This document shows, in pieces, positions 1 through 64,000 of a DNA stretch of 64,000 nt. The notes under the pieces were generated by a model. That model was not told where the DNA came from. It saw nothing but the letters and a program-made list of their open reading frames with translations, and did no database searches. Numbering within the stretch: position 1 is the first letter of the stretch; each line of letters starts with the position of its first letter. Both the position numbers and the translations under genes were made by a program. This DNA comes from Telmatactis stephensoni (taxonomy: Eukaryota; Cnidaria; Anthozoa; Actiniaria; Isophelliidae), in assembly GCA_029948255.1 (NCBI GenBank), contig JALIZF010001266.1:62001-126000 (forward strand), given 5' to 3'.

Positions 1-3000
1 CAGCTTTTTGACCAATAAGTGCGCTCTATTTCAAATTATTGTTGAATTTTAATTTGTTGTGAGGCGTTGATCGACTATAAAGTCAACTGTTTTATTTACT
101 CAATATACACTTCTTTGTGTAAAACGTTTTTCGTGCAAAGTTTTTATTTTGAAAAAGCTGTTAAAAATTTATAAATGTCAATATTTCATCAACTGAAATG
201 AAAATCAAATATTAGCTCTCAGTGAAATATCTTGCGTAAACCTTTAACAGGAAAAAATAGGTTAATTTTGTTTGACAAAACTATATGAGGAATACTTATA
301 ACGTCCAATTTTTAGATGAACATAGCTTTTTGTTCTTAGAAAAAAAGCTATTACATTAAGATTTTGTAAACAGTTACACTAATTTCACGGTCAATTAGTC
401 TTAGCCGGAGATTAATTTGTTTTACAAGAAACTTTTAAACAACCACAAACAATAAATGTACTTTTCTATCCTCGCTTGCTGGTTGTCCACGTGGAGCAGT
501 TTTTGAAAAACGAGAAGCTTTCCAGCTTTTCTCCGTCAATAGCTAAACAACCACAGACGCCTGCATCAAAAGTACTTTTCCTTCCACGCTAGGAGGTAGT
601 CCACGTAAAGTACGTAGCTAGATTTCAGGGGAAAAAGATCGCTTTCATAGACAAATTTAGAACGCTGGAGAGTATAACATGAATTTTAAATTCACTGGCA
701 AGGCTGCTAATTAATGTCAGTATTCGATCGAATAGTTAACTGCCACTAATATTGGAAGGCTAGTTTTGTTGACTTATATGTGAACTGAACTGAACTGAAC
801 TACGCCACAAGTACACGTATTAGACAAACCTCATTTATTTTTAGTTTTCCTCTAAGTAGGCAGTAAATTCCTCCCAAATCTCCTCCTTTTACTAAGGAAA
901 GTTTGTCTAGACAACATGGCACATCTATAACTTTGTATCAATTATTGATAAGTTGTTATAGAATCGAAGTGAAATAGTTCATGGAAAAGACGTGGTTTAG
1001 ATTACGTCTACACCAATCCGGATGAGTTTGAAAACGCAGCTTTTTCCCTTTGTGATTCGCACCATCCGTTAAAAGAAAAACGCCGCCTAACAATAGCTAA
1101 CAAAGCGTTTATATAGGAATGGGATGCCATATATAGTCTTAAATTGACATGATGAATAGTTTATATAGTCTTAAGGGAATAACTCTGGCTTTATACAATA
1201 GATAATATAATGAATTATAAAACATCTGGACACTTTAGTACTACATTAGCTCTCTCACTAGCTCCTTTTAAAATGTCTAAGTTCAAGGTTCGCCGTTTTT
1301 ATTTTTGAGAGTTCACTCAGTATGGTTCAGTCTAAAGTCGACAAGTTGAAACAATTGCCACCATTGTTAAATTCTAACTCAACCTAGGTTAATTAACTCT
1401 CAAGTCTTAACACGACCTAAGAAGTCACAAGAATTTCAAATCACCGAAATCCGGCTCGTTCGAACACTGCACAGTTACGGCGGGAATCTAGCTTTGTTTC
1501 TACTGAATTTCCTCGTTTTATTGTATGTTATGGAAACACCGCGTACCGCCTTACGTTTATTAATGCTCAAAAGAAAACGATGTCACACTTAAAATATAAG
1601 TTATTTTTGTCAAAGCACAATTGCGTTCAGTTGTATATATAACTAGCTTGACAACCGACAGATACCTGCTGCTGTTGTGAAAGTTTATTTTGTCAGGCCA
1701 AATCGCACCACAGATGACCAAAGTTATAGTTTTTCCGTAGATTTTGACAGTGTAACTGTCAAACAACGTGTGAACTTGTGCTATAATGACGCAATAGCCA
1801 ACAAAACAACTAGAACATCGATCACAACTAATCGGCCATGATAAAACAGTATGGCAAGAAAAATGGTGCCCGCAGACACAAGAATATTTGAAAACAGATC
1901 TCCGCAGCTTTATAATTCAATTAAAACGAAACAGTTTTAAAACAAACTTGAGGGCGAACATTGTTTTTGAAGTTTACTTTAAAGCTTAAATATGAAAACA
2001 AGCGTTTCAAAAAAAAAATCGAAGTCGGCAACGAATGCCATGCATGAGTTATTTTGTGTTTGCTAATAAGAAAAGCAGATTTTCGAAGACATTCGTCATT
2101 GTTTTGGGAAAGTACCTGTATTATTTAGAGTATAATATCAAAATATGGCTTTCTATTGACATTAATATATAAACACTCAATACAATATACTACACACTTA
2201 TTGAATACCAAAGACATTTGCCCCAAAAAACTAGTGAAATGAAATGGAAATAATTTTTTCCTGAATTTAAAACTAGGTGTTTCCACTGTGCTACTATTTC
2301 AAGTACTATTTTCGCGTGCCTAAAATTCAACTTTCTACAAATAAAGAAGGTAGTTATGAATATTATATGTCACGTAGAACAAAGAACAAGCGAAAATCTT
2401 TCAAAAACATTCTTTCATTCTTTCATTTTTGGTCACTAACATATTTGACTATTTTCACAATTAATTACCGTGTGTTTTGTTTCATAACTTTCTTGATCAC
2501 TTTATAGGACTTTTGCCAAAACTGTTTACCAAAGGCAGCTATTGCACGTCTAGTTCAAAAAGCTGACACGTTTTTATAGCTACATTTTAGCAACTTAAAC
2601 TGCTTTTACCTATAAAATAGGATATTTCTCTATATGAATTTGACTATATGATTAAATTAGGTCAAAGTATCTGATTGAATTTACTTACGTTCACTCAGTT
2701 GGAGCCAGCACTCAAACCAAGTTTTAACAAACACGACTGGTTGATTGAGAAAAGTTAAAAGACTGCCGAAAAACAGCTTGTCCACCGGCTCAACTACAAA
2801 ACAAACCTGTGTTTTAGTTTTTGTCAAATAAAGACTCAGCAAGGGCGACACAATACCCGTTTGTTAAGCCATTTTATTTAATTGAAAACAATTTTCACCG
2901 TTTTTCAAATATCAAAACACATGAGTTTTTCTATCGTAGGAAATTTGTTTCATACATATGAAGCAAACGGCTACAGAAAATATAAAATAGCTAGACTAGC

Positions 3001-5073
3001 TAAAATAGCTAAAACGCTTACACAATATATATGTATAGATATTTTGTGTTTAATAGAAAATGGTTTTATTCAAGGCATACTGCTGTAACAGAGAAAAACC
3101 ATGGTCCAAATCACCTGGTAAAAGAATTCTAGCGTGGCTTTTTCTTGTGTTTTGAAATCACGAACATCAGAAGATTAAATTTCATTCGGGCTGTGTTCCT
3201 AAACCATGGCACGGGCGTATAAGACGTTTAATTGGAACATTCGTTGTTGAATAAAAAATCGATAAAATTTGAGAAGTCGGATCAAATGCTACCCTGGCTC
3301 TCGTGACCCAATTCCATTAATGAGCAAGTTTTTCTCAGTATTTAAGTAAATTCTTGATCGATAATACTTAAGCTCTGAAATGAAGAGAAAACACTATACA
3401 GTTTAATTAAGCAGACATGGAAAATATTGGCTACTATCCCTAAAGTGAACATATCTTTCCAGCTTTCAAACCGGGTCCGCAAATTATGTTTTTATCGTAA
3501 TTTTTGACTGGCTTCAATAAAGATGGAATTTGAATTGATATAATTTTGCTAGCAAAGATGAGTCGCTAGGATTATTCAATTAAATTACTTCGATGACCAG
3601 TGCGAGAAATTAATTCTGCAAGACATCTAGATAGATTATTCAACAGAGTAAGACTCTATCGAATTATTAAATAATATTCAATATTGCAAATCAGAGAATT
3701 GAAAGAACAACTACATTTACCTGGTTATATAAGTTTGAAGGTGAAATCTTTTGGATACTGGCAATGAAAACGGTTGAAGTCAGCTCATTAAGGGTTCTCG
3801 AGTTAATTGACAGGGCTGCGAAAAACCGCTTTTCGCTGTCAAAACTCCAGCAAGAACTGATTGTTCAAGGTGAATTTTACTGGCAGCCAAAAAGAGATGT
3901 TATAAATTATTGATAACGGATTTGAACAAACACGTTTGTAGCCAAAGAAAAGTTTGACAATGCTGGCTTTAAACAATGAATGTTATGACATTTCATTTTT
4001 GAAAAAATAATTGAATTAAATGTAAATATTTAAGATAGGTTATTTCATTCTTGAATGAGGCACAAGTTTAACATTCTTAATTTTCTAAACTACGGCTTTT
4101 CAAGAATGCCTGATAGAATACAATTAATATGAATAATGGCGATAAATGTGCCAATCTTTTTGAATACGTTGCGATAATGTTGTAAAAACGTTTATTTATG
4201 TGGCCATCTTCGTGCACACACACACAATACTGACCTGTAACTTTTCAACACTTTGAAATGCCGACATTCACGAAACTCTACCGATAAAAATGACGGAAAA
4301 TTATATATTTCCGCCGCCGAGTTTTGCATCGTAGTTGGTTATTCTAAAGGAAATAACTCCAATCTCGGCTTTCTGACTCAGTCTGCACAAAATATTCGGC
4401 ACATATATTTTTTTCTCGTGGTTGCAGTTTTTTGTTCAACACCTAATAAAAGCTCGTAACTTTTTGGAATCTTACATCTTATTCTTACATCTTATTCAAC
4501 AAATATTCCTGACTGGTTATTAGTTAAAAACAAACAATAGCTTGAATAGTGTTGGTTTATGAACGAGTGTTAATTATAAGTGATTGAACTGCCTTCCGTA
4601 CAAATTAACACTTAAAAACCTTATAAGAAACCATTGACGTGGATAAAGAATATGTACTTGGATTAAAAAATCACGTTTACTTCAAGGCCACCGGTTAAGG
4701 TTGCCAGAAAGTTCGATTTCAAAGGTGACGAACAATAACAAAGTACATTATTAATCTCCAAAATGCAATTTTTGACACAATCGTTTTTACTTTTTTAAAC
4801 TTTCATTGTGCGTCCACTCGTTTGGAAAATTGGCTGTAATTACCTCTTGTTGCGCAGAGTTTATTGTGTAAGTAGTTGTTATAATTAGTTCAATAGGATA
4901 ATCTATGTGATTAGTGTTTAAATCGGTTTGTTATTAAATTTAGCCTTATCTAGCCACTGATGCAAGGGATTGACATTTGAATTATTCATTATATCAAGGT
5001 AGTTCACCGTCTTTCGTGTCTAGAGAACCAGTCTACTCTTCGTTGAGATGTTTCTACTCAAGCACCCAAATTC
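1..5073. other. Intergenic, no gene recognised
   Basis: AT-rich DNA with only short spurious reading frames on both strands. Two diverged direct copies of a stretch of roughly 65 bp (shared pieces AAACAACCACA, GTACTTTTC and GTCCACGT) lie near 433-497 and 544-610, and a short GAACT run lies at 781-801. I see no coding similarity, RNA gene or terminal repeat that I can name. Confidence 0.5.
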
Positions 5074-5100
5074 GTGTGGAAATCCTATCTTGAGTTCTTC

Positions 5101-5346
5101 ATGGGCGTTCTAAGCGTGCTTTTATCGTTAAATTGCGTTATCTTCTATATTAACCCCAGTCAAGCTTACCCTGCATGTTCATTACCACAAGCCATTGCGT
5201 GGAGCACAAGCGGAATAGGACAAAAGGACCAAATCCTTGCAAGGCTGTGTAGACGTCCCAAAGGTGTCATGTATCATCAACGGATGCTTACAGTTATCCA
5301 CGTAAACAAACTGTACTTACTAATAACAATGGATACTGAGACATGA
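5101..5346 (+). CDS. Possible small secreted peptide (81 aa), unrecognised
   Basis: The reading frame from ATG 5101 begins with a plausible signal peptide: a hydrophobic run VLSVLLSLNCVIFYI followed by NPSQA, where cleavage after SQA is reasonable. The short mature part has two cysteines and a basic RLCRRPKG stretch that could be a processing site. A possible splice donor (AAAG|GTGTCA) follows that stretch, so the real exon could end there and the rest of the frame could be intronic. I recognise no family. Chance is a real alternative, because the frame is short and lies in otherwise non-coding DNA. Confidence 0.22.
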   Translation: MGVLSVLLSLNCVIFYINPSQAYPACSLPQAIAWSTSGIGQKDQILARLCRRPKGVMYHQRMLTVIHVNKLYLLITMDTET

Positions 5347-6138
5347 AGACTAAGCTGTAAATTTTCACATGGTGCAACTGTACCCAAGTGAAAAAGTACG
5401 TAGTTTTAATTTCAAAAGGAGTTTTAGCGACGGTGTCAGCAGTAAAATTGATCTTTGAAGTTTTTTTTGAAATATCTAATTTACAGAGCGCTTTTTGGTT
5501 TGGAAACTGAACAGACAAAATGTTTCTGTTGAGAATGTGTCCTAGAGACCATCATGACTGATTATAAGTAAAACTTCATGAATAATCCAAGTGAGTCAGT
5601 GCAACGAGTACTCACAAGAGAAACGGAGCTCGGAAAAGGTAGCAATTGTAAAAAACTAAACTGAGTAAGAGGCACTACCTGAAGAAGACCAAAGCTCGAG
5701 ATAAAGGAGAAGAAAAAGAAAGAAGTCAAAGACGAAGACCAAAATAGAAGAATAAAGACAAGGACGATATGATATAACTTGTAACTTGTAACTGTACAGT
5801 TAAGTTTAATTAATGTACATGTTCGCCCCAGCTATTTTGTGTCGGTGTGGTCATTCAATGTCTTCGAGCGATCAATGACATACAGGGTACATAGTGGTAA
5901 TACTAGTGGAAGAATGGTGCACTTTAATTTGACTAAAACGAGTGACGATTAATTCCATTTTATGCCGGGCTGTAAACTAGAGGAAGAAAACTTGACCAAC
6001 TGATGCACGAACAGCTAAATGTCCTAAATGACTTTCCCCTTTCATATCTCTCTCACTCCGTGGCACGAGGTCCAAAGGTATCCTACGACCAAAGACTTCG
6101 AAGTTTAACAAGATAATATAAATATGAAGAAAACTTTA

Positions 6139-6784
6139 CAGCCATTCTCGATAACATGCGCCCTCTAACAAAAATATTGGCGGATCAGACTCGGATCAGA
6201 GAAAATACCTCATCATAATGACAAAAGCACTTCCAACTTCGTTGAGATAAAATGCTGAAACAAAGTGGTCTATCAGTGTGAAGCAAATCACAAAACGACT
6301 TCTTGTATTAACTAGAGCCAAACGTTTGTAAAGAAAGTTATAAAATTGTATGACACAACCTTGCTTGTGCACGATCCACCAGGTAAGTCCAGCGTTTTCA
6401 CGTTTTTTCTATTTCAGCTGGGGATATTTTCCTAATTCGACGTTCCATTGAAAATAATCCCGAACTTTATCAGTCTTTGACGAATTTTGTAATCAGCATG
6501 GACAGAATATCAGACATATGCATTCACTACAAACCCTCAGTAAAATAGGATTATATTGGGAGTAAACTCTCCACTTCTTCGTATTCAGCTTCTGAGTTCT
6601 CTAAGAAAGCTCCTAAGGTATTGGTGTCGATCGCAAAGTCTGCAACAAATCTCTGGCAGTCCGACATCAGGGCGAGAAACTGGGCGGAGAATTGTCATAG
6701 TAACACTTTTGATTGACATCACGAGAAACAAGTTAATCAAAGAAAATATTTTCGTAAGAGGGCGCGTGTTATCGAGAATGGCTG
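6139..6784. mobile_element. TA-flanked 646-bp inverted-repeat element
   Basis: The ends are inverted copies: CAGCCATTCTCGATAACA at the left and the complement of a near-identical sequence at the right, continuing inward through GCGCCCTCT and an AAATATT block for about 40 bp. TA dinucleotides sit immediately outside both ends (6137-6138 and 6785-6786), as expected for a Tc1/mariner-type target duplication. No transposase is visible inside, so it would be non-autonomous. The CAG...CTG ends and TA target match the outer element at 40658-56401, though the rest of the terminal repeats differs. Confidence 0.6.
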
Positions 6785-6857
6785 TAAGTGCTGTCAACGT
6801 GAACTGTACAGATAATGATTTTTTTTGTTTTGTAAAATATATATTTAAGGAATATGA

Positions 6858-7125
6858 AACGCGCGCGCATGTCTCTGTACTGTGATATAAACACGATAGA
6901 AGATGTAGAGCAAGAGAAAAGCAAGCGTAGGAACACGAGGCGTAGCCGAGTGTTTCTCTTGCTTTTCGAGTGCTCTACACCTTCCAGAGTGTTTGTATCA
7001 CAGTACAGAGACATAAGCGATCGTTTTGTATTGCTTTTAGAAAATATTTTCCACGTTTTTTGTGCGCGCCATGTCTCTGTCCTCTGATATAAACATGGTA
7101 GCCAGCCAATCAGCGCGCGCGTTAT
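6858..7125. mobile_element. Foldback element, family A copy 1
   Basis: The core is an imperfect palindrome: CTGTACTGTGATATAAACAC on the left and its near-complement (GTTTGTATCACAGTACAG) about 110 bp later, with an inner stem of AGAGAAAAGCAAG / CTTGCTTTTC type. The right part ends in GCCAGCCAATCAGCGCGCGC. The same modules recur at 31936-32643, so this is an interspersed family. No coding content. Confidence 0.5.
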
Positions 7126-7299
7126 ATCTCAAATATTTTATAAATACATAAACAAGCATTACATAATTGGCACAAACACGACTTTGATTTCAGTTTAGAT
7201 TTAAAAAAAGTATATTTATTAAAAGTTAAATAGAAAATTAATTACTACTGTATGCCTTTTTAAAAAGAAGAGTTTTAAGCTCGCGCTTAAAACAAGAAA

Positions 7300-7615
7300 T
7301 ATCCAGACATTGTCTGATGTCTGAAGGAATGCGTGCTGTTCCATAGCTCAGGAGCAGCATTTGAAAAAGCTTATCGTTTGCCATACGATTTTAGCCTGAA
7401 AGAACCTCTTGTTAAGAGATTAAATGATTTAGATCTAAGGGAACGAGTTGGGACATATGGCTTTACAAGTTCACTAAGATATGAAGGAGCTGACAGTCAA
7501 TTAAGGCTTTGAAAGTAAGTAAGAGTATTTTGTATTCGATACGTTGTTCAACAGGTAACCAATGTAAGCGATAAAGAACAGGTGTTATGTGGTCATGTTT
7601 GTGACAACCAGATAG
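7300..7615 (-). pseudogene. LINE reverse-transcriptase 3' end remnant
   Basis: Read on the minus strand, the segment encodes DHITPVLYRLHWLPVEQRIE followed by YKILLLTFKAL. This is the conserved region just downstream of the reverse transcriptase domain in many animal non-LTR retrotransposons. After a frameshift near 7500 it continues with SYLSELVKPYVPTRSLRS and FRLKSYG, the usual continuation. It is truncated and frameshifted, so it is a dead fragment. A related LINE is split by the transposon nest at 40.5-57.1 kb (LHWLPVEQRI there too). Confidence 0.75.
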
Positions 7616-8796
7616 TTAGTACTTTTGCACAGGCGGCTGAAGTGCGACCACTCTACAATGTGTTTTATTTTTAGTAAGATTTTGTTTAGCCGATTCTGGG
7701 TTTCGAGTTCACTTGTGACTGAACTAGGAAAGGGATTGATATAAGATCTATACAGCCGAAAAATCAAATTTTTGACAACAGTTTTATACTAAGTACAAAT
7801 AACTCTGAAATATATTACAATCTCCGCGAACAAACAAAATACTTCAAAGTTCAAAGTCTACCCTGCAGCGGTTTTCCAAAACGTGTGTTCTGGTTGCAAC
7901 AAACGAATGTTTCACCTGTAAGCTGGCGTTATTAGTACGGAAATAAACTTCAGTGGTCACCAATAGTCATGAAAGCTAGTAAGGGCCCGTTTATGTGAAG
8001 GCGAGTTGTCTCTGGTAGCCATAACTCTTTTGTTTTAGCGTTCCTAGGGAAAAGAAAACAAAAAAGTTATCCCGACAATTAACCAGGCCGAAAAACTTCA
8101 ACTTACAAGGCCTCAATCGTAATGGCGGCCGAGTTCGAAACGGTGAGGTGGTCATTGTACCTTCATAAATATTGCATTAAGGGATTTCCACAACACTAAA
8201 CTAGACTTTCACCAATGAATTACAATAGAATAACTAAGGCTGATAACAAGTAAAACTTCCCAATGGAGAGCCGCGCGGATTTTTTTAAAGTGCATGCGCA
8301 TGCCTATACAACGAACCTTTTTGTGTTTTCATAAAAATACTGCCTGTAAAGTACAAGACTCTAAAGTCTGAGGGTGTTTAATTTCCATTTAGTTGAACCA
8401 ACCGGCCAGTTCTTAAATGGTACATGTCAATTCCTAGCTCAATTCCTAGACTGCCTGTGCAATGCTTGTTACTGACAATAATCAAATGTGCGTAAACAAA
8501 GACTAAACAAGATTTCAGACGGTGTTTTTTGTTTTCACTATTAAAACTGGAGGAATTCCCCAGACCATTTTTGAAGGGAAATTACACAACCTTGAGGGCT
8601 TGTAAAATTGTTAATTCTAGTAATCCAAAACATCTCAAACTTTAGAATAATAATGAATATCAAACAAACAACAGGTTCCATGTCCACGCAAAAAGGAATA
8701 TTCCCGGCATTGGCGACGACGTCGAACACTTTTAAGGCGAGAGAAACACACGTGTCCATGTGCTTCTTCGTCGCAATAGTGTAAAGTTCGAAATGT
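7616..8796. other. Intergenic, no gene recognised
   Basis: AT-rich sequence between the LINE remnant and the C/G-run element. No reading frame, splice-compatible exon or repeat structure that I can support was seen on either strand. Confidence 0.4.
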
Positions 8797-9172
8797 GATT
8801 CCCGGGGGGCGGGGGAAAATTTAGGGTAGGGGTGTGTCTCGAAACACTGACCTCAAATTTTGATTTCCATAGTTACCCTATTCCAGACTAAAGCTTAAAA
8901 ATGTATACCATATCCCAGACTATAATAAACGTTAAATAAACTGTTAAATAAACGTTCCTTGGCTTCTTTTATTGTTCCTTGTTTAATTGAAAGCGTGTTT
9001 AGATGATGCAAACTGATAGTGGTGTTACTGTGGAAACCATACCCTATCCCAGATCAAAACGGTACCCTCACCCAGACTAAAAATGTAAAAAATGATACCA
9101 TACCATACCCTATCCCGCGGCACATACCCGTAAATAGCATTTAAAGGGGAGTACCCCCCCCCCGGGTGTGAT
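8797..9172. repeat. Inverted-repeat element with G/C-run ends
   Basis: One end begins TCCCGGGGGGCGGGGG and the other ends CCCCCCCCCCGGGTGTGA. Inside are several copies of the short phrase ACCCTATCCCAGA/ACCATATCCCAGAC, apparently decayed internal repeats. No coding sequence. Confidence 0.4.
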
Positions 9173-9346
9173 TCCAATGAGTGAATTAACAATAATAAAA
9201 GTTCGAATTCGTGAGGGGTAAATACAGTGACTGGTTTCACAAATAGACATACACCATGGAAATTGCACACGTACGGTAAAAGCCTGCGAGGCTGGCTGTT
9301 TAGGGAATTTTTCACTATAGTTAAAAAAACACCGTTCTTCCAATTA

Positions 9347-9651
9347 CAAACGCGAACTTCTCATTGCTGCTTTAGTCGAGTACATGCGCCTGAACCCTTC
9401 TCATTGTTAGAAAAGGATTACGAGAAGATTTGTCATTGTTTTAATTTGGATATTTCGGCCTTTCACCAAAGGCCATCAACAGCAACTATAAATACTCACG
9501 TACTTTACTAAGTACTCACGTACTTTAGCTATTGTATCTTGCCCATGCTTATCTTTAACGTAGTTAAATATGTTTCTTTGGGCATACAACTTAATTAGAA
9601 AAAGGATTACGAGAAGATTGGTCATTGTTTTAATTTGGATATTTCGGCCTT
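9347..9651. repeat. Decayed flank of the 40-bp array with a direct duplication
   Basis: A single diverged 40-bp-type unit (TGCTTTAGTCGAGTACATG) lies at about 9369-9388. A roughly 53-bp segment beginning AAAAGGATTACGAGAAGATT occurs twice, at about 9412-9464 and 9599-9651, the second copy abutting the regular array. ACTCACGTACTTTA is also duplicated around 9495-9528. This looks like an earlier duplication that captured array and flank together. Confidence 0.55.
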
Positions 9652-10346
9652 TCTCATTGTTGCTTTAGTCGAGTACATGGGTGTGAACCCTTCTCATTGC
9701 TGCTTTAGTCGAGTACATGGGTGTGAACCCTTCTCATTGCTGCTTTAGTCGAGTACATGGGAGTGAACCCTTCTCATTGCTGCTTTAGTCGAGTACATGG
9801 GTGTGAACCCTTCTCATTGCTGCTTTAGTCGAGTACATGGGTGTAAACCCTTCTCATTGCTGCTTTAGTCGAGTACATGGGTGTGAACCCTTCTCATTGC
9901 TGCTTTAGTCGAGTACATGGGTGTGAACCCTTCTCATTGCTGCTTTAGTCGAGTACATGGGTCTGAACCCTTCTCAATGCTGCTTTAGTCGAGTACATGG
10001 GTGTAAACCCTTCTCATTGCTGCTTTAGTCGAGTACATGGGTGTGAAACCTTCTCATTGCTGCTTTAGTCGAGTACATGGGTGTAAACCCTTCTCATTGC
10101 TGCTTTAGTCGAGTGCATGGGTCTGAACCCTTCTCATTGCTGCTTTAGTCGAGTACATGGGTGTAAACCCTTCTCATTGCTGCTTTAGTCGAGTACATGG
10201 GTGTGAACCCTTCTCATTGCTGCTTTAGTCGAGTACATGGGTGTAGACCCTTCTCATTGCTGCTTTAGTCGAGTACATGGGTGTAAACCCTTCTCATTGC
10301 TGCTTTAGTCGAGTACATGGGTCTGAACCCTTCTCATTGCTGCTTT
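9652..10346. repeat. 40-bp tandem array (about 17 copies) built from the ASNSD1 3' coding end
   Basis: Seventeen consecutive 40-bp units with few differences (ACATGGGTGTGAACCC, GTCTGAACCC or GTGTAAACCC variants), plus a partial unit at the gene side. Read on the minus strand, the gene-proximal unit is coding: it encodes [14 protein letters not shown] and the TGA stop of ASNSD1. The residues NEK.SD.C.RL match the conserved end of animal ASNSD1, so the array grew from the last codons of the gene. Units beyond the first lie in the 3' untranslated or downstream region. It resembles a CRISPR array in regularity but has no spacers. Confidence 0.9.
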
Positions 10347-13300
10347 CAAGTTTTGCTATCCGTGAGCCAAACTGTATTGCTCTTTTGGGTAAAACTGCTG
10401 ATGAGGTAAGGCCCAACAATTTTGCTGATTGACGAAGTAAGATCTTCTCTCCAGTCCCTTTTGGTAGCCTTAAGTCAGCCTGGCACAAGAACGAGAACAG
10501 TTAAGAGTAGTAAATGAAAACAGCCAACTTTTTTTCACGGGTTAAATAAAATCACTCTAAATGCTACTAGTGAAAAGACAAGCACTGGTAATGGGCAGAT
10601 AATTATTTAGTCTGTGTATGTTGCTTGTACTTATTCAAATAATTTATTTTCACTATATATGGTAGTTGTTTGTGCTTAAGTGCTTATGTCACTTGTCTGG
10701 ACTAAGCAATTACCTTCAAGTACACAGGAAGCCCACTAAGGAATGACACAACCTCTTCATCAAGGAAAGGAAAACGCGCTTCACGCCCGTGATCAGATAT
10801 ACAGCGGTCATCCCTACCAAGGTTACGTTCAGAAATTCGATTAACTTCCATTTCCATCTCATTAACAAGGCCTAACCAGCCCTGATGACTAGTGTAGCAA
10901 ACAGAAATGCACTGAATTAGTATTTGAAGATATGTGGTGTGTAAGAGAAAAGGGCAAAAAGGGTTGGTGGGAAACATGAGAAAGAGAAACAAACGAGCAA
11001 AAAAGAACTAAACGAAAGAAAAGAATGATGAAGAGGGAAGGAAGGAAGAAAGGGAAGAGAAAAGGGATAAGACAAATACATGGTTAGCTTGTATGACTTA
11101 CTTAAATTTTGTTCGATGTCTTGCATAGCCACCAAGTTGTTCATCTGCTCCCATACCAACCAAGAGCACCTAATATGAAATAAAGTACATACACTGAAAG
11201 CTTCTAAATGATCTAACATTTATTATTTGATAAATGAAGGACTTAAATTGTTAACGTTAAAGTTATGATTGTTATGAGTATTTAAGGTGATTCCTCTGTA
11301 ATATATTCTCTAAAAAACGAAATTTTTTCCATGCTTCTATCGACACATTTTTTAATTTTCACATATATTGTGTAAATCATTGCAAAAAGCAAGTCTTGAA
11401 ATAAAAAATGGGGGACACCATGCTCGTTTGCAAGGTATTTTGTAAAACATCATCATAATACGGCTAAAAACGACACTATTTCAAGATGGGGAATGGTGCA
11501 AGGTTTGCAAAAATCGCTTTTATTGAAACAAATCGATACAAGGGAATCACCTCGAATAGGCTGGCATAACTTTCTTGACACTATAAATTTTGCTGATTTT
11601 GTTCCAGCACGTTGAATCCACCATCAAAATTGTGATATTGATAATTGTAAGATTGGAAAGTTTTGTGAGAATTGTCTACAAAATGAAAAAGTTATTTCCG
11701 TTTGAAATATACAGTATGCCTGTCTGCCTACATTTCTCTGTAAAAAAAGCAATAAGCAATGGCGATGAAACTTTGCAGTCTTACGTTTATTGATATAACA
11801 AACTTGATGGTGGACTCACTCCCTTTTCCACAAAAATGCTGAATTATTTCAGATTGTCACTCCAGTGTGATCTAGGTGAATTGCATACCTTGGCAGTGCT
11901 TTGGTATTCTACAGGATGAACACATGATCTAGGCCCATTTCCACTAACACAAAATGGACATCGTACAACACCACTCCCCCTGGCAGCAAACCATAATGCA
12001 CATCCTATACTATCATCTAGTACTGAATTCAGGGGGGACACCAAGTGAGTGATATGTTCAGATCTATGTCACAATATTAGTGAAAGTTAATCTTAATGGA
12101 AAATTGACATCGTTGATGAAAATATATATTGAGTTTAGAAAATGTACTTTTACTGCTATAAAAACTGTTAATGCAAGAAGCAAGTGTTGGTAAAGACCGT
12201 GTAGACAAGGCGCATTTTCGAAAAATCAGATACGTGGAGGCATTTTGGGGTAGAGGCTGGTAACATAACTATTCTAAACCGATTTTTCTTGCTGAATGCG
12301 AATATGACTGTTACCAAGACGTATTCTGCAATCTTATACGTGTAAATGACGTATTTTGTGAATTGCTACAGTCATTTCATACTAACGGCTTTTTCATGTA
12401 ATTCCAAAAGTTAACTAAACTTACAAACCTAAAAACAATGACCATAGCTGGAAAGAGCACATCAAAATCAGTAAAACTGTGAAGTTTGAAGGATATCAGT
12501 TTGAAAAATCAAGGAGATACGAATTTTCAAAAAACGAAATTTTGTATGAAAACACTTACAGTTATGCAAGAGATACAAACAAATTTCGATTTTTGAAAAT
12601 TCGTATCTCCTTGATTTTTCAACTGATATCCTTCAAACTTCACAGTTTTACTGATTTTGATATGCTCTTTCCAGCCATGGTAATTGTTTTTAAGTTTGGG
12701 AACTTTTGGAATTACATGAAAAAGCCGTTAGTATGAAATGACTGTAGCAATTCACACAATACGTCATTTACACGTATAAGATTGCAGAATACGTCTTGGT
12801 AACAGTCATATTCGCATTCAGCATGGAAAATTAGTTTAGAATAGTTATTTACCTGCCTCTACCCCAAAATGTCTTCTGCACTTTTTGCAATCGACTTTTT
12901 CAGTTTTGCGCCTTGTCTAGTGCCTCCAAAGTGCAAGGTCTTTAGTTCAATCTTCATTGACATTTCTCACTCTTTTGGTCTGTGTAGTTTTACCTTTAAA
13001 TGCACATAAAATGGAGCACCAATGGAGAGAGGAAGATTATTATTGAATGCAAAGCATCTATTCCTTGTGTGGGACATTGGGGAGAAAAGAGAGAGTGAAG
13101 GGAAAAGAAAGGGAAGGAAATGCATTTACTTTACCCTCTTCTCCTTCCCTCACTGTCATTGTTTTGCTCAGCTCCATTTTTCTTGATTTTTCACAAATTT
13201 TATAAAGAATTCCCATATTTAAATAAACTCTAAACTCCCCCCAAACCCCACAAGATGTTATACATTATTTTGTTATCATGTTTGCAATGTACATCCATGG

Positions 13301-16300
13301 AATACTACCTTGCTTTTTGAAGATCTTCCAGTAAAACATTTACCTATTAAAAAGCAACAAAGTGTTCAACTCATCAACGTTTTATAAGGAGAGGCTCTTT
13401 GCCTCAAAGTCTTAACCCCCATCACTTTTATACCAATTTTGAAAGAAAAGGTTCCACTTTTATATAACTAGTATACCTACAGTTCACAGAAAATGGCACC
13501 CATTTCAAATACTACATAAAAATGGTATCCCTTCCATAAACCTTCAGCCTGAAAAGGGTATCCCTTTTGGATGCAGCTTTCTTGTTCACTTCCCTTCATG
13601 GTGCACAATACACCCTAACACTAAACTTTTGCATGTTACTTAACCTCTATGAAATTCCACTGCCTATCAGGATTAATAATAGTGAGTTCAGCCAGCCCTG
13701 CCAGTCCTGTTATCCTATCTGGAACATCAAACCTTGGAGGTTTTTCTGAAGCACTGTCATGTCTTTGTTTTCTCTTGTTGGTTGGATTTGGTTTGGGTTG
13801 TCTTTGTTCAAAGGCAACATTGATGAGATCTATTGCTTCATTTGATGGCACAAATCTGTGAAAATATCAAGTGTGTTACTAAATTGTTAGGGGTGCTTTT
13901 CAAAAATAGGATAAGTGCATACTAAGGCTTCTATGCATTGTTGTATTAAAATCTGTCTGTAACACAACATACAGTGTCTGGATGTTGCAGGCATGGATTT
14001 ATGGGAGGGGTGCAAAGGGTACACCCCCTCCTGAGATGACTTTGTCTTTTTTCCTCAAAATTTTTCAAAATATCCTCTTGGTAGTTTCCAATTTATATGA
14101 TGGTGCACCCCCTCCTGAAGGCATTGCACCCACTCCTGAAGATAATCCTGGATCCATCCCTGCATTGCAACTATCAAGCTCCAAGATGATAAAGATAAAT
14201 TTAAATATTTTGTGTGCAATATCTCAAGATGAAATATAACATCAATAATTGATGATAGCCGTAAAATAAGCAGACTGCAAATTTCTGATCAGAGAATTAC
14301 ATTTTGCATGCTTTTAAGAATTTCACAAGATTTTTTTCACAGGCTTCAATTTTGCAATTTGTTTTAAATCATAAAAAACACTAAATTAAAGATGTGTGAA
14401 AATAACTGTACAAATAAGGTATGTTATCTCACACTTTGATGATACGATGGAATGTGCCAAAATACAAGATGTAAATTCACTTACTTATCAGCTAATGCGG
14501 CAAGCACTATAGAGTCTATTCCACCAGAGAACAAAACACCAACTCTTGTAAATTTAGAACCACAAGCTTTGTTATTATATCCTTTTCCCTCTAAACTAAG
14601 TCTTGATGATATTTCATCTCCACAGCTTTCACAATTTACTTCTTCTTCTGCTAGTTTTCTTGGTAAATTAAAAACTCTTTTCCTTACTGCTTCTCCAAGC
14701 ACATCAAGAAATACATTAGGTAATTGATGTAGCTCTCCTTTAGTTGATGAATTTTGATGTCTAATATATTGAAGTGACAGCAATGTATCATGACATTTAC
14801 TTCTGTGGCTGCTCGCTAAAACTCTGTTGCAAAGATTTTGTAATGATTGAACATTTTCTTTGGAATCTGTAAGTTCTTCTCCACTTCCCTGTTCATCTGG
14901 TACAACTTGTTTCAATGATAGTTTATCCATACTTTCTAGTAAACTCCTACATGAACCACATTTGACATATTTTGAAGATGATATAGAATGCTCCTTTAAT
15001 ACAGGTAATCCATTTTGTGTAATTAATCCACTACTATGATAGAATTCATCTAATGTTTTCAGGTCTGATTCTGAAGGCAACTGTTTATTAAATGGTAAAA
15101 CTGGTATAGCCAAGTTATGTAAGTGTTTGCTTGGTTCTGAACTAGATGAACCCCAAAGATATCTTTTGAGTTGAAATGAACCATAACTGAATGATTCAAT
15201 AGTATGACTGCAGTCATTTTTGTCAGGTTTGAATTCAAGACAGTATATCCCATCAGCAGGAACTTCATGCCACTCCTAAAAACAAAAGGGAAAATTGTTA
15301 TCAATAAAATCAAAATCTTAAGGCCATGCATTCTACAGTTCTTGCTGATACATGTAGCACTCGCAGTGAACTAACAAGTACCCGTTGGGAATAAAATCAA
15401 TTCAAAATTTTGCTGCGAGTAAAAATTTCTGCTGCGAGTGATTTCTGCGATGAGTGGAGAATCTGCTTTTGTAAAGGTGGTTGGTAGTTGGTTGTTTATA
15501 GGTTGTCAGTAGGTGGTTGGTATATAGCATCAGTAAGTGATTAGTAAAACCTGTTTTTCACCAGCAATGGAAGCAGAAGCAACATACACAGACTCAGTGT
15601 TGCATTTCTCAGCTAGGTGTGAGAATACATGTACAATGGACAGTGCAAATTAATAAACTGTGTCTGTATGTTCCTTACAACTCTGCTTCTGTTGCTTCTG
15701 AAAACCAGGCTTAAGACATCAGTAGGTGGTTGGTAAGGTGTCAGTAAGTGGTTGGTAGGGTGTCAGTTGGTGATTGGTAAGGTGTCAGTAGGTGGTTGGT
15801 AAGGTGTCAGTAGGTGGTTGGTAAGGTACGTGTCAGGAAGTGGTTGGTAAGGTGTCAGGAAGTGGTTGATAAGGTGTCAGCAGGTGATTGATAAGGTGTC
15901 AGTAAGTGGTTGATAAGGTGTCAGTGAGTGGTTGGTAAGGTGTCAGTAAAAGTGTAAGTTATAGGTATCATTATTCTTCTTGCCAAGCCATCAAGCAGAA
16001 TAAGATAATAAATTTCACTTTTACAGGGAGGTCATTAACATCTGAAACTGGATGGTATCTGACTGTGCCAGCCAAGCAAGACTACAGATATTAATTATCA
16101 AAAGCTGGTTTAAGTTTCTCAAGCCAGCCAAGAAAAACCCAGCAAAGTTGACTGTTCATAGTCAGTAAATTTGCCCAGTGTCCAGCCCTTAATCAACCCA
16201 CTGGTTAAACATTGTAAGAAAATTTACACAATCTCTTACAGCTATCTTTGGTAGCTGCAAATTTTGTTTTAATTAATAAATTTCTACAATGCACATGTAC

Positions 16301-17913
16301 ATGTACATTAAATTCTAATACTTAACCCAATTTCTTTCATTGTTGTCACTACTTCTTTGTACAACTGAGGACACAGCCATTATCTGTAGCTCCTCACTGG
16401 GTAAATGCCATACAAGGCTTCTTCTACCAAAATAATCCCTACCAAACCATAACTTATCTTCACTTTGTTGATAATACATGAAAGACCATGGTCCTTGGAT
16501 ACTGGACATGGTGTTCAGGATGTAGTTGATTGGGTCACTATCTGGACACTTGCCAAGGAGATCAAATAGCACTGACGTATCATTCTCTTCATCTGGTACC
16601 TGTTGATATTCAATGAGATTGTTTGAAACTAAAATAGAGCAGGTAAAAGAGCATACAGTGAGAAAAGTGCCTTGCATGGCAGTTTCCTCACACAGTTTCT
16701 CAATGTATGTGGTGGGCTTTACAGATTGTGTATAAACCCCAGCTACATGTTTTTAATTCTGGATGTGACAGGCTAGCCCTAGCTCATTGTCTGGATTATT
16801 ATGGTAATAAAGCAGTTTTCATGTGAGTGTGAGAGAACTCCATATATTTGTTGCTTGGTGATATGCTGGAATAAACACTGTGATCAACATCAGATTGCAC
16901 CAGATTCCATTTCATCAATCAATCCATACCATTTCCTACCAACAATACTCACCTTTATACCACCAAACACTTCACCATTCCATATCAACAATACTCACCC
17001 CTATACCACCAAACACTTCACCATTCCATCCCAACAATACTCACCTCTATACCACCAAACACTTCATCATTCCATACCAACAATACTCATCTCCATACAA
17101 TCAAACACTTCACCATTCCATACCAACAATACTTACCCCTACATGCAAACACTTCACCATTCCATATCAACAATACTCACCCTGGCCCTATACCACCAAA
17201 CACTACACCATTCCATACCAGCAATACTCACCCCTATACCACCAAACACTTCACCATTCCATACCAACAATACTCACCCCTATACCACCAAACACTTCAC
17301 CATTCCATACCAACAATACTCATCTCCATACAACCAAACACTTCACCATTCCATACCAACAATACTCACCTCTATACAACCAAACACTAATCACCATTCC
17401 ATACCAACAATACTCATCTCCATACAACCAAACACTACACCATTCCATACCAACAATACTCACCCCTATACAACCAAACACTAATCACCATTCCATACCA
17501 ACAATACTCACCTCTAAACCACCAAACACTTCACCATTCCATACCAACAAGTTACCCTGGTTGTCCTTCAAAGGCTGTGATGTAAGAGTTCCCCTAAGGT
17601 GAAGAACCGATCCAATAACTTTGAACTTGAATTCACTGTTAACTACTTTCTCTTTACATATTAAACAATCTGGTCCTCTTCTCTCAATCAGTGGCGTTGT
17701 AGAATCGACTAAAGCCTAAAAATCCAAATGCTTAAATTGTGAATAAAAAACGTATAAACTTTCTAACAAGTTAAGAGTTTAACCCCGGGAGTTAAGCTTA
17801 AACTTTAGTTTGAAAGATTGGCCATTCGATTACGTTCAATATTTTCTCACCTCTGCCAACCTTTCTTGGCAGAATTGCTTGCAGTTGAAAAGGCAAAAGA
17901 AGATTCCACACAT
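10294..17913 (-). CDS. ASNSD1: Asparagine synthetase domain-containing protein 1, ten exons, complete
   Basis: Exons (minus strand, 5' to 3'): 17913-17851, 17715-17512, 16599-16327, 15275-14485, 13855-13645, 13343-13309, 12063-11889, 11169-11102, 10888-10714, 10479-10294; 726 codons plus stop, all phases agreeing. It starts MCGIFFCLF, giving the N-terminal Cys of a class II glutamine amidotransferase domain, followed by [24 protein letters not shown] and [12 protein letters not shown]. The C-terminal synthetase part has the ATP PP-loop LFSGGIDS (exon 4), [58 protein letters not shown] and [14 protein letters not shown]. The family is related to asparagine synthetase, but its activity is poorly defined. 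At 726 aa it is longer than the human protein (about 640 aa); exon 4 accounts for much of the excess. Donors of exons 3 and 5 are the weaker GTTAAG. The stop lies inside a tandem array and the exon 2 donor inside another. Confidence 0.93.
12191..12944. mobile_element. Large foldback element in ASNSD1 intron 6
   Basis: Two arms of roughly 350 bp are inverted copies around a loop near 12545-12595. Paired landmarks include AAGGAGATACGAATTTTC / GAAAATTCGTATCTCCTTG and TTACACGTATAAGATTGCAG with its complement, out to AAAGACC...GACAAGGCGC at the ends. The right arm has a small insertion. No transposase. It lies wholly between exons 6 and 7 of ASNSD1, so it would be transcribed and could form a long hairpin in the pre-mRNA. 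Confidence 0.75.
15475..15955. repeat. 22-bp minisatellite in ASNSD1 intron 3
   Basis: About ten imperfect tandem copies of a unit of the form GTGTCAGTAGGTGGTTGGTAAG, best preserved at 15717-15955, with outlying diverged copies at 15475-15540. The array is interrupted by a foldback element at 15545-15715. Confidence 0.75.
15545..15715. mobile_element. Foldback element, family B copy 1
   Basis: Imperfect inverted repeat: CCTGTTTTTCACCAGCAATGG and AAGCAGAAGCAAC on the left against GTTGCTTCTG and AAAACCAGGCTTAAG on the right, with an inner AGACTCAGTGTTGCATTTCTC stem. A related copy is at 31560-31712. It sits within the 22-bp array, apparently inserted into it. Confidence 0.55.
16929..17550. repeat. 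46-bp tandem array (about 13 copies) that copies an exon end and its 5' splice site
   Basis: Units of about 46 bp (forward: ACCATTCCATACCAACAATACTCACC and so on). On the minus strand each unit reads as the last codons of ASNSD1 exon 2 ([10 protein letters not shown]) followed by the donor GTGAGTATT. The functional copy is gene-proximal, with the exon ending at 17512 and intron GTGAGT at 17511-17506. Most further copies keep GGTGAGT or GGTAAGT; three read GATGAGT and have lost the GT. So intron 2 begins with a ladder of about ten potential donors. A few units carry small insertions (an extra AATC or GGCC). Confidence 0.9.
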
Positions 17914-18272
17914 GTTCTTTAATATCTTTCACGCTGACTCAAATTAAAATCATCTTCAATTTAAATTTTAAACTGATCTCTTCTAGTCCGCCATTTTGAA
18001 AATTACCCACGAGTCTGGCCTAGTACTTCATGTACTTTAATTTTAGGTTTTACTTATTTTATTGATGCAGCGGTAGCAGAGGAAACACAAATTGTAGTTT
18101 TGTTTACCATGTAAAAAAGTCGGATGTTAAGATAAAATACAGTAAAATTCGAATTCATTGATTTTTAGAAGCCACGTAAAATATAAAAATATGTCGTTTT
18201 GGGAATGTTTTCAATATCTTTTGTTTTATTTTTCTTACCGGGTGGGTTGCCTGTGGAATCGTCTAATTCAAC
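17914..18272. promoter_or_regulatory. Shared head-to-head 5' region of ASNSD1 and GET3
   Basis: Only 359 bp separate the two start codons, on opposite strands, so both promoters and both 5' untranslated regions must lie here or extend into the first exons. I see no obvious TATA box at a useful distance. CCGCCATTTTG (about 17991) and AACATGGCGGCGGCGG at the GET3 start resemble YY1-type sites common near start sites of animal housekeeping genes. The regulatory assignment is inferred from geometry. Confidence 0.55.
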
Positions 18273-21200
18273 ATGGCGGCGGCGGAAGATGGTTTTGAAC
18301 CACTAGATCCAAGTATAAAGAACATTATTGACCAGACATCGCTTCGATGGGTTTTTGTAGGGGGTAAAGGAGGTGTTGGTAAAACAACGTGCAGGTTTGT
18401 AGCTTAAAATAATGATTTTATGACTTAAAATATGTTTGTCAGTTTTGAGTTCATTTCTCTTGTCAGACATTTCTTTAACAGGGGGCATTGAACTCATTTC
18501 TGTTGCCGAAGACAGTAAGAATTAAGCCTAGCTACGATACATATTTTAGTCAAATTACGTAGCTGTATTCGTGATACTTTTCCAATTCAGTTCTTGGCAC
18601 TATTCATATGACATAATTGAACACGTTATTACAGTAAGTTATGATAGGTATACAGTAAGCTTAAATAAAGCTTACATGTAAGTAAGCTTATTATATAGCT
18701 TCTATTATTAATATTACTTCTGTTTTGTGTTCACAAATAAGTGACATACATTGTACATTGTGTATTGTAAGCTTGCTGTAAGCTGCAGCTACAGTGCGTG
18801 ACATAAGTGCAAATTGTTGCTATTTTATTAAAAGTGATTGCTTCTTAGTACACGTTAGTAAGGTTATGTGTAGCAAATAAAAGATTTACATGGCAAAAAC
18901 AACTTTGGGACTTAGAAAATAGGTGTCATGTGTGTTAGGAACCATCAAAAGAATACTGGTGATATAATTAGATGGATATTGTTTATTTCAGTTGTAGTAT
19001 AGCAGTCCAGTTGGCTCAAGTCAGACAAAATGTATTAATAATATCAACTGATCCAGCACACAATATCTCTGACGCTTTTGATCAAAAGTTTGGTAAAGTT
19101 CCTACTCTGGTGAAAGGACATCAAAACCTATATGCTATGGTAACTTTATAAACATGTTTTTTATCATATCAATATCATAAAATAAGTCTCATAAGTCTCT
19201 AGGTAGACTTGCTCCAAGTCTCGCTCGTTGATTTTTTCCGTTGCTTGGGCTTCCTGTGTCATTATTCAGATTCTCTGTGACTCTCCTCTTTCGTGCTGTT
19301 CCCCTCTGAGAGTGCTCGTAAACTGAGAATCCGAATAATGACACAGAAAGCCCAAGCAATGGAGAAAATCAATGAGCGAGACTTGGAGCAAGTTTATTAC
19401 CTAGGAGACTGAGATATGCACGTCACATGAAATGATGGGTTGCCTTACATGTACAGTACATTTGGGGTATTTTTACACCACCAGCCACTTCCCAGGTTGA
19501 GCATCTTGTCAAGATCTTGGAAGATCCTCTAAGATCTTGGAAGATCTTGCCAAGACCTTGTCAAGATCTTGACAAACAGGTATCTTGCCAAGATCTTATC
19601 AAGATCTTGCCAAGATCATAGCAAGATCTTGTCAAAAGTGTGCCAAGATCTGTCCAAGATTATCTTGCCAATATCATGGCAAGATCTTGGAAGATCTTGC
19701 CATGATCTGGGCAAGATCTTGGCACATAATCTTGGTAAGATCTTGTCATAATCTTGCCAAGGACTTGCCATGATCTTGGCAAGATCTTAGCAATACTCTG
19801 CCAATATCTTAGCAAGATCTTAGAAGATTGTCTTGGCAAGATCTTATCAAGATCTTGCAAAGATCTTGGCAAGGTCTTGGCAGATTATCTTGGTAAGATT
19901 TCTTCATAAACTTGACAAGATCTTGTTATAATCTTGCCATGACCTTGGCAAGATCTTGGCATGTAATCTTGGTAAGATCTTGTAATAATCTTGCCAAGAT
20001 CATAACAAGATCTTAGATTATCTTGGCAAGATCTTATCAAGATCTTGCAAAGATCTTGGCAAGGTCTTGGCAGATAATCTTGGTAAGATTGCTTCATAAA
20101 CTTGACAAGATCTTGTTATAATCTTAGCAAGACCTTACCAAGATTATCAGCTGACAAGATCAAAGATCTTAAGAAGATTTCAAATATCTTGACATATATA
20201 ATCTTGAAGGAGACCTTGGACCGTTTTTTGCAGAATCTTCAAGGACAGTTGACAAGATTTTACAGGATAAAAAGAAGGGTTTCACTCAAAAATAACCTTT
20301 ACGGCAATGTGATAGTTTTTTTTTTTTTTTTTGCAAACAAATAGATTTAATAAGTGATAACTGGTGACGTGCTTGCTAGTCTGTACATCTATAAAAGCTT
20401 TGATCCAGCGATATTTTGTGCAGAAATACATCCTGTTTGCTATAAAAAAATGCATAGCGATTGAGAGTCTTGAAAATTTTGGTGCCATTGACAATTTTTG
20501 ATTGAGAAATATCAGATATTTCAACTTTTGTTCTGACCCACGTTTCAAGTTCGTATTAGACAAACATGGCGGCTCTCAAGTGAAGGTGCAGGCTGACTGA
20601 CCAGCGGATATTCACAAATATCCAATGAAAACAAAGTATTCAATCACGTGATAGCATTCAAATGGTTTTGGCGGATTCGGTGCTGAAATCAACAACGTTC
20701 TATCTACGGAAAAGTCGCCAATGCTTAATGGCTTTTATTGCCGTTAAATGGAGCAGAAAAACGTAGTAATTACTGTAAATGGTAGGCATTGTTTAGGAGA
20801 AAAGCAAGGCCTTGGAGAAGTAGAAGTCTGAACGGTTTCTGGGGCATTCAACGACCTATTTTTACTTCATATGTTACGGTCAAGAATCGAGTCACAATTT
20901 TGAAAATTCAGCCGGTAAGTTCTTGCTTTTTATATTAAACAATGAAAGCTTGAAGTATTTATAAATTTCATTTCTATAAACAGAGTAGCTTCTACTGTTC
21001 ATAACTATAATCAAGTCACAAAATTTGTATAATACAAGCTGGCTTGAAGACGTGAGCTGGCGGTTTCGACCCCATCCTCTTTTAAACTGATAATGAAACA
21101 CCACAATCCTTCTCGCTCAAACCTTGAAACATTAAAGTAATTATGATTTATTTTTATAGATGTTATGGACAAGATGTATTAGAAAAGCAAGAGATAATTT

Positions 21201-24200
21201 ATGACAACAGACTGTGTTTAAACTCAAGCAGACTCTACCAGCATTTGAATTATATGATTTCCACGTGTGTTCAAGGATTGTACTTGATCACTAGCCAACA
21301 GATAAGTGATACAACATAACTTACTTGAATTTTTCTTCTGAATTAATTAATTAAAACCATTTGTAGAAATTTATTTGGTAACATGTTATTAAACATTTCA
21401 GAGAGAGGAGAGAAAGAAAGAGAGAGAGAGATCATTACTAGTAATTTCATAGTCCCATAGCAAAGCTTTTTTTCTCACTTGGAGATTAGGCAAATATATA
21501 GTGAGAACCAAAGTTTCAATTATCTGTATTGATGAGTACTGATAAGCAAGATAATCTTATAGAAAAGTGAATGTTTTACAAGACTTATAAAGTCCAAACA
21601 AATCATAATTATTACAAAGTTGCAGTAACTTAATTTTAAAGTAATCTTTCATTGGAAATATATTGTATAAAAGGCTTGAGAGTCATAATAAAGAAATGAA
21701 TTGTTTATTGCTTGAGTGGCTTACTTATTGCTCAATGCAGTCCGTGCAAATTTAAGATATATATTTTCAATTCCCATAAAACAAATAGTGAGCATTTTAA
21801 AAAGGGAACATGCAAGTAATGATTGAAGTTTTCTGATATTTTATTTCCATTTAAGGTCAATCAACATTTATTTATAATTGACTCTTCTCGTCTTACTGCC
21901 ACTGTAAGAAATATCTTCAAAAATAAAAATGAATTGGGCTTCACTAACAGAGAAAATATTATTCAAAAGTTCCTAAAAAATATTTAGCTTTAAAAAAATT
22001 CATACATGTATCTTTATTAGTTAGTCCAATGTTCAAATTTTGCAAGTTCTCTATTTTTGACAAGCCAAAATGAATTCCTTGATTGAATATATTTTTGACA
22101 TTTTGACATTCTCTAGCATAAGAAGAGTCAATTATTCATACATGTAATATGGATGTACAAGAATGTTACTGTAGCATGAGCTTTAATTTATATTAATTAA
22201 ATGATTAATAATGTATATACTTTTTAAATAGATTTAGAGTATCAATTGAAAATAAAGGAATAAATTGCTTAATACACTATGAGTGGCTTTAATGTTGTGA
22301 CAGTATGTACCTGCATTCATGAAAATATTGCAAGATCTTGCCATTATATCTTACAAGGTCTTGCCATGGCCTTACAAGATCTTATTGTAATCTTGCCATG
22401 ATCTTGCAAAGATCTTGGCAAGGTCTTGCCATGATTGTACAAGGTCCTGCCATGATCTTACAAGATCTTGTTGTGATCTTGCCATGATCTTACAAGGTCT
22501 TGCCATGGTCTTACAAGATCTTATACCAATCTTGGCATGATCTTACAAGGTCTTGGCATGATCTTACAAGATCTTGCATAAGAGTCATTAATTTTGCCAA
22601 GATTACATGATAAGATCTTTCAAGATCATTAAGGATCATCCAAGATCATGGAACAAATCTCGCAAGATCTTGGTAAGATCTTGGCAAGATCATGGCAAGA
22701 TCTTTCCAAGATCATGGCAAGATCTTTCCAAGATCATGGCAAGATCTTGCCATGATCTTGCCATGATCTTGAAAAGATCTTGCCATGATCTTGCCATGAT
22801 CTTACCAAGATTGTCAACCTGGGTTGTGAGGTGAAAATATTGAATATTTCCCATGCATAATAATAATTTGCTTCCAGTTTAATCTTGATTCAAGTTCTAA
22901 AAATAGCCCAAATGCAGGGCAACACATCAATTTCAGCAACTGAAGGCTTTTCTCAAGGTGTATACAGTAGTGAGTCCCTGGTTATGCTCTCCTGGTTTGA
23001 TAGAACACAAACACACATAGTGCAGACTTCGTATGAGTGTGAAATGGACAGTGCCGTACGTGCCATGGCCATGTCAGCTAGTGCTTGGATGTCTATAAAA
23101 ACATTTGAAATTCCTGCCGTGACCGCGTGGTGCGGTTTTCACACTTATACGAAATCTACTCTATGCACACACTTGATTGACCAGAAGATGCATGGGACTC
23201 ATAGTTAAGGTTACCAGTGATTTTGCACAAAAGTCATTTTGCACAAGTCTTTTGCACACAAAAAGACATTTCATACGAGAGTACATAATTAATATAGTGT
23301 GCACATTTTTATGAAACATTTTTGTAACAAAATGAAATAGAAAACTTGCCTTAATATGGAGTCTTAGCACAGTCATTTAAAAGTAGTGTCCATGTGGATG
23401 TCAGTAACAATACAATTATTTTACATTAGAAAGAATCTCAATGCTCCAGGGAAACAGATTCTTTTGTTCTGCCATCCAACATCACCTCTATAGTAAATAA
23501 ATTGAAAAAGATGAAAGAAATAGGAAATTCATCATAAGTGCTAGATGTACAATGTATATTGGGAATTGAAAAAAGACTCAAGAAATGTTGAGAATCACTT
23601 GGTCAGCTATGTCTCATGCTTCATTAGTTATTTTGCCTTCTTACAATTCCTGTACATGCTTTTATAACTCAAAATTGCACTGCTTTTCCATGTTCTATTT
23701 CCAACACATCCAAGAACTTTTCACTTAAATACCTTGTTACTCTCATATCTTTATTTAGGAAATAGATCCAAATTTGGGATTCACCAATTTACCTGAAGAC
23801 TACTTTGATAGTGATGGTGAGTTTTCCTAACTTAGAATTCTTTTGAGAACTTACAATTCAGCTGGTAAAAATTCCGCATGGGACAGGATATGATGCTAGT
23901 CCAGTCCCAGACTCTCTTTCTTGCCGCTCCAGGACTCGCGGAGAAAGAGAGTCCAGTATAACTTGCATGCGCATGTGCAAAATGAGCCAATCAATTAATT
24001 AATTAGTATTTTGCGAGCTTGCAATATGCAAATGTCAGTGTTTGGTAGCAGTGGTAGTGATGCGTATCGAAAAATTCACAAATACGTCTTTCACAACTGT
24101 CCATCCGTAAATGGCCTGTAACTGCTCAAACTTTGGTAAAAGATTATAGTTGGTTTTTCCAAGTGCATAGCTCACTGAATCAACAAATGGCTTTCCGAAA

Positions 24201-26836
24201 TGAGACTGATATCGTGTATACAAAACACTTTCTTCTTCAGCCATCTTGAATCATTAGATGACTTTAGGATTTGTAACCACGCGATCACCACATGAATGTG
24301 GTGATCGCGTGGTCACTAAACTGACATGCGCATGCAAGTTATACTGGACTCTCTTTCTCCACGAGTCCTGGAGCGGCAAGAAAGAGAGTCTGGGACTGGA
24401 CTAGATATGATGCCTATTGATCAATAGCAACCTATTGGAATTTCTTTGCTCAAGAACTAGAAATTAGTCAAATCCTTACAATACAATTATTATTATATAA
24501 TTCTATTTGAGACCTCTTACAAAAATTGCATCACACTTCCTGTCAGTTCAATCATATACACACACTTTGTTTTGGGGGATTCTATATATTAGTGACACAG
24601 GAATTCCAGTGGAAAATGTCTAGGTACAATGAAGCTTCAACTACATGTACATTGATTTTGGTACATTGGTCTTAATAGATATGATGTCTATGAGTAAAGC
24701 AATGATTGGCGATCTACTGGGAGCATTTCCTGGAATTGATGAAGCAATGAGTTTTGCTGAAGTTATGAGGTACAGGTTATTACTAAGGAGTTTTCAGGGA
24801 ATGTTCACTGTATACTAATAAGCTATTGTTTGCAAATTTTATGCATTTCATGTAGCTCTAGAATTAGTATTTCCCATATTAAAAATCAAGATAGTTATAA
24901 GTTAACTCACCCAGTCAGGAAACTAAAGTTTAGAATTTCATTATATAAAGGCAAATGTTTTATAGTTTTTGTTTCTGTTGAAAGATTAATTATTGGGTGG
25001 TCATGGTAGCTTACATCACATTATAATACAATCTCTTTTTTCCACTGTAGACTTGTAAAGACCATGGATTTTTCTGTGGTTGTATTTGACACTGCACCAA
25101 CTGGGCATACTCTTAGATTGCTGTCTTTTCCATCAATTATTGAAAAGTCTCTTGGTAAAATACTGACACTTAAAAACAGTATTGGACCTTTTGTTTCACA
25201 GGTAATTCAGTAATACTAGATTTTATACTAGATTTTATAGATATAATTTAATTATGTCAATAATTGTGTGACATACATGTAGACATTTTGACTTCAGTCA
25301 CACAACCTGTTATTATATAATATAATAGTCTTTAATTAATTTGATTGTGCATGGCACATGAGCAGAGGTGTCAAATGTCCACCCTCTCCCTCCTCCCCAA
25401 AAAATAGGCCAATCTCACAAAATCTTGGTTTGAAAATGTGTCAGGTCTCGTGTCATGTATTGGAGTGTCAAGTTTTGAAAACAAAGAAAGTTGGTGAAAG
25501 TAAACTGTCTTGGTCTTGAAAGAAAAATGCTTGACTGTCTGAAAAGTGTCTTCTTGATCATTTGATATCCCATCAGTTTCATCAAGGCCATACAGTCACA
25601 TATGGCCTTACACAAACATGATTGTATACATTTGTCTGTCATGCAATGTTTTCAGTTTGGTGCTCTGCTTGGTGTTCAAGACATGAATGCTGATCAAATG
25701 ACCAACAAATTAGAAGAAACTTTACCACTCATAAAACAAGTCAGTGAGCAGTTTAAAAACCCTGTAAGTCCATCACCATGCAACAATAATGACTAAATGT
25801 AGTGACTGGGTGACGTCCAGCACCATATTAAAAAATAATGACATATTTTTTCAATAAGTATTTTGAGAAAAAGGAAACATTTAAATGTCTATGATGCTTA
25901 TCTATGCTTATGTTGTCATGCAAACCAGGCCTAACAAATTAATTATCAATAAAAGGTATATACAGTAAGTGTCAAGTCACAGGTCCCTGTAACAGGCTGC
26001 CTGAATACAAACTGGGTTTGTTTGCAATAAGAAATGCATGGAAGTCAGTGACACCTTAACATTACTGAAATTTTAAGCATGGGGCCCTTTGTCAGAGTAA
26101 TTTAAATGCAACTAGGGTTATTTTTAAAATCTTTACAAAATGTGGCCATTAAAGTCAAACTTCCCATAAGAAGACCACCCCAGGGCTAAAATCATAAAAA
26201 CCAAGGGCTTCATTGCAGGCCCTTGTTTCCTTTGCCCTTTCCCCTCCCCTTCCCTCCCCTTCCCAAGGGCCAGCCACACAGGCTACTTTTTATCAGGTAA
26301 GTCAAATCAATCACCAACTTTATTTGCATGTCTAGGCTTCTAGCACACTACAAGTAGTGCACTAATTGGGGACTACATGCTGATTTATGTGATTTTGTAT
26401 CCTGATATCTAGTCTGCTGTCTACATATGACCATCATGTTTGTAGCCTGTTTATGGGAGGTATCCATTAGTGCCAGTGCCAGCCGTGTAATGCAGTATCA
26501 TGCAGCGATTTTCTGTTTTGATTTCAGGATCACACAACGTTTGTATGTGTTTGTATTGCTGAGTTCCTTTCTCTATATGAAACAGAACGTTTAGTGCAGG
26601 AGCTTACGAAGGCAGACATTGATACTCATAATATCATTGTCAATCAACTTGTTTACCCCAGCAAAGAAAAAGGTAAATAATATGGAACTGTTTTCCCCTT
26701 ACCTGCTTCATAGAGCTGATTTAATAGGACTATAAAAAATATAATTACACAAACTATTATTTCAATGGTCGTTGTTTCCCCCTTCCCCTCCGTACCCCAC
26801 ACCACCACCACCACCACCACCAACAGCAACAACAAT

Positions 26837-26868
<32 letters not shown>

Positions 26869-28498
26869 GGCTTCGCAAAACAATAGTCAAATTTCATGGT
26901 TCTCTCAGGCTCCTCTTTTTCATAAAGAACTAAAAAACTCTTGAACCATCATAAACAAGGCAAAGTAGTCAGTGAGAAGAAATACTTCAGCCTTGTCTTG
27001 CAGTCTAGTGAGTCAAGTACATTGACCACTGACCAGTCTTTATTTCCTGTTGGTGTGCATCCTGTTTTCAGGTTGTAGATTATGTGAATCAAGACACAGA
27101 ATACAAAAGAAGTATCTTGACCAGGTAAACCAAAAATGTACAGTCAGTACTTTAATTGCATTTAAATATACCACACCCTCTCCAACCACTATTTTTCTCT
27201 TTGTAGTAAGTCATTTGACCACATGTACTTAATAGACCATTTTATGGTTCTCGTCGTTCAACCTATATATTCTAATATATTCTTTAGAATTTGACTACAG
27301 CCCATGGAATTTTAAAGTGTTTCAATTGTTTATTGATGTGTGCATTCCTTATATTACCATGGGTTGTAGTCAATTTCTTCAGAATATATTACACGTTGTC
27401 GAGGCTGAGGTTGAACTATGAGAACCGTGAAATGGTTTATTCTGTAGCTTTTGTTCTAAGAGCATGGTATTGCATAGGAACATGTCCACTGTAGGCAACC
27501 TGAACTTATTAAATGACTACAGTGTAGTTGGTCTTGGGAGGAACTCCAATAGGAAATGGGCGGGGATGCTCATCATACCTTTTAGGGGTGAAAATCAGTG
27601 ATCTGGTACCTTTTAGGGTATCTCAGACTTTCTCAGGTGTTTTTCGGTAAATAAAACACCTAAAATAAGCATTACTGGGACAATTTTAATGGTCTGACTT
27701 GTGTCTTTTGAGCACATCGATAAAGGAGTTTTTATTTTTTGGATTCTTGAATTTTTGTTGGAATTGGTACCTTTTAGGGGTAGAAATTAATTGTTGCCAT
27801 GCCCAACAGAATAATACTGGGGTACCTTTTGGGGCGAGCATCCCCACCCTCTTATATATAGGAGTCCGGGGGTGGGGTGGGGAGGGGGGGGTGTAGTTGG
27901 TACATTTATTAGTTGCCCTTTTTTATGGGAAAGATTGAAAGATTCAACTAATTAAATTATCCATGTATTTGATAAGGAAATTCGAAGTGTGTAGGTGAAT
28001 GCTGTACAGACTCAAATCCATGCTCTTTAAGGTGGCCCAAGTGGGTTGTGTGTGAGGCGCACCTCCGCTATTTGATCATAAAATGTGTCGCAGCCAAGAT
28101 CCTTATTTCAAAAAAAATTTCATAGCAAGGCAAAGCCTCAAATCTTCAGACTTTCTTTGATCTCACCTTAACCAAAGGTACAGATTACCTGCAATAGGGA
28201 AATGACATTGAGATACTGCTTGGCACATTACATGCTAGTGCCAAGTATCTTTCTTGTACATAGTGTCTTTGTACAAAGTAGGTATCTTGATTTGTATCTC
28301 CTTTGTGTGCAACATACAACCTTCCATCATATTGTTGCTATTTTTAAATGCCTATTTTTCCTTAATACTTGTTAGATTCAAGATCTCTATGAAGACTTCA
28401 ACATAACCTGCTTACCCCTATTAACACATGAAATACGAGGAGCAGACAAAATTAAAGATTTCTCAAAACACCTAGTAATTAACTCTAACAAAACATAA
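18273..28498 (+). CDS. GET3: GET3/ASNA1 ATPase, tail-anchored protein targeting factor, nine exons, complete
   Basis: Exons: 18273-18394, 18992-19139, 23759-23816, 24679-24769, 25051-25201, 25656-25763, 26528-26672, 27072-27124, 28376-28498; 332 codons plus stop, phases consistent. Visible motifs, in order: deviant P-loop [11 protein letters not shown], switch I region [14 protein letters not shown], the [14 protein letters not shown] segment, switch [15 protein letters not shown], the MNADQ...LEETLP helix region, IIVNQLVYP (adenine pocket), CRLC (the CxxC zinc motif that bridges the homodimer), and [14 protein letters not shown]. The family binds C-terminal transmembrane segments of tail-anchored proteins in the cytosol and delivers them to the ER receptor by ATP-driven dimer opening. 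All key motifs are present and length is close to the human protein (about 348 aa), so I expect it to be functional. Intron 2 is 4.6 kb and full of repeats. Confidence 0.95.
19194..19412. mobile_element. Foldback element in GET3 intron 2
   Basis: Arms of about 85 bp: AGACTTGCTCCAAGTCTCGC, then GCTTGGGCTTCCTGTGTCAT, and their near-complements (ATGACACAGAAAGCCCAAGC, GCGAGACTTGGAGCAAG). The loop is only about 40 bp. No coding content. Confidence 0.7.
19500..20250. repeat. CAAGATCTTG palindromic array, part 1 (GET3 intron 2)
   Basis: Dozens of copies of the perfect 10-bp palindrome CAAGATCTTG and one-base variants (CAAGATCATG, CAAGATCTTA), spaced by about 1-6 bp, often GCCAAGATCTTGGCAAG. Because the unit is self-complementary, both strands give spurious reading frames. 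Near 19840-19920 and 20020-20110 a longer block of roughly 90 bp is repeated, showing higher-order duplication. Confidence 0.85.
20251..22319. other. AT-rich spacer between the two palindromic arrays, no gene recognised
   Basis: Intronic sequence of about 2 kb separating the two CAAGATCTTG arrays. It includes a T-run at 20317-20332 and a GA microsatellite at about 21403-21431. I found no terminal repeats or coding remnant that would show it to be a discrete insertion. Confidence 0.4.
22320..22815. repeat. CAAGATCTTG palindromic array, part 2 (GET3 intron 2)
   Basis: Same 10-bp palindrome and variants as the array at 19500-20250, here mostly with CATGATCTTACAAG and CCATGATCTTG linkers. It lies in the same intron, 2 kb downstream, so the two are probably one array interrupted or two products of one expansion. 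Confidence 0.85.
23017..23164. mobile_element. Short inverted-repeat element, family C copy 1
   Basis: Terminal parts ATAGTGCAGACTTCGTATGAGTGTGAAA and, inverted, TTCACACTTATACGAAATCTACTCTAT. The interior has CCGT/GTGCC repeats. A second copy with the same ends is at 35508-35659. It lies in GET3 intron 2. Confidence 0.65.
23896..24404. mobile_element. 509-bp non-autonomous transposon with 8-bp target duplication and a helicase-like fragment
   Basis: Terminal inverted repeats of about 75 bp starting CTAGTCCAGTCCCAGACTCT. The octamer ATATGATG flanks both ends exactly (23888-23895 and 24405-24412), showing a genuine transposition with 8-bp duplication. Inside, minus strand 24244-24035 starts [16 protein letters not shown] and contains FEQLQAIYG and KDVFVNF, which resembles the region just before the Walker A motif in RecQ-like helicases. 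The Walker A itself is missing, so the fragment is truncated. It lies in GET3 intron 3. Eight-bp duplications are typical of hAT and P superfamilies; the terminal sequence does not decide between them. Confidence 0.75.
26801..26870. repeat. ACC/AAC trinucleotide microsatellite (GET3 intron 7)
   Basis: A run of ACC repeats passes directly into a run of AAC repeats. On the minus strand this gives meaningless poly-Leu/poly-Val frames. It is intronic, so it has no coding effect. Confidence 0.9.
27232..27440. mobile_element. Foldback element in GET3 intron 8
   Basis: Outer arm ACCATTTTATGGTTCTCGTCG pairs with the complement of GAACTATGAGAACCGTGAAATGG, and inner arm TTGACTACAGCCCATGG pairs with CCATGGGTTGTAGTCAA. 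About 209 bp in all, no coding content. Confidence 0.65.
27531..27890. repeat. Interspersed element with GGTACCTTTTAGGG motifs (GET3 intron 8)
   Basis: The left part has GGGCGGGGATGCTCATCATACC and the right part GGGGCGAGCATCCCCACCC, near-complementary. The interior has repeated ACCTTTTAGGG phrases. Similar phrases occur at about 46800-46985 inside the large nested transposon and near 29295-29583. No coding content. Confidence 0.5.
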
Positions 28499-28565
28499 TT
28501 TAGATATTTGTTTTTATCTTAATTAAATGCACTTAATCATGCAATTTACTTTTTAAAGATACATG

Positions 28566-28746
28566 TACTTCTCAAACTCATTAATTATTCATGAGGTAAT
28601 CAGCCAACCAGGTGACTTGAATTCGGTCACATGATGAAAATTGTCTGCTCTTAAGTATTTTGAAACTATTAGCTAATAGTTTCATTGTAATAAAATGAGT
28701 AAATATCTGGACAAAGATTCCTCCTGACTAATTAATGAGTTTGAGA
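28566..28746. mobile_element. Foldback element downstream of GET3
   Basis: ACTTCTCAAACTCATTAATTA at the left pairs with TAATTAATGAGTTTGAGAAGT at the right, a perfect 21-bp terminal inverted repeat. The interior also folds (GAAACTATTAGCTAATAGTTTC). It lies just beyond the GET3 stop codon and may supply part of its 3' end. Confidence 0.65.
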
Positions 28747-28752
28747 AGTCGT

Positions 28753-28890
28753 TCAAAGGCCTCCAATTCGGACTTGACTGTATTTCAAAGTCCTTGCAAT
28801 TAGTTCTGATCCTCGGCTGCACCTCGGACTGGAACTACATTTAATTGCGCGGACTTTGGTCAAGTCCTCATTGTCGGCCTTTAAACATTA
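28753..28890. mobile_element. Foldback element adjacent to the previous one
   Basis: Inverted pairs AAAGGCCTCCAATTCGGACTTGAC / GTCAAGTCCTCATTGTCGGCCTTT and an inner CAAAGTCC / GGACTTTG pair around TGATCCTCGGCTGCACCTCGGA. Probably another small non-autonomous element. Confidence 0.55.
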
Positions 28891-31559
28891 CTAATAAATT
28901 ATTATATTATTGGTATGCAACATCGTCTATACAACAATTTTTTTGGTCCATCAACTAAATTTGAATTGGTGGTAAAATGCAGCAGAAATCTGTCAACTCA
29001 TAAACCAGTGGAAGAGGCTAGATACAGCTATAATCTAATGTGACAAGAGATATTTGTTTGCCTTGAAGTTAGATTTCATAATGTCAACTCAAATTGCATT
29101 TTCAGACCAATTTACTGATGAGAATATAACATCATTTTAACTGTGTATGTTGCCTGGCCAGGAGCTCTCATATAGTTTGGTCAGGGATGATCATAGGAAA
29201 TCTTCATTTTCACCTCTAAAAAGTGCCAAAATTGGCATGGCTCAAGCTATTTTTACCTCTACCTTATACCAATAAGAAATACAAAATTTCAGCTGGTACC
29301 TTTTAATTTAAAGGATTCATAGTTAATAGCAGGGTACTTTTACAAAAATTGGTACCAGGCCGTCCTCGGAGACCCAGGGCGTCAGGGAGGGGGAGGGGAG
29401 CGGAGGGGAAAGGAAAGAGGGGAAAAGGGGTAGTCGAAAGCCCAGGGCGTCCTTTTTCCCTCTTTCCTTTCCCCTCCGCACCCCTCCCCCCTCCCTGACG
29501 CCCTGGGTCCGAGGACGGCCTGGTACCAATTTTTGTTAAAAAACCATGCTATTAACTATGAATCCTTTAAATTAAAAGGTACCAAATTCAGTGATTTGAC
29601 GCCTAGTGATCATTCTCCATCCAAAATATATGGGTGTTGCCTCCCGGGGTACATTGTAATGTTTTATAAAGTTGAAGAGAGAGCTTTGCTTTGCCTTTCC
29701 CAAGTCCATTAGGAGCTTTGGGAAATATGCATAAGAGTATAGGAACTCTTGACTATTTATTTCAAATAAACAAATTAAGTGTTGCAGCTAAAAGTTTATG
29801 GAGATTGGTATATCCAGTACTGATAAAGGAATCCTAGTAATAAACGAGGGAATACATCTCCTTTCGTTGTATTTAAATCAAATGGACAGAAATGATCGCA
29901 AAACGCAAAGGAGGAAGAAGAGAGAGAGCGCATATTTGAAAATAGCCTGTTTTGGGAGGAGATTGCAAACGAACAACGCTAAACTTTAAGGTTAAAGAAA
30001 CTAAAACAAGATTTTGGGTTCACCTCAGTGGAAAAGCCTCCAATGTTTCGTTCTATTCTAACACTTCATTTCGTTTGAACAAGTGCTTTGTTTCTGGCTA
30101 TTGTAGATAAAATCCATGTACAATTATCGAGCTAGTGAACATCAATTCTATCTATATTTAACATTTATTAAGGTGCGCGTGAGTCACCTCAGTAGTGGTT
30201 TACATCGAGGATTAGCCAACAGATTTTTCACGAAATGTCTAGAAAAGGCTTTTCAGTTAGCCACAGATTTAGCTACAATTAAGCCGGGAATACTTCAGGG
30301 GAACGAAGTGAACGGCCTGAAGCGAGGGGTTATATAACCTGGATACCAGAGGGGCTTGTCGTCTTTTGTGGGAGTGGAATGAGTCGCAAAGCAACGAGAA
30401 ATCGAGTCGCGAAGCGACGACCTGTACAGGCCCGCAAGTGAACCCACTAGAGGCCCGCAAATGAACCCAGGGAGATCTAAAAGGAAAAACAGGAATCTGG
30501 ATGGAACTGAATTAAGTGGAAAAAAATACCGCCAAATAATTAGTGTTCATGAAATAAGTAGCACAAGAGTATCCAAACGACTGAATCTAAACAGTAAACA
30601 GAAACAAATTTATTTGCTGATCAAATGTGTATCAACCAATATGCAACGGATTTCAGCCCAGACAGTTCGTTACCTCGCACCCCAAGGCATCTATAAAACC
30701 AAGAGATCATAATACTAAGAGAGCGAAATTCAGTATTGGTGTATGTGCGATGTTCGCGGCGACTAAGGCTATTTTTAGTAATTTCGCTAAACAATATAAT
30801 TTCTCAAATAAGAGACTTTGATTTTTGACTTGCGCGCAGACGGGACTGTTTGCTTTCGGCTTTTGAATTCTTTTCTGTATAAAGACCCTTGGGCGCGCGA
30901 CATCAATACTGAGTTTCGCTCTCTTCAGTTAGTATCACCTCCCTTTTCTAGAGCTAAAAACCTTTTGAGCATTCCCCCATTTTCCTATTCCCGGTGCTAC
31001 GCTAGCAAAAGTAATGGTATTCAGAATCAGTCATCCACTTATTTGTAAGAAAAAGGACAACTGCCAGTGAGCAGCTGTAGACTATCGACTCTGCATTCCT
31101 TTCCATTATGTTCATGCGGCTAACATGAACCAGGCTATAGAGGTTTTCCAATTAAGTATGCAGTATATTTATTACACTCAATCCATGAGTTACCTGCGCA
31201 ATTTGCGCTTTGATTTCACCTCTCATTGTGCATTTGGTACTGAAAATGTGAACTTAACTTTTTGCCTTTACAGCAAATGACTCACCTTTTCATTTCAATG
31301 GCAATGCCAGACACACACGTGCACATCCTTACCTATGGTGGTTTATGGAGACCAAGCACCGGGTTTTCTAAAAGGTCCAAGAGGCCGAAACTTCGTATGC
31401 AAATAGCCCAAGCGAGAATTCACATGACGCGCACGATATTAGGAAGTTCCCTCTCTTATTTATGCTGTCTTGATTTGGTGCATGTAATGGCCGGTTATTT
31501 TAATAGATTTAAAGTACCAACGTTTTCGTACCATCACAACCAAAGGCTGGTAGTGACGA
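28891..31559. other. Intergenic, no gene recognised apart from a hairpin element
   Basis: Apart from the hairpin at 29295-29583, I see only short unsupported reading frames and purine-rich stretches. Possible frames at 30116-30712 show no family similarity and no convincing splice sites. Confidence 0.35.
29295..29583. mobile_element. Long perfect-type hairpin element
   Basis: Arms run GGTACCTTTTAATTTAAAGG, ATTCATAGTTAATAGC, AATTGGTACCAGGCCGTCCT and then CCCAGGGCGTCAGGGAGGG, with their complements on the other side of a GAAAGCCCAGGGCG core. Arms exceed 110 bp with few mismatches. The GGTACCTTTTA ends resemble the repeat at 27531-27890. Confidence 0.7.
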
Positions 31560-31712
31560 AGCAGATCTAGAGGCGGAGGAAACATACGCAGACTTAGTTA
31601 TGCACTACTGATTGTCTTTCTCCACACCTAAGTGAGAAATTCAACACTGAGTTTGCGTACGTCGCGCGCTTCCGCTTCTATTTCCATCGCTTGTGAAAAA
31701 CAGGCTTAAGGT
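31560..31712. mobile_element. Foldback element, family B copy 2
   Basis: GAGGCGGAGGAAACATACGC and AGACTTAGTT on the left against GCGTACGTCGCGCGCTTCCGC and AACACTGAGTTTGCG on the right, ending GTGAAAAACAGGCTTAAG. It shares the end and the ACTCAGT core with the copy in ASNSD1 intron 3 (15545-15715). Confidence 0.5.
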
Positions 31713-31935
31713 GTATCATTAAGACACATTACAACGATTTAATTTGAAAATTAAAGATTTTTTAATTGCTCTTAGTTTAAAATGCTAACAATGAAAAGAA
31801 CGATAAATTGTGTCTGACTTCTCAAGATTGCTCTATGCCATTATATTCTGACTATTGTATCAATATAAACGACCACAGGGAAGTCTACTGTTTTTTATAG
31901 TGCTCTTATTTTTTATCAAATACTGGAGAAATATA

Positions 31936-32643
31936 ATAACGCGCGCGCTGATTGGCTGACGACCGTGTATATATGTGTACAAAAACGTCGAAAGAACATT
32001 ATAAAAGCAGTATAAAACAATTGCTATGTTTCTGTACTGTAATGTGTGTAGAGTACTAGAAAAGCCAGAGAAACACTTGGCTACGCCCCGTATTCCTTGC
32101 TATACATTTCCCATCAATCGTGATTGTATTACAGTAGATATGCGCGCATTTTATATTAATAGCGGTACGTTGGTAAATTATTGATGAATTTAAAGCGTGA
32201 GCGTATGTCTCCGTTGTACTGTAATATGAACACGATGGGAGATATAGGGCAAGCTTGCTCTACATCTTCCAGAGTGTTTACATCACACGCCCCGTTTATA
32301 TCACATTAAAGATCCTCGCCTTCGGCTCGGATCTTTATCCACCGATATAACACGCTCTCTCGTTCTTTATACATTACGTACGGCAGAGACATAAGCGATC
32401 GTTTTATATTGCTTTCATAAAATATTTTCAACGTTTTTGTGTGAGCCATGTCTTTGTCCTCTGGGCCCGGTTGTACGAAGGTTGGATAAAGTTATCCACC
32501 GGATAAGAGTTATCCACTGTATAGATTTTGCATAGATTTTATCCGCTGGATAAGGATTTATCCGCTGGATAGCGCTATTCACCCTTCGTACAACCGGACC
32601 CTGATATAAACATGGTAGTCAGCCAATCAGCGCAAAGTATATC
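31936..32643. mobile_element. Foldback element, family A copy 2, interrupted
   Basis: Ends ACGCGCGCGCTGATTGGCTGAC and GTCAGCCAATCAGCGC are inverted. The interior repeats the modules of copy 1 at 6858-7125 (CTGTACTGTAAT, GAGAAACACT, CATCTTCCAGAGTGTTT, ACATAAGCGATCGTTTTAT, CCATGTCTTTGTCCTCTG). A 137-bp element is inserted at 32464, which accounts for part of the extra length. Confidence 0.6.
32464..32600. mobile_element. 137-bp inverted-repeat element with CTG target duplication, inserted in family A copy 2
   Basis: GGCCCGGTTGTACGAAGG at the left and the complement of CCTTCGTACAACCGGACC at the right. CTG flanks both sides (32461-32463 and 32601-32603). The uninterrupted site is visible in copy 1 at about 7078-7092 (GTCCTCTGATATAAACATGG), confirming the boundaries. 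The interior folds through repeated TTATCCGCTGGATAA-type stems. Confidence 0.8.
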
Positions 32644-32690
32644 TGTCACGTGACCATGTATATATTACGGCGTAGAAACCTGTTTTCTTA

Positions 32691-32893
32691 GGGGGTGTTT
32701 ACATGACACTAGGATCATCCTAGCAGGCGAATCATCCTACCTGCTATACATTTACTGCATTCTGTTTAGTAGCTGGATGATCCTAGTACCCGAAGTGAAG
32801 ACACTAATTTCCATGTAAACAGAATGCAGTAAATGTATAGCAGGTAGGATGATTCGCCTGCTAGGATGATCCTAGTGTGATGCAAACACCCCC
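32691..32893. mobile_element. 203-bp foldback element
   Basis: GGGGGTGTTTACATGACACT...GGATCATCCTAGCAGGCGAA pairs with TTCGCCTGCTAGGATGATCC...GATGCAAACACCCCC. Arms are about 80 bp, with a nested GGATGATCC palindrome. No coding content. Confidence 0.7.
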
Positions 32894-33106
32894 TTGATCT
32901 GTTTGATAATGCTCTGGACATAAATTGTTTTTCCTTCTCTGTTGTAACTACTCGACTCGACTGGCAGCTATATAGCGTACACGATAAACAAAAATAGACA
33001 TCTGCCACGTGACAGATATACTCCTAAACTGCAGATATACTCCTATTTGAAAGCCTCCAAATCAACCTTCTTGAGATCGGCTATATAATAGATGCACTTT
33101 ACAGCG

Positions 33107-33309
33107 AAAATCGTTGCATCGCGACCTCCAACGTCGGTAAGATTTTGATCTTTTTGATCCATTCATCATTATTGGGGGCGGAGCTTTCACGAACTCGTTC
33201 AGTGATTGGTTGATTTGAAAGAAGCTCCGCCCCCAAACTGATTGACGGTTCAGAAAAACCCAAAATCAAAGCAAAATTTGTAATTTGCTGGTCGCGATGC
33301 AACGATTTT
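33107..33309. mobile_element. 203-bp inverted-repeat element
   Basis: AAAATCGTTGCATCGCGACC at the left and GGTCGCGATGCAACGATTTT at the right form a perfect 20-bp terminal inverted repeat. An inner pair GGGGGCGGAGCTTTC / GAAGCTCCGCCCCC lies around a CGTTCAGTGATTGG core. Confidence 0.75.
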
Positions 33310-35507
33310 GGCAGTAATGACTTAAGACAAAAGTATCTGGTTGAGACTATCAAACATGTTTTGGTACACTTATTAATTTGCGAATTCAAGCGTTTGTTCG
33401 GTGTCATTTGAGTGTATCTGTAATAGCAGAGCACAATTCTCGATCAATGAAAGTGCGTATAAGCAATTGTGATAATTCTGTAATTGAGCTAATTATTCCC
33501 TAAGTTACAAAAAGCTGACTAGAAATCCCGGGGAAGGAGGATTCCTATATTTAAAGAAGTGGTGATCCTCGTCGAAAAGTTTGAAAATTATCCCTAAAAG
33601 CTCAGGTAACTAATTTAGCTCAGCTTAGAAATCTGTGTGCTCTTCCTCCAACTCTGTCCACTACTTTTCTAATACATGCCAAAAGGTCAGAAATGCAGAG
33701 TCGGTCTGAAACGAGTTGTAATATACATCATACATTAAAGAAATATCGCACATAACATTAAATATTCCAACTAATTGGAGTCTTTCTAAAGTGTAAATAA
33801 AACGTAGTATCTGTCAATCTTGATGTCATGAGTACTTTATTTATTAACAGGACAACTGTATCTAACAGTACAACTGTTTGCATATACTTTTCTGAATACT
33901 GTAGATATTATTTAGTGAGAGCTGCCGAAAAGTTTGTTGGTCCGAGTTGCAGACGTTTCCCCATATTACTAAATTTACGTATTCCACAATGTCACGATCG
34001 ATTGATGCTACGTTTGGGCTGTACTTTTACTCCTCCTCTTTAAGTTTTCAACCTCGGATGAACTTTCAAACTGGGACTTGTCATTATTTTGGTTTGGTTT
34101 TGGTTTGTCCTTTCTTCTTTCAATTTCGTTTTTTACGAAAAATTTCACATCCTTCCATGAACGTTTTTTCAACGCCCCACCACTTTTTACGATGCATTCT
34201 TCGCATGGTCGCTCTCGGGGGTAGTACAACGATTGATATACGATTTTAAACGGGTAAATATTGCTGCCCTCTCATGCTTCTCCCATGATCATTTTTGAAC
34301 AAGGCCTAGCCACAAAGAAATACAAAGCATTAGCATCTATCGCAAACAATTGTCGTGTTTGCTAAATCATTATATTGATTTTAAATAGACCTACAAACAA
34401 TAGGGTTATAGACATATCCGTAGGCCAGGAAGTGCGAGGTACGCACATAAACAACCAAAGGAGGGTGGTAGGCTATATAGCGTACAATATGTACCTGATT
34501 ACGAGCATCTACGGCAGCAACTAGCTCTTTGTACTCGTTTTCCGTACTCACTCTCAAATTCTCCACCATAATTGAATTGATATTCTAGTTTAGTTGAGTT
34601 GCACGGAGAAATTAGGCTAGAGCACTGATATAAAGGACCTAAACGTTTTTCGGGAAAGAGGTAAACTAATATACTGAAACACTTATGTGCTTACTCCAAA
34701 CCCTGTATTTGCTTTCCCCGATAAAGGTTGCACATTAAATACCTAACTTTTTAATTGGCGTCCGCGCGTATTCGCTTAATACGGTCGTTGAATCTGCAGG
34801 ACGTAGTTTTGGGGGGAATACGTTGCGAATACTCTAGTCCTGTGCACGACCGAATTTCGTATATTTTTTAATACACGGTATCGGTTCCAGTCTTTTCAGC
34901 ACAGCATGTATAAAGTTTCTGGGTGGTGCGCATGTTATTTTGAGGAAAAAGTTGCATGCAATATGCGAAACGTGTGAAATTGCACGAACTCAAAATATCT
35001 GGATACGCGTGCTTTGGATCTATTTATAAACTAAATGCTTCCAATCTCGAACCCAGCGCCTGCGTTCCTCTTGGTCAGACGCCGGCAAAACTCTGGGCTT
35101 GAGATTGAGGTGCTTCAAAAACTGAGGTTGACGAATTGAAGCGAGCGGCGATCGGTGATTTGCGATTGCACGACCAAAAGGAGCTGTGGAGAAATAATAA
35201 TTTCTTTAACAAGGCCTGCTGTATGATGCAATTACTGTTCAATTTAGGTAGTTCATGAAAAATCAACTCGATGTCTATCTTCTTCGATAGTACAGTTGAT
35301 TTTGGTTTCATCCTCAATTTCTCTCTACAAAAACGTTTTAATGATCTGTCCCTTATAAGTTCACTGGTGTCAGCTAATGAGCTGATGTCACAGATACACT
35401 CCGCTTATTCTGAACAAATGCTTCAATTCGAGGTTATCCTGAAAAAGCAGAAGAAATGTATGGAAACCTGCCTCGACACTTGTTTAAATTCATTATCGTA
35501 TAACTGT
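33310..35507. other. Intergenic, no confident gene
   Basis: AT-rich stretch with short frames only. One possible isolated exon at 34495-34569 is listed separately. A lysine-rich frame on the minus strand at 34229-34008 has no splice or family support. Confidence 0.35.
34495..34569 (-). CDS. Possible isolated first exon, unrecognised
   Basis: From an ATG at 34569 the minus strand reads MVENLRVSTENEYKELVAAV and DARNQ, then a possible donor (CAG|GTACAT). The 25 residues look protein-like (amphipathic, no low complexity), but I cannot find a matching downstream exon. It could equally be chance. Confidence 0.18.
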
Positions 35508-35659
35508 GATAAAGCAGATTGCGTATGAGTGTGAAACGGACCGCGCCGTGCCGTGACCGTGTCAGTGCCGTGATGTCTAAAAAAGCATTCGAAATTCTTG
35601 CCGTAACCGTGCCGTGACCGTGCGGTGCCGTTTCACACTCATACGAAATCTACTCTATC
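35508..35659. mobile_element. Short inverted-repeat element, family C copy 2
   Basis: Left GATAAAGCAGATTGCGTATG then AGTGTGAAACGG. Right CCGTTTCACACTCATACG then AAATCTACTCTATC. The interior is rich in CCGTGACCGTG / GTGCCGT. Same ends and length as 23017-23164, so a dispersed family. Confidence 0.7.
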
Positions 35660-35675
35660 ACCTAGTCAAACACTT

Positions 35676-36176
35676 AACACTTATTGACTGGGACCGAGGG
35701 AAACGGTATGTTTTGTGGTCCCGAGATCGCCAATAGGGACTTTAAGCAACCACGACGACGACGGCAGGGAAAACGGGACGTCAAAACGTATTCAAGCGCA
35801 ATATTTACTGCAATTTTTTTCGCTTATTTAATTTGAATTGCCATTCAGACCAGAGTTTTGAAATGAAAGAAAATGAAAGAGAGAATTTCTGGGCGAACGG
35901 AAAATAAAGTGGTTTGCGTCCTCAAGTTCCCGTTCTCTACAGAGCGTGAAATCTGGACTTTTCACGTTGTAGTTTTGCAGAATACGGTTGATTTCCTTAC
36001 AGCCCTGCTCATTTGCACGTGCGTTTATTGTATTTTGTAATTAAGGCCATTGTCTTATGCCGTCGTCGTCCTCGTTGCCGTCTTCGTTGCTTAAGCTCTC
36101 TAATGTTTCCCGAGGCGGAGCCGGGGGACCACAAAACATACTGCTTTCCCGAGGTCCCAGTCAATAAGTGTTTTGT
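35676..36176. mobile_element. About 500-bp inverted-repeat element
   Basis: ACACTTATTGACTGGGACCG then GGGAAACGGTATGTTTTGTG at the left, with the complement (CACAAAACATACTGCTTTCC, CGAGGTCCCAGTCAATAAG) at the right. Stretches of CGACGACGACGG / CCGTCGTCGTCC further in also pair. The minus-strand frame across it looks like fold symmetry, not a gene. Confidence 0.6.
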
Positions 36177-36572
36177 TATATACCAACTGTCAAAGAACAA
36201 AATAAAAAGCAAAACGTCGCTGCCTACAAGTTTTTCGGAGAATTGTTGCAGCTTTTGGTGACATTCCTGGTACGGTTGGTTATCATCTTTTTCTCGGACT
36301 GAATAAATGTTGTAAATTGGTCTTAAAAGTTTGACAATAAACACGAGTTTTGTTTCATGCATGTCCGAATGAATGAATTTGTAAACGCGCGCTGCCAAAA
36401 ACCTGCCTTCAAAGCTCAATCTACTTCCGGTTTTGTTATTACCGGTCAATAAAACTCACTGTTGCCCGCTGAGAGTTGTTGCTGGGGAAACAGCAAAATT
36501 TGACGTTCACGTGATGCGCTCTCGCCCAATCAGAGCACGGAAAAAATTGACTTTGACAGTTGGTATATAACA
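36173..36572. mobile_element. About 400-bp inverted-repeat element abutting the previous one
   Basis: TTGTTATATACCAACTGTCA at the left and TGACAGTTGGTATATAACAA at the right are perfect inverted copies. The left end overlaps the last bases of the neighbour, so one may have inserted at the edge of the other. Confidence 0.55.
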
Positions 36573-37026
36573 AAGTCAGATATTACTAACTTTTCTTTGG
36601 GCGCTGTTTGGCTGGTCCGCCCTCATCGATCTCCGGCCTCACCGCTGTCGTTGTCTCCTAAAACATCATAATGTGAGGGGTTAACAGTATTATGCACTAT
36701 ATTTAAAGAAAAAGTCACCGTGTACTTACTCTTGGCGCATCATTTAGATGATATCCTTTCTCTGCAAACCTCATCTAGGGAAGAATCATCAGTGCAACAA
36801 ATAAATTTCATTGGGAAAGTTCAATGTTTAATAATTGTTTAAATGATGTCGAGCCCATGGATTCGGTACGAGCAAAGGGATTGTGCTCACAGTCTATCTA
36901 TGATATTTAATGAATAACAATCGCTCCCCTTAGAAACGGAGGGAAAAAGAAAAACCAATCACCAAAGCGCATTTTATCATTTGTATCAGCCAAAATTCCA
37001 ATAAAATATAACAAGCGAAAATCAAC

Positions 37027-37324
37027 ACCATGTGATTTGTGAGGGTCCTGAAGGGGTAAAATGGGACTGGGATTTGCCTGTTCTTTTGACTGGGAAATGG
37101 GATTTGTTGTACTGGGACTGGGATTTGGGGATTTTTTGTCACTGGGAATGGGAAACAGAACATCAAATGGGAATGGGATTTGATGCTGAAAAACTGCAAA
37201 ACCGTACAAATATTTTTTAAAAATTGAAAAAATTTCAAGTCGACGCACAAAAAAAAACGAAAAAGAAAAAAATCGTACCTAGGACTTTTCGGTATATTGT
37301 GCATCTGAGACCGAGACTGGTCAC
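37027..37324. repeat. Imperfect repeats of the phrase CTGGGACTGGGATTT (left block)
   Basis: Several imperfect copies of CTGGGACTGGGATTT, GGGAATGGGATTTG and related phrases. The same phrases recur after the reading frame at 37325-37657, so the two blocks flank it. Confidence 0.6.
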
Positions 37325-37657
37325 ATGTCTATCTTTTTTGGTCAGCGGTTTCAGTTGTTTGACCTAAAACAAACATGGGCGGAGGTCAGGAACAGTCGAA
37401 CTGTCATTGCAGGGATAAAGTATATAAATGAAAATAATCTTGCAATTCACTCAGAGAATTGTAAACTCGAAATTCCACTAGATGTATCAGCTACCGAGCT
37501 TTTAAAGTCAATATGTCGAATGGCAGGGATAGAAGAGTCAAGTCGAAAACGAGGTTTTGCTGATTTTGCAATCGAGTTATTTTATATTGATTTCATTGAA
37601 GCAGGACAACCGAAGAAAGCACCATTTGTGTTGAGACCAAATGTATTTGAAATGTAG
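37325..37657 (+). CDS. Unrecognised 110-residue reading frame between two repeat blocks
   Basis: An open frame beginning MSIFFGQRFQLFDLKQTWAE and ending GQPKKAPFVLRPNVFEM. It has normal-looking amino-acid composition, with short helix-like segments (ATELLKSICRMAGIEESS). The first in-frame ATG is at 37325. I recognise no family, signal peptide or membrane segment. Direct repeats of GGGACTGGGATTT type lie on both sides, so the frame may be the payload of a repeat-flanked mobile unit, or an exon of an unknown gene. Confidence 0.35.
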   Translation: MSIFFGQRFQLFDLKQTWAEVRNSRTVIAGIKYINENNLAIHSENCKLEIPLDVSATELLKSICRMAGIEESSRKRGFADFAIELFYIDFIEAGQPKKAPFVLRPNVFEM

Positions 37658-37790
37658 AGGTATTTTGACTTACTTTGTGAAAAGGGGAGTTCGAAAAACT
37701 GCAATGGGATTTTTGAGAAATTTATGACTGGGATTGGGATTTTAATGAAAAAGTAGGCTGGGAATGGGATTTGGACCTAAATGGAACGAT
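37658..37790. repeat. Imperfect repeats of the phrase CTGGGATTGGGATTT (right block)
   Basis: Copies of CTGGGATTGGGATTTT, GCTGGGAATGGGATTTGG and similar phrases at 37700-37775, in the same orientation as the left block at 37027-37324. Confidence 0.55.
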
Positions 37791-38053
37791 CAGATTGCGA
37801 CCAAACAATTCAATCTCATGTTATGCCATGCCTTTTGGTTGCAGACCACATTGCTTGTAGTTTTTCCAAACAGTTGCAGTTGGTTCGTAAAGGCTATCAT
37901 TCTTAAAATAGTGATGTAGCGTCTCTTGGACAACAATATAATAGCAACTATAACCAAAGCACCAACGCAAGGTAACTGACTCAGGATATGAACAATTTGA
38001 AATTGAAACCAAGATAGGTATAAGTCCTGATATTTTGGGAGTATTGACTCATA

Positions 38054-38191
38054 GATAGCGTGCTTACAATATATCCGTGAAAAAGTTAGCGAACTAAATT
38101 GTACTAAATAGCGCGAAATCCTTTGTTTTCTATTGTTTAATTAGTGCAATTTCTTACAAAGTTTTTCACGGATATATTGTAAGCACTCTAT
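38054..38191. mobile_element. About 138-bp inverted-repeat element
   Basis: GTGCTTACAATATATCCGTG then AAAAA at the left and TTTTTCACGGATATATTGTA then AGCAC at the right: perfect inverted 25-mers. TA flanking is possible. No coding content. Confidence 0.7.
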
Positions 38192-39186
38192 ACTAGCATT
38201 GTCTTCTTTGACACATAGAATCGAAGAGAAAGTAATGCACCAATATAAGTCCCTGCACCCCCAAGACCCCCTAGTAGAGCTGTGAGATTTCGTCTAGCGT
38301 TACGACACCAGAAACAGTTCTGAAGGAGACTATATAGTAGGCCAAGAGAATGAAAGTTATAGATTTGCGTCCACCGCCCGCGTGGTCCGCAAGCTACCGC
38401 TCAAAATTTTCTTTATTATACTAAAAAATCATTATTTATAAAAACAAAGCTTTTTCTTACCAAATTGTAAGTTCGAAAGAGGAAAACATCGGAAAAGACA
38501 GAAAACAATTTGTTTCTCTGTGATTTTAAACTCTTTTGGGCTTTCTGTGTATTGCGAGAGGCTGGCACTAGGGCATGTGCAATAGGCTTTTTGTACTTGC
38601 AAACTAACCAACGTACCTTATGGTCAGATTGGATCAAGTTGTCCAAATTTATCTGTTTTTCTACGTATATTACAATATACATTCAGCGGATTGTCAAGCT
38701 TCAGAAGTCATCAGTATTTGAAATTGTTAAATGTTGCGTAAGTTGAAGCAGCACTTTTATTCGACTCTGTTTTGACATTAGTTTATTACAACAATAGCAC
38801 TGTACGTTTAGACATTCGGGAACACAAAGTTATTCCCAGCATGTGCTTGATAAGAAACTATGTATTCCTCATAAAGAACATGATTTTGTCTTCATTCCAA
38901 GTAACAATAACTGGAAGAAAACGTTTGGCAATAAGCACTATCATGTTTTTATCAACTGTTTGAATGCAAGAAACCCAGACTTTGATCCCAGAAGCGTTAG
39001 AATTTCTGTCAAACACACTTTGGGTGCCCCTGAAGTTGATTACCTGGAAGACAGAATGGGTGTTTAAAGCAAACTTTGTCAATGCAAATGGTCAAAGCAG
39101 CGTTAACATTTCTGTAAAGCAAACTTTGAGTGCAAATGGAGTTTATCCCCATGCATTTAATCATGTTTAAATGTTGAGTTATATTT
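38192..39186. other. Intergenic, no confident gene
   Basis: Short frames overlap on both strands at 38843-39170. A phrase around AATGCAAGAAACCCAGACTTTGATCCCAG (38963-38992) recurs in diverged form near 40055-40082, suggesting an old duplication on either side of the 783-bp element. No family recognised. Confidence 0.35.
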
Positions 39187-39969
39187 CAGGGTTCCCAGCC
39201 ATTCTGAAATATTAACTTCCCTGACTTTTCCCTGACTAAAACTCAGTTTTTCCTGACTATTGTCCCTCACCTTTATATAGCTATTTCAATTAACGTTGTC
39301 GCTGAAAAAAGCCTAAAGGCTAAAGCCTTTCAAATATCTTTTGTGTACTAACAAACTTCTCTATAGGGTATCTGAGAAATTAAGGAATATGTGTCCAAGT
39401 TGTAGAATTTGCAAGCATACAGTGAGATTTTTATTGTAATGATGTCACGGTGATAAAAAATTTCATGATTCCGCTCTCTAAGCTTTAGGCTTTTTTCAGC
39501 GACATTAATTGAATTAGCTATATACTATATCTGTTGCGTGTCCCTCACCTTTATATATTTTTTATTTTTATTTTTTATTTTATTTTTATTTGTTTTTAAC
39601 TCTATTATGTTATTGGTGAAAGTTTAGTAAATAAATAAATAAATATTTTGCACAAGAAAAACTCAACAATTCATAAATTACTTCCAATATGGCTGCCTTT
39701 AAGTTGTATCCAGGCCATTTTTATCATAATACGTACAGAAGACAAAAAATAGAAAATGTTGGTGTAACTAACATGACCAGTTTGTTAAATGCTCCAAATA
39801 ATTTATTGTCTTTGAAAGTTTGTTCTTTACTTAAAATAGCATCTACAAGAAATATTTTTTAGTTACTTATACAAAGTTCCCTGACTTTTCCCTGACTTGA
39901 AGTGAAAATCTCAATTTCCCTGACCAAATATAGAATTCCCTGACTTCTCCCTGACCCCTGGGAACCCTG
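39187..39969. mobile_element. 783-bp element with hAT-like ends CAGGGTTCCCAG
   Basis: Perfect 12-bp terminal inverted repeat CAGGGTTCCCAG / CTGGGAACCCTG, with subterminal CCCTGACTTTTCCCTGACT repeats on the left and their like on the right. The CAGGG start is common in hAT-superfamily elements. I could not see a clean 8-bp target duplication, so superfamily placement rests on the termini only. No transposase inside. Confidence 0.55.
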
Positions 39970-40499
39970 TATTTTCATTCTGAGTAAAAATAAGCGGAAC
40001 AAAAATTTTGACAATTACATATGAAGCACTATCATGTTTTTCATAAACTGTCAATGCATGAAACCCAGACTTTCATCCCAGCAGCCAACACGAAAGTTGA
40101 AACTACTTTGGCAACCACACACACCTCTATATTGATCCAATAAAGTATATATCTATCTTAAATGTAAATATTTAAAATTGTAAAAAATGTATTTTCTGTA
40201 TATATTGTAAATGTATTTTAAATGTAAATGTATTTATCAAAAATTTATACAAAAATACTACAGAAAACTATTGGCAAATTGATCGCAGGTTACAAAAATT
40301 CCAATTTTGCGTATCATTTTGCCTACGTACACGAAAAATGATGCATATCTGGAAGTATTTCTTTACGTGTAAGTGTCGAAAATTTTCAATTTTTATGCCA
40401 TCCAGATCCATCAAATTACGATTTCTTTTCGTAATTTTGTATTTTCCATTTTTCTTTCTCCACCTAAAAATGAAAAATGGAAAATGGAAAATTGAAAGG

Positions 40500-40657
40500 T
40501 GTTCTTTCATGCTTTTGTTACTTCTCGTTTAGATAATTGCAACTCCCTCTTGTATGGATTACCTAAATATTTAACTAAGCGTGTACACCACGTATTTAAC
40601 TGCGCTGCCAGATTAGTCACGCTTTCGCGTAAGTGCGATCATATCACTCCTTTATTA
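40500..40657 (+). pseudogene. LINE fragment upstream of the nested insertion
   Basis: Encodes FFHAFVTSRLDNCNSLLYGL then PKYLTKRVHHVFNCAARLVT and CDHITPLL. This is the conserved tail of the reverse transcriptase region of animal non-LTR retrotransposons. The frame stops abruptly at the outer transposon boundary (TA at 40656-40657) and resumes with IELHWLPVEQRI at 56402, so removing 40658-56403 restores a continuous reading frame. Confidence 0.88.
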
Positions 40658-40848
40658 CAGCGGTTTGCAGCGGAGCGTTTAATGCAAACTGTTTCAGCGT
40701 TTGTTTTTCGCGTTTGAACTCTACGTTGTCAGGGTAAGTTTCGATTGTTTCTAGGGGGCGGAGACTACGTTTCGCACGTGCTTTTGAAGTATTTCTCCCG
40801 TCTTGATCTTCACACTCTATATGGCAACTCAATCATCGGCTGAGTTCA
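40658..40848. repeat. Left terminal inverted repeat of the outer element
   Basis: 191 bp, ending at ...GGCTGAGTTCA. It matches the right repeat (56202-56401) except for scattered differences and a 9-bp insertion (GTGCAAAAC) in the right copy. It includes the region just upstream of the 454-aa ORF, so it probably acts as its promoter. Confidence 0.9.
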
Positions 40849-40856
40849 TCTTCACA

Positions 40857-42221
40857 ATGGCGTCAAGCAGACAGGTTCGTGTAAAAGTACGCTATGATTA
40901 CTACTCGAACAAGAGGATAACTCCGTTGTACATAAGTGAGGATGATCTGTTGAGCTTCTCCTACTTTGACTTCAAAGAAAGGTTGCTTCAAGAAGTAATT
41001 CATTTACAAAAGTTGACTACAATTAGTCGAATGACTGTAATGGAAGAAAATATCGAAGTTGATTTATCTTCTCTTTACTTCTCTGTTCAAATGAAAGAGC
41101 TGTTAGAGAAAGGACAAGACTTATCCATAAACGTTGTGGCTTGTGACTCTCCATCTGTCAATATTACTACCACAAATACAACTACATCTCACCCGATTGT
41201 TCAACCAGTTCAACAGCCGCACGCCATTCAAAACAGAGCGCAAAAATCCCTTGAGCAAGAACAGCTACTTCTCCCTGTCGAAAGATACCTTAAAAAACAG
41301 AAGTCCGTTCTTTCAGAAGTAGAGATACAGTTGAAGAACAAACAAGAACGAATGAAGAAACTTGAATCTAGACTAGGAAGTGCCGCAGAACAAAACTCTG
41401 GGTATCAAAATGCTTGCGGCCAATGTCACCTACAATTGGGCCACACTAAACGAAGCTGTTGTTTTAGTCCATGTAAGTCAGCATATTCATGTGGCATTTT
41501 GTCAAAGCACAGCAAAGAAAAGACAGAATTTGGTTCCTTGCAGAAAGAAATTGGCCACTTAAAAAAAAAGCTCGAAACAACCGGTGCAGAAATGCAAACT
41601 GCGTCAAAGGCTGCAGAAAAAGTTAGCAACTCGGTTACGAAGCGTATAGAAGATGTAGTAGTTAAAGAACTGCCCGAGAGGTATTTGAGTTTTGGAGGAC
41701 TTAGGAATTGGAAATTATTGAACAAAGACGTTGCGACAATACAGAAACTCCTCCGAGGCACTTTGCCATCGCGAGAGAATGTGAACAAGATTCTCAACGA
41801 AGTGGTTATCAAAAAAACTGAAACGAGTACTTATACTGGTAGCATGTATTCTACAGAAACCTCATCAAATAAAATATCACACCACAGGATGAGCTCGCAA
41901 AGACAGTTATTGACGGAACAATACGCAATCAACTTCCCAACTTTTCAAAAACAAAGTCAACAAATTAGCAGCCCGTCCTTTGCATGTATCTCATCCGCAC
42001 AAGAACAAGAGGACTATGAACTAGCTCTAAAGCTGCAGCGCGAGGAACAAAGTTATCTGACGAATTCAGAGTTTTCATTGAGTTGTGAAAGTTGCCCTCC
42101 TCAAGTTGGAATGCATGTTCCTGGAAAGGATGAATGGGTTGAACCAGAACCGACAGTCGATACGCAAGACAGCGAAGCCGCGAGTGTTCTCATGAGCTTG
42201 AAAGACACCACAACCTTATAG
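40857..42221 (+). CDS. Accessory ORF of the outer element, 454 aa, unknown function
   Basis: The start at 40857 (MASSRQVRVKVRYDYY) is chosen because it lies just outside the terminal repeat. An in-frame ATG at 40821 lies within the repeat, and in the right copy the equivalent ATG is out of frame with the transposase, so it is unlikely to be a shared start. The protein has an N-terminal region with a VRVKVRYDY strand, a middle coiled-coil-like section (EIQLKNKQERMKKLESRLGS), a cysteine cluster (CGQCHLQLGHTKRSCCFSPC...C) suggesting zinc binding, another helical segment (LQKEIGHLKKKLE) and a C-terminal EQEDYELALKLQREE that resembles a ubiquitin-interacting motif. It is full length and open. It is not a transposase by any motif I can see; a DNA- or host-factor-binding role is only a guess. 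Confidence 0.75.
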   Translation: MASSRQVRVKVRYDYYSNKRITPLYISEDDLLSFSYFDFKERLLQEVIHLQKLTTISRMTVMEENIEVDLSSLYFSVQMKELLEKGQDLSINVVACDSPSVNITTTNTTTSHPIVQPVQQPHAIQNRAQKSLEQEQLLLPVERYLKKQKSVLSEVEIQLKNKQERMKKLESRLGSAAEQNSGYQNACGQCHLQLGHTKRSCCFSPCKSAYSCGILSKHSKEKTEFGSLQKEIGHLKKKLETTGAEMQTASKAAEKVSNSVTKRIEDVVVKELPERYLSFGGLRNWKLLNKDVATIQKLLRGTLPSRENVNKILNEVVIKKTETSTYTGSMYSTETSSNKISHHRMSSQRQLLTEQYAINFPTFQKQSQQISSPSFACISSAQEQEDYELALKLQREEQSYLTNSEFSLSCESCPPQVGMHVPGKDEWVEPEPTVDTQDSEAASVLMSLKDTTTL

Positions 42222-42285
42222 TTTATGTTTATTGATATAAATAAGTATCCAAACATATGCTTGAACATATACTATGAGCTTGAAT

Positions 42286-42553
42286 CATGAGCTATAGGAA
42301 ACATGGTGTTTGTGTACGAGTGTGTAAGCGTTCATATCTACAGTATTATGGATCAATAAAGAACAATTTTGCAACTAGTTCAACGTCTTTTTATTACCTT
42401 TTGTGCTGTATCCCTAAAACTCCACCATACAGAGGTTGTATACCCAAAATAGTTCCATTGTGCTGCATTTCACAACTGCCAAAAGTCTTAAAAACACAGC
42501 CGATACGACGATAGTTCAGTGACTGGTACTATAAAGCAGGCCCGGTAGCCTAG
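42286..42553. repeat. Left terminal inverted repeat of the inner element
   Basis: About 268 bp, matching the right copy without visible gaps. Beyond 42553 the arms diverge, but a further shared block, CCCCCAAAACCCTGGGTAGG, lies at about 42601-42622 (and 54322-54343 on the other side). A 75-residue frame inside is identical in both copies and is a by-product of the repeat. Confidence 0.9.
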
Positions 42554-45023
42554 TCTCTCGATTAAGCAGGCCCGGTAGCCCAGCAGTGCCAGCCCGTATC
42601 ACCCCCAAAACCCTGGGTAGGAAACTTGGCCAGATCGTCCCCCAAAGCTCGTACGACTCTAGATGTGCAATGCCCTTATATGGAAGTCTGATGTGCAACT
42701 ATACAGGTATCCCGAACTTAATTCCAAGGGTATTTTTCGTGGCCGTGAGGACCTGGGTAAGAGCGTTAATGAATTCAAATATATTCAAAAGACAACCGTG
42801 GGTTTTCCCTGCAACGTGAAAACTGCGACTGTAATATAGCGATGGAATTTTTTCAAAATCATAAACTTTCAAGGTAGGGACTTCAAAAATATTGAAATTG
42901 AATTTGAAGCTTCGATTTTTGAAAGTAAAGCACACATTTGACCGATTGAACATCTTTGAATTTATTAGCAATCTGTCTTTACTGAGGAATGTTTCGCCAT
43001 TGAAAGCGCCGGCAAAGAAAACCACACTGGAGGCCTTCAAGTCGAAACTGCTTTAAGGTTGTACAACCAATTCCTATTCAAAAAAGGACTAAATCGCCAA
43101 GTCGATGTAAGACACTTCGGTGTAGAGCTAAAAGCTGCTTTCCCTGAGGTCGTTAAGAAACGACGAATGCACATCGAAGAGGGAAAGAAAACACAACCAG
43201 GTATGTGCTCAAGTTGTTTTATTGTAGAATCCTTGTAAACTCTACAGTCCTTGTAAGCTGTATTTATAATTTTTAAATGTTGCAGCATATTATACCAATC
43301 TTTTGGCGAAAACGGTCCACTCTGCCTCTGCCAGCTTAGCACAACGAATTCCGTTGAACCCAACGAACTGCTGTCAGCTACCAAAAGGTTTCTCTGCCTA
43401 CAGTCAGGAAATCCATGCAGTTTTAGCAGATGAGTTGCCCAACTGGTTCTATATATCTGAAAGCGATCAAAAAATTGAAGTTGGAACTGCCACAAACATG
43501 ACTTTTAAAAACATTAATGTATTAAAAACCGTAACTTTTAAAAAGGAAAATCTGTGTTGGGAGGCTCGTGTTCACGGCACCCTCATTCCCCGTCACCTTC
43601 TGCCAGAGTTGAAATCAAGAACGAACATAAAAGAAATTTTACTGGCGGTAAATAATGCAAAAGTCTGCTTTGGTTTGGTCAAGAAAGAATACAATGCACT
43701 TCCTGACCTAGTACATAACCAAAAAAAAGAGGCGGTGGGATGTACAGAAGACATTGTACTTGATGGCCAGGCACCCTTCAAGACAAAGCGATCTCTGACA
43801 TGCTTTGGAATAACAAGAAACGGTCCCTGCCTGTCGTGCAAAGGCATGAGGAATGCACTTGATGCTGCACTCCAGCGGCGTAAGAAACAGACCAATGAAA
43901 AAACCGTCGACCCAACATCAAGTAGTAGTACTACTAACTGGCGATTCCTCACACAGGAACAGAAAAAAGCTCGGTTTTTAAACGAGAGAAGACGGCGAAT
44001 AAATGCGGAAGAGAGAAATAAGTACTGGCAAAGAAAATATAAAGAAGAAAAAAATTTAAAAAAATTGTCTGAGGCTGATGACGAAGATATGAAAATCATC
44101 TTCAGTGAGATTGACAAGGGGGACGATTTGACTTTCCCTGACGACCCCGAGGCATCATTCTAATGGAAAATGCAGAGGGAAGTAATCCAGTCAAAAAAAG
44201 CAAAATGGCATCCAAGGTATTTCAACATGTTTGAATTAAAAGCAGTCACTCATTTGTTTAGAAATTTTCGTAATCCACTTATTTCAATTGCAGTGTCAAT
44301 TTTTAATAATGAAAATAGATAGTCTAGATAGGCATAATGTCTACATTTTAACTCATTTGCACAAATCAAATTTCAAGTTTTAATGAAAATGACATTCAAT
44401 ATTCTTAGATATATTTGAACATTTGAGAAGGATATAGTTTAGGAGATATAAACAATTTTCATTTTGAAAGATTTTACAATAAAGGCATGCATGCATGGTT
44501 TCATCTGGTTGTCAAAACATCCCAACTTTGCTGCCATTGGGAGCATTTCTTATAAAAGCTAACCATCAAAGACTATTGAAGTAATCAGATCGTTTCTAAT
44601 ATTGGGTTAATTCTTTTCATTTTCATCATAGCCTGAAATCTGATTTCTCAGTGTAAATAGATGATAAATTCCATTATCTTATGCCCATGTATATATTTCC
44701 AACCTCACTCCCCATCCCCCACACACACCCAATATACATAACATCATATTAATGCTGCAATAGAACAGTCCTTTCAACCAGATTCAAGGGAACTCACAAT
44801 AGTCTGAGGAAATTATAACTGCAGAAAGTGAATAATCTTTATTGTATATATGCCTGTTACATGCAGTTTTCATTTTGTAAGGTCATTATTAGCTAATATT
44901 ATTATAATTGTGCACTGGTGGATCTAGGGACCAATTTTTGGGGTTGCAACCCCCCCTATGAATTTAAATTAACTAACCTAACCCATTGGTCTATTATATT
45001 TCTCCATCACCTTAATGCTACAA

Positions 45024-45046
45024 CCCCCCCCCCCCCCCCCCCCCCC
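45024..45046. repeat. Poly-C run (23 bases) in the transposase intron
   Basis: An uninterrupted run of C in the intron between the second and third transposase exons seen. Likely length-variable and prone to sequencing error. Confidence 0.85.
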
Positions 45047-46799
45047 TTTGAAAAAATCCTGGATCTGCCACTGTTGTGTGATGCCTTTTTTATTATATAA
45101 TGGTTTCCATCTAGGGTTCTTGAGATGGCATTCAAACTCTGGCAACGTTCTAAACGCGGCTATGAAGAATTAAAAGAGACTGGGTTCATCAAACTACCAT
45201 CAGGCAGACACTTAAGATACATCAAGAACAAAGTGAAACAGACTCCTGGCTACCACAAACAGATGTTCGATTGGATGGTCAAAGCAGCAAAGTCTAGGAA
45301 AATGTCAGAGGCAGGATACTGTGGCTACATTGTTTTTGATGAAATGTCTATCCAGGTTAGAAATATTAATTGAACAATTTTGTACACTATTTTTGCATCC
45401 TACTATTTTGTAGCTGAGATATTGGCCAAATATGGATTAAGTATAGTTATGTTATGCAAGGTTATTTTTTCATTAAAATTAATATTTTAAGTACTACATG
45501 AATGATTGTTATGTTCAACAATGACTGATTCTGATGTGTACAATATATTTATATAATTTATCTAGAGTGACATTCAACTTCGAAAGAATGGAGACACATT
45601 TGAACTTGCTGGCATTGTGAACCTTGGTGAACTACACCAAAATATCAATCTCCTCCAAACAGGTAATTGGTAGCTTAGAGTTAAAAAATTAGACTAGGCT
45701 GCTTGGTCATATAGCTATCTTGTACCCCGAGCCAATTTGTTCTAGCTTCTTTGCCAGTGCTAGAAAAAGAAGACTCTGGGAAAATGAAATTTTCTGGTCC
45801 AATTTTTGCACTGACCAAGAAGAATGAAGGCTCTGGGTACAAGGTTGAGCTATTAATAGCTAGTCACACATAATAGTTAGAGAAAGTAACTGTGAACAAT
45901 TGAGCTCCCAATGGCAGCAAATAGCTCATTGACTAGCTATAGAGGTGATTCCATGATTTCATTATTATATTTGTTGATAATTTTTTTTCCAATGTATTTC
46001 TTGATTTATTTCTCTAGGTGAAAATAAATTGGAGATGGCATCTCATATTTTACAGTTTACATTCATGGGCTTAGAAGGATTTGAATGGCCATACGCTTAC
46101 TTCCCAACATCAGAAATAGACCCACTGACGTTGCATCACCTCTACTGGGAGGGTGTGTGGGCTCTAAGTGAACATGGTTTCAGTTCCTACATGGCAATTT
46201 GTGATGGTCCCAGTGTAATAGAGGATTTATACTTAGTCATTTTGAAAATGAGAATGCAGCTATAGACTCAGACTTCACGATAACAAGCCCATGCACTGGT
46301 GAGCCTCACGTCTTCATGATGGACCCCTCGGTAAGCTAAGTAAAAAAAATGTGTTAGATGGTTTCATGTTACCTTCATGTGTCATTAATGCAGATATAAT
46401 ATACCAGCTGGTATATTATATCTCTCACAATGCAATGTTATGTGAGGATGCTTGGCAGACATGCAGTTTTGAAAATGTCCAGGGTTACTGCAATTTTCAA
46501 AATCATGCGAACTCAGACATCCAAACACTCAACTGGTTTTTACCGATTTATCTTCCGTCAATTAAAATTAAAAATGAAAAATACAAAAGCTAACTAAATA
46601 TCAAAATCATATTTAGCTGTTCTAAATCGTCTAAAGATCGTTTTCAGTCATTTGGTAGGTTTTTAGGGATATTTATGAGTAGTTTTCTGGTGTTTTGTTT
46701 GAAGTGGGCGGAAGCGAAAAACCAAATTCCAACGGACTGTTTGAAGGTCAAAGTTCGCATGATTTTGAAAATTGCAGTAAATAAGGTAGCCATAAATTA

Positions 46800-46985
46800 A
46801 CTCGGGAACTGATTTCATACCCTAAAAGGTATCTAATGACACATTTAATGTTTTTTATATTTGTATAATCTTGTATACTGTTAGAAAACTGACCCTAAAG
46901 GTAAGGTGTCAAATCAAACCCTAAAAGGTACACGGGGGTCTCATGTTTCGCCGAGCATCCCCATCAAGGGGAAAAATTCATTAAA
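46800..46985. repeat. Fragment of the GGTACCTTTTAGGG-type interspersed repeat
   Basis: CATACCCTAAAAGGTATC, AACCCTAAAAGGTACACGGG and GCCGAGCATCCCCATC match, on the other strand or rearranged, the element at 27531-27890. It sits in the intron between transposase exons ending 46330 and starting 47041. Confidence 0.5.
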
Positions 46986-48678
46986 CCCCCTTCAACAGCT
47001 ATAACCAATGGATTGTAATTTGATTTCAATCAACTTTCAGCATAACTTTAAAAAACTGAGAAATAACATCGAAAAAAGCAAGGGAAATGAGGACTGGAAC
47101 ACGTTTTCTTAGTCACAATGGAAATAACATCCTCTGGGACCACTGGGTAAAGTGTTATAGGAGGGATGCCATCAACACAGTCAGAGTACATCACAAACTT
47201 ACTGATGATCACTTCAACCTAACCTCTGGCAGCAGAATGAGGAATTACCTCGCATTTGACATCCTAGGCGAAAGAATGTTGGAGCTTTTCGAGGTATAAA
47301 ATATAAAATAAGCTTATAATGCTTTGTTTTTGATTGATTCAGTAATTCAAAAATAAGCTTAACTTCATTTAATATTCAAGTACCAATCTAAAAAAATCCC
47401 CGAAGAATTGTGGGTATACGAAGTTCATTGAAGCTGATATTTTGCTATTGCAGATTGAAAAGACATACCTTCCCAGCAGTGAAGCGGGCATTCTGGACTC
47501 CTCAATGGAGTTTTTACAAGTGACAACACTTCTTTTGAAGAATTTTACATCGAAAGCACCGATAAGGTTTGCATAAACATAAGTGTTTTTGTTTTTTCAA
47601 CCTACTCTGTCCTATCCTTCATGTGCAATTGCGCATGCGCGCTTTTTGCGAGCCGCGTTTGTTGGGAACCAAAAATTATAATTTTTTTCCAATTATAAAA
47701 CAGATCCCTCGACGACTCAAGATTCATTGAAAATTCGTCAGTTTTACAGTGGTTAGTTGACTGGCAAACACAAGTGCAATCCACACAAGGATTAAGGGAT
47801 GGCCAGAAAAACAGGATGTTTATATCAACCAAAACAATGTTCGATATGCAGTCTATGATCCTTGGCTTCCGAAAATATTGTCAGATTTTATTTATGAAGT
47901 TTCCAGGCTGTGAGATTACCCCATCGAGAACTAACCAAGATCGTCAGGAGTTGTTCTTTGGGCGCCAAAGAGCTCAAGAGGGACAGAATGAAAATCCAAC
48001 AGAACTTGCATATGGTAGGTTAACAATTTTCAGTAACTTAAGTTATTACCCGGGGTTATTATCACTTTGTTTGCCGAGCAAGGATTAAGTGTGTTACCCC
48101 TATATATCTGATGTAGTCAATCGAATTCAATCATTCGACTGCATTATATAAATATAAATTAATTTATACTTATAATTATTTTGTATTCCTTCACAGGTTC
48201 CAACATCAATGCAATTGTACACATGTCAAACTATAGTATTGCTAAAGGGAATTGTTCTTAAAAAATGTTCTAGCAATTCAGGTATGGTCATTATCAATTC
48301 ATAACTAACAAAACTATGTAAAATTATTATTATTACTAATTAATTAATTATATATAAATTAATATCTGCAGAGGATCTTAAAGAGTGGGGGGGCATCTGA
48401 ATATGCAAAAATGGAGCTGCATGGAATGGTTGGAAAATGTATAAGGCAAAAAAAAAAAAAAAAAAGAAAAACAAAATATGAGTCATCCTGTTTTTAATGT
48501 CAAAAGTCATAACATTTGCAGATTTACTTACAATATCAGTTTGTAATGTAACTATGAATTCTATATGTTTATATAGCTTGATTTTAATAGCCTGTGTGCA
48601 GCCGTTTATTTACCCGTAATAGATTTTAACCGTTTAATTTTTTGTAACATCATTACATGTAAATGTTTCCTGGTGTCA

Positions 48679-51600
48679 TTAATTGTTAAGTGCTTCTTTG
48701 TCTTTTTTCTTTTTACGTTTGTGCCAACTATCAATTTGTGATACATGGACTGCAAATTCTGCAGCCCTTGTCATGTTGAGCTCCTTGTTTGGCTGTTTTT
48801 CATGGTCCTCTAGAAGTAACTCTATCTGTGCAGGAGATGGTGTAAACTTTGGCCTGCGCTTGTTGGAAGTATTTTGGTTGTTGATTTCAACTGGCTGCAC
48901 AGTGCCATCATGTGACATAGATGCAACCGCTTCATTCTGAGGTTGGTTGTTGGCCTCAATGGCTGTAGCACTGTTAGTTCTGTTGGTTTGAACTGGCTGT
49001 GCAGTTCCATCATGCAATGCAGGTACATCCTCTTCGTTCTGAGGTTGGGCATTGGCCTCATTGGCTGTAGTAGCACTGTTTCTGTTGTTGTCCACATCAA
49101 CATCTGGAAAATCATCGATTTCTCTTTTGTTTTTGTGGTTTTCTCTAATTCTTGAAAATCTTGCTGCTTGCACTCTATCAGGACGAGGAATTCTTTCACT
49201 GGCCACTATTTTATCAGTTAATATTTGTGATAGTACCTTCTTAGTTTTAGACAAGAATTTTATGTCATATAACCTAAATATACAATGGAGGTCTGCTTTG
49301 CTCAACTTCTGAAACACAGCACTGCCTGTGACTGCTTTTGATTTCAATATTAGGTGTGAACTTATGTAATTTTCTGTCTTGTCATTGACGATGTTCTCAA
49401 TTACAGACTTATCTAATCTATCATTAGAACTCTCAGCTTTCCTTTTTCCACTTTTGCCTTCCACTTTTTTCCTGTGGGCCATTTCCTTCTTTCTATTTAG
49501 CTTTTGTTTCAGAGTCTTGACATATTCTTTGCTTCTCATATTTAGGTAACATCGAAGAATCCTGTTGTATGTCAATCCTGCAACTTCTGAGGACACTGCT
49601 TTACCTAAAAGTATACAGTTACAAGAAATTATAGCTGCTTATTATTTAATCTTTGGTGGAATTGGGTAATCATGCATTCCTGTTCATTGATATAAAATTA
49701 TCTAATAGAATTGACAATTATACATTAACTTTTATGTTTACTTAATTGTTATCAAAAAGCCTATTAAGACAATTTCACTTCATATAATTTAGATTTTTGA
49801 AACTTGTATGTAAATATAATATCTTGCTGTACATATATGTATATATACTAGTTATACCATGCTTAGAGTGGATACCATAGAAATCCCGCATCACTTGATT
49901 TCTATTGTACACAGAAGGCTTAGGGTGTTATACAAAGAAAATACAAGTGACAAGTGGGATATTCCATGGTGTGCCACGAGAAAGCATTGTATAACTATTT
50001 TATCCCACACCATAGAAAAATACAAATGCATGATGGAAGGAAGAGTGGAATACTTAACGAAATATACAACGGCTTTCCTGCATTCTGATTGGAATCTGTT
50101 TTCTATGGTGTACATAGTATATAGTACATGTTTTTAACTTGCTTTGGGATTGCAGTTGATTCTGAATCACAATCAAGACAATTTTACTTTAGTTTAGTAT
50201 TTAGGTTTTTGATACTGGTTTACATGCATGTGTGCATAATGCATGTCAACTCATTGTAAAGAGTGAGTACCTACATACAACTGTATGTGTGTAGTGAGTT
50301 GTGTGCAATTATTATTGAATGTATATCAAGCACTTTACAGAATGATAATGTTCTTATTGTACATAAATTACATGTTCATAGTATAACATATTTAATATAT
50401 ACCTTGTTGCTCTAGTACATTTGTGACAGTCTGTGGTTCACAAGTAGCTTCTGATGATGCATCCATTGGGATTGCAGTAGATTCTGAATCACAATTAAGA
50501 CAATTTTACTTTAGTTTAGCATTTAAATTTTTTGATACTGGTTTACATGCATGTGTGCATAATACATATATCAACTCAACGATCATTGTAAAGAGTGAGT
50601 ACACACATACGTGTGCAGTGAGTTGTGTGCAATTTTTATTGAATGTATATCAAGCACTTTACAGAATGATAATGCTCTTATTGTACATATTGCATGTTCA
50701 TATAGTATGGTATATTTATATACCTTGTTGCTCTAGTACATTTGTGACAGTCTGTGGTTGACGAGTAGCTTCTAATGATGCATCCATGGGGATTGCAGTT
50801 GATTCTGAATCACAATTAAGACAATTTTACTTTAGTTTAGCATTTAGATTTTTTGATACTGGTTTACATCATGCATGTGTGCATAATGCATATATCAACT
50901 CATTGTAAAGAGTGAGTACATACATACATACATATGTGTGTAGTGAGTTGTGTGCAATTATTATTGAATGTATATCAAGCACTTTACAGAATTATAATGT
51001 TCTTATTGTACATAAATTACATGTTCATAGTATAACATATTTAATATATACCTTGTTGCTCTAGTACATTTGTGACAGTCTGTGGTTGACGAGTAGCTTC
51101 TAATGATGCATCCATTGGGATTGCAGTTGATTCTGAATCACAATTAAGACAACTTTAATATAGTAATTAGTATTTAGATTTTTTGATACTGCAGGTTTAC
51201 ATGCATGTGTGCATAATGCATGTCAACTCATTGTAAAGAGTGAGTACCTACATACAACTGTATGTGTGTAGTGAGTTGTGTGCAATTATTATTGAAAGTA
51301 TATCAAGCACAGATATGATGTTCTTATTGTACATATTACATGTTCATAGTATGGTATATTTATATACCTTGTTGCTCTAGTACATTTGAGACAGTCTGTG
51401 GTCCATGATTAGCTTCTGACAATACATCCATCAGGACTGATTCTGAATCACAAAGATTGTTTTTTTATAAATAGATTAAGGTGTATATAGAGAAATTTAT
51501 AAACAATATGAAAAATCAATATTAAAAGAAACATTGAATTAATACTTATGAGTTGATCTAGATACAAATTAAATTAGAAGTAAAAGTGATGACATTTTGC

Positions 51601-54131
51601 TTCATTTTTTAATACATACCTGCTTGTTGGCCAGCTATCAATTGTGACCAAAGTTGTAGTAGGGTGGGGTCTTTTTTGATTTTTTCCCTTGATAATTTCA
51701 CAGCATCCCATTTATGCCTGTCAGCAGTTTCTGTTGTGAAATGCTGACAGCATATTTTTTCCAATTTCAATATGAATCCAAAGAACATGTCTGTTACATG
51801 TACCAAACCACCATGGTTATATCTCTCAATGTGGCTGAGACTGTTGGGGTATTTTGTGTGCTCATAAACAGCTGATCTTGTTTTGGTAACACTCTCAAGA
51901 ACATCTTTAATTTCCCTCTCCTTTTTAATTCGCTCTCTAACGTTTTTGGAAGATGAGGAGAAATTCAAGCGGATGTATCTTGAGGTAGCCCCAAGCTCTT
52001 TGAAAATTACCCATCCAGCCAGGTATCGGATCTTGGACTGGCTTTCTTTGGAAAGCACAACAGTCGATGGTGGTGTGGGATGCTTTGTTGCAATTTGCTT
52101 TGTTGCTAGAGCTAGTAAATGAAATGGTCAGTGACACTCAAACTGTAAACAATTTGTGTTTTTACTAGCTAGGATGTATTAATTAATTAAATTAATTGCT
52201 TAAGTGTATTTGAATTACTTCTATTTTGAGACTTTGAAATACTTAAAAATTTAATAAAGTAAGTGTCATGGTTCAATACTTTTGTAAGACCGCTGTAGAG
52301 TTTTATATTTCTATAATTTTATCTATTTATCCCTTACTCCCCTTACCACATACTATAATTGATAACTATGAAGTACTACCTTATTAGTAGTCAAGTACTT
52401 ACCAATCATGCAGTCATGCATGGTTTGTATTACTTTAAATAGCAATTTCTGATGGAGTGGCTGATTACTGGATATTAGGTTGTGGTTTTTTAAAACCTCG
52501 TCCCACTTATGCTTCATTTCCTTGGATGTCATTAGTTTAAACACTTGGAATGAGTGACCACTCCAATATTTTTTATCGATTACATTAATCGATTCTGGAT
52601 TGTTGGATGGGGTTTTCACCACCACTTTATCCAGCTCCATCCATACATAGCTCAGAAACATTTGTAAAATTTGTAGAATTTCTTTGTCAAAGTTTAATTT
52701 GGAGCACAGGTCTTTGGTTTCTTGTGAGTTGAGGGGATTTTCAGCAATGCTCTTTAACATTTTAGATACATTGACATGTGTTGGTAAGGGGGCTATATTA
52801 TCCCAGTTGCATGGTGGAAGCTGGTCTGTGGGTTGAGTTTGTGGTTCGGTGACTCTCAGACCTTCAATTTGAGTGTCTATCTCCGTCTCGATACAGGTTC
52901 TCATCGTTTTCATCTTACTGTAGAAATCGACTACTTTGTGAGGGGGAGGAGGAAAAGAAATGTCCTGTCCAGGTAGAACCTGCAACCCTGCCATGGTGCG
53001 GCATCTTGACAGGGCAACGTAGGCCTGGCCAGGAGCAAAGATCCTCTTCAAACTCACCACAGATTTCTCCACTGTGATGCCCTGTGCCTTATGCACAGTC
53101 ACAGACCAGCCTAGATCGAGAGGTAGTTGACGTCTGGTGGCCTGGACATGCCCTTCGCGTAGCACTTCAAAGACGGTTTCCTTCATAATGACTTTCTGTC
53201 CATCTTCAAACTGAACCAGCGGAAACTTTCCAACAAAATCCAACACCTTGCCTCTCTCTCCATTCACCAGCCCATGATTGTGCATGTTCTTTACCAGAAT
53301 CACTCTTGCTCCGACCTTCAAACTTAAACTTTTTGGAGCTTGGCAGCTGTTTAGCAGCTCCTTCTTTCCGGTGTCTTTCGACGTGTAAACTTTCGTTTCT
53401 CCATTAACGTTCTCGAGCAATTCGCCGTTTTTTATCGCGACATCGTCGCGACGTGAATATATATAGATGCTTTCATCATCTGTGTTTATTGGTCTTTTTA
53501 ATCTTTGGAGGATAGAGTGTGTTTGCCAGGTTATTTTTCCGGAACGCACCTCGGACAACAGAAGTAAATATTCTGGCTCGTTTTGTCGGAAAACTGTTGT
53601 CAGTTCAACGTTGTGTTTGATCACCACTTTCCACAGTGGAGATTCGAAGCAGTATACAGCCTCCGCCTCCTCATCGTTGGGTACAGGCGGGAGTTGATAA
53701 AAGTCTCCGAACAAGACTAGTTGAATGCCTCCAAATGGCGCCTCTATGTCTCTCACCTTCCTCGCGACAAATTCAAGCTTCTCGAAGAGTGTAGCGTCCA
53801 GCATGGACACCTCGTCGATGAAGAGAGTTTTGCAAGCTTTCCATCGTTCGCTGGCTTCAGTATTTGCTACGACTTTGTTTAACAATTCATAACAAGAGCC
53901 ACCTCCAACACCGATTCCTGCAAAAGAATGGAGCGTCGTGCCGTTCACGTTCTTCGCGGCCCGTCCTGTTGGTGCTGTTTTAAACGTCGTCCCTTCGCCG
54001 TTTATTCGTGATTGTTGATTAAAGGCATGGCCTAGTAAAAACGATTTACCAGTACCTGCCTTCCCAGTTAAAAATACGCTTTCCTTTCATTGTAGCAAAT
54101 TTAGAAATAGTTGTTGTTCTTCGGATAACAT
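48679..54131 (-). CDS. PIF1-family helicase of the inner element, multi-exon, one premature stop
   Basis: Exons (minus, 5' to 3'): 54131-52403, 52111-51620, 51442-51368, 51132-51052, 50804-50724, 50483-50403, 49604-48679; 1,154 codons, every internal junction in phase 1. Motifs in order: Walker A GKAGTGKSF, TGRAAKNVNGTTLHSF, Walker B FIDEVSMLD, GDFYQLPPVP, FRQNEPE, LGWSVTVHKAQGITVEKSVV and YVALSRCRTMAGLQVL, so a complete superfamily 1B 5'-3' helicase core. After a second exon of unknown fold come four short repeat exons, then a basic region, a duplicated QPQNE..HDGT.QPV motif and a C-terminal stretch (FTPSPAQIELLLEDHEKQPN...EFAVHVSQIDSWHKRKKKK) resembling a homeodomain-like helix-turn-helix. 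One TGA at 54087-54089 falls at codon 15, just before Walker A. Probably a transposition or replication accessory of the element. Confidence 0.87.
50403..51442 (-). repeat. Tandem repeat of a phase-neutral exon within the helicase gene
   Basis: Units of roughly 310-330 bp each hold one exon of 81 nt (75 nt in the 5'-most) flanked by GATTCAG|A and AACAAG|GTATAT. The exon encodes ESTAIPMDASLEATRQPQTV then TNVLEQQ. Copies are at 51442-51368, 51132-51052, 50804-50724 and 50483-50403. A fifth, truncated start (TGATTCAG|AATCAACTGCAATCCCAA) is at about 50161-50144. Exon length is a multiple of three and both junctions are phase 1, so copy number can change without shifting the frame. Confidence 0.88.
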
Positions 54132-54369
54132 GTCGCGGAGCGCTGATCACAAAGAAGTGACACATTTTTGACTCATCCCACCCCTACAATGTCATCAAAT
54201 TTCCATATATGTAGGGGTAGGGCAGTTATTTTTTGACCTTTCGCGGTCAACAGGATACATTGAATAATGCCTATTGTGTTTTCGGGGACGTGATTGGCTG
54301 TCACCTAGCAACGGCGAATTCACTTCCTACCCAGGGTTTTGGGGGATTACGGGCCAGGGCTTGATCCGG

Positions 54370-54637
54370 CTAGGCTACCGGGCCTGCTTTATAGTACCAG
54401 TCACTGAACTATCGTCGTATCGGCTGTGTTTTTAAGACTTTTGGCAGTTGTGAAATGCAGCACAATGGAACTATTTTGGGTATACAACCTCTGTATGGTG
54501 GAGTTTTAGGGATACAGCACAAAAGGTAATAAAAAGACGTTGAACTAGTTGCAAAATTGTTCTTTATTGATCCATAATACTGTAGATATGAACGCTTACA
54601 CACTCGTACACAAACACCATGTTTCCTATAGCTCATG
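54370..54637. repeat. Right terminal inverted repeat of the inner element
   Basis: Inverted copy of 42286-42553, with no difference seen across the 228-bp stretch I compared through its reading frame. Next to it lies the helicase gene, whose start is about 240 bp inward. Confidence 0.9.
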
Positions 54638-55099
54638 CTTGAATATGAGCTTGAAAGACATTACAACCTTATAACTAATTATTGATAATGAGTATCCAAA
54701 CATTGAACAATACTAAGTTTTTTGCATTGCAATTTGCTATGGTTTAGTGGTTTCACTGCTTTGCCATTGTTTTAATTATTGTAATTTGTTTGAGCATAAT
54801 GATAGATCAAATTGTTACTGTTTTATCTTGTTAATATTATTTCAATAAAGTTACGTTTGTGATTCAGTTGTAATTATGTCTCACTTGACTCTTGGTTTGC
54901 ATCTGCTGTTACAAGAATTGAGGTCAATTGATGTTGTTGTTTATTTTACAAATATTCATAATGAAATACCTTGAAAAATCTCTTTTAAAAGTATTCATCA
55001 GTACTTTGACATTCGTACGAATATTGATTTAACGTAAGATATTACATGTACAAAATCATCAAATGATTTTAGAATACAATAACGACACACGTTAACATT

Positions 55100-56188
55100 C
55101 TAGGCATTTACATCGATGTATCCAGTAATGTGAAAAAAATGTCTCAAGTCAGCTAGAGTTATATAATCGATGGCCTTGTAAACGGAATCAATAATATCAT
55201 CATTTGTCAGTTGTCGGAGCCTGTAGCTCATTATTGTTTTCATCTTTCCAAATACATATTCCGTAGGGTTAAAGTCTGGGCTGTAAGCAGGCATGTACAC
55301 AAGTTCAATGTTCAGATCGTTCAAAAAATCACCCAATATTTGTCCGCCTTCATTGTGATGTATTGCACAATTGTCCAACACTACAACATCGCCTACTTCT
55401 AAGGTCGGCCTGCCTGTAAGTGGATTGAAAGAGTTGTATGCTTCGTCAAAAAAACGAAGAAATTCCAATGTGTTTGATGGACCATCTACTGTGTTTACAT
55501 ATCCAATCCCAGTGAGTCCACACATAACATTCACAGTAATATTGCTTGTCTCACAATATCTTCTCACTTCAACTGCTCTTTCGTTTACAGGTGCATGACC
55601 ATAGATAGGCATTCCATTTTTTGGTAATTTAACTCCGCATTCATCAAAATATTTCAACGAATATGGATCTCTGTTGTACAAGTAGTCAACAAAAAGTTGA
55701 GTATACGCCATATTCTGAATCGTGAATCGTTCTTGAGCAATTTGAGTAACTTTTTTCAAAGAATACTTTTGGCCGCTTGGTAATCTTTCTCGTACAGCGC
55801 GACTTATGGCTGATACAGATACAGAACCGTTGGGAAGGTCGCCATAGTCGTATAGCACATCTGCGATGTCCGAATAAGAAATGGACGGTTTCTGTGTCTT
55901 TAGGGTCTCTATCAAGTGCCAATCGCCGTCGGATAAGCTGCTGTTTGCTCCTCCTTGACGTTTCATGGGACTTAACGTGTTATTTTGACAATATTGGTTC
56001 CATATTTTTGAAACCACAGCAGACGATATGTTAAGGCTTCTAGCGATTTCTGTCTTAGTTCCTGGAAAACATCCGGTCACAGCGTTTCCTCCACTTTTAA
56101 GTATTTTGTCAATGATGTTCGTTCTAATGTCCTGAGACAAAGCTTTTCCAGGACAATAAGTTCTTCCACTTTTACTGACTTTCCACAT
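55100..56188 (-). CDS. Tc1/mariner (IS630-like) DDE transposase of the outer element, 362 aa, intact
   Basis: Starts MWKVSKSGRTYCPGKALSQD just inside the right terminal repeat. The N-terminal half holds two helix-turn-helix-like segments (TEIARSLNISSAVVSKIWNQ and ISYSDIADVLYDYG...SAISRAV), the paired-type DNA-binding layout of the family. Catalytic residues are visible as YFDECGVKL (first Asp), VVVLDNCAIHH (second Asp) and YMPAYSPDFNPTEYVF (Glu), with 37 residues between the second Asp and the Glu, so a DD37E type. Length and frame are as expected for an active enzyme. The TA target duplications at the element ends agree with the family. It is convergent to the accessory ORF at 40857-42221. 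Confidence 0.93.
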   Translation of the reverse strand: MWKVSKSGRTYCPGKALSQDIRTNIIDKILKSGGNAVTGCFPGTKTEIARSLNISSAVVSKIWNQYCQNNTLSPMKRQGGANSSLSDGDWHLIETLKTQKPSISYSDIADVLYDYGDLPNGSVSVSAISRAVRERLPSGQKYSLKKVTQIAQERFTIQNMAYTQLFVDYLYNRDPYSLKYFDECGVKLPKNGMPIYGHAPVNERAVEVRRYCETSNITVNVMCGLTGIGYVNTVDGPSNTLEFLRFFDEAYNSFNPLTGRPTLEVGDVVVLDNCAIHHNEGGQILGDFLNDLNIELVYMPAYSPDFNPTEYVFGKMKTIMSYRLRQLTNDDIIDSVYKAIDYITLADLRHFFHITGYIDVNA

Positions 56189-56201
56189 TTTTGTAGCGAA
56201 G

Positions 56202-56401
56202 TGAACTCAGCCGATGATTGAGTTGCCATATAGAGTGTGAAGATCAAGACGAGAGAAATACTTCAAAAGCACGTGCGAAACGTGCAAAACGTAGTCTCCG
56301 CCCCCTAGAAACAATCGAAACTTACCCTGACAACGTAGAGTTCAAACGCGAAAAAGAAACGCTGAAACAGTTTGCATTAAACGCTCCGCTGCAAACCGCT
56401 G
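56202..56401. repeat. Right terminal inverted repeat of the outer element
   Basis: 200 bp, inverted copy of 40658-40848 with a 9-bp insertion and a few substitutions. It lies directly upstream of the transposase start codon (56188), so it probably contains its promoter. Confidence 0.9.
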
Positions 56402-56680
56402 TAATTGAATTACACTGGTTGCCTGTAGAACAACGTATTATCTTTAAGATTTTATTGATGACATATAAGGCTCTTAATAGCTTAGCACCAGGCTATATAG
56501 TTGATTTACTGGAACCCTATGTTCCACGTCGTACATTAAGATCATCATCCAAGCTAATGCGGTTAGTTGAGCCTTCATACAATCTTAAGACATATGGCTT
56601 TAGAGCTTTTTCTGTCTGTGCTCCAAGGCTGTGGAACAGTATTTCCTTAAACATAAGACAAAGTGATTCACTAATAATAA
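56402..56680 (+). pseudogene. LINE fragment downstream of the nested insertion
   Basis: Continues the frame broken at 40657: IELHWLPVEQRIIFKILLMT, YKALNSLAPGYIVDLLEPYV, YGFRAFSVCAPRLWNSISLN, IRQSDSL. This is the conserved region after the reverse transcriptase domain in animal LINEs. The frame is interrupted again near 56670-57025 by unrelated AT-rich sequence. Confidence 0.88.
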
Positions 56681-57027
56681 TACTTTATTTAATTCACAGT
56701 ATATTACAAAAAATATATACACAGTCCGCAGGTAGCATAACTAATCTAGGCGGGCTGTGTTTTTAATAAATACAAGTATAAGAAAAAGTAAGGGAGACTT
56801 AGAATAACAATGATAATAATATATAAAAGGAGCGTTACTGATAATTTTTGAAATTACATATAGCTGAAACAACAACAAAACAAACGAGCTACTTGTTGAA
56901 AAACTGTTTTAGCAGATACTTATTCACTAAGATTTAAGTAATAAATACATTCCAGTTGGAGCATTATTTTTGTATTTGTATAATGGAGTTATTTACAGGA
57001 TAGGAGAATATGAGCTTGAGTTTGTTA

Positions 57028-57132
57028 ATAAATTGGATCTTTGCCCTTCAATTTGGAAATTGATACGATTAAATTCATGTAGAAGCTTTAAGAGTAAGCT
57101 TAAGGCTTACCTTTTTAGAGTGGCCTCTTATT
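57028..57132 (+). pseudogene. LINE 3' terminal coding fragment
   Basis: IWKLIRLNSCRSFKSKLKAY and LFRVASY followed by a stop matches the usual last residues of this LINE class (FK..LK..LF). It is separated from the previous fragment by about 350 bp that looks like another insertion. Confidence 0.6.
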
Positions 57133-57647
57133 AGTCCTCAGTTGAAGTTTATCTTAAAATTCTTTGTTTTTTTTTTCATTTTAGGTTATAATAGAGTACA
57201 ATTGTTACGAGAACACTTAGTCATATATTTTTTTCTTGTTTGTTTTTATATGTTTAATTTTCTTATTATTGTACAGCGTATTTGGACTGTTAGGAAACTA
57301 CGCTATAGAAATAAATTATTATTAAAGTAATTTTCAATTTTTCCATTTGAATGAAAATCATTTGGACGGAAGACCCACGGACCCATGACCTCTGAGATAA
57401 AGACAACAACAACAACAAAAAAACAACAACAACAAAAACAACAACAACAACAACAAATCAAAATCGCTCGAAACGCAAGAATAAAATTTCCGGAAGTAAA
57501 TTTTATGATTTTACCATAGCAACTGCAAAACTGGAAGTATGTTTGGATTTGCAGATCTTCGAAGGAGAGCCTCTTTTTGAGTTAAAAGTTATTATTTTCT
57601 TATTTTTTCATAGTCGAATCGTGTTTTTCTGAATTGCTTTAATCAAC
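57133..57647. other. Spacer with AAC microsatellite, possible helicase promoter side
   Basis: AT-rich DNA with an AAC/ACA repeat at about 57401-57455 and a 5' flank to the helicase fragment. No gene recognised. Confidence 0.4.
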
Positions 57648-58400
57648 ATGAGTCTAAACTTGAAACAGAGAGAGGCTATTTACATTTGTAAAGCTGGACA
57701 TTCTTTACTTCTGACGGGCATGGCCGGCTCTGGAAAATCCTTCTTGCTCAAGGCGATTGCAAAGGAGCTAATCAATTGTGGTAAGAGATGTCAAATAACT
57801 TGTACAACGGGAAATGCTTGTGGGAACTTTGACAGTGCTAAAACAATTCATTCGTTTACGGGTATTCGAGACTGTAGGGGAACACCAGCTTCTATTTTAG
57901 AGCAAGTTAAAAACAATCCGTTGTGTACAAAACGAATCAAAGAAATAGATGTGCTTCTCATTGATGAAATTTCTATGTTCAGTCAAAGAACTCTGGAAAT
58001 CATCAATTTCATAACACAGGAGATGCGTGAGAGCAACGTACCTTTTGGAGGTATACAGGTTGTTGCATCTGGTGATTTTTTCCAGTTACCTCCGGTCCCA
58101 AACTCTTACGACAATGGGAATTATTGCTTTCAAAACGAGCAACTGTGGTCAATGTTGTTTCCACACACAGTCGAGCTGGATACGGTAGTTCGTCAAAAAA
58201 ATCACAATTTTATAAAAGCCATCCATCAGGTAGCACAAGGCCAATTGGACGACCAAACAGATCAATATTTCTCTGCACTTTGTACACCATTGGTTAACGA
58301 CTTACAGGACCAAATTCATACACACACGTTTCTCTATTGTTCAAGCTCACTAAGGAACGTGCATGTCAGTACAAGAAAAGAAAAGCTGACTTTCGTGTAA
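57648..58400 (+). pseudogene. N-terminal fragment of a second PIF1-family helicase (250 aa)
   Basis: Starts MSLNLKQREAIYICKAGHSL and carries Walker A GMAGSGKSFLLKAIAK, TTGNACGNFDSAKTIHSFTG, Walker B VLLIDEISMFS, VPFGGIQVVASGDFFQLPPV and VELDTVVRQKN. The core then ends: residues after FLYCSSSLRNVHV run into a stop, and the second RecA-like domain (HKAQG, VALSR motifs) is absent. It is similar to but clearly distinct from the helicase in the inner element, so it is not a duplicate of it. Either the rest lies in an unrecognised exon or the copy is truncated. Confidence 0.85.
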
Positions 58401-59280
58401 AAGAAACTATCGCTTAACTATTACTATTTTAAAATAACTAACCAAAAAAAGCCGTGAATCCTTGGATTGCTATGAAATTGAGAAACAAAACTTTTCTAAA
58501 ACATTGCACTGGAAAGTAGTAGGAAAGTGCCAGTTCTGCATCAGGCGGTGCACCCAGGGCTAGGGTGGTCACGTCCCATTGCAGGGGATGTCACTCGTCG
58601 GTGCTACGGGAGTCACACAACGGTGACTAGTGAGTCACGCACCGGCCCTCCGTAAGTTTATGCAAAAGCTCTTTATTTCCACGTGTACAGTGCCAAATGA
58701 CGATGTTGCCCTCAATTTATTCCTGAAATAGTATGACTTTTCACAAAGCACTACATTTTGAGTTAAAGAACATTGTTTGGAATTAATGTCATGGTTCCAG
58801 TTATGTCAATGAAGCATATCATTTTTTATTTATTTTTACTTACTTAGGATGCCACCTTTGTCCTTTGGCATCTTTCACTTCGAGTGCTTTAACTTGTTGT
58901 TCCCAAAGTATACTCTGGTCATCAGTGAATTCATCACAGTGTCAGTACATATTATCTCATCCATCATAATCCAGGTCCATGTCTTCAAGTCCCTCAGTCT
59001 CATCATCTTCATCGTTTCTTTATTTCTTGGGTGGACATGGGATCATTCCAAGTCTTGCATCTGTGCTTCAGGGCGGCACAATTTCGACAGTATTCATAGG
59101 CCATCCCCATTTTTTGTTGTTTCGTTTTTGTTTCCCGTCGCCTAGAGTATTCCTTGGGTGGGTCAAACGGTCGAAAAATAAATAAATAAATAATAAAAAA
59201 TGAAGAAATAACCTCAAAATGGGTTACCTGTGGAGGCCTGGTTGCTGATTTTGGTTAGGTTACTAAGCTAAAAGCTTGCA
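58401..59280. other. Spacer, possible decayed cysteine-containing ORF on the minus strand
   Basis: 58490-58650 is locally richer in G and C, with GTCAC repeats and no recognised identity. On the minus strand near 59110-59020 a short frame reads MAYEYCRNCAALKHRCKTWN, which could be a zinc-knuckle remnant. Neither can be assigned. Confidence 0.3.
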
Positions 59281-59292
59281 AACTTTCTAAAG

Positions 59293-60701
59293 ATGTCATC
59301 TCCTAAGTATAGCACTATTATTAGGCTTAAAAAACGTGCAAAGATTCTAGACCAACCAAAATTGAAGGTCCTTGATGTAAGAGACACTCTTTTTACTGTA
59401 CTTAAAAGGTTTTATGTGGGAACTCAAGTGACAAAATACAGTGTAAAATAGGGTATAAAAAACCGGGAGAAGCTGCACCCAAAGATTTTATTGCCGTTGA
59501 TTTACATGACACCATTGAATGTACTATGAAGGCCATTGGGGCTAATTTTGTTGATTTTGAAGTAATTGAGGATGACAAAGAAGACGCCTGCCCCACCCCC
59601 CCAAAAAACAACAAACAAAAACAACAACAACAACAACAACAAAATCAGATTGAATGCATTAGACTTGTTGATGAAAAGTGCAAGTGCTAGAACTCTGCCA
59701 CCAGAAGACAAAATTTGGCCAACATAGCGTGGTATCTTGATCCACATCACCCTAAATTTGTGGAAAGAAGCTTAAAGATTCCAAACCTAATCTATATGAT
59801 GATGTTGACTGGATGAACCTAAAAATTCCTGATGCATTTGTTGGGTAAGTGTGTTATTTTAATGCATCACATAATGATATCATTGGTGATGATGGCTCAA
59901 GAGATTTCAGGTACCACTATATTTCAGATCTTGAAACCAAAGGACTACCAGGTGGAAACTGGCAGACACTAGTATTCATATGGACGCCATGGAGTCTTGG
60001 AGACATTGGATACATGCTTGTTGCTATTAGTGTACCAGATCTTATCAGTATAGTCAAAGAAAAGCTGCCAGAAGGCACAGCTATTCCATCAGAAACGTGG
60101 GTTCGCTTCCAGTTTTAGCCTAAGGATCCAAGTTCACAAGCTGCAACTCAATACACTGGTCGTTTCAATGTGAGTCAGGTGACCTTGTAGAATATTTACA
60201 TGATTGGATGTAGATCTTCCCTATTCCACCAAATTAATGGAAATAAACCAGAAATACGGGAAACCTTATTATTATTTACTGTATTAGGTACCATGTACAG
60301 ACCAGACAAATTCGTCATTCACACCCTGATGTACATTAATGGAAATAAACCAGAAATACGGGAAACCTTATAATTGTTTATTTACTGTATTAGGTACCAT
60401 GTACAGACCAGACAAATTCGTCATTCACACCCTGATGTACATTACTGCACAGCTTTAATGAAATACCTCAGATGTTTCATGCAAGTTTAAAGAGCATGCA
60501 TTTCTGATCATGGAGGACAACAAAAATTTCATCAACATTGGTGGAACCAATGCTCCATTAGCTGCTTTGCAACGTAGAAAGAGAGTGCTTGTGACTGGAC
60601 CCGAATCAGTGAGACCCACTGCCATGGACCACGATTTCTGCAGAATCCATGTTACACCTAGATTCCCTCTATCAAGGCAAGGTAAAAAAATGTTTTACAA
60701 A
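59293..60701 (+). pseudogene. Decayed multi-exon ORF of a transposon-associated type
   Basis: Pieces in one orientation: MSSPKYSTIIRLKKRAKILD (59293), PGEAAPKDFIAVDLHDTIEC (about 59466), DVDWMNLKIPDAFVG, YISDLETKGLPGGNWQTLVF, IPSETWVRFQF then TAG at 60116-60118 and PKDPSSQAATQYTGRFN, YHVQTRQIRHSHPDVHYCTA, and PLAALQRRKRVLV...AMDHDF. From memory these resemble a recurrent uncharacterised protein of invertebrate genomes in which the stop position is Trp (FQFWPK) and MEDNKNF is usually a MDDKH motif; a search would be needed. Splice sites are plausible (AAT|GTGAGT, TATTAG|G). The stop and several frame breaks mark it as inactive. Confidence 0.5.
60234..60444. repeat. Tandem duplication of about 105 bp including an exon
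   Basis: TTAATGGAAATAAACCAGAA through CACACCCTGATGTACATT is present twice, at 60234-60336 and 60337-60444, with an 8-bp-scale difference in the ATTATT/ATTGTT stretch. Each copy contains the acceptor TATTAG|G and the coding start YHVQTRQIRHSHPDVHY of the surrounding pseudogene. Confidence 0.85.
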
Positions 60702-63074
60702 CTACACATACGTTACTTACTAATTAGTTACTATTTTACAAAGTACAAATAAACAGACTACAAAAAAAAAATTATGAAAAAGTTAAACAATTGACGAAAG
60801 ACATTTTACAATTTAATTTGATGGAAAATAATTACAATTCGCTTAGAGATCACTTATTTATTTGATTATTTATCTTTGTCAGAGCTTAATGCATTGGAAG
60901 GCAGTGCCACTATAAGTGAAGTGGAAATGTGGCATTTGTTTAGGACGCTATTCAAGCCGTAACAATGAAAGACCTGTGCTAGGAAAAGTAAAGTATTTTA
61001 AAGAAAGTAAGTCTTTGATAGTTGAAAAATAACCCCATTCTATTGGTTGCGATCAACTGAAGATGCACTCTCAATCTGTATAATTTTGCTAAAGACCGAT
61101 TTATTTTATTTTCTGTACTTCCAATTTGCAGAGCACTTCAAAAAGTGTCTACAAAAATGACAGAAACGACAAGATGAGCTAAAAAAAACAACGAAATATG
61201 GATACATTTATATCCCCAATCACTTCCCATATAGATGTTGGTGACAACATCGAGCTAGATGATGAAGACGAATTTGATGGGGTTGATGCCATAATATCAG
61301 AGAAGTAAACAAAGTGAACTTGCATGCATGTCTTTAAAAGTATGTGTGCATAAAATGAAAATAATTTAATTTAGTTTTTGCGCGTTATTCCTGATCCCGT
61401 CCTTTACATTTATACTTGTGAAAGTTTATCTCAGTGTTAAAACTTTCAATGATAATTAATGCTCTAGGGAACTGTTTTCAAATCCTACGTTGCAAAATAT
61501 ACCTATAGATCCCCTGCAGCAACATTTCTAACAATTCATTGGAGGACAAACCAATTCAATTTGACATTCCTGGAAAATTCTTTGGAATATTTCTGCAATT
61601 GGTCTATTAGAACCATCAAGAAATATTATACATGTTCACTAATGACACAGGAAAACTAGAAGGCAGTCTTCGGAAGGAAAGTGGATGCATATTTGTATTT
61701 CACAAAAATTTCCCGGTTATCTGCAATTGGATAAACATTTAAATAAATATTTAGATTTAACAGAACACTTTCTCGTGAGATGTAGGAAATTAACATTTTA
61801 CCTTGTATCCAAAAAACTATACTTCTCAGTTGCTTGTATAACCAGTCTGACCAGTTCCATATATGTTGTGCTGTACCCATTATTATTCCGATTTGTTAGC
61901 GAATGCAGCGAAGGAGAACTGACGCTCTCGGATAACAATCAGTGTGACTTGTCTGACTTGGACCAAGAATGTAGAATTAGTTGCTCCTCAGAAAATACTA
62001 ATGTATTGGATCTAGATTGTGATGGAGATTCCGAAAAAGCTATCGGTATTTCCATATCCAGTCGAATTTCAGAAGATGAGAAAAGCAGGGTGTCAAGCAC
62101 TAAGCTTGCAAAAATTAATAGGAAAATAGGAAAATTTGAAGGGAAAAACAGGAAGAAAATAGGAAAATATGCTCATAAATAGGAAAAAAATAGGATTATT
62201 GGTAGTGGTTAGATAGGCAATCTAATAGCACTCCTCCTATAGAACTCTTAGTAGTGGATAGAATAATGTATATTTTTTAAAAGTTGAGTATCTTGGCAAA
62301 ATATGATTAAAGCGACATCAAAGATGTAAGGTTTTTTCCAATGTATCTGTCTGTTCAAAGCTGTCGCTCCAGACAAAAATCCGCGTTCTTTTGAAGGCTG
62401 GGACGAATTTGGTTAATAATAAACTCATTTGGTTGATAATAAACTTTGACATTGTGACGTAATGTAAGGCATATTGTGACGTAATGTCAGGAATCATGGC
62501 ATTTAGACTCAAAGAAAGAGCTGAAAATAGCTATATCAAAGTAGTAGAATTTGAAGCAGAAGTTAAATATTAATAGTGTATACCAACAACAATATACAAG
62601 GATATTAAGAGCTTGTAGCATCTAAATTAAACTTCATTCCTGGGTCTCAGTCTCCCAGGGTTCTCACAAATTTTTCCACAGGATGCCCAAAATGTGCTTT
62701 TTCTCCAACTTTGCAGCGGTTTTTCCCGATCAACAGAATTGAAAGACCCATTTTTCAAAATATTTTTGTTTGAGAGGCCAAGTTCTTTTGAGAGAAATTA
62801 TTTCTGGCTACACTTTATAGGCACTTTAAATTGTATAATTTGTACATGAAAATAAGTGCTAGAGTACAAACAACATTCTTTAAATTTATTTATATTTTTC
62901 TTTGGTTCTAAGCTGAATAAATAGGAAAAATAGGAGGTTTTCTCAAAAAAAGAGGAGGAAATAGGAATCAGTTAAAAAAATAGGAAACAATAGGAAATAA
63001 TAGGAACTTGACACCCTGGAAAAGTGATACCAAGAGTGAAGATGACAACGAATTTATTTCGTGTAGCATGTAAT
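60702..63074. other. Accessory-region spacer with an A/G-rich repeated phrase
   Basis: Short acidic frames (for example DVGDNIELDDEDEFDGVDAI near 61240, SDNNQCDLSDLDQECRI near 61933) could be fragments of one acidic protein, but no structure joins them. AATAGGAAAA-type phrases cluster at about 62118-62190 and 62920-63005, bracketing roughly 0.8 kb in between. No confident gene. Confidence 0.35.
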
Positions 63075-64000
63075 TAAGCTCCTTGAAGATGGGAAGATAC
63101 CAGAGAGTTGTATATACTATAACTATATCGTCAACGACACTACGTCATTTGCAATGATTGACCCCCCAGTTGCATCTGACTTCAAATGGGACAAAGACGT
63201 GAGCGAGTTCTTTTCTACCATTAAGCATCTTGGGGGAGAAAGGACAATGAAGTTTGTGAGAGAACCAGGTTTCTTCAGGACTGGAAAAGGTGGGACAAAA
63301 ACATTCAAGTCATTTTCAGACTATAATCTATGTGGCCCTTCAAAAAATGCGCTGAAACGATGCAGAGCTGGCTACACCACTGAAAGCGTTATCTTACCTC
63401 ATTTACAGTCCACTCATTCCCTTTCCCAACACCCCAAAACCCCAACACCCCAGTTTACAGAGAATTGTTAATACAGAGAAAGTAAAAGTAGTTCCAGTAG
63501 TCTTGGCAAGTGATGGCACTGCATTAAAACCTGGCCTTGAATACGATCAACGACAAAATACTGTGATCAGTTTGACCCACAGAGTTGATCAAGCGTGTAT
63601 AAGAGACCACCCTTTTCCAGACCCTGAACACATAAAGGCAAATCTCATCACCAGTTCAGATGTTACATGCGTAATTTCCCTTGACAACGGTGTCTCCATG
63701 CCAGTAGCAGTTCACTATCAACCTAAATTTGTAACTGGAGAAGATATAATTTCTACAATTAAGGATGAAGTGAAAGGCATGCAGATTTGCAAGCGGTGTC
63801 TAGGAAGACAATCTAGCACAAAACACATTGTTGACACTAATGAAACGTGTTGTTCCAGCAGATGCGAGGAATGCTTAGCCTCTAGATTGGTTTGTTTCAC
63901 TTGTGAAGAAAAGGGTCAGATTTCTTATATTCCAGCACTCAGAGCATGTGATAACTGCATGGATAATGATGAGACTTGCCACAAACTAGCTGTCATGGCT
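63075..64000 (+). pseudogene. Cysteine-rich ORF, frameshifted, running off the window
   Basis: The first frame reads KLLEDGKIPESCIYYNYIVN onward through VREPGFFRTGKGGTKTFKSF to about 63430. A one-base frame change between about 63400 and 63460 then leads to a frame open to the window end: VPVVLASDGTALKPGLEYD, TCVISLDNGVSMPVAVHYQP, then ICKRCLGRQ, CCSSRCEECLASRLVCFTCE and RACDNCMDNDETC. The CxxC clusters suggest zinc binding. It resembles uncharacterised proteins found in many copies in cnidarian genomes (my recollection, not checked). It could be the capsid- or transposase-side partner of the elements nearby, but no catalytic motif is visible in this part. 3' end not in the window. Confidence 0.5.

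Follow-up and report, generated by a model that had tools for sequence, protein, structure and literature searches.

The window, by which we mean the whole stretch of 64,000 nucleotides that was analysed, corresponds to positions 62001-126000 of contig C713 of Telmatactis stephensoni (C-numbers denote contigs of the assembly searched, 483.5 Mb in 1782 contigs). It contains, at 42286-54637, a transposon that carries two convergent multi-exon genes between its ends, a P-superfamily transposase gene on the plus strand and a PIF1-type helicase gene on the minus strand (Table 1). These two genes, the terminal inverted repeats (TIRs) and the 7-bp target duplication had been proposed in the initial annotation, and all of them were borne out: the two TIRs agree at every position and CTTGAAT flanks both. 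Inward of both TIRs follows a gapped, weaker inverted repeat. A 267-bp query from the TIR gave at least 26 matches at no fewer than 15 places in the genome. Both termini are readable at eight places of this family, the window included, and exact 7-bp duplications, each of another sequence, were found at six of them; at C68 and C215:100482 both termini are readable and no exact 7-bp duplication is present.

Table 1. Features of the P-type element and its surroundings in the window, and further two-gene elements on other contigs (the coordinates of the latter carry a possible one-base error).
Feature	Position	Strand	Remarks
Outer, interrupted transposon	~40654-56405		Hosts the P-type element; ~200-bp TIRs, TA at both outer ends
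Outer-transposon ORF	40788-42221	+	477 aa
Target duplication, left copy	42279-42285		CTTGAAT, 7 bp
Left TIR	42286-42553	+	268 bp, starts CATGAG; 268/268 identical to right end
Transposase gene	42842-48260	+	P superfamily, ~10 exons; broken in window copy
Transposase exons	42842-42873 (proposed start), 42969-43200, 43287-44217, 45111-45355, 45567-45661	+	
Transposase exons, continued	46018-46332, 47041-47293, 47454-47567, 47700-48014, 48198-48260	+	
VFDEM	45332-45346	+	Predicted first catalytic Asp motif of RNase H fold; aligned with Drosophila P transposase 6p5a
NQDRQELFFG	47933-47962	+	Predicted last catalytic acidic motif; aligned with Drosophila P transposase 6p5a
Helicase gene	48679-54131	-	PIF1-type, seven exons, 1155 codons; model from splice signals alone
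Helicase exons	54131-52403, 52111-51620, 51442-51368, 51132-51052, 50804-50724, 50483-50403, 49604-48679	-	
Helicase exon 1	52403-54131	-	SF1B core and conserved C-terminal extension
Helicase exon 2	51620-52111	-	Conserved domain around K[IV]R-x-x-x-x-W, in both helicase groups
Four small helicase exons	50403-51442	-	Tandemly duplicated, period ~325 bp, phase 1-1
Last helicase exon	48679-49604	-	~308 codons, lysine-rich
Right TIR	54370-54637	-	268 bp
Target duplication, right copy	54638-54644		CTTGAAT, 7 bp
Outer-transposon ORF	55100-56188	-	362 aa; Tc1/IS630-type DDE-transposase-like, judged by eye
C102 element	C102:239221-251053		TIR 82%; no matching duplication; both genes inside
C1010 element	C1010:10713-25755		C102 family, found as second member; GTCAAAG duplication; both genes inside
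C1106 element	C1106:52447-64757		TIR 620 bp, 100%; GTGTGTT duplication; both genes inside
C54 element	C54:660775-671129		TIR 733 bp, 100%; GGCAGGC duplication; both genes inside
C69 element	C69:901735-915283		TIR ~617 bp, 100% with one-base length difference; GATATAT duplication; both genes inside

The P-type element interrupts the outer transposon, and this supports its reading as a discrete insertion. At the insertion site the flanks have an ~80-bp direct repeat in common.

The transposase gene of the window copy is damaged by a TAA at 44161-44163 and, at three places (near 42988, 46209 and 47090), by the break of the frame through a single base. The same exons are open in the sister copies C359, C717 and C1048, as far as each of these reaches, and the short first exon, which is a proposal, fits the frame of C359 and C717. 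Matches of the window exons to the Pfam families TNP-like_RNaseH_N and _C fall short of the curated cut-off. Among the 7991 candidates scored in a protein search with the transposase there was one relative, P0121 (60% of the query covered, at 47% identity), which is 49% identical to the window transposase when the latter is read with its sister copies. P0121 itself exceeds the curated cut-off for both PF21787 (1.2e-13) and PF21789 (8.5e-6). With a two-sequence profile, the Drosophila P transposase 6p5a was matched at E 6e-5, and it was the one solved structure to appear at E up to 1. Over the stretch of the GTP-binding insertion domain P0121 has no match to PF21788, yet the profile aligns to 6p5a across it. 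A single-sequence structure prediction of P0121 reached a mean pLDDT of 33. From the Pfam scores of P0121 and the profile match to 6p5a, the transposase is classed by sequence as being of the P/THAP9 RNase H type, in keeping with the original assignment. No THAP domain was found with Pfam at E up to 1 in two N-terminal exon frames (42969-43238 and 43270-44163); some P-superfamily members are without the THAP zinc finger.

The seven exons of the helicase gene join in frame at GT-AG sites, and every intron is of phase 1. The helicase scored 5.4e-36 for PIF1 and 2.7e-10 for Pif1_2B in Pfam, and 92% identity was seen with a protein named Exaiptasia diaphana (P0001). The helicase had initially been called full, a term that does not quite suit the window copy: a TGA at 54087-54089, immediately ahead of Walker A, interrupts its reading frame. 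In the C1048 copy the first exon is an open frame of 596 codons. The C-terminal extension of exon 1 is common to P0002, P0003 and P0006, whose ORFs end at about the same place as the exon. For the domain encoded by exon 2, ten sequences from the two helicase groups described below were aligned and showed five invariant columns. Pfam and PDB profile searches gave nothing usable for this domain and a protein search aimed at it gave no match; it may resemble the C-terminal region that certain P transposases have, a likeness on which we base no claim. A fifth, truncated copy of the small exon lies near 50167. Exon and intron together are duplicated in tandem over 50146-51448, apparently in a different copy number in C1048 (L059); the number can vary without a break of the frame because the exons are of phase 1-1. 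The last exon had no Pfam match above the cut-off.

As both genes carry lesions, the window copy is probably not autonomous. In the window element, C1106, C54 and C69, the two TIRs of each element, 268-733 bp long, show complete or near-complete identity, even though the window copy has several coding lesions; this suggests that the elements moved recently or that their ends were homogenised.

A second copy of the window family with both genes was found on C1048, where window positions 44893-54637 follow in order, with the same gene order and adjoining the same end, until the contig starts inside the copy. Blocks of 92.6-99.4% identity align the two. About 310 bp present in C1048 and C359 are absent from the window copy, and ~255 bp near 48387-48641 are missing from C1048. 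Two shorter copies, each with intact ends and an exact 7-bp duplication, have lost internal sequence. In C717 (1.9 kb), position 43167 is joined to 53635 between intact ends; the 5' parts of both genes are retained and helicase exon 1 is still joined to the right end. In C359 (5.8 kb), 47459 is joined to 54339 and the helicase is lost. On C240, helicase sequence (51908-54275) lies 6 kb from an element end, and the 10 kb preceding this stretch gave no match. Beside the single end on C122, ~19.8 kb held no match of at least 80 bp, and beside that on C492 the only such match in ~18 kb was a 303-bp stretch with 77% identity to intron sequence at 46480-46775. At the remaining TIR places, of which ~1.5 kb per side was examined, end sequence alone was matched. 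The copies without a helicase are an internal deletion (C359) and pieces in which end sequence alone was matched, and not a series of full elements that consistently lack this gene.

Both genes have many relatives in the genome. The window helicase gave at least 98 matches (from the best 76 of 531 candidates, which were scored) and P0121 at least 84 (from the best 82 of 237). When merged by contig, strand and 8 kb, the matches listed formed 69 helicase and 49 transposase clusters; the hits on C73, C559 and C651 are near-equal and some contigs may be allelic duplicates. Within 12.5 kb, 18 transposase/helicase pairs were present among the matches listed, 17 of them convergent; in the eighteenth, the window transposase is paired with a different PIF1 fragment that also lies in the window. 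Random placement (uniform, with contig ends ignored) yielded a mean of 0.17 pairs and a maximum of three in 2000 rounds. Chance clustering of two repeat families was rejected, since 17 convergent pairs were seen against 0.17 expected. Among the matches listed, 32 of the 49 transposase clusters are without a helicase match within 12.5 kb, one of them being the deletion derivative C359. Other P-type transposases, at C182, C197, C230, C564 and C212, occupy one uninterrupted frame of 1010-1015 codons; here, too, the 12.5 kb around them held no helicase match among those listed.

DNA searches for end partners were started from C102, C1106, C54 and C69, with the best 40 candidates considered for each, and in all four an inverted partner was found beyond the transposase. 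Together with the window family, five TIR families thereby enclose both genes in elements of 10-15 kb, and each family has at least one element with an exact 7-bp duplication; among the five further full elements, four (C1010, C1106, C54 and C69) have one. The TIRs start with CATGAG in the window family and elsewhere with CAAGGGCACTAG or CACAGG, all beginning with CA. Shorter copies exist in all five families, at about 15 places or more for the window and C69 families and at several tens or more for the others. The repeat into which the C69 element is inserted has some twenty copies elsewhere among the matches listed, 95-99% identical, and the matches to it start exactly at the right end of the element, as expected of a fresh insertion. 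These elements carry a convergent P-type transposase and PIF1 helicase inside TIRs, and of this two-gene anatomy, taken alone, we are very confident.

PIF1 helicases are typical of Helitrons, and this genome has many other PIF1 matches, so the helicase could in principle belong to a separate element, for instance a Helitron, that landed by chance in the space from the transposase to the right end. This is extremely improbable: C1048 has both genes in the same order, helicase exon 1 adjoins the right end between the intact ends of C717, and the same convergent gene order recurs in four other TIR families. A Pfam scan of ten window ORFs reported no Helitron-type domain.

The history of the helicase was studied in a tree of 74 rows, which include 24 of 121 listed proteins, 21 helicase loci of the genome and 28 viral loci (L029 fell below the length limit). 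Group A (SH-aLRT 98) contains the window, C1048, P0001 from Exaiptasia, P0005, P0002, P0003, P0006, C54, C102, C1010, P0008 and C527. Group B (SH-aLRT 99) contains C1106, C69, C203, C246, C73 and nine loci without an adjoining transposase match. P0001, P0008 and P0121 are known as protein sequences alone, without gene neighbours; the GoldUCD tag in the eukprot names of P0008 and P0121 would point to Aurelia. A single clade of A and B was rejected (AU p 0.0018), with the groups named after the tree had been seen and some branches being long. With the cores of the two groups thus falling into separate clades, one single capture of the helicase is not supported. On the simplest readings, a two-gene lineage of old age would have exchanged its helicase core, or the core would have changed fast in group B.

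Viral contigs contributed 29 loci that match the helicase core alone, residues 1-401 at most. L006 stands beside group B with C450/C837 (SH-aLRT 82), and the place of L001 and L016 is next to the cellular rows as a whole (86); none of the 28 viral loci in the tree falls inside group A or B. The window helicase by itself had no match in the viral contigs, and the TIR pattern and P0121 had none in viral or prokaryote contigs. A viral origin of the helicase was rejected, as the viral loci are core-only and lie outside both groups.

Selection was assessed from pairs of copies. Between the helicases of C102 and C1010, dN/dS was 0.29 (binomial p 1e-16) over 751 codons, a few of them perhaps intronic. 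The window and C240 gave 0.40 (p 0.0007), a ratio that in part reflects decay, since C240 carries stops. Too few differences separate the window from C1048 for a firm result (p 0.06, not significant), and the transposase comparisons offered four and one differences and gave no signal. Judged by codon comparison, the helicase appears to be under purifying selection, clearly so for C102 and C1010. The position of group A cores nearest to host-like PIF1 (SH-aLRT 97, in a joint group of 30 rows) would suit a captured host gene carried as a passive passenger of one family. We consider this very improbable in view of the five TIR families, the long open frames, the ratio of 0.29 and the C-terminal domain common to the ten aligned sequences. 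Instead, the five TIR families, the 7-bp duplications and purifying selection on the helicase where tested show that the two-gene P-type lineage is old, diverse and repeatedly mobile, and not the product of one chance capture.

How these elements relate to described ones can be stated for several systems, as far as the available text of the sources goes. Like P elements and THAP9, they have an RNase H-type transposase related by sequence, and like the zebrafish element Pdre2 (CATACCTGTCAAC) their TIRs begin with CA. Their target duplication is 7 bp, whereas it is 8 bp in Pdre2 and Drosophila P, and their TIRs measure 268-733 bp against 13 bp in Pdre2. They further differ from P/THAP9 in their size of 10-15 kb, in having a PIF1 helicase as a second gene and in that THAP was not found in the two N-terminal frames scanned.

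Internal deletion derivatives are known for Drosophila P, and the window family resembles it in having them too (C717, C359). Helitrons also encode a PIF1-family helicase, as is generally known, whereas the present elements have TIRs, 7-bp duplications and a P-type transposase.

Accessory helicases occur in other DDE transposons: the available descriptions give RecQ for KolobokH and Kolobok-1_CCri and a helicase for the DNA transposon AcademH. The likeness is that of a DDE transposon lineage with an accessory helicase. Here, in contrast, the superfamily is P, the helicase is encoded by a separate convergent gene and it is of PIF1 type, not RecQ as in KolobokH; AcademH is compared by its description only. 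P thus joins Academ and Kolobok among the DDE superfamilies with a helicase-bearing branch. In the literature covered, outside which most subscription papers lay, no P-superfamily element with a PIF1 helicase is described, which is weak evidence of absence. The proposal of a new class of large P-type transposon stands for the whole lineage, in which the helicase lies inside the ends of five families and is conserved in the one that gave 0.29, and not for the window family alone.

P elements are textbook cut-and-paste transposons that gain copies through borrowed host gap repair, the host refilling the P-type excision gap from the sister chromatid. According to the available text of one report, break-induced replication in yeast requires PIF1, and when POL32 is absent PIF1 is needed for the efficient repair of a gap induced by a P element, which measured 14 kb in the assay (PMC8951532). 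In the lineage described here the transposase would excise the element and leave a gap of 10-15 kb, in which the element-coded helicase would drive processive D-loop or bubble-migration synthesis. The gap would be refilled from the sister chromatid or the homologue; the donor site would keep its element while the excised copy inserts elsewhere. The extra helicase domains would serve as a tether between the helicase and either the transposase or the ends of the element, and interrupted synthesis would give internal deletion derivatives and short end-only copies. We infer that the helicase probably acts in donor gap repair, and the two-gene anatomy together with this gap-refilling mechanism is, with fair probability, the best explanation of the findings as a whole.

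Unlikely, in our judgement, is a service of the helicase in another step, be it unwinding of the transposon ends, clearing of replication barriers or a replicative copy-out route. The near-identical long TIRs of the window element, C1106, C54 and C69 would fit a copying or homogenising step as well, whereas the target duplications agree with P-type transposition of the ordinary kind, as do the derivatives with internal deletions. With donor gap repair as the role of the helicase, our results suggest that this P-type branch brings its own gap-copying tool, which would let the lineage reach 10-15 kb with two genes. The limits on size and copy gain of P-type transposons thereby become directly testable.

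A more far-reaching reading, which we put forward tentatively and with some doubt, sees here an undescribed, ancient branch of the P superfamily with its own repair-synthesis helicase, in which cut-and-paste transposition would be made effectively replicative through self-driven refilling of the donor. This branch would use two deeply different PIF1 cores and one lineage-specific C-terminal domain.

The available account of Hydra reports an expansion of PIF1-like genes, with an orthogroup of 204 and 130 genes in two species; as a guess, the two-gene P-type lineage might explain part of it. In the window itself, another PIF1 helicase ORF (57633-58400, plus strand, 255 aa) lies 3 kb to the right of the element, with 39% identity to the element's helicase and a similar match at C700:89830-90429. 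It may be part of another two-gene element running out of the window. Large repeat arrays, tandem or palindromic and based on units of 40 bp, 22 bp, 46 bp and 11 bp, occupy window positions 9488-10467, 15675-15985, 16864-17550 and 19557-22836.
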